A stretch of 30,792 nucleotides of DNA from positions 1 to 30,792 of the IMG/VR virus record IMGVR_UViG_3300027782_000252; one strand, given 5' to 3'. Source of the DNA: a virus. Position 1 is the first letter of the stretch; every line of letters starts with the position of its first letter. Of the stretch, positions 1 to 30,792 are shown one piece after another. A program made the translations under genes and the position numbers. Under the pieces are notes generated by a model. The model had not been told where the DNA came from. It worked only from the letters and a program-made list of their open reading frames with translations, and did not search any database.

Positions 1-2
1 CT

Positions 3-131
3 TATGGAGATAACGTAAGATACTTTATTTCTTGGGATGAAGCTGGAAAGAGATGGATTGGTAAAGACGATCAACAAAATTCATTCGCTTGGTCACCTGA
101 CACTTCATCTTGGATTGCTACAGGCAACTAA
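3..131 (+). CDS. C-terminal end of a tail-associated protein (5' partial)
   Basis: Only the last 42 codons are in the window, in the frame beginning at base 3 and ending in TAA. The visible peptide is rich in Trp, Asp and Ser (WDEAGKRWIGK, FAWSPDTSSW). This style is common at the C-terminus of phage tail or fibre proteins, but no named domain can be assigned. It lies 30 bases upstream of the glycine-rich adhesin and on the same strand, so a tail role is inferred from position. Confidence 0.6.
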   Translation, partial: YGDNVRYFISWDEAGKRWIGKDDQQNSFAWSPDTSSWIATGN

Positions 132-161
132 GTTAAAGAATTTTTAAAAGGACAGTGACTT

Positions 162-1952
162 ATGGCATCACCCAATGGCGGTATTATCGGAGCATTAAAT
201 CCAACATCGTTTGGAAAGTGTACTCAAACTATTGCTACCTCATCAACAACAGTCACAACACAACCAGGAACTAGAGTAGTTCAAGCAGCTATTATATCTG
301 GTGGAGGAGGAGGTGGAGCAGGTTTTGTTTCTCAAGGTGGAGGAGGAGGTGGTGGTGCAGGTATTCTAAATTGTTCTTCTATTTCAGTTTGTGGAGCAAC
401 ATCCTATCCAATTACAATTGGAGCAGGTGGTGCTGGAGGACCTCCAGCAGCCCCAACAGGTCAAGGTTTAGGAGCAGCAGGAACAGTTTCAAGTTTTAGT
501 ACTAAATCATCAGGAGGTGGAGAAGCAATTATTACTTCTGCTCAATTAGGTGGTACATCAGGATCACCACAATCTAATATAGGTGGAACAGATACACCAT
601 CAAGAGGTGGAGAAGGTGGTGGAGGAGCAGGTAGTGTAGGAACACCTAGTTCATCTCCAAACATAGGAGGAACAGGAGGAGCAGGTTTGGATGTAAGTCC
701 TTCATTTGCAGCACCAATACCTAATTCAGGAATTTATGCAGGAGGAGGAGGAGGAGCAAGTTGGACAACAGGACCAGCATCTCCAGCAGTAGCAGGAGGA
801 CCAGGAGGAGGTGGAAATTCTGGAGTAGCAGGATCATCTTTTACAGCAGGATCTGCTGGAACAACTAACACCGGTGGTGGTGGTGGAGGAGGTGGTGGAT
901 ATTGTGGAGGATCAGGAAATAGAGGAGCTGGTGGGGCCGGCGGTTCGGGAATCGTTATCGTAAAAGAATTAAACAAGGCAAGTGGTGTTTGGAATTTAAA
1001 AAGTCAATTTAGTGCACAGAAACAAGGAACGTGGCCAACACCAGGAACAGCCATATCAGTATCAGCAGATTATTTAGTAGTGGCCGGTGGTGGTGGAGGA
1101 CAAGATGGTAATGGTAACAGAGCAGGAGGAGGTGGTGGAGCTGGAGGATATAGAACATCTTTTCCAGGTGGAACAAAATTAACATTAAGTGGATTTGGGG
1201 TATCCTTATCTTATCCAATAACAATTGGAGCAGGAGGAGCAGGAGGAAATGGAGGTATTCCAGGTGTACCTTGTGAAGGTGGAGCAAGAGGAACTGATTC
1301 AATATTTTCAACAATTACTTCAACAGGTGGAGGTGGAGGTGGAGGAAATGGTTCATCTAATAAACCAGGTGGATCGGGTGGAGGATCTGGTCATAGAGCA
1401 TGTGCAGGTGGATCAGGTAACACACCACCAGTAAGTCCACCACAAGGAAATCCAGGAGGAACGTCTCCTGTACCAAGTGGTTTTGGAGGTAGTGGAGGAG
1501 GTGGTGCTGGTGGAACTGGAAGTAATCCAACTGGAAGTGGTCCAAGTTCAGGAGGTGGACCAGGAGGAGCAGGTAGTGCAAACAGTATTTCAGGATCACC
1601 GGTAACTTATGCTGGAGGTGGTGGGGGTGGAGATTATGGAACAAGTGGAGCATCATCAGGAGGATCAGGTGGAGGAGGATCAGGTGGAAATAAAAGTGGA
1701 TCAATACAAGCTACAGCAGGTACAGTCAATACTGGAGGAGGGGGTGGAGGACAAAGCAACTGGGATCCACCTGCAGGAGCTCCTCAAGGTTACGGAAAAT
1801 CTGGAGGATCAGGTATTGTTATTGTAAGAGCACCAGGACCATCAAATATATCTGCAGCTCCAGGAACTAATACAGTTACAACATTACCGGCACCAGCTGG
1901 AGGTTGTAAAGTTGCGACATTCACGGTTTCTGGAACACTTACAGTTAGCTAA
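162..1952 (+). CDS. Glycine-rich tail adhesin/fibre-tip protein with two tandem modules
   Basis: This 596-aa protein is dominated by Gly runs spaced by Ala, Ser, Thr and Pro. It contains two copies of one module. Each carries YPITIGAGGAGG (residues 82-93 and 351-362) and closes with GGSGIVIV followed by Lys or Arg (260-268 and 548-556). A short Val/Thr-rich tail follows (ATFTVSGTLTVS). Proteins of this kind occur at phage tail tips; the T-even-like gp38 adhesins fold Gly-rich stretches into packed polyglycine helices, and a receptor-binding role is inferred by analogy. An AAAGGACAG ribosome site lies about 10 bases before the ATG. Codons for the first GGSGIVIV are noticeably GC-richer than for the second. 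The dense antisense open frames here are by-products of the GGN repeats. Confidence 0.8.
   Translation: MASPNGGIIGALNPTSFGKCTQTIATSSTTVTTQPGTRVVQAAIISGGGGGGAGFVSQGGGGGGGAGILNCSSISVCGATSYPITIGAGGAGGPPAAPTGQGLGAAGTVSSFSTKSSGGGEAIITSAQLGGTSGSPQSNIGGTDTPSRGGEGGGGAGSVGTPSSSPNIGGTGGAGLDVSPSFAAPIPNSGIYAGGGGGASWTTGPASPAVAGGPGGGGNSGVAGSSFTAGSAGTTNTGGGGGGGGGYCGGSGNRGAGGAGGSGIVIVKELNKASGVWNLKSQFSAQKQGTWPTPGTAISVSADYLVVAGGGGGQDGNGNRAGGGGGAGGYRTSFPGGTKLTLSGFGVSLSYPITIGAGGAGGNGGIPGVPCEGGARGTDSIFSTITSTGGGGGGGNGSSNKPGGSGGGSGHRACAGGSGNTPPVSPPQGNPGGTSPVPSGFGGSGGGGAGGTGSNPTGSGPSSGGGPGGAGSANSISGSPVTYAGGGGGGDYGTSGASSGGSGGGGSGGNKSGSIQATAGTVNTGGGGGGQSNWDPPAGAPQGYGKSGGSGIVIVRAPGPSNISAAPGTNTVTTLPAPAGGCKVATFTVSGTLTVS
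405..1829 (+). repeat. Two tandem Gly-rich protein modules
   Basis: Protein-level duplication inside the adhesin gene. From the YPITIGAGGAGG motif to the end of GGSGIVIV[KR], copy 1 spans 405-965 and copy 2 spans 1212-1829. The motifs are conserved in protein but use different codons: ggcggttcgggaatcgtt in copy 1 against ggaggatcaggtattgtt in copy 2. The copies are therefore old or were acquired separately, not a recent DNA duplication. Confidence 0.7.
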
Positions 1953-1961
1953 TAATTTTTG

Positions 1962-1997
1962 TTTACTTTTGAGTAAAAAATATTACTTCTAAAGTAA
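1962..1997. repeat. Pair of small inverted repeats between adhesin and oxygenase genes
   Basis: Two short perfect dyads stand side by side in the 50-base gap after the adhesin. The first is TTTACT-tttg-AGTAAA (1962-1977) and the second TTACTT-cta-AAGTAA (1983-1997). They share the half-site TTACT/AGTAA. Neither is followed by a T-run on the + strand, so they are weak as intrinsic terminators. A twin operator or an RNA processing site is possible. Confidence 0.4.
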
Positions 1998-2002
1998 GAA
2001 TT

Positions 2003-2641
2003 ATGAATTTACAAAATTACTACTATTATTTTCAAAGCGCATTAACTCCTAGATTTTGTGATGAATTAATTAAATATGGAACTGCACAACAAGAACAATT
2101 AGCTCTTACAGGTGGTCAAACTGAAAAAATTAATAAAGGAAAACCACTAGATGATAAAGATATAGTAGATTTAAAAAAAAAACGAGATTCAAATATAGCT
2201 TGGTTAAATGATCGTTGGATATATAAAGAAATACAACCATTTATACATCAAGCGAATAGACTAGCTGGTTGGAATTTTGATTGGGATTTTTCAGAGTCAT
2301 GTCAATTTACTAAATATAAACTAAATCAATTTTACGATTGGCATTGCGATAGTTGGGAAACTCCATACGCAAATAAAGATAATAAAGATACTAATGGTAA
2401 AATTAGAAAATTATCAGTTACATGTTCATTATCAGATCCAAAAGATTATGAAGGTGGTGAATTAGAGTTTGATTTTAGAAATATGGATCCTGATAAAAAA
2501 TCAATTAGAAAATGTGCAGAAATAGCAGCAAGAGGATCTATTGTAGTATTTCCATCACATGTTTGGCATAGAGTTAAACCTGTAACAAAAGGAACTAGAT
2601 ATTCTTTAGTAATTTGGAACTTAGGATATCCATTTAGATAA
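2003..2641 (+). CDS. 2OG-Fe(II) dioxygenase, PKHD/prolyl-4-hydroxylase type
   Basis: This 212-aa protein has the full active-site pattern of 2-oxoglutarate/Fe(II) dioxygenases. An HxD iron pair lies at H114/D116 (WHCD), the distal His is at H189 (HVWHRV), and the 2OG-binding Arg is at R199 (TRYSLVIW), on the jelly-roll framework usual for the P4H/PKHD branch (EGGELEF, GSIVVFPSHVWH). Such enzymes hydroxylate proteins or small molecules using O2 and 2-oxoglutarate; the substrate here is unknown. It is the first of four adjacent oxygenase-like genes placed between the adhesin and the gp10-like gene. All key residues are present, so it is expected to be active. Confidence 0.85.
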   Translation: MNLQNYYYYFQSALTPRFCDELIKYGTAQQEQLALTGGQTEKINKGKPLDDKDIVDLKKKRDSNIAWLNDRWIYKEIQPFIHQANRLAGWNFDWDFSESCQFTKYKLNQFYDWHCDSWETPYANKDNKDTNGKIRKLSVTCSLSDPKDYEGGELEFDFRNMDPDKKSIRKCAEIAARGSIVVFPSHVWHRVKPVTKGTRYSLVIWNLGYPFR

Positions 2642-2642
2642 A

Positions 2643-3272
2643 ATGAATAATATAGAAAGAGGAATAACACCTTTATTTTCAACTCCTTTATATGTAAGTA
2701 ATTTAAATATTTCTAAAAAAGAAAAAGAATATGTATTAAATTTAGATTACAAAAGAGTAGAATTAAATAACGGATATATATCAAAAAATAATAAAATATT
2801 AAATAATAAAATATTAAATAATATCAATAATCAAATTAAAGAACATTTAAATTTTTATACAAATGAAGTTTATAAAATATCTAAAAATATACAATTTTAT
2901 ATAACTTATTCTTGGGCTATGAAACATATTAAAAATGACAAATCACATAAACATTTTCACGAAAATAGTTTAATATCAGGTGTTGTATATTTTAAAATAC
3001 CTGAAAATTCAGGAAATATAACTTTCTATAAAAAAGATTCTACTATTAATGAAATATCACCATTAATAAGATTAAACTATTTAGAATGGGGATTGTTTAA
3101 TTCATATAAATGGAATTTAAATTTAAAAGAAAATATGATTATTTTATTTCCATCTTCTTTAGAACATGATACAGAAAAAAATAACTCTAATGAAGAAAGA
3201 TATTGCATTTCATTTGATACTTTTATAAAAGGAAAGATAGAAATGAATAATAAACAATTAAAAATAAACTAA
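2643..3272 (+). CDS. Putative 2OG-Fe(II) oxygenase-like protein (HxHxN variant)
   Basis: A 209-aa protein whose core, HFHENSLISGVVYFKIP at about 104-120, matches the style of the TIGR02466-like branch of the 2OG oxygenase superfamily. H104 and H106 are candidate metal ligands, H175 (SSLEHD) is the distal His and R186 (ERYCISFD) the 2OG-binding Arg. The classical HxD aspartate is not obvious, so activity is less certain than for its upstream neighbour. The gene is exceptionally AT-rich, with many Asn, Ile and Lys, and contains a 15-bp tandem repeat. It starts one base after the previous stop and ends overlapping the next ATG, which indicates co-transcription. Confidence 0.6.
   Translation: MNNIERGITPLFSTPLYVSNLNISKKEKEYVLNLDYKRVELNNGYISKNNKILNNKILNNINNQIKEHLNFYTNEVYKISKNIQFYITYSWAMKHIKNDKSHKHFHENSLISGVVYFKIPENSGNITFYKKDSTINEISPLIRLNYLEWGLFNSYKWNLNLKENMIILFPSSLEHDTEKNNSNEERYCISFDTFIKGKIEMNNKQLKIN
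2787..2823 (+). repeat. 15-bp direct tandem repeat inside oxygenase-like gene
   Basis: Two perfect copies of AATAATAAAATATTA (2787-2801, 2802-2816) are followed by 7 bases of a third. The repeat stays in frame and encodes NNKIL-NNKIL-NN. It looks like replication slippage in an AT-rich linker and adds five residues per unit. Confidence 0.8.
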
Positions 3273-3970
3273 TGGCAAAAACGGATCAATTAAACTCAAG
3301 TATATATTTTAGTTCACCTGTATATTCTATAGAAATTCCAGAATGGGTAGAGGATACTAATAAAGTTTGTGATAAATATATTAAAGAAGCTAAAAAGAAT
3401 AATATTAAAGCTATTAAAGAACGTGAAAAGAAATTTGGTAAAAAAATAGGTGATCATGGAATGAGTTATCATTCTACAACATTAGTAGGTGATCCTGCTT
3501 TAAAAGAATTACAAGATTATATAGGTTCAACTTCATGGAATGTTTTAGATCATATGGGTTATGATTTAACTAATTATGAATTATTTTGGACGGAGTTTTG
3601 GGTACAAGAATTTGGAGAAAAAGGTGGTGGTCATCATGAGGGACATATTCATTACGATAATCATATATCTGGCTTTTACTTTTTAAAGTGCTCTGATAAA
3701 ACTTCAATGCCAGTATTTCACGATCCAAGACCTGCTAAACTTATTACACAGTTACCATTAAAGAATGAAACTGATATAACTTTAGGAACACATCAAATTC
3801 ACTATAAACCAAAACCTGGAACAATGATATTCTTCCCTGCTTACATGGAACATCAATATGTGGTTGATGATGGAGTAGAGCCATTTAGATTTATCCATTT
3901 TAATTTACAAGCTGTAAGAAGAATGATTACTGATACAGTAAGAACACAAACTAAAAAGGAGAAAAAATGA
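3272..3970 (+). CDS. Putative 2OG-Fe(II) oxygenase-like protein
   Basis: A 232-aa protein with a His-rich core, HHEGHIHYDNHISGFYF (about 121-137), then FHDPRPAK (149-156), GTMIFFPAYMEHQ with distal His H194, and a late R206 (PFRFIHFNLQ). This layout (H-x-H-x-D/N, SG.YF, FFPA..EH, R...FN) is that of the TIGR02466-like 2OG oxygenase branch, so it is a diverged relative of the gene before it. The N-terminal third has an amphipathic Lys/Glu-rich helix (about 30-58). Its ATG overlaps the previous stop by one base, and it ends in ATGA with the next gene. The substrate is unknown. Confidence 0.65.
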   Translation: MAKTDQLNSSIYFSSPVYSIEIPEWVEDTNKVCDKYIKEAKKNNIKAIKEREKKFGKKIGDHGMSYHSTTLVGDPALKELQDYIGSTSWNVLDHMGYDLTNYELFWTEFWVQEFGEKGGGHHEGHIHYDNHISGFYFLKCSDKTSMPVFHDPRPAKLITQLPLKNETDITLGTHQIHYKPKPGTMIFFPAYMEHQYVVDDGVEPFRFIHFNLQAVRRMITDTVRTQTKKEKK

Positions 3971-4623
3971 GTTTTAAAAAAGATAAGTATGTAATTATTA
4001 AAGAAGCAATATCAGAAGATTTAGCTAAATTTTGTTATGATTATTTTATGATGAAGAAACAAGTAGCTAGAACAATGTTTGATAATAAATATATAAGTCA
4101 ATTTACAGAATATTTTGGTGTATGGAACGATCAACAGGTTCCTGATACTTATTCACACTATTCTGACATTGTAATGGAAACATTACTTGTCAAATTACTT
4201 CCAGTAATGGAAAAAGAGACATCTCTTAAATTAAACCCAAATTATTCTTATGCTAGGATTTATAAAAAAGGAGATGTCTTACATAAACATAAAGATAGAT
4301 TTTCATGTGAGATTTCTACAACTATGCATTTAGGCGGAGGTTGTTGGCCTATATATTTAGAACCAGATGCTTCATTAGGAGGAGTTGATGAAAAGACTGG
4401 TAACTATAAAGCATCTAAATCTAAAGGTGTTAAAGTAATGTTACAACCTGGTGATATGTTAGTTTATAGAGGAAATGAATTAGAACATTGGAGAGATAAA
4501 TTATCTTTTGATGATTGTGGTCAAGTATTTTTACATTACAATAATGTTGAAACTAAAGGGTCTAAAGAAAATATATATGATCGTAGACCTCATTTAGGAC
4601 TTCCAGCTTGGTTTAAAAAATAG
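3967..4623 (+). CDS. 2OG-Fe(II) oxygenase-like protein
   Basis: A 218-aa protein. HKHKD at 106-110 supplies an HxD pair (H108/D110), preceded by YSYARIYKKGDVL, a common lead-in to the iron site in this superfamily. QPGDMLVYRGNELEHWRD (about 160-177) holds the distal His H174. The usual late 2OG-anchoring Arg is not clear: the strand reads QVFLHYNN. The fold assignment is good, activity less so. A strong AAGGAG site (3956-3961) precedes the ATG, which overlaps the previous stop as ATGA. It is the last of four oxygenase-like genes. They differ too much in sequence to be recent duplicates. Confidence 0.7.
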   Translation: MSFKKDKYVIIKEAISEDLAKFCYDYFMMKKQVARTMFDNKYISQFTEYFGVWNDQQVPDTYSHYSDIVMETLLVKLLPVMEKETSLKLNPNYSYARIYKKGDVLHKHKDRFSCEISTTMHLGGGCWPIYLEPDASLGGVDEKTGNYKASKSKGVKVMLQPGDMLVYRGNELEHWRDKLSFDDCGQVFLHYNNVETKGSKENIYDRRPHLGLPAWFKK

Positions 4624-4645
4624 TATAAATTCATAAATTTTTGTA

Positions 4646-4651
4646 TATAAT
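4646..4651 (+). promoter_or_regulatory. Candidate -10 box for a near-leaderless transcript
   Basis: A perfect TATAAT lies in the 36-base gap before the gp10-like gene. It ends 8 bases before the ATG at 4660, so a normal start site would fall at or within two bases of the start codon. No Shine-Dalgarno sequence is visible before that ATG, which fits a leaderless message. The -35 position has only a weak match. AT-rich background makes chance occurrence a real possibility. Confidence 0.35.
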
Positions 4652-4659
4652 GGCACAAT

Positions 4660-6510
4660 ATGCCATTAACAAAACTTACATTTCAGCCTGGCTTAGATAC
4701 ATTAGACACCGAAACTGGAGCAGAAGGACGTTGGGTCGATTGTGATAAGATAAGATTTAGGCAAGGTCTTCCTCAAAAAATAGGTGGTTGGACTAAATAT
4801 AGCAATAGCTATTATGTAGGAGTAGGAAGAGCTTTACTTAATTGGTATGATTTAGCAGGGGCTCGTTATACTTCTTTAGGAACTGATCGTAAAATATACG
4901 TCAATCAAGAAGGAACGAATGCTGATATTACTCCAATTCGTCAAACGAATAGTGCTATAAGTTGTTTTAGTACAGTTATTTCTAATGCGAATGTAACTGT
5001 AAAGCAGACTAATCATAATGCTCTTGATGGTGATTTTGTTACTATCTCTAACGTATCAGTAGCTAATGTTGGTGGTATTTCAAACGTTTCTCTTACTGGT
5101 GAATTTGAAATTCAAAGCATAACTAATGTTGATGCTTATGTTATATTAACGAATACAGCTGCAACTTCTACAGTTACTGCAAATGGAAATGCTACAATTC
5201 AATATCAATTAAATATAGGTCCTTCTCTTCAAACTTTTGGATATGGATGGAACGCAGGCCCTTGGAATGGTGCTCAAGGATGGAATAATCCAGCGATTAC
5301 TTCTACAGTTGAAATAGATTTAAGAAACTGGTCAGTTAATAACTGGGGAGAAGATTTAATTATAACTCAATTAAATGGATCAACTTATTTATGGGATACT
5401 TCTGCTGGTTTTACGAATAATAGAGCTACAATAATAGCAAATGCTCCTACAACTTCTACATTATCAGTGGTTGCAACTGATGCTAGAATATTAGCATGTT
5501 TTGGAACAGAGACAACAATTGGAAATACAGCAACTCAAGATAAACTATTTATTCGTTGGTCTGATCAAGAAAATTATAACGAATGGACACCTAATGTAAT
5601 TAATACAGCGGGTTCTCAACGTATAGCTGGTGGTAGTGAAATAAGATCAGCTAAACCTGCTAAAGGAACTATTTTAGTATGGACTGATACAGCACTTCAC
5701 TCTATGGCGTATATAGGTCCTCCTTTTATTTATGGATTTAGGCAACTCGGTAACGATTGCGGAGCTGTAAGTTTAAATGCGACTATTATAATAAATGATA
5801 TAGCATATTGGATGGCGGATGGACAATTCTTTAGATATGCTGGAACAGTTCAAGAAATAGAATGTCCAGTTATTAATCATGTATTTGATGATATTAATAA
5901 AGTTCAATACTCACAAGTTTATTGCGGATCTAATTCATTTTACTCAGAAGTAACTTGGTATTATTGTTCTGCAAACTCTGATCAAATAGATAGATATGTT
6001 GTGTTTAATTTTGGAGAAAATTCTTGGTACTTTGGAACGATTGAAAGAAGTATTTATCAAGATAATGCTGTAACTGAATTTCCTGTAGGTGGAACTTATT
6101 TTCCTAATAGTACTGCTAACACAATTAGTACAATTAATGGTCTAACTTCAGGTCGTACTTTACTTTATAATATAGAAGATGGTGTTAATGCTGATGGAAG
6201 TGCTATTGTATCTTACATAGAATCAGGTGATGGTGATATAGCAGATGGAGAAGAATTTAGTTTTATAGATAAAATAATACCTGATTTTAAAAGTCAAGTT
6301 GGTAATGCTACGATTACTTTAAGAACAAGAGATTATCCAAACGATACAAAATATGAAAGTACGAATGTTGTAGCTAATTCTACGACTAGGTATAGTAGTG
6401 TTAGAGCTAGAGGTAGACAAGTTGCTATTCGAGTACAAACTAATAATTTAGGAGATAACTGGAGATTTGGTACTCTTAGAGTAAATGTGAATGCTGATGG
6501 AAAAAGATAA
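4660..6510 (+). CDS. P22 gp10-like packaged-DNA stabilisation / tail hub protein
   Basis: This 616-aa protein opens with MPLTKLTFQPGLDTLDTETG and a tract (RWVDCDKIRFRQGLPQKIGGW) typical of the phage stabilisation protein family related to P22 gp10. That protein closes the portal channel after packaging and joins it to the tail. The middle is beta-rich with repeated aromatic motifs (GTILVWTDTALHSM, AYWMADGQFFRYAG, NSWYFGTIERS), suggesting propeller-like repeats. The family is known; the exact place in this virion is inferred. Being followed by a GNAT gene and three internal-protein candidates supports a podovirus-like head-tail block. I chose ATG 4660; another ATG ten bases earlier is in a different frame. 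Confidence 0.65.
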   Translation: MPLTKLTFQPGLDTLDTETGAEGRWVDCDKIRFRQGLPQKIGGWTKYSNSYYVGVGRALLNWYDLAGARYTSLGTDRKIYVNQEGTNADITPIRQTNSAISCFSTVISNANVTVKQTNHNALDGDFVTISNVSVANVGGISNVSLTGEFEIQSITNVDAYVILTNTAATSTVTANGNATIQYQLNIGPSLQTFGYGWNAGPWNGAQGWNNPAITSTVEIDLRNWSVNNWGEDLIITQLNGSTYLWDTSAGFTNNRATIIANAPTTSTLSVVATDARILACFGTETTIGNTATQDKLFIRWSDQENYNEWTPNVINTAGSQRIAGGSEIRSAKPAKGTILVWTDTALHSMAYIGPPFIYGFRQLGNDCGAVSLNATIIINDIAYWMADGQFFRYAGTVQEIECPVINHVFDDINKVQYSQVYCGSNSFYSEVTWYYCSANSDQIDRYVVFNFGENSWYFGTIERSIYQDNAVTEFPVGGTYFPNSTANTISTINGLTSGRTLLYNIEDGVNADGSAIVSYIESGDGDIADGEEFSFIDKIIPDFKSQVGNATITLRTRDYPNDTKYESTNVVANSTTRYSSVRARGRQVAIRVQTNNLGDNWRFGTLRVNVNADGKR

Positions 6511-6952
6511 ATATAAAATAAGACTAGCTCGTATCTCTGATGCTGTAAATATACGGGAATTACTTAAAACATGGTTAAAAGAAGCACCTTTTAACTTTGG
6601 AAATGCTAATAATAAAAAAAGCCTTGAAAATATTATATTTTACATTAGAAATAGTTTTGTTATAGTAGTAGAATACGATAATATTATTGTAGGAACATTA
6701 GGCGCTACAATAGACGAAACGTGGTATAGTGATAAAAAGTTTTTAAGAACTATATGGCTTCATGTGAATCCACGTTATCGAAACTATAGTGTCTTTCGTT
6801 CAATGATGGTCGTATTGAAAGAATATGCAAAAGCAAATCGTTTAACTGCGATTTGTGAAATATTCCAAGGAAAAGAAGTAGCACGTAAACATGTTGCTTT
6901 TTTAAAACTTGGATTTGACGTAATTGGAGGAACTTATATAATCAATGGGTAG
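6491..6952 (+). CDS. GNAT-family N-acetyltransferase
   Basis: A 153-aa protein with the GNAT order of elements: an N-terminal IRLARISDAVNIRELL strand-helix, central IIVGTLGATI strands, TIWLHVNPRYRNYSVFRSMM (the acetyl-CoA loop, here lacking the usual glycines), and the closing FLKLGFDVIGGTYI. It would transfer an acetyl group from acetyl-CoA to an unknown amine. It overlaps the gp10-like gene by 20 bases, and a second in-frame ATG at 6497 could be the true start. Small GNAT genes inside phage structural operons are common and are thought to modify virion or host proteins. The degenerate cofactor loop leaves activity open. Confidence 0.65.
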   Translation: MLMEKDKYKIRLARISDAVNIRELLKTWLKEAPFNFGNANNKKSLENIIFYIRNSFVIVVEYDNIIVGTLGATIDETWYSDKKFLRTIWLHVNPRYRNYSVFRSMMVVLKEYAKANRLTAICEIFQGKEVARKHVAFLKLGFDVIGGTYIING

Positions 6953-7988
6953 TATTTTTAAACCATCAACAACTGTAGTACAGGCACCACAACAATCTAC
7001 AACTACATATGATATTCCTGCTTATTTTAAAGAAATTCAAGAAAAAACTTTAAGACGTGCTGACGTTGAAAGTCAACAACCATTTCAAGCTTATACAGGT
7101 CAACGTATAGCTCCGCTTACTGCAACAGAACAACAGGCGGGTGATATTTATAGTCAACAAATTTTACCACAAGCAGGTCAATTAGCTGCTATTGGTGCAC
7201 AAACATTTACACCAGCGATGGCACAACAATATATGAATCCTTATGAGAATCAAGTTGTGACAAGTGCGTTAGGTGATGTAGAGAGAGCATATCAAGGTCA
7301 ACAACGAGCTTTATCAAGTCAAGCTATAGGAGCAGGCGCATTTGGAGGTGGTCGTGAAGGAGTTCAACGTGGTGTATTAGGTGGAGAATATTTAAGACAA
7401 GTAGGAGATGTATCAGGAAGATTACGTCAAGCAGGATTCGAGTCAGGTGCTCAAAGATTTGCGGCTGATAGAGCTTCTCAATTAGGATCTTCTCAAGCTC
7501 AACTTGCTTCTCTTGCAGGTGCTTCATCGGGACTTGCTCAATTTGGAGGTCAAGAAAGAGGAATACAACAAGCTGGATTAACTGAAGCATTTAGAGATTT
7601 CGTAGAAAAACAAGGATTTGAACAAAATCAAATTAATCAAGTTATTGGTGCATTAGCAGGGGCTCCAATTAGAAGTTACGGAGAAGAAAGAACAGGTTAT
7701 ACTTCTACACCAATGCAAGGTCCAAGTCCATTTGGTCAAGTTACAGGAGCTTTAGGAGCAATTGGATCTATTTATGCAATGTCAGATATAGCTTTAAAAA
7801 ATAATATAAATCTAATTGGAAAATCTCCATCAGGTATTAATATATATACATTTAATTATAATGGTGATGATAAAGTTTATCAAGGTGTTATGGCTCATGA
7901 AGTACCTCATGCTTCTATCTTTAATACAGATGGATATTTAATGGTAGATTATTCTAAAGTAGATGTTGAATTTAAAAGAGTTAATTAA
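6945..7988 (+). CDS. Virion protein with C-terminal S74 self-cleaving chaperone domain
   Basis: A 347-aa protein. Residues 1-270 are Gln/Ala/Gly-rich and helical (QAGQLAAIGAQTF, AFGGGREGVQRGVLGG, SQAQLASLAGASSG), unlike a fibre shaft and closer to small internal or ejection proteins. Residues 280-347 form a peptidase-S74-like intramolecular chaperone. It has SDIALKNNI with the Ser-Lys pair S280/K285 at the spacing used for autocleavage, then IYTFNYNGDD and YQGVMAHEVP. In this family cleavage occurs just before the Ser and would release a piece of about 68 residues. S74 normally trimerises fibres, so its presence here is unusual. The gene overlaps the GNAT stop by 8 bases. Confidence 0.7.
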   Translation: MGSIFKPSTTVVQAPQQSTTTYDIPAYFKEIQEKTLRRADVESQQPFQAYTGQRIAPLTATEQQAGDIYSQQILPQAGQLAAIGAQTFTPAMAQQYMNPYENQVVTSALGDVERAYQGQQRALSSQAIGAGAFGGGREGVQRGVLGGEYLRQVGDVSGRLRQAGFESGAQRFAADRASQLGSSQAQLASLAGASSGLAQFGGQERGIQQAGLTEAFRDFVEKQGFEQNQINQVIGALAGAPIRSYGEERTGYTSTPMQGPSPFGQVTGALGAIGSIYAMSDIALKNNINLIGKSPSGINIYTFNYNGDDKVYQGVMAHEVPHASIFNTDGYLMVDYSKVDVEFKRVN

Positions 7989-9317
7989 ATGGAAGAAGAT
8001 AAAAAAATTGAAGTATATACGGGTGATGGATTATCTAATACAGTTCCCACTTCTACTATTGAAGAAGTAAAAGCAGGTACAGTATTAAAAGGTGAAGATG
8101 CTTTAAGATCACAAGTTCAAGCTGATCAAGAAACACAAGCAGCAGTTGAAAGAAATAAAGAAGAAGATAAAGGATTTACTGGAACTCTTTCAGATTTTGG
8201 AAGTTATGTAGGTAAATCTTTAAAGAACTTTGCAACTGACTTTCCTAATAGAATAGAAGAAACTTATAATGATCCTAAGAGAAGATTTGCTCTTATGCTA
8301 TCTTTAAAAACTATAGATGAAGCTTCTCGTTATAAACCATTAACTGAAGCTAGAAGTCCATTAGGACAAATAGCTAAAAACGTAACTGATGTAATTTCTG
8401 AAGATGTAGCTCAAAGACAAAAAACAAGAAAATTAGATATAGAAGAAGTAAAAGCTATGGCATCTATGAAAAAAGCATTACAAGGTCCTAATAGAATGTA
8501 TGCTTCTCCAGCTGAAAAAGCTATGGAAAAAGATATTGAGAATTTTCAAAAAAATGAAGATGTAAGATTTACTGGAAAAAATGCATTAGAAGCAAGATTT
8601 GATTTAATGAAAGCTGCAGCAACTAAAGGTCAAACACTTCCGACAGGACTTGTTCAGGATGCTTTACTTCCAGTAAAAGAAGTTTTACTTTTTTTAAAAC
8701 CTGAAGATCAAAATAAATATAATCAATTATTAAGTGATTATGCGGGTAAAGATATTAATGCAATGAATATGAATGATCAAGTTGTATTTCAACAACAATT
8801 AAATTCTCTTACAACTCAGGCGGCAATTGGATATGCTAAAAATTTATATCCAGTATCAGAAAAAGATTTAGATCAATTATTTAAAGGATTTGGTAGTGGA
8901 AAATTAACAGGTGAAGCTTTAACAAGATTAATAGCTTCTCAAAAAGCTACTGATGAATTTGCTGATTTAAATGCTAAGACATATTTTGATCTTCTTAAAA
9001 AAGATCCAGGAAATCTTCAAGCTAAACTTGATTCAAGAAAAATGTCAGAAGCTCAATTAAAAGAACAAAATGAAAAATTAGTTAATCCTGAAATACTTAA
9101 AAAATTATATGGTATAGATGATCCTAAACAAGCTACTAATTTTCAATTATCTACAGCTAAATATTATAAAGAAATATCTCCAACAATTCCTAAAGATAAA
9201 GATATTAATTTATATTCTATTATAAAAGAAAATAGAGAAAAAGATGTAATTCAGCAAAAACAAATAGGAGAACAAATTTTAAAAGAATACAATCAAAGTA
9301 GAAAACCGGTAAAATAA
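7989..9317 (+). CDS. Unrecognised 442-aa protein, candidate internal virion/ejection protein
   Basis: I do not recognise a family. The protein is hydrophilic and rich in Lys, Glu, Gln and Ala, with long predicted helices and no membrane segment or enzyme motif. It starts immediately after the S74 protein stop and one base before the next gene, so the three are one unit. Increasing lengths (347, 442, 1160 aa) placed downstream of tail genes recall the internal core proteins of T7 (gp14-gp15-gp16) and P22 (gp7-gp20-gp16). On that basis alone a DNA-ejection role is suggested. No cysteines were noticed. Confidence 0.5.
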   Translation: MEEDKKIEVYTGDGLSNTVPTSTIEEVKAGTVLKGEDALRSQVQADQETQAAVERNKEEDKGFTGTLSDFGSYVGKSLKNFATDFPNRIEETYNDPKRRFALMLSLKTIDEASRYKPLTEARSPLGQIAKNVTDVISEDVAQRQKTRKLDIEEVKAMASMKKALQGPNRMYASPAEKAMEKDIENFQKNEDVRFTGKNALEARFDLMKAAATKGQTLPTGLVQDALLPVKEVLLFLKPEDQNKYNQLLSDYAGKDINAMNMNDQVVFQQQLNSLTTQAAIGYAKNLYPVSEKDLDQLFKGFGSGKLTGEALTRLIASQKATDEFADLNAKTYFDLLKKDPGNLQAKLDSRKMSEAQLKEQNEKLVNPEILKKLYGIDDPKQATNFQLSTAKYYKEISPTIPKDKDINLYSIIKENREKDVIQQKQIGEQILKEYNQSRKPVK

Positions 9318-9318
9318 A

Positions 9319-12300
9319 ATGGCTGAATTTACTCAAGAAGAAGTTTCTACTATAGAAAGACTTGTAGGAGAAGGTGGATACTCCGTTCAAGATGCTCAAG
9401 ATTTACTTAAAGGTAAAAAAACACCTCAATCTATATTTGAATTAAAATCTCAAGGACTTAGAACTATAACTGATGATTCAAATAATTTAGACGGATTTGA
9501 TAAAAAATTAGGAATAGATACTTTAAAAAAATTAGAAAAAGGAACTGATATACAATATCCTACAAGTGCAGATGGTTCAGGTATTATTATTACAGATCCA
9601 GATACTTATGTAATGAATACACTTGCTCCTAGTTATTGGGATCAAGTAAAAGCAAGAGGAATAAGAACTGATAAAGGTTTATCAGCAGGAAATAGAGCTG
9701 CTTTAAGTTTTGGATTTTCAGAACCACAATTTTTAATACCTAATACTAAAAAATTAATTATAGATGATTTATCTAAACAATTTCCTAAAGAAGAAATTGA
9801 TAAATATAAAGATAATATTAAAGTACAAATTGCTGATGTAGGATATGGAGGATTAAAAAGTGATGCTTTAATTTATAAAATTCCTAAAGAATTAGGCGGA
9901 GATAATTATTTTCGTACAGTAAATAAAGAAGGACCTGATTTAGGTGATATTCCTTCTATATCGGGTGATGCTATTCCATTTACTTTATCTACATCGGGAG
10001 CGATAGCTGGAAGTACAATATCTCCAGTTATAGGAACAGCTGGCGGAGCTGGATTTGGAGAAGCTTCTGGAGAATTTATAAAATTAATGGCTGGTAGAAA
10101 AGCTTTTGGACTTCAACCTGATTTAAGTGATGAACAGTTTATGGAACTTGCTATTAAACAATCTTTAAAAAAAGGCGCAGTATCAGGACTTACTATGGGT
10201 GCTTTTCAAAAAGTAGTTCCTTATTTAGTTTATTACTCACGAAGATTTGATGTTCTTGGATCAGGAGAAGAATATTTATCTAAACATTTAACTAATACTA
10301 TAGTTGGTTTAGAAAAAGAAGTTAAAGAAAAAGGAGTTGAAGCTATTTTTAATAAAGAATTATTAGATACAGTTGCTGCTGCTAGACAAAAATTACTTGA
10401 TTCTGGAATTCCTGCAGAACAAATTGATCAATATCTTGCTATTAATATTCAAAAAGCCATACCTCAAAGTAAAGTATTTCAAAATTTATCAGCTCAAGAA
10501 AGAGAAAAAATTGGTCAGTTACTAGGAAAAAATGAAGTTATTGCAAAAGATATAGAAAGTAAAGTTACTTCTGAATTAACTGGAATTAATGATCTTACTG
10601 AAGGAGGAATGAATAAAGCTAAAGATAGAATAAAAACTCAAGCTGAAACTATAGTAATAGGAGAACAAGCAAATGCTGATAAAAGTGTTGCTGCTAATCA
10701 ATTATTAAGAGATAAAGAATTTAAAAATTTAAATTTTAGTCCTAGTCAAACTTCTTTAGATGATTTTGGATTTTACACATCTAAATTAATAGAACAAGTT
10801 AGAGAAAGAATGAGTACACTAAATACTCAAATAACTAATTTTTCTAAAAAAAATCCAGAGATAACTAGGGTAGAATTAGACTTATCAAAAGATAATTTAA
10901 AGACATGGAGAAGAATATTATCAGAAGGTAAATTTGATGAACCTAAAAAATTTGAAATTCAATCATTAAAATCTATTCCTAAAAATGCAACTGATGCTGA
11001 AAAACTTGCTATAGAAGCTGAAAATAAAATTATTGCAGGTACTAATAGACAAAAAGAATTATTTAGAACACCTGAATATCAACAAACTTTTAATATATTA
11101 AAAGATTTACAAAAATCTTTTTCTAATAAAGATTTTTTACAAAATTTAACTTATGGTGATGCAAAAAGAACTTTAAGTATTTTAAGAAATTTAGAACAAC
11201 AAAATTTAGAAAATCCTAAATTATTAGGTGGTATAAGATTATTAAAAAGTAATATAAAAGATGCTATTTCAACTGTAGAAAATAAACCTGGAAATGAGTT
11301 ATTAAAAAACTTATCAGATGAATGGACTCAATTAGATTTTGGATTTAAAAATAGTTCTCTTCAAGATATAGCAAGTGTTATTGGAAGTAGAGCTACACCT
11401 GCTGTTGTAAGATCAGCAAATTTACAATCTGAAAAAATATTTACTAATATTATGGGTGATAATATTAATGCTAGAGCTAATTCTAAAGCATTAGGAGATA
11501 TATTAAAAAATGAAAATTTTACAAATAAAGATAAATTTAAATCTTCTTTATTTAAATTTTACCACGATACAGTAGTTAAAGGTTCAGAAGAAGCTGGAGT
11601 AGCTAAAATGACTCATGGTGAATTTATGGAAAAATATGGAAGTAATTTTAAAAACATTTTAGGAGATGATTTATTTAATCAATTTAAGAAAGGACCTGGT
11701 TTTGCTCAACAACAAGTAGAAAAATATGTTGCTGAAAAAGTTGATTTAGTTAAGAATGGAAGTAAAATACTTCCAGGTCTTGGATTAGATATTAAAAATT
11801 GGACACCAGATAAAATAGTAGAAGCTATTATACAAAAAGGACCTACTACAGATGTTAATGTTTTAAAAAAAGCTTTTGGATCTGAATATTATAAAGATGT
11901 TCAAACTGCTTTTTTAGAAAATATGTATGGTAAAACTAAAGGTAGATTTGGTCAATATGAAGCTTTTGATGGAGTTAGATTATTACAATATTTAAAAGAT
12001 AATAAAGGAATCATAGAAAAATTTATGGGTAAAGAATTTTATGATGTCCATAAAGATTTAGGTAAAGCTTTAACTTTATTACAACAACCAGAAAGAACGG
12101 CCACAGGAGAAGGATTAACAGGAGCTGCTAATAAAGCTGGATTATTTATTGATATGATTTATGGTCCTTTGAATCATAATAGATTAGTTGTTAATAGATT
12201 AGGAAGAATTTATGATTCTATAGATGGATCTGGAAAACAATTAGATAAAGTTTTAAATTATAAAAGTTTTATAGAACAAGTTAAAAAACAATTTATTGGC

Positions 12301-12801
12301 GGAAATTATCCAAAATGGCTTGATGATTTAAGTCCAGCACAACAATCTACTTTTATGTCTAAATTAACAGCTAGTTTAGATCAATCTAAATTAGGACAAG
12401 TTGTAAAAGAAGTTGCTGGTAGAACTAGACTTATTCAAGCTGGAGAAAAAATTGAAAAAGGTGCTGAAAAATTTAAAGAAATTTCTACTAAAATAATTCC
12501 AGAAAAATATCAAACTAGAAAAGCTATGGGACTTACTCCTATATTAATTGATAAATATTTTGAAGAAGGAACAGTAGATCCTATGATTGGAACTTCTAAT
12601 AAAAGAGCAGGTCAACCTTATATAATACAACCACCAGAAGCTGTATCTAAAGGAGTACAAAAATTATTAGGAAAAGCTATAAGTGGAGTTATTGATGGAA
12701 CATTAAAAGGAGCAAAATATATTTTTGGATCTGAAGGTAAACTTAAATATAAAGAACCTGAATTTGAAAAAATAAAACAATTAAGAAAAGAAGCAAAATG
12801 A
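9319..12801 (+). CDS. Very large (1160 aa) candidate internal virion/ejection protein
   Basis: No enzyme domain was recognised; in particular I did not see a clear lytic transglycosylase motif. Most of the chain is charged and helical. One Gly/Ala/Ser-rich stretch around residues 217-250 (STSGAIAGSTISPVIGTAGG and the following AGFGEASGEF) could insert in membranes. A second helical Gly-containing stretch lies near the C-terminus (LLGKAISGVIDGTLKGAKYI). Size, position last in the structural block and the glycine-rich segment fit the largest ejection protein of podoviruses, which forms the channel for DNA entry. It ends in an ATGA overlap with the first lysis-block gene. Confidence 0.5.
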   Translation: MAEFTQEEVSTIERLVGEGGYSVQDAQDLLKGKKTPQSIFELKSQGLRTITDDSNNLDGFDKKLGIDTLKKLEKGTDIQYPTSADGSGIIITDPDTYVMNTLAPSYWDQVKARGIRTDKGLSAGNRAALSFGFSEPQFLIPNTKKLIIDDLSKQFPKEEIDKYKDNIKVQIADVGYGGLKSDALIYKIPKELGGDNYFRTVNKEGPDLGDIPSISGDAIPFTLSTSGAIAGSTISPVIGTAGGAGFGEASGEFIKLMAGRKAFGLQPDLSDEQFMELAIKQSLKKGAVSGLTMGAFQKVVPYLVYYSRRFDVLGSGEEYLSKHLTNTIVGLEKEVKEKGVEAIFNKELLDTVAAARQKLLDSGIPAEQIDQYLAINIQKAIPQSKVFQNLSAQEREKIGQLLGKNEVIAKDIESKVTSELTGINDLTEGGMNKAKDRIKTQAETIVIGEQANADKSVAANQLLRDKEFKNLNFSPSQTSLDDFGFYTSKLIEQVRERMSTLNTQITNFSKKNPEITRVELDLSKDNLKTWRRILSEGKFDEPKKFEIQSLKSIPKNATDAEKLAIEAENKIIAGTNRQKELFRTPEYQQTFNILKDLQKSFSNKDFLQNLTYGDAKRTLSILRNLEQQNLENPKLLGGIRLLKSNIKDAISTVENKPGNELLKNLSDEWTQLDFGFKNSSLQDIASVIGSRATPAVVRSANLQSEKIFTNIMGDNINARANSKALGDILKNENFTNKDKFKSSLFKFYHDTVVKGSEEAGVAKMTHGEFMEKYGSNFKNILGDDLFNQFKKGPGFAQQQVEKYVAEKVDLVKNGSKILPGLGLDIKNWTPDKIVEAIIQKGPTTDVNVLKKAFGSEYYKDVQTAFLENMYGKTKGRFGQYEAFDGVRLLQYLKDNKGIIEKFMGKEFYDVHKDLGKALTLLQQPERTATGEGLTGAANKAGLFIDMIYGPLNHNRLVVNRLGRIYDSIDGSGKQLDKVLNYKSFIEQVKKQFIGGNYPKWLDDLSPAQQSTFMSKLTASLDQSKLGQVVKEVAGRTRLIQAGEKIEKGAEKFKEISTKIIPEKYQTRKAMGLTPILIDKYFEEGTVDPMIGTSNKRAGQPYIIQPPEAVSKGVQKLLGKAISGVIDGTLKGAKYIFGSEGKLKYKEPEFEKIKQLRKEAK

Positions 12802-13022
12802 AAATAAATAAAAGAAAAAGATCAACTTATAATAAAGCAGATATAGCTACTATAAGAATTGATAATCATGAAAAATTATGTCGTATCATGCAAAAAGAAA
12901 CGTGTGCTAAAATAGATAATATTTGTTTTAGAATAAAACGTTTAGAATATATTTTAATAACATCAGCTGGAGGAATAATCGTAGGATTAGCTTCTTTAGT
13001 TATAATGTTATTAAATAAATGA
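12798..13022 (+). CDS. Small single-TM protein of lysis block (holin or XhlA-like candidate)
   Basis: A 74-aa protein with a basic start (MKINKRKR), a helical middle with three cysteines (C28, C36, C43) and one C-terminal membrane segment at about 51-72 (YILITSAGGIIVGLASLVIM). This helix-then-membrane layout resembles XhlA-type lysis helpers and some class III holins, but no family could be confirmed. Both ends use ATGA overlaps, so it is coupled to the 1160-aa gene before it and the nuclease after it. A membrane lysis role is inferred from proximity to lysozyme and holin. Confidence 0.5.
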   Translation: MKINKRKRSTYNKADIATIRIDNHEKLCRIMQKETCAKIDNICFRIKRLEYILITSAGGIIVGLASLVIMLLNK

Positions 13023-13345
13023 TAAAAAAAAATATCGGTTGTTACTGCGAAAATATAGCAATCTGTTGGCTTCAAGAACAAAATTACTTTGTATATAAAG
13101 GGTGTCAAACTCAATCAGCTATAGATTTAGTAGCCGTGGATCCTAAAACTTTAGAAACGATACTTATAGATGTTAAAATAGTTTCAAGAAGAAAATCAGG
13201 AAAAAAATCAGGAACTGAAATAGGAAGAATGGCAAGAGTAAATAATAAAAAAATTTTTATTTTAAAAGTAGATTTAAAGACAAAAAAGTGTAGAATAGTC
13301 CAAAAAAGATTATTATGGACTACGAAGAAATTAAAGCACGCATAA
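13019..13345 (+). CDS. PD-(D/E)XK nuclease, resolvase-like
   Basis: This 108-aa protein shows the compact PD-(D/E)XK core: E11 in an N-terminal helix (CENIAICWLQEQNY), D36 (QSAIDLVAVDP) and D51-x-K53 (ILIDVKIVSRRK), in the order found in Holliday-junction-resolvase and restriction-like folds. A basic loop follows (SRRKSGKKSG). It likely cuts branched or foreign DNA with divalent metal. It sits between a membrane protein and lysozyme, an odd place for a DNA enzyme; a late role in resolving DNA before packaging or destroying host DNA is possible. Its 3' end overlaps lysozyme by 31 bases. Confidence 0.65.
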   Translation: MIKKNIGCYCENIAICWLQEQNYFVYKGCQTQSAIDLVAVDPKTLETILIDVKIVSRRKSGKKSGTEIGRMARVNNKKIFILKVDLKTKKCRIVQKRLLWTTKKLKHA

Positions 13346-13749
13346 AAAAACATGAAGGCTTTGTGCCTAAAATGTATCTTGATTCTTTAGGAAAAGCCAC
13401 TATTGGCTATGGTCATTTAGTTACACAAAAAGACAACTTTCAAGAAGGCGTAGAATATAGTATAGAAGAACTAGAAGAAGTATTTAATGAAGATTTTAAT
13501 AAAGCTGTAGAAGGAGCTAATGAATTAACTTCTAGTTTAGGTTTAGTTTTAGCTACAGTAAAAGGAGTGATAATAGAAATGGTATTTCAATTAGGTAAAA
13601 CTGGTGTAAGTAAATTTAAAAAGTTTTTTGAAGCTTTAAATAATCAAGATTATAATGAAGCTGCAAATCAAATGCTTGATTCAAATTGGCATAAACAAAC
13701 GCCAAAACGTTGTGAAGAATTATCAAATATAATAAGGAGTTGTGTATAA
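13315..13749 (+). CDS. T4-type lysozyme (endolysin, GH24)
   Basis: This 144-aa muramidase has the T4 lysozyme catalytic triad in correct spacing: E14 (KKHEGF), D23 (MYLDSLGK) and T29 (ATIGYGH). The C-terminal half keeps the family helices (VFQLGKTGVSKFKKF, NWHKQTPKRCEEL). It cleaves the N-acetylmuramic acid to N-acetylglucosamine bond of peptidoglycan at the end of infection. No signal peptide is seen, so export would need the holin encoded immediately downstream. T4 lysozyme is 164 aa, so this is a slightly short version. The start lies inside the nuclease gene, and the stop shares one base with the holin ATG (TAATG). Confidence 0.92.
   Translation: MDYEEIKARIKKHEGFVPKMYLDSLGKATIGYGHLVTQKDNFQEGVEYSIEELEEVFNEDFNKAVEGANELTSSLGLVLATVKGVIIEMVFQLGKTGVSKFKKFFEALNNQDYNEAANQMLDSNWHKQTPKRCEELSNIIRSCV
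13734..13739 (+). promoter_or_regulatory. Ribosome binding site AAGGAG that sets the holin start
   Basis: AAGGAG lies inside the lysozyme 3' end. It is nine bases from ATG 13749 but directly adjacent to the in-frame TTG at 13740, so it supports ATG 13749 as the holin start. Confidence 0.7.
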
Positions 13750-14159
13750 TGTTACAAATGTTAGGAGCAGTTGCACCATTAGCTAAAATACTATTTAGTA
13801 CAATAGAAAAATCGGTACCAGATAAAGATTTACAAGCTAAGTTAAAAGCTGATTTACAAACGCAGTTATTACAATCTAATACACAAGAATTACAAGCGGC
13901 TGCTAGAATTATAGAAGCTGAAGCTAAAGCAGGTTGGTTTGCATCATCATGGAGACCATTACTTATGTATGTACTTATATTTATATTAATATGGAATTAT
14001 ATATTTGGTCCAATAGTAAAATTCTTTTTTGGTGCAGCTATTACTATTGATCTTCCAGGGGATGTTTGGACTTTACTCCAAATAGGTTTAGGAGGGTATG
14101 TCGTAGGACGATCAGCTGAATCAGTTGCCAGAACTATGGCAAATAAACCTAAAGAATAA
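13749..14159 (+). CDS. Holin, GTA-type 3TM family
   Basis: A 136-aa protein from ATG 13749. Residues 1-60 are amphipathic helix (Gln/Ala/Leu-rich), then AGWFASSWRPLLMYVLIF, the hallmark of the 3TM holin family first named in gene-transfer agents. Membrane segments lie at about 70-92 and 104-122, with the N-terminal hydrophobic stretch (MLGAVAPLAKILF) as a possible third. It would form the lesion in the inner membrane that releases lysozyme. It directly follows lysozyme with a TAATG junction and its own strong ribosome site. A TTG three codons upstream is a less likely start. Confidence 0.8.
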   Translation: MLQMLGAVAPLAKILFSTIEKSVPDKDLQAKLKADLQTQLLQSNTQELQAAARIIEAEAKAGWFASSWRPLLMYVLIFILIWNYIFGPIVKFFFGAAITIDLPGDVWTLLQIGLGGYVVGRSAESVARTMANKPKE

Positions 14160-14161
14160 TT

Positions 14162-14512
14162 ATGAGTAGTGAATTTAAAGTAAGTGATCAAACACAAGTA
14201 TCTTTACCAATTAAAAATATTGTAGCTATTGTATCTGCTATCGTTGTTGCAGTCTGGACTTATTTTGGAATTGTTGAAAGATTAAATAGATTAGAAACTA
14301 ATGAAAAATTAATGGCACAAGATTTATTAAAGAAAGCTGAACAAACTCCTAAGAACCAAGAGATGTATATGTTGATTGAGTATCAAGCTAAATCAATTGA
14401 TAAACATTCTAAACAATTAGAAGAAAATGTGCACACTAAAGTTCTTATAGCTCAATTAGAAAAAAAAGTTGATAAATTAGAAAAAGAATTAGATACATTA
14501 CGGGGTAAGTAA
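14162..14512 (+). CDS. Membrane-anchored coiled-coil protein (candidate inner-membrane spanin)
   Basis: A 116-aa protein with one N-terminal membrane segment at about 18-37 (KNIVAIVSAIVVAVWTYFGI), then an almost continuous charged coiled coil (about 38-115) ending in LEKKVDKLEKELDTL. Size and topology match i-spanins such as Rz, which together with an outer-membrane partner disrupts the outer membrane after lysozyme acts. No sequence family was recognised, so this rests on layout and on position directly after the holin. It ends in a TAATG overlap with the next small gene. Confidence 0.5.
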   Translation: MSSEFKVSDQTQVSLPIKNIVAIVSAIVVAVWTYFGIVERLNRLETNEKLMAQDLLKKAEQTPKNQEMYMLIEYQAKSIDKHSKQLEENVHTKVLIAQLEKKVDKLEKELDTLRGK

Positions 14513-14724
14513 TGGGTGAAATAATATTTGCTTTATTAATGTTCCTTAATGGTAATCTTGAAAACTATTCTCCAAAAAATAATCTTGCTGATTGTTTAGA
14601 ACAAAAACGTAAAGTTGAAAGAGATGGAAATCCAAATTCAACTCAATGGCAATGTAAACAAATTGAAGCGGTTATAGAAGTAGATAAGCACGGAGTTAAA
14701 CGTATTAAAGAAATTAAGAATTAA
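14512..14724 (+). CDS. Small protein with N-terminal signal-like segment
   Basis: A 70-aa protein. It begins MGEIIFALLMFLNGNLENYS, a short hydrophobic signal-like stretch, followed by a polar region with two cysteines (NLADCLEQKRK and STQWQCKQIE) that could form a disulfide in the periplasm. No lipobox is present, so it is not an obvious o-spanin despite following the spanin-like gene. Similar two-Cys small proteins occur in marine phage lysis regions, but I cannot name a family. Its stop overlaps by four bases the 3' end of the convergent SNF2 helicase. Confidence 0.5.
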   Translation: MGEIIFALLMFLNGNLENYSPKNNLADCLEQKRKVERDGNPNSTQWQCKQIEAVIEVDKHGVKRIKEIKN

Positions 14725-16196
14725 GCAAATAGTTGCTTCCACTTATCTCCGGTTATTTCGTCAGCTAGTTTTTTCTTATTATTTAATACTTGAATAATCT
14801 TTTCATCTAAAGTATTAGGACACACAAAGTCTATATAAGTAACTTTATCTTTTTGACCTATTCGGTGTGCTCTATCTTCAGATTGTAGTCTTACTTCCAT
14901 ATCATAAGTATTATTAAAGTAAATTACAGTTTTAGCATTAGTTAATGTTATACCGTAACCACCAGTTCTAGGTTGACCTACGAAAAATCTTATTTCTCCA
15001 CTTTGAAAATTCTTAACTATCTCTTGTCTCTCTTCAGATTCAGTATCACCAAAGAAAGTTGCAACTTTACTAGCTCCATATACTTTAGCTATTGAATCAC
15101 GGATCAATTTAATTGAGTTTCTATAAGTAGCCCATATAATTATATTACCTTGTGTCTCTTCAATAACATCTAATAGTTCTTGTATACGAGGATTTTCACC
15201 TTCTATTACTTCTTCAGTTCCATTATCATATTTAATAAAACCACATAATATCTGCTGTAATCTTAAAATTCGTGTGATTATAAGAGGAGCAGACACTATC
15301 TTTTCACGTTCAAGCTCTACTATAGCTCTCTTTTTTAAAGTCACATACATTCGTTTCTGCTCTGGAGTCATTTCTATATGTCTTATTACTTTTACTTTAG
15401 GAGGTAAATCTAAACACTCTTCCTTAGTTACTCTAAAACTATATGGCTTTAAAATTTCTTGAAGTTCTTCTAATCTTTGATAACCTACTACTTCATCAAA
15501 AGTATGAGTAGTTAATCTTCTTCTTCTAATTACACAAAAGGTATTACGATAAGCATAAAAACTATTTTGTAATATGTATGGATCTAAAAAATGCATTTGA
15601 GACCATAAGTCTAACGGACCTTGGGTCACTGGAGTTCCAGTTAATATTCTTCTATATTTTGCTAGTTTATATAATTTATGACAATTTTTAGTTCTTCTCG
15701 CAGTTCTATTCTTTATATTAGAACTTTCATCTATTACAAAAAATGATTTACCTGTATTTAATAGTCTATGAACATAGTTCTTTCCTTTCTCTGTAGATAG
15801 AGCTTCTATATTAATTACGAAAAATCTTAACTTATTACTTTCTTTTAAAAACTCAACTAGATTATCTATATTAGAAATAGTTTCAGCAGGAGACCATATC
15901 TGAAGTCTTGTAAATTCTCTTACATCATCTGGCATATGAGTTTCATATTCAGAAGCTATCCAGTTACGATATACACCTTTAGGTGCCGCTATTACAACGG
16001 TGTCAATACTTCCTTTACGAAATAAATAAGCAATATTATCTATTATAACTTTAGACTTACCAGTTCCTTGTTCCATAAAAAGAGCATAGCTCTCTTTATC
16101 TTTACTAATCATAAAAGCATCAAATTGATGTTTGTATGGTTTAGTTTTAAATTTGTATTCTACAAAATCTTTTTCATCAACAAATTGTACTTGCAT
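14721..16196 (-). CDS. SNF2-family DEAD-like helicase/ATPase
   Basis: A 491-aa protein, the only clear gene on the - strand. Motifs in order: YKHQFDAF Q-like lead (21-28), Walker A MEQGTGKSK (41-49), the Walker B/motif II variant DESS (156-159), motif III LTGTP (185-189), and in the second RecA domain ATYRNS, GGYGITLTNA and the SNF2 motif VI QSEDRAHRIGQ. This is a complete SF2 SNF2 motor that translocates on double-stranded DNA and may strip proteins or remodel forks. It is convergent with the lysis genes and diverges from the replication block, so it is probably expressed from the 16197-16280 gap, apart from both. No accessory domain is visible. Confidence 0.9.
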   Translation of the reverse strand: MQVQFVDEKDFVEYKFKTKPYKHQFDAFMISKDKESYALFMEQGTGKSKVIIDNIAYLFRKGSIDTVVIAAPKGVYRNWIASEYETHMPDDVREFTRLQIWSPAETISNIDNLVEFLKESNKLRFFVINIEALSTEKGKNYVHRLLNTGKSFFVIDESSNIKNRTARRTKNCHKLYKLAKYRRILTGTPVTQGPLDLWSQMHFLDPYILQNSFYAYRNTFCVIRRRRLTTHTFDEVVGYQRLEELQEILKPYSFRVTKEECLDLPPKVKVIRHIEMTPEQKRMYVTLKKRAIVELEREKIVSAPLIITRILRLQQILCGFIKYDNGTEEVIEGENPRIQELLDVIEETQGNIIIWATYRNSIKLIRDSIAKVYGASKVATFFGDTESEERQEIVKNFQSGEIRFFVGQPRTGGYGITLTNAKTVIYFNNTYDMEVRLQSEDRAHRIGQKDKVTYIDFVCPNTLDEKIIQVLNNKKKLADEITGDKWKQLFA

Positions 16197-16280
16197 ATAA
16201 AACTTTCTGTTTTCTAATTTAATTTTTTAAAATATAAACTTTTTAAGTATAAAGTAAATCAAAAAAAGAAAGGAAAAGAA
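16197..16280. promoter_or_regulatory. Divergent promoter region between SNF2 helicase and replication block
   Basis: An 84-base AT-rich gap separates two divergent gene sets, so promoters for both directions must lie here or nearby. On + a TATAAA (16248-16253) is the best -10 candidate, with a poor -35. A purine-rich AAAGGAAAAG ribosome site directly precedes ATG 16281. No clear phage-type RNA polymerase promoter repeat was recognised. Confidence 0.45.
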
Positions 16281-16622
16281 ATGGCGAAAGTGTTTATAGT
16301 GCAAGAAAATCCAAATGTAAATGTTCTTGCAGCCGGTAGGTATGGCGAATTAATTGCTTTACTAAGACCGTATAAGCAAATAACTTTTTCATCTGATCCT
16401 GTTGTACGTTTAATGAAACAGAAATTAAAAGATTTTAATGATTCTGATTTTTTACTCGCAATGGGAGATCCTGTAGCTATTGCAATTGCATCAATAGTTG
16501 CCTCTGATATAAATAATGGTAGACTAAAAATACTCAAATGGGATAGAGAGCATAGAGCTTACTATCCAGTTGAGATAGATATTTATAATAACAGAAAGGA
16601 GAATGAAGACTATGTCGGATAA
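16281..16622 (+). CDS. Unrecognised 113-aa early protein
   Basis: No family recognised. The chain alternates strands and helices: VFIVQENPNVNVLAAGRYGE, ALLRPYKQITF, DPVVRLMKQKL, DFLLAMGDPVAIAIASIVAS, RLKILKWDREHRAYYPVEIDI. It looks like a small alpha/beta fold with no membrane segment; the Ala/Ile-rich segment near 60-75 is probably a buried helix. It is the first gene of the rightward block, with a good ribosome site, so it is likely made early. It overlaps the next gene by 11 bases. Placement before the SSB-like and primase genes suggests a role in replication start or takeover, but nothing in the sequence proves it. Confidence 0.6.
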   Translation: MAKVFIVQENPNVNVLAAGRYGELIALLRPYKQITFSSDPVVRLMKQKLKDFNDSDFLLAMGDPVAIAIASIVASDINNGRLKILKWDREHRAYYPVEIDIYNNRKENEDYVG

Positions 16623-17193
16623 ATGGATATTTGACGCCGTAGAAAAGCATAAGAAAAAGAAAACTTTACCAAAAGGAGGACTAGAAATAGTTACTGCTAT
16701 TGGTAATAAATTAATAGAAAAAAAGAAAGTTCTTGAAAAAGAGGAAGAAAGATTAAAAGTCTTAAAATCTGAAATTCGAGAAATAGAAGAAAAAGAATTA
16801 CCTGATGCTATGGCATCGTGTAATAATATGACTAGATTTGATCTTGCAGATGGAAGTCAAATTGTAGTTAAAGACGAACTATTTTGTTCTATACCAGATG
16901 ATAAAAGAGCAGGTGCTCTTAAATGGTTAGAAGAAAATGGTCATGCTGAACTAATTAAACATGATGTTAAAGTTAGTTTTGCAAAAGGAGAGTACGATGA
17001 GGCTGATAAACTTATAGGACTTCTTAATAAAAATTTTAAGAATATCCCGTATGAAGAAAAGTCGACCGTGCATCCTGGTACATTAAAAGCTTTTGCTAAA
17101 GAAAGATATTCTTTAGGTGAAACATTACCTGAACAATATTTTAGTGTGTACGAAGCCAGTATAGCAAAAGTAAAACTCGGAAAGGAGAAATAA
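16612..17193 (+). CDS. Coiled-coil early protein, unknown function
   Basis: A 193-aa protein from ATG 16612. An in-frame ATG at 16603 is only one base from the AAGGAG site, so the later start is preferred. It has a basic N-terminus (KHKKKKTLPKGG), a Lys/Glu coiled coil at about 37-62, then an alpha/beta domain (MTRFDLADGSQIVVKDELFC, KWLEENGHAELIKHDVKV, VHPGTLKAFAKERYSLG). Proteins with this plan are common next to phage SSB or recombination genes and are sometimes called Gam- or nuclease-inhibitor-like, but I cannot confirm that. Directly followed by the SSB-like gene with a three-base gap. Confidence 0.6.
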   Translation: MSDKWIFDAVEKHKKKKTLPKGGLEIVTAIGNKLIEKKKVLEKEEERLKVLKSEIREIEEKELPDAMASCNNMTRFDLADGSQIVVKDELFCSIPDDKRAGALKWLEENGHAELIKHDVKVSFAKGEYDEADKLIGLLNKNFKNIPYEEKSTVHPGTLKAFAKERYSLGETLPEQYFSVYEASIAKVKLGKEK

Positions 17194-17196
17194 TAA

Positions 17197-17997
17197 ATGG
17201 CTGAAGTAAAACAAGTAGTAAAGAAACCAGCAAGTAATGGATCTCTAGTAGGTAACATTAATGCTGATTTAATTCTGAAAAATGCCGGTAAAGGATTACA
17301 GAATGTCACTAACGATGATATTACAATTCCTAGACTAGCTATAGTTCAGTCAGGTTCACCTCAAAGAAAGAAAAAAGATGAAAAGTATATTGAGGGAGCT
17401 GAAGAAGGTATGATTTTTAATACTGTTACTAATACTGTATATGGTAACACTATTGAAGTTATTCCTTGTGGATATAGAAAAACCTATGTAGAGTGGGTAC
17501 CTAGAGAAGATGGTGGCGGATTAGTAGCAGTTCATGATATGAAACCTGCTAATACTAAAACTGATCCTAAAACTAGAAAATCTTTATTAGGTAAAAATCA
17601 AATAGTTGATACTGCAGAACACTTTGTGCTTCTTCAAAAAGAAGATGGTACACATGAACCTGCTGTATTAAATATGACTTCTAGTAATCTTTCAGTTTCA
17701 AGAAAGTGGAATACACTTCTTAAAATGAAAAAGATTAATGTTAAAGGTCAAACTATTGATCCACCTAGTTTTCTATATAAATTTAATCTTTCTACTGTTC
17801 AAGCTGAGAATGACTTGGGTAGTTGGTTTAAATATAAAATAGAAGAAATAGGTCAAATTGATAGTAAAGATGTATTTAGTCAAGCTGAAGGTCTAGCTGA
17901 ATCAGTGGACAAAGGCAAAGTTAAAGCATCTGAACCTGTAGAAGTTGATCAACCTGTAACTGATGATTCTGACGATAACGAAGAAGCACCTTTTTAA
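17197..17997 (+). CDS. Single-stranded-DNA-binding-protein-like, acidic tail ending in Phe
   Basis: This 266-aa protein has a central beta-rich region (ITIPRLAIVQSG, GNTIEVIPCGYRKTYVEW, EHFVLLQKEDG, SFLYKFNLSTV). Its C-terminus is strongly acidic and closes with DDSDDNEEAPF. An acidic tail with a terminal Phe is the known protein-docking device of bacterial SSB and T7 gp2.5. I infer ssDNA binding, protecting template and recruiting the primase, polymerase and exonuclease encoded next. An AAGGAG site nine bases before the ATG suggests strong translation, as expected for a stoichiometric protein. The core domain was not matched to a named family. Confidence 0.55.
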   Translation: MAEVKQVVKKPASNGSLVGNINADLILKNAGKGLQNVTNDDITIPRLAIVQSGSPQRKKKDEKYIEGAEEGMIFNTVTNTVYGNTIEVIPCGYRKTYVEWVPREDGGGLVAVHDMKPANTKTDPKTRKSLLGKNQIVDTAEHFVLLQKEDGTHEPAVLNMTSSNLSVSRKWNTLLKMKKINVKGQTIDPPSFLYKFNLSTVQAENDLGSWFKYKIEEIGQIDSKDVFSQAEGLAESVDKGKVKASEPVEVDQPVTDDSDDNEEAPF

Positions 17998-18000
17998 GCT

Positions 18001-19509
18001 ATGTTGTCTGACGATTTCTTTAATGTATTTCCAGGTCTAACTCGTGCTTATGGTAAATTTACCATTACTCAAACTAAAGGAGTTAAGCTTGACGGATTTG
18101 GAAATACTATTAGAGAACCTTATACAAAAGATTTATGGAAATTACACCTAGAAGGTAAAATAGGTCTAGGTGTAGTTCCAATAAATGAAGAAAGTAAGTG
18201 TAAATGGGCATGTCTTGATGTAGATGATTATGCCGGTGTAGATTTAGAAAAAATTTCAAAGTCATTTGTTAAAAAGAATTTAATTATATGTCGTTCTAAA
18301 AGTGGAGGAGGGCATATTTTTTTATTTTCTAAAAACTTTATTCCAGCAACTCATATGATTAAAAAATTAAAAGAGATTGCTAAAGCATTTGGATTCAATA
18401 AATATGATTTAAGACCATTACAAGATAAAATATTAACTAAAGAAGATGTGGGTAATTGGCTTAACATGCCTTATTTTGGAGGAGTTGAAACTGAACGTTA
18501 TGCTTTATATGATGGTAAAGTATTATCACCAGAAAATTTTATTAAATGGGTTCACAAATTTTCAGTAGAAAGTTTAGATGAAATTGATTTAAGTTTTATA
18601 AAAAAATTAGATAATTCTGAAGATAAACTTCCAGGAGGACCTCCTTGTTTACAACATTTATTAGCTTCGGGTGGAATAAGTGAGGGCGGAAGAAATAATG
18701 GATTATTTAATTTAGGAGTTTATTTAAGAAAAAAAGATCCAGAGAATTGGGAAGAAGAATTAGAAGATTATAATGAAAAATATTTAATACCTCCTCTTAA
18801 ACCTAGAGAATTTACTAATACATTAGAGAGTTTAAAAACTAAAAATTATAATTATAGATGTAGTGAATCACCTATTAACTCTGTATGTAATAGACCTAAG
18901 TGTATTACATGTAAATTTGGAATTAATGATAATGGAGAAATGCCATCACTTAATGGAATAACTAAAATATTAACTGATCCTCCTACTTACTATTTAACTT
19001 TAAACGAAAAAAGAATTGGTCCATTAGAAAGTAATCATATCTACAGTTTTTTAGATTTTAAAAAAGTAGTATTTGAAAATATTAATATGTTACTTCCTAA
19101 AATTAATGAAAAGTTGTGGGTAGAAACTATTAATGATTTAATGCAAAGACTAGAAGAAGTAGATGCTCCAGCTGATTCAAGTAATAAGGGTAGATTATAT
19201 GAATTATTAGAAAGATTTTGTACTGGATCAAGTTCATCTACTGAACCTGAAGATTTACTTAGAGGTAAAGCTATTATATTAGAAATAAATACAGAGTTTA
19301 GAATTAATGATTTTATGGAATTTTTAGATAGACATAGATTTAAAGAATTTAAATTACATGAAATAACTGCTTATTTAAAAAATTTAGGAGCTAATCATAT
19401 AGGTAGAAAGATTAAAGGAAAGTTTGTAAACGTATGGTCTATTAAAAATTTTCAAACTCAAACTGAAGAATTTAAACAACCAAATATAGAAAAGGAAGCA
19501 TATGAATAA
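18001..19509 (+). CDS. Archaeo-eukaryotic-type primase (AEP, TOTE/PrimPol-like)
   Basis: A 502-aa primase. The AEP catalytic acids are in CLDVDDY (D73/D75), the nucleotide-binding motif is CRSKSGGGH (H105), and NWLNMPYFGG (152-161) is the conserved loop of the TOTE/PrimPol branch. Next comes a PriCT-like helical segment (GGRNNGLFNLGVYLRKKDP, about 229-247), then a Cys cluster (C287, C296, C301, C304) suited to zinc. The C-terminal 190 residues are helical and unassigned. It would make primers, perhaps also extend them, for the PolA encoded downstream. No DnaG-like or T7 gp4-like primase is in the window. Confidence 0.85.
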   Translation: MLSDDFFNVFPGLTRAYGKFTITQTKGVKLDGFGNTIREPYTKDLWKLHLEGKIGLGVVPINEESKCKWACLDVDDYAGVDLEKISKSFVKKNLIICRSKSGGGHIFLFSKNFIPATHMIKKLKEIAKAFGFNKYDLRPLQDKILTKEDVGNWLNMPYFGGVETERYALYDGKVLSPENFIKWVHKFSVESLDEIDLSFIKKLDNSEDKLPGGPPCLQHLLASGGISEGGRNNGLFNLGVYLRKKDPENWEEELEDYNEKYLIPPLKPREFTNTLESLKTKNYNYRCSESPINSVCNRPKCITCKFGINDNGEMPSLNGITKILTDPPTYYLTLNEKRIGPLESNHIYSFLDFKKVVFENINMLLPKINEKLWVETINDLMQRLEEVDAPADSSNKGRLYELLERFCTGSSSSTEPEDLLRGKAIILEINTEFRINDFMEFLDRHRFKEFKLHEITAYLKNLGANHIGRKIKGKFVNVWSIKNFQTQTEEFKQPNIEKEAYE

Positions 19510-19675
19510 ACAACAAGCTATAAATATATTACTTGATCATGCTAATAAAAAGGAAGTAAATAACGATGCTTTAACTTCTGCAATTTTATTTTTAGAAAAT
19601 GATAGAGATAAAAATAAAATAGATAATCAAGTTCAAGTAAAAGGGGTTGAATTATCTCTAAGAAAGGGATCATGA
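19502..19675 (+). CDS. Small (57 aa) unrecognised protein between primase and exonuclease
   Basis: A short frame fills the gap between primase and exonuclease, overlapping both: it begins eight bases before the primase stop and ends in ATGA with the exonuclease start. The peptide starts MNKQQAINILLDHANKKEV and ends VKGVELSLRKGS; it is helical and highly charged. The fit between neighbours and AGGA before the ATG argue that it is real. No function can be assigned. Confidence 0.65.
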   Translation: MNKQQAINILLDHANKKEVNNDALTSAILFLENDRDKNKIDNQVQVKGVELSLRKGS

Positions 19676-20469
19676 TTCTTTTCTTTGATACAGAAACTAA
19701 TGGACTTTGGCGTAGAGATTTAAAATCAGATCATCCAGAACAACCTCATCTTGTTAGTTTAGCAGCTCAACTTTGTGATAATAAAGAAAAGGTAGTATCT
19801 CAAATATCTTTTAGAATACAACCTAGTCATATACCATTTGATATTCCTAAAGAAGCATCTGATATACATGGAATAACTACAGAGGAAGCTGAAAGTACAG
19901 GCATACCAACAAAGTTAGCTTTAGAAGTTTTTTCAGAACTATTAGGTCGAGCTGATACTTTAGTAGCTCATAATACAGCTTTTGATTTACAAATAATAGA
20001 AAGAGCATTTAATGTGTTTCATATGAAATTTAAAAAGCCAGATAATATTTTTTGTACAATGATGATGGCAAAAGATCAAATGAAACTACAAGGTAAGTAT
20101 AAAGATTATAAATTTCCTAAATTACAAGAATGTCATGAGTTCTTTTTTAGTGTAGGTTATCATGATTGGCATGATGCTTTAACTGACGTGAACGTATGTC
20201 GTATGATTTACTTTCATATGATGAATTTAAAAATAGAGAACGTATCTCCTAGAGAAATACCTAATGAACTTTTAAAAAAAATTGAAGGAGAGAAATATAA
20301 AAATTTAACTAATTTTTTAAAGAGTATGGATACAACTAAATTAAATACTTGGGAATTAGAATTTTGTAATAGTGTAATTGAAAAGTTAAATAAATCTGAA
20401 GAACATATTTTATTATCCAATAAGCAACATCAAGTATTAGTTAATATTCATAAAAAACATGGACAATAA
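19672..20469 (+). CDS. DnaQ-like DEDDh 3'-5' exonuclease
   Basis: A 265-aa protein with all DEDDh residues: D6/E8 in FFDTETNG, D105 in VAHNTAFDLQIIE, and H167/D172 in HDALTDVNVC. The domain covers about residues 1-185; the last 80 residues are helical and charged, perhaps a partner-binding arm. It removes nucleotides from 3' ends and may act in repair, recombination or maturation, since the phage PolA has its own proofreading domain. It overlaps the helicase gene by 11 bases. Confidence 0.88.
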   Translation: MILFFDTETNGLWRRDLKSDHPEQPHLVSLAAQLCDNKEKVVSQISFRIQPSHIPFDIPKEASDIHGITTEEAESTGIPTKLALEVFSELLGRADTLVAHNTAFDLQIIERAFNVFHMKFKKPDNIFCTMMMAKDQMKLQGKYKDYKFPKLQECHEFFFSVGYHDWHDALTDVNVCRMIYFHMMNLKIENVSPREIPNELLKKIEGEKYKNLTNFLKSMDTTKLNTWELEFCNSVIEKLNKSEEHILLSNKQHQVLVNIHKKHGQ

Positions 20470-21970
20470 AACTTTAAAGATATTTGGAAGTCCTGGTACT
20501 GGTAAGACAACAGAACTATTAAAAATATTAGAAGAAAAAATAGCAGAAGGATATAAAGCAAATAGAATTGGATTTTTTTCTTTTACACGCAGAGCTATTA
20601 AAGAAGCAAGATCAAGAGTTATTAAAAAATTTAAATTATCAGAAGATGATTTAGAATATTTTAGAACTATACATAGTCTATGTTATAGAGCATTAAATAT
20701 TAATAGTGGTCAAGTATTTAAAGGAGAACGTATAAAAGAATTTAGTGAATTAGTAAGAGTAGAAATGACCGGAGTATCAGAGGAAGATAATTCAGGACTT
20801 ATTATTGGAAGTAAAAAAGGTGATTTATTATTATTCTGTGACGAGGTAGCTAGATCAAGTGAAAGAGATTTAAAATCAGTATGGAAAGAATTAGAGTGTG
20901 AACACTCTTGGGAAGAGCAAGACTATTTTAGTAAATCATATTCTAATTTTAAAAAAACTAAAAATCTTCTTGACTTTACAGATATGTTAGATGTATTTTT
21001 AGAACAAGAGTATGTACCTGATTTAGATATAGTATTTGTAGATGAAGCACAAGACTTAACTATTAAACAATGGAAAGTAATAGAAAAATTAACTAAGAAT
21101 TGTAAATTGAGATATATAGCAGGTGACGATGATCAAGCTATTTATAAATGGTCAGGCGCTGACGTAACTAATTTTTTAAATATAAAAGGTGAAGTTAAAG
21201 TTCTTCCTAAAAGTCATAGACTTCCTAAAGTAATTCATAAACTAGCTTGTAATATTACTAATAGAATTTCATTAAGACAATCTAAAGAATGGACTTCTAA
21301 AGATGAAGAAGGAAGTATAACTGAAATATCTTCTATAGAAGAAGTAGATATGACTTCAGGAGAATGGTTAGTATTAGCAAGATCAGGATATCAATTACAT
21401 AGAGCTGAATCTTATTGTAAACGTATGGGTTGGTTTTATGAAAGAGGATATCAAGAATTTAAAGCTAATAAATTTGTCGTAGCCATTAGATCATGGATCA
21501 AATTAAATAAAGGAGAAACTATTTCTTTTGAAGAACTTCAAAAACTATATTCTTGTTTAAGAAGTAACGTAGGAATTAAACGTGGATTTAAATCATTAAA
21601 AGATGTAGATACAAATTTAGAATTTAATTTAGAGTATTTAAAAGAAAATTGTGGATTACTTGCAAATGGAGATTGGAGAGAAATAATTCATGGACTTGAT
21701 CCTGAAGATATGTTAATGTTTGAATCTTTAGTTAAATCTGGAGATATATTTAAAAATAAAGCAAGGATTAGATTATCTACTATACACGCTATTAAAGGTG
21801 GTGAAAGTGATAATGTTATTGTAATTAGTGATATATCTTATAAAACTTGGAAAAGATTAAATGTAGAACCCGATGATGAACATAGAGTATTTTATGTTGC
21901 AGTAACTAGAGCTAAAAAGAATTTGTTCATTCTACAGCCTGAAACGAAGTATAGTTATACAATACATTAA
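20459..21970 (+). CDS. UvrD/Rep-like SF1 DNA helicase
   Basis: This 503-aa SF1A helicase has Walker A GSPGTGKTT (10-18), motif Ia FTRRAIKEA, Walker B VDEAQD (194-199), motif III GDDDQAIYKWSGAD, motif IV-like LPKSHRLP, motif V STIHAIKGGESDNV and motif VI YVAVTRAKKNLF. It is shorter than UvrD/Rep (about 670-720 aa), so the 1B/2B insertions are reduced. It would unwind DNA 3' to 5'. With no hexameric replicative helicase in the window, it may serve at the phage fork. Start and stop overlap both neighbours (TAATG at the 3' end), placing it in the replication operon. Confidence 0.92.
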   Translation: MDNKTLKIFGSPGTGKTTELLKILEEKIAEGYKANRIGFFSFTRRAIKEARSRVIKKFKLSEDDLEYFRTIHSLCYRALNINSGQVFKGERIKEFSELVRVEMTGVSEEDNSGLIIGSKKGDLLLFCDEVARSSERDLKSVWKELECEHSWEEQDYFSKSYSNFKKTKNLLDFTDMLDVFLEQEYVPDLDIVFVDEAQDLTIKQWKVIEKLTKNCKLRYIAGDDDQAIYKWSGADVTNFLNIKGEVKVLPKSHRLPKVIHKLACNITNRISLRQSKEWTSKDEEGSITEISSIEEVDMTSGEWLVLARSGYQLHRAESYCKRMGWFYERGYQEFKANKFVVAIRSWIKLNKGETISFEELQKLYSCLRSNVGIKRGFKSLKDVDTNLEFNLEYLKENCGLLANGDWREIIHGLDPEDMLMFESLVKSGDIFKNKARIRLSTIHAIKGGESDNVIVISDISYKTWKRLNVEPDDEHRVFYVAVTRAKKNLFILQPETKYSYTIH

Positions 21971-23028
21971 TGAAAGCATTAGGAGCATATATATTCGCAG
22001 GTGGATTTGCATTAGGAGTTGAAAAACATTTTGATATTTTAGCTCATTTTGAAATGAAACCTGGAGTTTATAAAAAAACGTTTCAAGCTAATTTTCCTAA
22101 TGTTGAATATTACGAAGGTGAAGAAAATTGGCCTAAAGAAAAATTTAAAAATAAAGTAGATTTTATTTATTGTAACCCGCCGTGTGCTCCGTGGTCTAAT
22201 TTAGGATCCACTCAAAAAGGAGCAATGGCTTGGAGAGATGACCCTAGAATAGCATGCTGGAGAAATGCTTTTAATTTATTAAAAGATTTAAAACCTAAAG
22301 CTATTGTACTTGAATCAGTTCCTAGAGTTTATAGTAAGAATGGCGGATATGAAATGATTCAACAATTAACTAAAGAAGCAAATGAACTTGGATATTATAC
22401 TACTCATTTATTAATTGACGGTGGCTATACTGGATTAAATCATAGTCGTAAAAGATTTTTTTTTATAGCAACTAAGTATCATTTAAGTGTTAGACCTTTA
22501 AATTTTTCTCCGTTACCAACTACAGGAGATGTTCTTAAAAATTTTAAATTAGAACATAAAAAAGATATAGGACATTTAATGAAGTTAGGAAAAAACGAAA
22601 TTCCTTATTTAAAACATTGTAAACAAGGAGAAAGTTTAAGAGTAACTTGGGAAAGATATAATCCTCCAGAAACTTGGAAACGTGGAGGAATGAGAGGAGG
22701 AGTAAAAGGTAGACCTCAGTTTATGAAATGGAGATTAAAGAGTGACGAACATATACCAGTTATAGCTGGAGGTTTTTATATACATCCAACTGAAGATAGA
22801 TTATTCGGACATAAAGAATTAGCTTATATGACTGGTTATCCTCATGATTATATTTGGGAAGGACCAGTTTCTACTATAGGTTCACAAATTGCGAGAAGTG
22901 TTATGCCACCTGTAGCTGAATATGTAGCAAGGATAATTAAAAATAGTATAGAAAGTAAAAAAGAAAATAAAGAAATACATCAAGTGGTTGATTTTAGAAA
23001 ACCACCTGAGCAAGAAAGATTGATATGA
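21970..23028 (+). CDS. DNA (cytosine-5-)-methyltransferase family protein
   Basis: This 352-aa protein has C5-MTase motifs in order. A compressed motif I (IFAGGFALGVE, 8-18, one residue shorter than the usual FxGxGG), motif IV CNPPCAPWS with catalytic Cys C72, motif VI ESV (115-117, usually ENV), motif VIII NHSRKRFFFIA (157-167), the late RLFGHKELAYMTGYP block and motif X QIARSVMPPVAEY. A target-recognition region lies at about 215-265 (WKRGGMRGGVKGRPQFM). It should methylate carbon 5 of cytosine in a set sequence using SAM, protecting phage DNA or marking host DNA. It heads a nucleotide-modification cluster in which cytosine may already be C5-substituted. Confidence 0.85.
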   Translation: MKALGAYIFAGGFALGVEKHFDILAHFEMKPGVYKKTFQANFPNVEYYEGEENWPKEKFKNKVDFIYCNPPCAPWSNLGSTQKGAMAWRDDPRIACWRNAFNLLKDLKPKAIVLESVPRVYSKNGGYEMIQQLTKEANELGYYTTHLLIDGGYTGLNHSRKRFFFIATKYHLSVRPLNFSPLPTTGDVLKNFKLEHKKDIGHLMKLGKNEIPYLKHCKQGESLRVTWERYNPPETWKRGGMRGGVKGRPQFMKWRLKSDEHIPVIAGGFYIHPTEDRLFGHKELAYMTGYPHDYIWEGPVSTIGSQIARSVMPPVAEYVARIIKNSIESKKENKEIHQVVDFRKPPEQERLI

Positions 23029-23444
23029 CAGATATATTAAAAGACATAGATAATTTCCATAAAAAATATGGCTTTGAAAAGAATGAAAAGATTGATATAC
23101 CTAGTAATAGTGAACTTATTAATTTTAGAACTGCTTTTTTAATGGAAGAACTTGCTGAATATACTAATGCTATAACTAAAAAAGATGCAGCTGGAGCTTT
23201 AGATGCTTTAGTTGACATAGTTTATATAGCTTTAGGAACGGCTTGGTTATTTAATTTACCATTTGAAAAAGCATGGAACGAAGTTCAAAAAGCTAATATG
23301 AGTAAGATTAGAGCTAAAGATAAAACAGGAAAACGTGGAACTAAATTTGACGTTGTAAAACCTAAAGATTGGAAAGCTCCTAATATAGAAAAAATTATAG
23401 AAGAAGAAAGAGAAATAAATGAAAATTTTAGTAACAGGATTTAA
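23025..23444 (+). CDS. MazG-like all-alpha NTP pyrophosphohydrolase (candidate dCTPase)
   Basis: A 139-aa helical protein with the metal-binding motifs of the all-alpha NTP-PPase fold: EELAEY (41-46, E42/E45) and ALDALVDIVYIALGTA (about 58-73, D60/D64), the form common in phage MazG-like proteins. It would hydrolyse a nucleoside triphosphate to monophosphate and pyrophosphate. Its specificity cannot be read from sequence. Just upstream of glycosyltransferase-like, kinase and dCMP-acting enzymes, a dCTPase/dUTPase role like T4 gp56 is attractive, since it would remove dCTP and supply dCMP. ATGA overlap at the start; 26-base overlap with the next gene. Confidence 0.75.
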   Translation: MTDILKDIDNFHKKYGFEKNEKIDIPSNSELINFRTAFLMEELAEYTNAITKKDAAGALDALVDIVYIALGTAWLFNLPFEKAWNEVQKANMSKIRAKDKTGKRGTKFDVVKPKDWKAPNIEKIIEEEREINENFSNRI

Positions 23445-24444
23445 CGCATTATCAATTGGAACTGCTCGCAGTCCATTAAATATTGCAACTTCTGCTAGAA
23501 TACTCCCTACTGTTTTAAAAGAATTAGGACACGAAGTAATTCATAAAGCGATCATCCCGGGAGAAGATGTATCAATGTATGATAAGGTATTTGTATTCGT
23601 ATTTGGTCCTAATAGTTTATCAGCAAGATATTGGTATGGAGCTGCATACACTATAATTAAAAGACCTGATGCTATTGTATCTATAGATGATTGGCAAACT
23701 AAAGATTCAGTAAGTGGATTTGGAACTTTTAGTAGAGGACATTGGAGAATATGGAAGAAAGTAAGTCAAGCTGGAAATCCTGTTGGTAAAGTTTATTGGG
23801 ACGAAGCACAACCTTATAAAAAAGAAATAGAAGATTTAGTTGATACATTTGCTTTTGAAAAATGGCCGCATACTTTATTAGTACCAGCTTACGATGGTGG
23901 TAATTATGATGAATTAGGAATAAAAGCGAATAAAATTATTAATTGGGATCCTACACCTTATACTGATACTTATTTAAATCATACTGATAATGATAATTTA
24001 TTTTCAAAAGAAAATAAAGAAAGAGAAAAAGCATGGATACTTGCAAGTTTAGTAAGTAAAGATAGTTGGTTTAATAAGCAAGTATTTAATTGGAATGTTA
24101 AAAGATTTGGAAATGTAAAAGAAAAACAAGTACGTTTAAAAGAACACGAATTATTTGAAGAATATAAAAAAGTATGGGGAATGATTAGTCCTCCACATTA
24201 TCATACTATGAAAGGAAGTGGTTGGTGGAGAGTTAGATATAAAATAGCAAACGATGCTGGTAATATTATATATGCACATCCAGAAGAAGCTAAAGTTTTA
24301 GGATTAAATATTGATTTAAAAATTATAGAAAACGGTAGTAATGAAGAATTAAAAGAATTAATAAGTAGTCAAGCTTATATATTAAAGAAAAAGTTTTGGA
24401 CTAAAGAAAGGACTAAAGAATTTTTTAAATGCTTGCTAGGATAA
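23419..24444 (+). CDS. GT-B-like protein, candidate DNA glycosyltransferase
   Basis: A 341-aa protein. The N-terminal half looks like a Rossmann domain: MKILVTGFNALSIG, a helix ending KELGHEV, a strand YDKVFVFVFGP (54-64), and DAIVSIDDW. The C-terminal half looks like the second GT-B domain: AWILASLVSKDSWF (205-218), WNVKRFGN (225-232), a sugar-nucleotide-type segment RVRYKIANDAGNIIYAHPEE (271-290), then a closing helix (SNEELKELISSQAYILKKKF). This order recalls T4 DNA beta-glucosyltransferase, from memory and not by alignment. Placement directly before dNMP kinase and the dCMP-hydroxymethylase-like gene supports transfer of a sugar onto modified cytosine. A GT acting on a non-DNA target is the alternative. 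Confidence 0.55.
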   Translation: MKILVTGFNALSIGTARSPLNIATSARILPTVLKELGHEVIHKAIIPGEDVSMYDKVFVFVFGPNSLSARYWYGAAYTIIKRPDAIVSIDDWQTKDSVSGFGTFSRGHWRIWKKVSQAGNPVGKVYWDEAQPYKKEIEDLVDTFAFEKWPHTLLVPAYDGGNYDELGIKANKIINWDPTPYTDTYLNHTDNDNLFSKENKEREKAWILASLVSKDSWFNKQVFNWNVKRFGNVKEKQVRLKEHELFEEYKKVWGMISPPHYHTMKGSGWWRVRYKIANDAGNIIYAHPEEAKVLGLNIDLKIIENGSNEELKELISSQAYILKKKFWTKERTKEFFKCLLG

Positions 24445-25004
24445 TAATATTAGAAGGACCTGATGGAGTTGGTAAAACTACATTAGCTAAAAAATTTAAA
24501 GAGTTATATCCTAACTCTTATTATATTCATTTAAGAGTACATAATAATATGGAGTTATGGCATACAGCAGCTGCAAGACTTGCTGTTAAAATGAAAGAAA
24601 AAGGAAAATTAGTTATATTAGATAGACATTGGCCATCTGAACAATGTTATTCTTATATTTATAGAGAAGGTCCTTCTTATGATGCTTATAGTATATGGAG
24701 ATATTTAAATCGTGAAGGAGCTATATACGTTTGGTGTATACCTGATGATACTAAAAAAGTAAAAGATAATCATAATAGAAATAAAAAAATTAGACATGAA
24801 GAATATGATGATATTGATAAAGTTATTGATATGTATTTAAATTGTTGGGAAGATAAACATCCTAAACAAAATAGTTTTTTATCTTTATTATGTCCTTTAA
24901 AAGACCGTAAAGATTTTGTTCGTTATGATATGTTTAAAGAAGGTCATGATTTAAATAGAGTTGTAGAAAAAATAGAAGAAACGGCTTTTGTAAATAGTAT
25001 ATGA
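24429..25004 (+). CDS. Deoxynucleoside monophosphate kinase (thymidylate-kinase-like)
   Basis: This 191-aa P-loop kinase has Walker A GPDGVGKTT (10-18) and the TMPK-type DRHWPSE (65-71; DRxxxS). A lid region with basic residues lies at about 108-125 (KKVKDNHNRNKKIRHEEYDD). It phosphorylates a dNMP to the dNDP with ATP. In thymidylate kinases the substrate is dTMP; in T4 the unrelated-looking gp1 acts on hydroxymethyl-dCMP and others. Its four-base overlap with the TS-family gene downstream argues that it handles that enzyme's product. Length is close to the TMPK norm of about 205 aa. Confidence 0.8.
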   Translation: MLARIIILEGPDGVGKTTLAKKFKELYPNSYYIHLRVHNNMELWHTAAARLAVKMKEKGKLVILDRHWPSEQCYSYIYREGPSYDAYSIWRYLNREGAIYVWCIPDDTKKVKDNHNRNKKIRHEEYDDIDKVIDMYLNCWEDKHPKQNSFLSLLCPLKDRKDFVRYDMFKEGHDLNRVVEKIEETAFVNSI

Positions 25005-25834
25005 ATCAAATAGATCAAGATTATAAAAATTTTATAGTTGAAATAATAAGAGAATTTGATTATGAGTGTGCACCTCGTCAATTAAAAATTTATGAAAAAT
25101 TAAATCATTCTTTTCAAATTGATATGAATTTGCCAATCATAAGTATTAGAGAAAGAAATTTAAATTATAGTTTTATGTTTGGCGAAGCAGCATGGATATT
25201 AGATGGTAGAAATGATCTTTTAACTATTTCAAAGTATATGAAAAATATAAAAAGATTTAGTGATGATGGTGTAACTTTCTTCGGAGCTTATGGTCCTAAA
25301 ATTATAACTCAAATAAGTTATATTATAGATACACTTAAAAAAGATAAAGATTCAAGACAAGCGGTACTTACTATATGGAGAGAGAATCCTAGATCAAGTA
25401 AAGATATTCCATGTACTGTAGCTATGCAATTCTTTTTAAGACCTAGAGGTGATGAATTATATTTACATTGTATAACTACAATGAGAAGTAACGATGTATG
25501 GTTAGGTCTTCCTTACGATAGTTTTAATTTTAGTGCAATCAGTTTCGTAATCGCTTGTCATTTAAATAATTTAGGAATTCAATGTAAGTTAGGAAAATTA
25601 TATATAAACGCAGGTAGTCGTCATCTATACGATACAAATTTAAAAGATGCTAATATCGTAAGAGCAGGAATTCAAAACTATGAGTGTGATTTTTCTTTTA
25701 ATGATTTACTTGAAAAGTATAAATTAAATCCTATGAGAATAGTAGAAACTTTATATCAAGCTGCTGATATAAAAATAGGAAAAGAAGATGGACTTACTCT
25801 TTCTGATAAGTTACAAATAATTAAAAATGGATAA
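25001..25834 (+). CDS. Thymidylate-synthase-family enzyme, predicted dCMP hydroxymethylase
   Basis: This 277-aa protein has the TS fold landmarks: E62 in GEAAWILDG, DSRQAVLTIW (117-126), catalytic Cys C138 in IPCTVAMQFF (classical TS has PPCH), RSNDVWLGLPYD (162-173), and H207/Y209 in GSRHLYD. The residue after the aromatic in GLPY is D173, where thymidylate synthases carry Asn (L. casei N229). Asp here is the established mark of enzymes acting on dCMP, as in T4 dCMP hydroxymethylase (D179). The loop that reads IW in classical TS is FF here (93-94), and the C-terminus ends KNG, without the TS closing hydrophobic residue. It likely makes 5-hydroxymethyl-dCMP; 5-methyl-dCMP is the alternative. 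Confidence 0.7.
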   Translation: MNQIDQDYKNFIVEIIREFDYECAPRQLKIYEKLNHSFQIDMNLPIISIRERNLNYSFMFGEAAWILDGRNDLLTISKYMKNIKRFSDDGVTFFGAYGPKIITQISYIIDTLKKDKDSRQAVLTIWRENPRSSKDIPCTVAMQFFLRPRGDELYLHCITTMRSNDVWLGLPYDSFNFSAISFVIACHLNNLGIQCKLGKLYINAGSRHLYDTNLKDANIVRAGIQNYECDFSFNDLLEKYKLNPMRIVETLYQAADIKIGKEDGLTLSDKLQIIKNG

Positions 25835-26309
25835 TTATAGAATTCCAAAAGATTGGTATTTTCTGAAAATGGCAAATCTAGTTTCAGAAAGAGGAACTTG
25901 TGCTAGAAGAAAAGTAGGTTGTGTTTTAATTAATGAAAGAGGACATGTTTTAGCTACTGGTTATAATGGAGGACCTGCTCATACTGAACATTGTATAGAT
26001 ACTCCATGTCCTGGTGCTCATTTAAAATCAGGTGAAGGTTTAGATATTTGTAAAGCTATTCACGCTGAACAGAACGCATTACTTCAATGTAGAAACGTAT
26101 ATGAAATAAAATATGTGTATACTACTCTTAGTCCTTGTATTCATTGTGTTAAACTTCTATTAAATACTTCAGCAGAAGGAATAATAACTTTTGAAAAATA
26201 TGTTGACTTTGATACAGTTGGAAAGTTTTGGATGGATAATGGCGGTCAATCTTGGGCTTACATTAATAAAGAAATTATATTAGGAAAATGTTCAAGTTCT
26301 CTGAATTAG
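25827..26309 (+). CDS. dCMP deaminase (zinc-dependent)
   Basis: A 160-aa protein with the deaminase zinc site HAE (H79/E81) and SPCIHC (C104/C107), the substrate loop TGYNGGP (44-50), and the extra Cys/His cluster HCIDTPCPGAH (55-65) characteristic of the ComEB/dCMP deaminase branch, which holds a second zinc. It converts dCMP to dUMP, feeding thymidylate synthesis. Beside a dCMP-acting TS homologue it competes for, or balances, the dCMP pool, as T4 deaminase and hydroxymethylase do. It overlaps both neighbours: 8 bases upstream and 22 bases into PolA. Confidence 0.9.
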   Translation: MDNYRIPKDWYFLKMANLVSERGTCARRKVGCVLINERGHVLATGYNGGPAHTEHCIDTPCPGAHLKSGEGLDICKAIHAEQNALLQCRNVYEIKYVYTTLSPCIHCVKLLLNTSAEGIITFEKYVDFDTVGKFWMDNGGQSWAYINKEIILGKCSSSLN

Positions 26310-28129
26310 AAAAATCAAATATTATAGCTATTGACACTGAAACACATGATCCTAATCTTAAATCTTTAGGACCAGGTGGTTTTAGAAAAGATGGTAAATT
26401 AGTTGGTATATCTATAGCCACAGATAGTGGTTATAATGAATATTTTCCAATTGCACACGAAGGTGGAGGAAATCTTAATAACGATCAAGTAGTTGATTTT
26501 ATTGACAAATTACTTAAATTAAAGAAAAAGCTCGTATTTGCTAATGCTTTATATGACATGGAGTGGCTAAATTCACACGATTCAAGATTGACCTTTACGA
26601 AGCACCATTCTATATATGATATACAAGCTATAGAGCACCTATTAGACGAAAACAAGCTTAAATACTCTCTTGAATCTTTAAGTCAATACTATTTAAAAAA
26701 ATCTAAATATGAAGCTGAATTAGAACAAGCTATACAATTTAACTTTGGTAAAAAAGCTAAAGTTAAAGAAAATTTATGGAAGTTACATGCAAATAGTGTA
26801 AGAGAATATGCTAAAGAAGATGCTTTACTTACACTTCAAATATTTCAAAAACAATTACCTAGAATAAAGACTGAAGACGTAGAGGATATAGTTAATTTTG
26901 AAATGAGATTAATACCTTGTCTTTTTGAAATAAGAAAACGTGGAGTAAGAATTGATCTTAAAAAAGCAGAGAAACTTTATTATGATTTAGAAAAAAAACA
27001 ACACTTACTTCAAGATCAGCTAAATAAAGTAGGAGGACATGATGTAAATATTTGGGCAAATGCATCATTAAAACAAGCATATGATAAGAATGAAATTAAA
27101 TATAATTTTACAGAAAAAGGAACTGCATCTTTCACTCAAGATTGGCTTGAGCAGCAAAATGATGGAATATCTAAAACTATTTTAGATATTAGAAAATTGG
27201 ATAAAATTAGAAATACTTTTATAAAGAATATGATTTTAGAGAAAGCTGTAGGAGGTCGTATTCATTGTCAATTTAATTCTATGGGAACTGTAACAGGTAG
27301 ATTTAGTTCTAGTAATCCTAATCTACAACAAGTACCTGCTAGAGACCCTGAGCTTGGGCCGTTGATCAGAAGTTTATTTATTCCAGAAGAAAATCAAGAC
27401 TGGTATTGCGCTGACTATTCTCAACAAGAACCTAGAGTATTAGTTCATTACGCTGTTATTAAAAATATGGAATCTGCTAAAAAAGTTCAAGAAGAATTTT
27501 TAACTAATGATCAAACTGACTTTCACGATATGGTTGCAAAAATGGCTAGTATCGAAAGAAAACAAGCTAAGACTATTAACTTAGGATTATTTTATGGAAT
27601 GGGTAATAAAAAATTAGCTAGGGAGTTAGGATTAGATGATGATTCAGCTTATGAATTATTTAACAAGTATCATACTAAAGTTCCTTTTGTTAAAGAATTA
27701 TCTAAACAAGTATCTCATGTTGCAAGTACAAGAGGTTATATTAAAACTTTATTAGGAAGAAAAAGAAGATTTGATAAATGGGAACCTAAAGATAGTTATG
27801 GTAATACAGCTTATTCAAAAGCAGAAGCTATGGAAAGATATCCTGATAGTGAATTAAAGAGAGCTTATACTCATACAGCTTTAAATGCTTTAATACAAGG
27901 TTCATCTGCTGATATTACTAAAGCAGCAATGCTTAAAATATATGAATCAGGTATTACAGATGAAATAGATATTAAATTAACTATACACGATGAACTTGAT
28001 TTCTCAGTTGATAAATCTAAACAAAAATGTTTTGAAGAAGCTATACAAATAATGAAAAACTGTGTAGATATTAAAGTGCCTCTAAAAATTGATGTAGAGA
28101 AAGGAGATAGTTGGGGCACTGCTAAATAA
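26288..28129 (+). CDS. polA: Family A DNA polymerase with 3'-5' proofreading domain
   Basis: A 613-aa polymerase without the 5'-3' nuclease domain. The exonuclease domain has Exo I DTET (16-19), Exo II ANALYDMEW and Exo III YAKEDALL, so proofreading should be active. The polymerase domain has TVTGRFSSSNPNLQQVP, motif A DYSQQEPR starting at D376 (usually DYSQIELR), motif B RKQAKTINLGLFYG and motif C HDE (567-569). L432 corresponds to E. coli Phe762. It replicates the phage genome and must accept modified dCTP if the upstream cluster works as proposed. The TAATG-type junction with the next gene keeps it in the same operon. Confidence 0.95.
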   Translation: MFKFSELEKSNIIAIDTETHDPNLKSLGPGGFRKDGKLVGISIATDSGYNEYFPIAHEGGGNLNNDQVVDFIDKLLKLKKKLVFANALYDMEWLNSHDSRLTFTKHHSIYDIQAIEHLLDENKLKYSLESLSQYYLKKSKYEAELEQAIQFNFGKKAKVKENLWKLHANSVREYAKEDALLTLQIFQKQLPRIKTEDVEDIVNFEMRLIPCLFEIRKRGVRIDLKKAEKLYYDLEKKQHLLQDQLNKVGGHDVNIWANASLKQAYDKNEIKYNFTEKGTASFTQDWLEQQNDGISKTILDIRKLDKIRNTFIKNMILEKAVGGRIHCQFNSMGTVTGRFSSSNPNLQQVPARDPELGPLIRSLFIPEENQDWYCADYSQQEPRVLVHYAVIKNMESAKKVQEEFLTNDQTDFHDMVAKMASIERKQAKTINLGLFYGMGNKKLARELGLDDDSAYELFNKYHTKVPFVKELSKQVSHVASTRGYIKTLLGRKRRFDKWEPKDSYGNTAYSKAEAMERYPDSELKRAYTHTALNALIQGSSADITKAAMLKIYESGITDEIDIKLTIHDELDFSVDKSKQKCFEEAIQIMKNCVDIKVPLKIDVEKGDSWGTAK

Positions 28130-29400
28130 TGAATATTGGATTTTTAGGATTAGGAAAATTAGGACTTCCAGTAGCTCTTGCTATAGAAGATAAAGGACAT
28201 AACGTTTGCGGAACGGATATTAGTCCAATTACATTAAAAGGAATAAGAACAAAAACCCTCCATTATAAAGAAGAAGGTGCTCAAGAACTATTAAATAAAT
28301 CGAATATTCAAATAAAAAACATTAGCGATATAGTCAAAGATTGTGATATAATTTTTGTCCCTATTCAAACTCCACATGAAGAAAAATACGAAGGTATTAC
28401 AAGAATACCTAAAGAAAGAGCTGATTTTAATTACGAACATTTAAGAAATGGATTAAGAAATTTAGCTATAGAAGCTATGTTTCATAAAAAAGAAATTGTT
28501 GTAATTATAATATCGACTGTTCTCCCGGGAACTATTCGTAGAGAGATAATGCCTGTATTAAATAATTATATTAAACTTTGTTATAATCCTTTCTTTATAG
28601 CAATGGGTACTACTATTCAAGATTTTTTAAATAGTGAAATTATATTATTTGGAGTTGAAAATGAAGAAGCAGCAAAAAAAGCTGAAGAATTTTATAAAAC
28701 AATTAATGATAAACCTTTTTTTAAAACCACATTAGAAAATGCTGAATTAATAAAAGTAGTTTATAATACTTTTATTTCAACTAAAATTTCTATGATTAAT
28801 ACAGTTATGGAAACATGTCATTATCTTCCTAACACTAATGTAGATGAAGTATCTAAAGCTCTTTCACTTTGTACAAATAGAATTGTAAGTAATAAATATT
28901 TACAAGGAGGAATGGGAGACGGAGGTGGTTGTCACCCTAGAGATAATATAGCTCTATCGTATCTTGCAAATAAATTAGATTTATCATTTAATTGGTATGA
29001 TATGATTATGAAACAACGTGAACATCAAACTGAATGGTTAGCAAAATTAATTATACAAAATAGAAATGGATTAGAAATAAATATTTTAGGTAAATCTTTT
29101 AAACCTGAAACTACTTTAACTTTAGGAAGTCCTTCATTACTTCTTAAAACTATTTTAGAAGAATATGGTATTACAATAAAAATTTGGGATCCATACGTTG
29201 ATGGCAATATAGAAAAAACAGCAAAAGAATATGGGTGGAATGATCGAGCACAATTATTTTTTATAGGAACTAAACATGAAGCTTTTCATCATTTTTATTT
29301 TCATAAAGATTCAGTAATCATTGATCCATTTAGGTACTTAAATCTTAAAGATGATGTTAAATATATACCAATAGGAATATGCAACCAAAAGATAGAATAG
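28129..29400 (+). CDS. UDP-glucose/UDP-ManNAc dehydrogenase-like protein with altered active site
   Basis: This 423-aa protein has the three-part nucleotide-sugar dehydrogenase layout: NAD Rossmann GFLGLGKLGLPVALAI (4-19), STVLPGT (129-135), K209/N213 in ELIKVVYN, catalytic Cys C268 with D272 in GGGCHPRDN, and the C-terminal GKSFKPETT segment. Cys, Lys, Asn, Asp and Thr of the active site are kept. The motif that reads NPEFxxEG in UDP-glucose dehydrogenases is NPFFIAMG here (153-160). Both glutamates (human E161, E165) are therefore replaced, by F155 and M159. The family oxidises UDP-sugar C6 twice with 2 NAD+; here the hydrolytic step may be lost or altered. It could supply the donor for the upstream glycosyltransferase-like protein. 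Confidence 0.82.
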   Translation: MNIGFLGLGKLGLPVALAIEDKGHNVCGTDISPITLKGIRTKTLHYKEEGAQELLNKSNIQIKNISDIVKDCDIIFVPIQTPHEEKYEGITRIPKERADFNYEHLRNGLRNLAIEAMFHKKEIVVIIISTVLPGTIRREIMPVLNNYIKLCYNPFFIAMGTTIQDFLNSEIILFGVENEEAAKKAEEFYKTINDKPFFKTTLENAELIKVVYNTFISTKISMINTVMETCHYLPNTNVDEVSKALSLCTNRIVSNKYLQGGMGDGGGCHPRDNIALSYLANKLDLSFNWYDMIMKQREHQTEWLAKLIIQNRNGLEINILGKSFKPETTLTLGSPSLLLKTILEEYGITIKIWDPYVDGNIEKTAKEYGWNDRAQLFFIGTKHEAFHHFYFHKDSVIIDPFRYLNLKDDVKYIPIGICNQKIE

Positions 29401-30149
29401 AACATATAAAAAATTGGATTTTTAATTATGTAACTGAAATGCCTAATCCAGCTAATTGTTTAGTTGTAGGTATATCAGGCGGAATTGATTCATCTGTAGT
29501 AAGTACCATATCAGCAATGACTGGACTTAAAACTTTACTTGTTTGTATGCCAATACATCAAAGACCTGAACAACATGATTTATCTATAGCACATAAAAAT
29601 TGGCTTACTAATAAATTTAAAAATGCTTATGGAGTTGAAGTTGATTTAACTTATACTTTTAATTCTTTTGAAAATACTTTAATTGATAGAAAATTTACAT
29701 CTCAACTAGGATTAGCTAATTCAAGAGCTAGATTAAGAATGATGTGTTTATATCAAATAGCTTCTTCTTGTAACGGAATAGTAGTTGGAACTGGAAATAA
29801 AATAGAAGATTTTGGTGTAGGATTCTTTACTAAATATGGAGACGGAGGAGTAGATGTATCTCCAATTGGCGATTGTTTAAAAACAGATGTATGGAAAATG
29901 GGTAAAGAGTTAGGAATATTAGAGGATATTATTATGGCAGATCCAACTGATGGGTTATGGTCAGATGGCAGAACAGACGTTGATCAACTAGGAATGAGCT
30001 ATAAAGAATTAGAAATAGCTATGCAAGATCCTTCTGATAAGAATTATACTAAATATTTAGAACTTAGAATTAAGAATTTACATAAGATGAAGTCAATCCC
30101 TGTATGTAAATTTGATGGAAAAACTACTCTGGAAACAGATAAGAAATAA
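29379..30149 (+). CDS. nadE: NAD synthetase, ammonia-dependent type
   Basis: A 256-aa protein with the N-type ATP pyrophosphatase P-loop SGGIDSS (33-39), the central NSRARLRMMCLYQIA helix, GTGNKIEDF, FTKYGDGGVDVSPIGD and KTDVWKMGKELG, all in NadE order. It amidates nicotinic acid adenine dinucleotide to NAD+ with ATP and ammonia; no glutaminase domain is present. Length matches the bacterial short NadE. It overlaps the dehydrogenase gene by 22 bases, suggesting coupled expression to supply NAD+. Countering host NAD-depleting defences is another reason a phage would carry it. Confidence 0.92.
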   Translation: MQPKDRIEHIKNWIFNYVTEMPNPANCLVVGISGGIDSSVVSTISAMTGLKTLLVCMPIHQRPEQHDLSIAHKNWLTNKFKNAYGVEVDLTYTFNSFENTLIDRKFTSQLGLANSRARLRMMCLYQIASSCNGIVVGTGNKIEDFGVGFFTKYGDGGVDVSPIGDCLKTDVWKMGKELGILEDIIMADPTDGLWSDGRTDVDQLGMSYKELEIAMQDPSDKNYTKYLELRIKNLHKMKSIPVCKFDGKTTLETDKK

Positions 30150-30513
30150 ATTAAATAATTTTTTTATTCAACGTATTGAAACTCAAATAGAACGAGGAAT
30201 CCCTGACGTTCATTATTGTGTAAATGGTGTATCAGGTTGGATTGAAGGTAAATATCTTAAAACTCCTAAAAGAGATAATACAAAAGTTAAATTAAAAATA
30301 ACCGTTGAACAATTAGCTTGGCATAGAACTTATAGTATATGTGGAGGTAAAGTTTTTATTTTAGTAAAGAAAGATAGAGAAGTTTATTTATTTGATGGTA
30401 AAGATGGAAATGATTTAGCAATAGGAGTATCTAAAGAAGAATTTGAAAAACGTGCACTTGCTAAAGATTGGAACACAATAAAGATAATATTGTCGCAAAA
30501 GAAATTAGAATAA
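30112..30513 (+). CDS. PD-(D/E)XK (VRR-NUC-like) nuclease
   Basis: A 133-aa protein with the VRR-NUC-style core: IERGIPDVHY (D32) followed by SGWIEGKYLK (E45-x-K47), then VEQLAWHRTYSICGGKVFIL, the Q-x3-H segment and closing strand usual for this nuclease group. It probably cuts branched or flap DNA. The first codons overlap NadE by 38 bases, so the true start may be somewhat later; two ATGs at the beginning (30112, 30115) are the only nearby choices. It is a second small PD-(D/E)XK enzyme in the window, distinct from the one in the lysis block. Confidence 0.75.
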   Translation: MMEKLLWKQIRNKLNNFFIQRIETQIERGIPDVHYCVNGVSGWIEGKYLKTPKRDNTKVKLKITVEQLAWHRTYSICGGKVFILVKKDREVYLFDGKDGNDLAIGVSKEEFEKRALAKDWNTIKIILSQKKLE

Positions 30514-30547
30514 AATATACTATAAGTAAATAAACAGAAAGGTAGAA

Positions 30548-30792
30548 ATGTCAAAAGAAGATATAATAAAGAAAATACAAAAGCTTTTGGCCGTATCTAA
30601 AGATAAAGGCGCTTCTGAAAATGAAGCTATGATGGCTGCAGATATAGTTCAAAAACTTTTACAAGCTCATAATTTATCTCTTGGAGAGATTAAAAATAAT
30701 GAGAGTGTAGAACCTATCAATAAAGAAAGTTACGAAGTTGAACGTGATACATGGAAAGGTTGGATACGAAACTCAACATCTAAACTTTATTA
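30548..30792 (+). CDS. DUF2786-like protein, N-terminal part (3' truncated by window)
   Basis: 81 codons are visible, open to the window end, preceded by a GAAAGGTAG ribosome site. The start, MSKEDIIKKIQKLLAVSKDK, followed by GASENEAMMAADIVQKLLQAH and NLSLGEI, is the helical DUF2786 signature (IxKLLALA...GATxNEAxxA...HNL). Function of that domain is unknown. An independent promoter in the 34-base gap before it is possible (TATACT/TATAAG at 30516-30526) but weak. Confidence 0.7.
   Translation, partial: MSKEDIIKKIQKLLAVSKDKGASENEAMMAADIVQKLLQAHNLSLGEIKNNESVEPINKESYEVERDTWKGWIRNSTSKLY

Follow-up and report, generated by a model that had tools for sequence, protein, structure and literature searches.

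A block of 2OG-Fe(II) oxygenase genes exchanged with the 3′ end of a glycine-rich phage fibre gene, with the fibre as a putative substrate

Described systems and the layout of the locus

In marine phages, genes for 2OG-Fe(II) oxygenases rank with the most frequent of those still without an explanation, and metabolic helper gene is the description that they commonly receive. The closest described relatives of the locus reported here are the clusters of 2OG genes found in pelagiphages and in T4-like cyanophages (HTVC023P-type, HTVC008M, and S-SM1; Wittmers 2022, Sullivan 2010), which contain the same families (PHROG 61, 81, and 2954) and in which the 2OG genes adjoin a 'ferrochelatase', as they do in the window (the whole stretch of 30,792 nucleotides analysed, from a water-borne phage). 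The accessible parts of those papers treat the genes as auxiliary metabolic ones accompanied by a ferrochelatase and mention neither a link to a glycine-rich fibre nor the 2OG nature of the partner. On the fibre side, cyanophage Pam3 gp24 and the Bxb1 tail-tip protein have a glycine-rich domain whose fold matches that of GlyR, the fibre protein of the window, and the glycine-rich tail fibre gp38 of Salmonella phage S16 can be likened to it through the Pam3 paper, the accessible part of which describes gp24 together with a chaperone (PMC9608196). GlyR differs from gp24 in having tandem domains, a proline-rich motif, and a linked oxygenase cassette.

Among the enzymes, the bacterial prolyl-4-hydroxylase (P4H) of P. 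putida (4j25) resembles ox4 in fold (Z 15.2) but with 11–12% identity, and PKHD hydroxylases (PiuC) resemble ox1 in sequence profile (E 1e-8). The partner of that P4H is EF-Tu, whereas the enzymes in the window are linked genetically to a virion protein, the fibre, as a putative substrate. CanE, a lasso-peptide 2OG-dependent Asp β-hydroxylase, is described in the available part of its report as acting on a ribosomal peptide (PMC9266682); it is comparable by that description, and a relative of ox4 occurs in a Brevundimonas lasso-peptide locus, but the phage cassette, unlike the CanE system, has no RiPP genes. The prolyl 4-hydroxylase of Chlorella virus PBCV-1 is a virus-encoded 2OG hydroxylase, cited in PMC9301287, that is considered to target viral proteins. 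PBCV-1 is a eukaryotic virus, unlike the window phage, and this likeness is drawn from the literature alone.

The locus comprises a fibre gene, four consecutive oxygenase-like ORFs on the same strand, designated ox1–ox4 and joined by 1-base gaps or overlaps of 1–4 bases, and a downstream structural gene:

162..1952, + strand: GlyR, glycine-rich tail fibre/adhesin of 596 residues; Gly_rich_2 (PF21722), Pfam E 1.6e-35
240–965 and 1029–1832, + strand: the two Gly_rich_2 (PF21722) domains of GlyR, from domain placement
1416..1460, + strand: proline-rich signature GNTPPVSPPQGNPGG in GlyR, a proposed hydroxylation target from its conservation in fibres
1800..1952, + strand: C-terminal tail of GlyR, which goes with the cassette; mostly 80–96% DNA identity where aligned
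2003..2641, + strand: ox1, 2OG-Fe(II) oxygenase, PKHD/P4H-like; PF13640 E 5e-17, PHROG 61 E 1.4e-40
2643..3272, + strand: ox2, PF13759-type 2OG-Fe(II) oxygenase (E 3e-20), variable-slot gene
3272..3970, + strand: ox3, PF13759-type 2OG-Fe(II) oxygenase (E 2e-13)
3967..4623, + strand: ox4, 2OG-Fe(II) oxygenase labelled 'ferrochelatase'; PHROG 2954 E 1.7e-43, AF2 pLDDT 96.1
4660..6510, + strand: downstream virion structural protein, PHROG 3287 (E 3.5e-75), on the backbone side of the breakpoint

The upstream neighbour, taken for an adhesin in an earlier note made on this DNA, is a glycine-rich PF21722 protein with a tail-fibre fold; the downstream neighbour, a tail hub in that note, carries the PHROG 3287 label 'virion structural protein'. 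The AF2 model of GlyR residues 290–596 (pLDDT 90.7) matches the Bxb1 tail tip (9d93 Qa; VIA Z 13.5) and the fibre of cyanophage Pam3 (Z 12.4) at 27–29% identity. The Gly_rich_2 domain and the modelled fold together identify GlyR as a glycine-rich tail fibre of the PF21722 (Pam3 gp24-like) kind, and its putative receptor binding is read from the fold alone. These matches came from fold comparison; at the sequence level, an HMM built on the fibre domain had no hit to a solved structure. Searching phage records with the domain as a single sequence likewise gave no match, probably because low-complexity filtering masks it.

The four oxygenases and the 'ferrochelatase' label

The presence of four consecutive 2OG-Fe(II) oxygenase-like genes is borne out by Pfam for ox1–ox3 and by the AF2 fold for ox4, and it is nearly certain that all four are enzymes of this superfamily; turnover is predicted. 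They share 20–27% pairwise identity, and BLASTP among them gave no significant pair (the top pair, ox2/ox3, had E 0.08), in agreement with the earlier view of a mutually divergent set without recent expansion. ox1 has the family profile, the HxD...H triad, and the C-terminal 2OG-binding Arg; its residues H114-x-D116 (2342–2350), distal H189, and R199 are all invariant in six phages, and its profile matches PiuC/PKHD structures (E 1e-8 to 6e-8). ox2 and ox3 are placed in the superfamily by family profile and solved relatives, the profile of their relatives matching 3bvc at 9e-18 and both 3bvc and 2rg4 at about E 1e-17. The motif residues are H104, H106, N108, and H175 in ox2 and H125, H127, D129, and H194 in ox3. 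Across 56/56 relatives of this family, neither of the two motif His nor the distal His varies, and the position four past the first His is Asn in 43, Asp in 8, and another residue in 5, a pattern suggesting that the third iron ligand may be a non-carboxylate. The metal motifs listed earlier for ox1–ox4 (HxD, HxHxN, HxHxD, and HxD) are thus literally there, but HxHxN and HxHxD are one family motif, and for this reason the differing motifs do not prove four chemistries.

ox4 had no Pfam match in the scan of the window. Its AF2 model, the one made among the four enzymes, has a 2OG-oxygenase fold over the whole chain, with residues 1–218 aligning to 2OG oxygenases; the PDB matches listed (Foldseek P4H 1e-8; VIA Z up to 16.5) fall in the 2OG-oxygenase class, with no ferrochelatase fold among them. 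The iron triad consists of H108 (4288–4290), D110 (4294–4296), and H174 (4486–4488), and HxD...H is retained in 65/65 family members. The usual position of the 2OG-binding Arg is occupied by an invariant Gln186; Arg176 is invariant, and Arg111 occurs in 64/65. The 'ferrochelatase' label can be traced to T4-GC 615, entered as 'Hyp. with ferrochetalase domain' in the accessible part of PMC3037559, and is carried for ox4 by PHROG 2954 and GenBank. That ox4 is, as published, a true ferrochelatase that provides haem or iron chemistry alongside the oxygenases is nevertheless extremely improbable, given the whole-chain fold, the invariant HxD...H, and the absence of any ferrochelatase family from the Pfam matches of the 65 relatives (E ≤ 0.1) and from the window scan. 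Because ox4 has an ordinary 2OG-oxygenase fold in the model and an invariant HxD...H, the 'ferrochelatase partner' published for the 2OG oxygenases of pelagiphages looks misnamed, and no earlier correction of the name was found in the openly accessible literature. Putting it right concerns PHROG 2954 and numerous GenBank records, as well as two or more papers in which 'ferrochelatase' figures as a function of its own.

A chromosomal relative of ox4 in the Brevundimonas lasso-peptide locus (HMM E 6.5e-42) fits a peptide substrate by analogy. The neighbours of cellular ox4 relatives are mixed (ABC ATPase, YebC, acyltransferases, heptosyltransferase, MiaB, and OmpA), and no single substrate therefore follows from context. 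The profile of ox4 resembles Naegleria Tet very weakly (E 0.2), and DNA repair was suggested once in the accessible part of PMC3037559, so that the enzymes might act in TET/JBP- or AlkB-like base modification or repair. This is very improbable, as PF13640 and PF13759 are neither TET nor AlkB families and the cassette is placed among virion genes. The link to base modification raised earlier finds no support, the thymidylate-synthase-like, dCMP deaminase, and C5-methylase genes lying at 22.0–26.3 kb, ~17 kb away.

Linkage and exchange with the fibre gene

In relatives, ox1, ox3, and ox4 recur nearly everywhere as a near-universal block. The ox2 slot is empty or otherwise filled in most of them, the slot beside ox1 being taken by endonuclease VII-type genes, a methyltransferase, or DUF6445, and a single-sequence scan found ox2 in just one other contig (98% identical). 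The claim that the four genes are a maintained set accordingly holds for ox1, ox3, and ox4 but not for ox2. Synonymous and non-synonymous differing codons number 3621:1020 in ox4, 2719:1079 in ox1, and 3482:1822 in ox3 (the neutral non-synonymous fraction is 0.81), and strong purifying selection acts on all three. The best reading of 2003–4623 is a cassette of free-standing 2OG-Fe(II) oxygenases that is mobile, with a core of ox1, ox3, and ox4 and a variable slot occupied here by ox2.

The block lies directly downstream of the glycine-rich fibre gene and is exchanged with the 3′ end of that gene between otherwise different phages. Among relatives with enough flank, a glycine-rich ORF lies upstream of ox4 in 45/47 close and 48/66 distant ones, leaving about one-quarter of the distant relatives without it, and downstream in 0/21 and 8/70, respectively; the independent scattering that would have spoken against the earlier proposal was not seen. 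The cassette and fibre tail share ~70–99% DNA identity across phages with unrelated downstream genes. In 80 contigs, ox1, ox3, ox4, and the fibre tail are similar at the DNA level, whereas the next gene (PHROG 3287) has 33–57% amino acid identity in all measurable cases but three, and is ≥90% identical in only 3/80. The block therefore moves together with the fibre gene's end. Among 15 complete phage genomes, the 2OG genes within 6 kb of a Gly_rich_2 domain number 49 as compared with 13.0 expected, a count exceeding every one of 20,000 rotations; in eight cyanophages chosen regardless of gene position, the numbers are 23 and 5.7 (p 0.0007). The control moron families PF02945, PF00535, and PF13578 occurred too seldom in these genomes to control for specificity, and none of their few places is within 6 kb of Gly_rich_2. 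In P-SSM2 and S-SCSM1 no 2OG gene lies that close, and in HTVC008M the cassette and the Gly_rich_2 gene are on opposite strands.

The accessible parts of PMC3037559, PMC9602691, and PMC11561400 present such enzymes as auxiliary metabolic genes, which would act on host metabolism, for instance by consuming 2-oxoglutarate and thereby changing nitrogen signalling or by oxidizing host metabolites, with adjacency to the fibre incidental. The many cyanophage 2OG genes located far from any fibre gene agree with this view. It is nonetheless unlikely to account for the locus, since it leaves unexplained the post-fibre position across podo- and myoviruses, the co-exchange with the fibre 3′ end, and the several non-redundant enzymes side by side. 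The linkage to the adhesin gene is also compatible with a recombination hot spot.

Proline content and the putative fibre substrate

The proline-rich signature of GlyR has invariant P137, Q139, and G140 in 48 fibre sequences, with P133, P134, and S136 at ≥90%. The motif is present in 64/72 glycine-rich ORFs (relative set L001–L081), and fibre domains adjoining a cassette often bear PPVSPPQG. Gly_rich_2 domains adjoining a cassette contain 2.7–9.4% Pro as compared with 2.1–3.7% elsewhere (Mann-Whitney p 0.0009), a trend from few genomes that is confounded by ancestry and has p 0.03 in cyanophages alone. As far as sequence goes, these proline-rich, cassette-linked domains fit hydroxylation of the fibre.

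At a fibre locus that often recombines, enzymes for host surface sugars, lipids, receptors, or small molecules might also gather, owing to their value with a particular receptor, and leave the fibre unmodified. The varied genes accepted beside ox1, the exchange of the module as one unit, the UDP-glucose dehydrogenase encoded by the window phage, and the heptosyltransferase or acyltransferases adjoining cellular ox4 relatives are in keeping with such hitch-hiking, but the proline enrichment and conserved proline motif of cassette-linked fibres and the lasso-peptide context of one ox4 relative point to polypeptide substrates, and we regard it as rather doubtful. The enzyme genes are linked to, and exchanged with, the gene of their putative substrate, and we infer at roughly an even chance that the fibre is that substrate. 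The module would then comprise a mobile adhesin and modifying enzymes that hydroxylate it, perhaps at proline. Produced with the fibre late in infection, the enzymes would spend O2 and host 2-oxoglutarate on hydroxylating its side chains before or during folding, the top candidate sites being the conserved prolines of GNTPPVSPPQGNPGG and of the LPAPAGG tail, together with polar residues of the tip loops; the modification could give a more stable glycine-rich lattice or change receptor recognition.

The broader proposal that abundant tailed phages of aquatic habitats carry such a mobile module and devote at least two 2OG-Fe(II) oxygenases, the 'ferrochelatase' among them, to hydroxylating glycine/proline-rich receptor-binding fibres is tentative, falling somewhat short of an even chance; no report of phage fibre hydroxylation was found in the openly accessible literature. 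If true, virion maturation and host recognition would depend on O2, iron, and 2-oxoglutarate, and adhesin hydroxylation would add a further, new level to host recognition by phages. The fibre link gives the 2OG oxygenases of marine phages a specific, testable candidate substrate. Among individual genomes, a 2OG gene and a proline-poor fibre are 1.7 kb apart in Syn33, and in HTVC023P the upstream Gly_rich_2 domains contain 9.4% Pro as compared with 2.0% in the downstream one.

Composition of the cassette and its iron-binding motifs

The virus record is a single contig of 30,792 bases with 30% G+C. Its four consecutive 2OG-Fe(II) oxygenase genes, together called the cassette, are the following.

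Genes of the oxygenase cassette in the window
2003–2641, + strand: ox1, 212 residues, matching PF13640 (5e-17)
2643–3272, + strand: ox2, 209 residues, matching PF13759 (3e-20)
3272–3970, + strand: ox3, 232 residues, matching PF13759 (2e-13)
3967–4623, + strand: ox4, 218 residues, matching PHROG 2954, "ferrochelatase" (1.7e-43)

Neighboring genes are spaced by 1 base or overlap by 1–4 bases on one strand, and the arrangement is therefore operon-like. Pairwise global identities are 20–27%, and BLASTP among the four proteins gave a best pair, ox2/ox3, with an E value of only 0.08; a recent tandem expansion is therefore ruled out, as the earlier note had held. The four metal motifs listed in that note all occur, although HxHxN and HxHxD are variants within a single family. 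Among 56 aligned ox2 and ox3 relatives, the two histidines of HxH and the distal histidine are invariant, whereas the position four after the first histidine is Asn in 43, Asp in 8, and another residue in 5, so that the third iron ligand of this family is uncertain. ox1 has a canonical HxD...H motif plus Arg and resembles PKHD-type hydroxylases.

The "ferrochelatase" label of ox4

No Pfam family matched ox4 in a scan of the window. An AlphaFold2 model, built from an alignment of 65 diverse relatives with identities down to 26%, has a mean pLDDT of 96.1 and a pTM of 0.91. The best solved matches in Foldseek were Pseudomonas putida prolyl-4-hydroxylase (1e-8) and other 2OG enzymes, and realignment over the whole chain gave Z scores of 16.5 for SnoN, 15.3 for PHD2, and 15.2 for P4H. 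His108, Asp110, and His174 are conserved in all 65 relatives, and an invariant Gln is present where the 2OG-anchoring Arg usually sits. Because ox4 has the 2OG-oxygenase fold and the HxD...H motif, and none of the 65 relatives matches a ferrochelatase family among the Pfam profiles, its assignment as a ferrochelatase is very unlikely to be correct.

The label originates in a 2010 cyanophage comparison, as T4-GC 615, "Hyp. with ferrochetalase domain" (PMC3037559). A later paper treats "ferrochelatase" as a separate "partner" gene (PMC9599517), and another treats it as an enriched function in its own right (PMC11561400). On the present evidence, the reported oxygenase next to a ferrochelatase is an oxygenase next to an oxygenase. 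These gene families and their clustering were already known; the corrected class of PHROG 2954 and the systematic tie of the oxygenases to a glycine-rich fiber are new.

Two other labels were noted. PHROG 3531, likewise named "ferrochelatase," matches both ox1 (1.7e-6) and ox4 (2e-12) and so probably represents a further family of 2OG oxygenases. Weak matches (E 0.01–0.03) link the C-terminal region of ox1 to PHROG 274 and 2297, "DNA endonuclease (V)"; genes so named lie within 2OG cassettes of 023Pt_psg01, Mosig, and S-SM1, and this location suggests that the label may also be wrong.

Conservation and transfer with the fiber gene

A search with ox4 identified at least 80 viral contigs at 89% identity or higher. 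The gene order in the contigs listed is Gly-rich gene, (a gene of ~150 residues), ox1, variable slot, ox3, ox4, and structural gene. Among the matches listed, all 47 close contigs with sufficient upstream DNA contain ox1, 44 a PF13759-type gene, and 45 an upstream Gly-rich ORF; a downstream Gly-rich ORF was found in none of the 21 testable close contigs. In 66 more distant relatives, these three features occur in 56, 40, and 48, respectively, and a downstream Gly-rich ORF in 8 of 70. The maintained four-gene set proposed earlier is thus reduced to a recurring core of ox1, ox3, and ox4: a single-sequence scan that used ox2 as the query yielded one additional contig, with the same gene order, and elsewhere the slot either lacks a gene or is occupied by endonuclease VII-type genes, by different 2OG genes, by DUF6445, or by a methyltransferase. 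Purifying selection on the core genes is strong, as judged from synonymous and non-synonymous differing codons. For ox4 these number 3621 and 1020, respectively (neutral non-synonymous fraction, 0.81), and in one contig, L002, 43 and 0.

Inserted endonuclease VII-type genes between ox1 and ox3 (L006 864–1277; L032 3826–4299) are possibly homing elements that aid movement of the cassette. The ~150-residue gene, conserved, of no known family, and often located between the fiber gene and ox1 (L007 2216–2662 and relatives), possibly encodes a fiber chaperone or tip protein.

In the at least 80 contigs, ox1, ox3, and ox4 have ~70–99% DNA identity to the window, and the final 150 bases of the fiber gene mostly 80–96%. 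Among the matches listed, the next gene (4660–6510, a virion structural protein) is alignable as DNA past its first ~110–280 bases in three contigs only (L003, L005, and L049), and elsewhere, where measurable, its product has 33–57% protein identity. The cassette and fiber tail are alike and the next gene is divergent, which places an exchange boundary between ox4 and the next gene. By these sequence comparisons, the fiber tail and oxygenases have been transferred as a unit among differing backbones.

The glycine-rich fiber and possible substrates

The protein encoded at 162–1952 has two PF21722 (Gly_rich_2) domains. The predicted model of its C-terminal half (pLDDT 90.7) is similar to the Bxb1 tail-tip protein (Z 13.5) and to the Pam3 fiber (Z 12.4, 27% identity), followed by the ALK glycine-rich domain (Z ~5). 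From these domains and the predicted fold, the neighbor of the cassette is a glycine-rich tail fiber that resembles the two phage proteins in the fold of its glycine-rich domain. In Pam3, the variable distal tip of this domain is proposed to function in host receptor recognition (PMC9608196).

Linkage was examined in 15 complete phage genomes with Gly_rich_2 against 20,000 random rotations of the fiber position. Within 6 kb of Gly_rich_2 there are 49 scored 2OG genes versus 13.0 expected, exceeding every rotation, and 10 of the 15 genomes have at least one within 3 kb (3.9 expected, p 0.001). Eight cyanophages selected blind to gene position gave 23 versus 5.7 expected (p 0.0007). P-SSM2 and S-SCSM1 are exceptions to the clustering, and control moron families are too rare in these genomes to show specificity.

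The proline content of Gly_rich_2 domains is 2.7–9.4% (median 6.4%) in the 11 phages that carry a 2OG gene no more than 3 kb away versus 2.1–3.7% in five without, a correlation (Mann-Whitney p 0.0009) from which shared ancestry is not removed. In cyanophages alone p is 0.03, with Syn33 contrary to the trend. In the cultured pelagiphage HTVC023P, proline is 9.4% in the Gly_rich_2 domains encoded upstream of the cassette versus 2.0% in that of a separate downstream Gly-rich gene. Such separate downstream genes with very low proline (1.6–3.3%), accompanied by Pro-richer upstream fibers, were seen in L083 (10072–10998), L197, L213, L220, and L222. The conserved motif PPxSPxQG, typically GN(T/S)PPVSP(P/S)QGN, is present in 64 of 72 close Gly-rich ORFs among the matches listed and in 24 of 84 distant ones.

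The computations establish the enzyme class, the selection, the linkage to the fiber gene, and the joint transfer. We infer from them, at even chances, that the cassette enzymes hydroxylate the fiber at the time of virion maturation; the modified sites would probably be conserved prolines or tip residues. Hitch-hiking of the oxygenases at a recombination hot spot and roles in host metabolism jointly take up most of the remaining probability.

One genome scan found ox4 relatives in 46 cellular or MAG contigs, some of which appear to be phage contigs in bins. A Legionella relative adjoins a PF13640 oxygenase, and a Brevundimonas protein of the ox4 family (HMM E 6.5e-42) is encoded in a lasso-peptide locus with genes for PqqD, a cyclase, and B2:

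L321 2457–7067: lasso-peptide locus of Brevundimonas poindexterae, in which the gene for the ox4-family 2OG oxygenase separates those for the cyclase and B2

This oxygenase may be a lasso tailoring enzyme not yet described. Known lasso 2OG enzymes, CanE being one, act by hydroxylating the precursor while it is linear (PMC9266682), and by analogy with this precedent and locus a peptide substrate for ox4 is plausible.

Elsewhere in the window, a GNAT acetyltransferase gene (6491–6952) that overlaps the downstream structural gene and an ejection-protein gene may encode another modifier of virion proteins. A run of genes at 21970–26309, for a C5 cytosine methylase, MazG-like and thymidylate-kinase-like proteins, a divergent thymidylate synthase, and dCMP deaminase, may be a cluster for the modification of nucleotides or DNA. 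Genes for UDP-glucose dehydrogenase and then NAD synthase (28129–30149) adjoin that for DNA polymerase, and Pam3 gp33-like and gp34-like proteins, common to a freshwater cyanomyophage, are encoded at 16603–17997.

Follow-up and report, generated by a model that had tools for sequence, protein, structure and literature searches.

A nine-gene operon in the viral record IMGVR_UViG_3300027782_000252 probably directs the synthesis of DNA that carries glycosylated 5-hydroxymethylcytosine (hmC). Replacement of cytosine by hmC, followed by the attachment of a sugar, is a known means by which phages withstand bacterial defences. The window that we analysed, being the whole stretch of 30,792 nucleotides, is a 30.8-kb linear fragment, whereas its relatives reach 52-56 kb. 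It is part of a roughly 52-56 kb marine podovirus of the HTVC023P-like type, and the 'small phage' of the preliminary description is thus unsupported and probably wrong. The virus is uncultured. Megablast against cultured phages gave no match, and a search of genome contigs for host hints returned four distant MAG matches only. The operon runs from the start of a C5-methyltransferase (C5-MTase) homologue at position 21970 to the end of nadE, and consists of the following genes:

21970..23028, + strand: C5-cytosine DNA methyltransferase homologue (PF00145, 4.8e-32; C5-MTase fold)
23025..23444, + strand: MazG/PRA-PH-like all-alpha NTP pyrophosphatase, candidate dCTPase (PF01503, 3.3e-12; phrog_671, 4e-29; PDB DR2231, 5.1e-5)
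23419..24444, + strand: BGT-like GT-B glycosyltransferase (GT), putatively glycosylating hmC-DNA (AlphaFold2 model, Foldseek, co-occurrence)
24429..25004, + strand: nucleotide kinase of the thymidylate kinase type with a P-loop, candidate for phosphorylating hmdCMP (PF02223, 1e-6, matched at the P-loop end only; phrog_761, 9.6e-18)
25001..25834, + strand: dCMP hydroxymethylase-type TS homologue (PF00303, 1.3e-18; best PDB match MilA CMP 5-hydroxymethylase, 8e-18; active-site residues)
25827..26309, + strand: dCMP deaminase with HAE and PCxxC zinc motifs (PF00383, 3.1e-19; PDB dCMP deaminase 2hvv, 2.1e-18)
26288..28129, + strand: family A DNA polymerase (PolA) with 3'-5' exo domain (PF00476, 3.5e-74; PF01612, 2.3e-11)
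28129..29400, + strand: nucleotide-sugar (UDP-glucose type) dehydrogenase (UGD), candidate source of UDP-uronic acid (TIGR03026; PDB UGDH 4a7p, 8.9e-30)
29379..30149, + strand: NadE, NH3-dependent NAD synthetase (TIGR00552; PDB 3fiu, 3.1e-32)

The five adjacent, overlapping genes between 23025 and 26309, followed by polA, had already been recognised in the preliminary description, and both the ORFs and the family matches agree with that order. The C5-MTase gene in front of this core and the UGD and nadE genes behind it had been missed. Successive ORFs from the MazG-like gene to polA overlap by 26, 16, 4, 8 and 22 bp, and the C5-MTase homologue overlaps the MazG-like gene by 4 bp. The GC content of the cluster is 28%, as compared to 30% for the window. 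Since the same gene order is kept in dozens of IMG/VR relatives, and since dN/dS values of 0.04-0.22 across the nine genes indicate purifying selection, the block is not a chance arrangement. A related backbone, MTase-NTPPase-kinase-HMase-DCD-PolA-VRR, occurs in the same order in the Manatee Spring podovirus MW202510, which, in contrast, lacks the GT, UGD and NadE and has an MTase that is not of the C5 type.

The TS homologue is probably a dCMP hydroxymethylase, as predicted from its active-site residues. Alignment revealed both the catalytic Cys (KDIPC) and the equivalent of Glu60 (GEAAW). Three residues before this Cys (D-I-P-C) there is an Asp where E. coli ThyA has Leu, and the corresponding Asp145 of T4 is essential for hydroxymethylation, activating the substrate water (PMC6400193). 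Furthermore, the motif LGLPYD places an Asp at the position of T4 Asp179 and E. coli Asn177, as the preliminary description had stated, and this residue is kept in all scorable relatives. An Asp at position 177 is a mark of modified-C contigs in MetaGPA (PMC8670742). The TS C-terminal tail is missing. The best PDB match, MilA (5b6d), shares the D-x-x-C and Asp features, but the phage protein has R and S (in DSRQ and MRSND) at the MilA specificity positions K133 and A176 and is thus of the dCMP type rather than the CMP type. The Ser/Thr-x-Tyr motif before the cofactor site, a proposed hydroxymethylase signature, reads Gly-Ala-Tyr, so that the Tyr is kept while the Ser/Thr is absent. We therefore placed the TS homologue in the broad class of pyrimidine hydroxymethylases and not with the gp42-type enzymes; SPO1 gp29, annotated as a dUMP hydroxymethylase, likewise lacks this motif. 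The related HTVC023P-type pelagiphages (PolA 40-44%, portal about 45%) were reported to carry TS and aG/PT-PPlase DNA hypermodification genes (PMC9599517). However, their route is of the thymine type, whereas the Asp residue assigns that of the window to the cytosine type.

Sequence searches of Pfam and PDB with the GT gave no match, while phrog_14998, a family without an annotated function, was matched at 8.5e-24. Only the fold comparison was informative: with the AlphaFold2 model of the GT (pLDDT 89.8, pTM 0.87), the top three PDB matches in Foldseek were all T4 BGT (1bgt, 1nzd and 1qkj; E 3.9e-6 for 1bgt), with a TM of about 0.55 to T4 BGT, and T4 AGT followed lower down. This bore out the earlier GT-B-like assignment, but the accompanying view that the enzyme is unlike those of T4 is probably wrong. 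The link to BGT is by fold only, as comparing the profile of the GT with T4 BGT in hhalign gave a non-significant probability of 5.1%. Within the GT family, D91 is invariant, E290 is nearly so, and a GSGWWRxR motif is conserved at 266-273; as placed by eye, D91 may lie at the topological position of the catalytic Asp100 of T4 BGT. IMG/VR contains 476 tblastn-confirmed relatives of this GT. Homologues were located near a dCMP-hydroxymethylase-type TS in 21 of 29 clusters and near a TET in three, the other five having short flanks. The Asp177 change is shared by all TS sequences next to a GT that could be scored, and DxxC by all but one of them. The residues of the TS homologue, the match of the GT fold to T4 BGT, and the proximity of the GT to such a TS or a TET in 24/29 clusters together provide good inferential support for hmC formation and DNA glycosylation.

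From the enzyme families, active-site residues, fold, gene order and co-occurrence, as seen in sequence and structure, we infer the following reactions, substrates and products. The MazG-like enzyme and the dCMP deaminase would drain dCTP and dCMP, and the TS homologue would convert dCMP and methylene-THF to hmdCMP. The kinase, together with the host NDK, would raise hmdCMP to hmdCTP for incorporation by PolA, after which the BGT-like GT would place a sugar on the hydroxymethyl group in DNA. For the MazG-like protein and the kinase, the dCTPase activity and the substrate, respectively, are suggested by family and position only, and a PDB search with the kinase gave no informative relative. This scheme resembles the T4 pathway of gp56, gp42, gp1 and beta-GT in having a pyrophosphatase, a presumptive dCMP hydroxymethylase with the Cys/Asp/Asp set, a kinase, a dCMP deaminase and a GT-B DNA glycosyltransferase whose fold is closest to T4 BGT. 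It differs in that the GT has no detectable sequence relation to BGT, the TS homologue is nearer to MilA than to gp42, an extra C5-MTase homologue is present, and the phage is a podovirus with PolA. Accordingly, the T4-style pathway proposed earlier probably stands for the hydroxymethylase-type enzyme, pool cleaning, the kinase and the DNA-type GT, but not for the details of the sugar, the completeness of replacement and the GT.

T4 relies on host UDP-glucose only, whereas the window encodes UGD and NadE. UGD scored 204.6 bits against TIGR03026 (curated cut-off 189.8) and has its catalytic Cys in GGGC; NadE scored 161.9 bits against TIGR00552 (cut-off 63.65) and contains an SGGIDS PP-loop. Both genes are absent from the GT-less MW202510, which has the same backbone, and this suggests a uronic-acid-type sugar rather than glucose. 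As UGD and NadE joined the operon together with the GT, the glucose assumed in the preliminary description is probably not the sugar. The donor would then be of the uronic acid type, produced via UGD, with NadE giving NAD or an amide; we propose this tentatively, at clearly less than even likelihood. The pair also occurs in cyanophages and HTVC008M, and arguing against a role in DNA glycosylation is its presence in cyanophage clusters that serve glycans and have no link to DNA. Moreover, NadE is absent from some relatives, and UGD from the L058-L062 branch. A galactofuranose donor is unsupported for this lineage because UDP-galactopyranose mutase (UGM, PF03275) was absent from the 13 relatives searched.

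The C5-MTase homologue argues against the full pathway, as such an enzyme makes no sense if all cytosine is hmC; complete replacement, as claimed previously, is therefore probably incorrect. PPC, Glu and RxR are kept, while motif VI reads ESV in place of ENV. In motif I, one Gly is changed to Phe with an aromatic residue kept (ungapped HMMER alignment). At the motif X position of HhaI Asn304, the homologue has Arg309. This position is Arg in the groups of the window, L059, L068 and L071, and Lys in L091/L096. In two distant phages, L068 and L071, the C5-MTase and the GT are fused in one ORF, and in the GT tree, C5-MTase and GT occur as partners on three separate branches. The protein may quite conceivably be an ordinary diverged methyltransferase that marks the phage's own DNA or methylates that of the host, and that has no more than the operon in common with the other genes, a reading we rate at somewhat under an even chance. 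Its C5-MTase fold, its dcm-like sequence family and the frequency of orphan MTases in phages are in agreement with this; the replaced motif X Asn, the ENV-to-ESV change and the GT fusion are not.

It is less likely that two C5 chemistries coexist, with a CmoX-like homologue acting on C or hmC in DNA through carboxy-SAM or another non-SAM route, and the GT and/or NadE, as an AMP-forming ligase, acting on the product. Replacement by hmC would then be partial, or hmC itself would be the substrate. Indeed, Arg309 aligns exactly with R350 of CmoX (8YF3), the carboxy-SAM determinant, the Lys of L091/L096 resembles the engineered M.MpeI N374K, and the fusions and the recurrent GT partnership fit this reading. 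NadE is NH3-dependent and adenylate-forming, and hmC can be attacked by C5-MTases (PMC11347137). However, the homologue has NPPC where the CmoX survey requires SPPC, and CmoX is neither the nearest sequence nor the nearest fold, 8yf3 ranking 15th in a search that returned C5-MTase folds. CmoA (TIGR00740) was absent from 13 records, comprising the window and relatives that are partly fragments, while the E. coli control matched. Thus, the CmoX/CmoA/CmoY system for 5-carboxymethylcytosine (PMC12783734) is similar in the C5-MTase fold, the Arg at the carboxy-SAM position and an AMP-forming ligase in the operon, but its ligase is of the asparagine-synthetase type instead of the NadE type, and the phage C5-MTase is fused to or located beside a GT. 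The most novel proposal, which we regard as rather unlikely, is a new hypermodified cytosine: hmC with a uronic acid or uronamide from phage UGD and NadE, attached by the BGT-fold GT, while a CmoX-like C5-MTase homologue would take part in the pathway and modify C or hmC without the use of SAM.

Two further readings were considered. The TS homologue could be a dCMP methyltransferase that yields 5-methyl-dCMP, as in XP12, with the GT acting on something other than DNA, for example a glycan of the virion or the cell surface. Methylation of dCMP by TS N177D/N229D mutants, as cited in PMC8670742, and the cyanophage glycan clusters lend themselves to this idea, but we consider it very improbable given the Asp at C-3 required for hydroxymethylation, the first rank of DNA GTs among the matches to the GT model, and the pairing of GT homologues with TET. 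That these genes only boost dTMP synthesis by plain nucleotide scavenging, a common use of dCMP deaminase, kinase and TS, is rejected as most improbable on the residues of the TS homologue, i.e. Asp for Asn at position 177 and DxxC, along with the missing TS tail and the adjoining DNA-type GT.

The preferred reading, glycosylated hmC-DNA, points to cytosine hypermodification of the T4 type among phages related to abundant marine ones; some library and nanopore methods may capture too little of their native DNA. The same reading also gives the unannotated phrog_14998 GT family a likely function in hmC-DNA glycosylation. The logic of hmC plus a sugar is already known; distinctive here are the uncharacterised BGT-fold GT, a sugar that is probably not glucose, and the unusual C5-MTase-like partner. 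In all 25 loci from phages that have UGM, no more than 300 bp separate this gene from the GT, and the GT family therefore goes with NDP-sugar tailoring genes; in C48C1, TET, GT and UGM are adjacent. The links of the family to dCMP hydroxymethylase, TET, UGM and UGD suggest hmC sugars beyond glucose and arabinose. The pentosylated cytosine systems of RB69 and Thanatos (PMC6024577, PMC12838424) combine an hmC-type enzyme, a GT and dedicated NDP-sugar genes; the Rgz1 GT homologue has genes for arabinose-5-P isomerase and NDP-sugar pyrophosphorylase as neighbours. The window contains none of these sugar genes but has UGD and NadE instead.

In the linear IMG/VR virus record of 30,792 bp (30% GC), the five ORFs that the preliminary description had placed at 23025-26309 were indeed present on the + strand, with neighbouring overlaps of 26, 16, 4 and 8 bp; between the deaminase and PolA genes the overlap is 22 bp. 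Family searches matched MazG/PRA-PH, thymidylate kinase (weakly), thymidylate synthase (TS), dCMP deaminase and PolA, while the sole family match of the glycosyltransferase (GT; 23419-24444) was phrog_14998, of unknown function. The overlapping run had, however, been drawn too short, with extra genes on both sides:

21970-23028, C5-cytosine methyltransferase homologue, upstream of the five-gene run
28129-29400, nucleotide-sugar dehydrogenase (UGD), downstream of PolA
29379-30149, NAD synthetase (NadE), downstream of PolA and followed by a VRR-like ORF

In 26 IMG/VR loci retrieved with the GT (54-99% identity), the block was kept wherever the contig reaches far enough, and dN/dS against three relatives was 0.04-0.22 for each of nine genes. 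The operon is a genuine unit under selection. The stabilisation protein, the portal (queried from the 56 kb relative G006) and PolA showed 32-48% identity to HTVC027P, HTVC023P, Roseobacter CRP-901/902 and DSL-LC04, and the virus belongs with the HTVC023P-like podoviruses. Since its long relatives measure 52-56 kb, the window is a fragment, and its description as a small phage is unsupported. In two compared loci a class I SAM methyltransferase-like ORF is inserted: between NadE and VRR within the operon (L009, about 16700-17400), and directly before the C5-methyltransferase homologue (L059, 7908-8576).

Alignment with T4 gp42, SPO1 gp29, E. coli ThyA and phage relatives showed that the TS homologue keeps the catalytic Cys and, three residues N-terminal of it, an Asp corresponding to T4 gp42 Asp145, which is needed for hydroxymethylation (D145N is dead; TS has Leu there; PMC6400193). 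The dCMP-type Asp claimed earlier was found at the Asn177 position, where Asp sets cytosine specificity and marks modified contigs in MetaGPA (PMC8670742). The TS C-terminal tail is absent, and the Ser/Thr-x-Tyr element of the proposed signature reads Gly-Ala-Tyr; SPO1 gp29 likewise lacks this element. MilA, a CMP enzyme, was the closest PDB sequence, but its Lys133 and Ala176 are Arg and Ser in the TS homologue. We read this protein as a candidate dCMP hydroxymethylase.

The GT had no sequence match in Pfam, NCBIfam or PDB. With 35 aligned viral homologues as input, AlphaFold2 produced a high-confidence model (pLDDT 89.8, pTM 0.87), whose top three PDB matches were all T4 beta-glucosyltransferase (BGT; 1bgt, E 3.9e-6; 1nzd; 1qkj), with T4 alpha-glucosyltransferase also among the matches. 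Judged by its modelled fold, the GT would work like BGT, whereas sequence-profile comparison showed no relation, and it is therefore not counted as a BGT member.

We surveyed 79 GT loci, grouped into 29 clusters at 80% identity, for neighbours within 10 kb. A TS homologue was present in 21 clusters and a TET enzyme in three; the other five were short-flanked. Every readable TS beside a GT, MilA-like and gp42-like alike, has the Asp177 change, and all except that of locus L103 have DxxC. In phage C48C1 (6586-10033) a Tet_JBP gene, the GT and UDP-galactopyranose mutase are adjacent, an arrangement that predicts galactofuranosyl-5-hydroxymethylcytosine (hmC) via the TET route. DSL-LC01 repeats the kinase-TS-deaminase-PolA order, and there the GT and mutase lie about 5 kb past PolA. 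All 25 IMG/VR loci having the mutase place it no more than 300 bp from the GT, and mutase-adjacent GTs are candidate DNA galactofuranosyltransferases. With two independent hmC routes and this adjacency, the GT family is therefore tied to hmC and sugar-tailoring genes. The GT-mutase pairing covers L034, L035, L030 and many IMG/VR loci (L075-L106), including gp42-like hydroxymethylase contexts. A Hyphomicrobiales MAG contig (NVXB01000001.1) carries a GT homologue (32% identity) in two copies.

The proposed outline, hmC plus glycosylation, is probably right and is now better supported than when first put forward. Systems of this kind are already known; this variant is new in its GT family, its sugar supply and its methyltransferase partner.

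No mutase was found in the window lineage (13 records). UGD scored above the NDP-sugar dehydrogenase cut-off, and NadE above its own. Glucose, the sugar originally named, is unsupported; the parsimonious reading, which we hold only tentatively, is that UGD would make UDP-uronic acid for the sole operon GT, NadE supplying NAD or amidating. The Manatee Spring podovirus MW202510 has methyltransferase, NTP-PPase, kinase, hydroxymethylase, deaminase, PolA and VRR in the window's order, but lacks the GT, UGD and NadE. Some relatives add an epimerase (PF01370) 3' of NadE and VRR, others lack NadE, and in a deeper branch (L058-L062) the GT is present and a nucleotide-sugar epimerase-like gene lies elsewhere, but UGD is missing. 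UGD and NadE are also neighbours within glycan clusters of HTVC008M and several cyanophages. In such clusters of the marine phages HTVC008M, Bellamy, P-TIM68 and S-SSM7, NadE lies next or almost next to UDP-glucose dehydrogenase, and the pair may be a uronamide module.

The C5-methyltransferase homologue was paired with the GT in three separate GT-tree branches, and the two form a single ORF in loci L068 (8357-11011; 884 codons) and L071 (2-2428; 808 codons). It occurred in 6/29 clusters and the mutase in 16/29, with none shared (P about 0.004 if independent), an avoidance that is only indicative because the clusters are related. The homologue keeps the catalytic Cys, Glu and RxR, and has Arg309 in motif X, where methyltransferases have Asn. 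In a profile alignment Arg309 falls on Arg350 of CmoX, which contacts the carboxylate of carboxy-SAM (PMC12783734), and a distant homologue (L091/L096) has Lys at this position, the change that makes M.MpeI N374K a carboxymethyltransferase (quoted in PMC12783734). Against its identity as a CmoX, which is a less likely reading, the homologue has NPPC instead of SPPC, CmoX ranked 15th by fold, and CmoA was not found in 13 records, the window and relatives being partly fragments. Complete replacement of cytosine, as first proposed, is unsupported: with all C as hmC, this homologue would be left without C to modify. C5-methyltransferases can attack hmC (PMC11347137).

Beside tail-type genes, four consecutive ORFs at 2003-4623 resembled 2OG-Fe(II) dioxygenases by eye. 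The tail-side module of G006 (56.3 kb) encodes a carbamoyltransferase (15627-17072; PF16861, 8.6e-39) near small dioxygenase-like ORFs.
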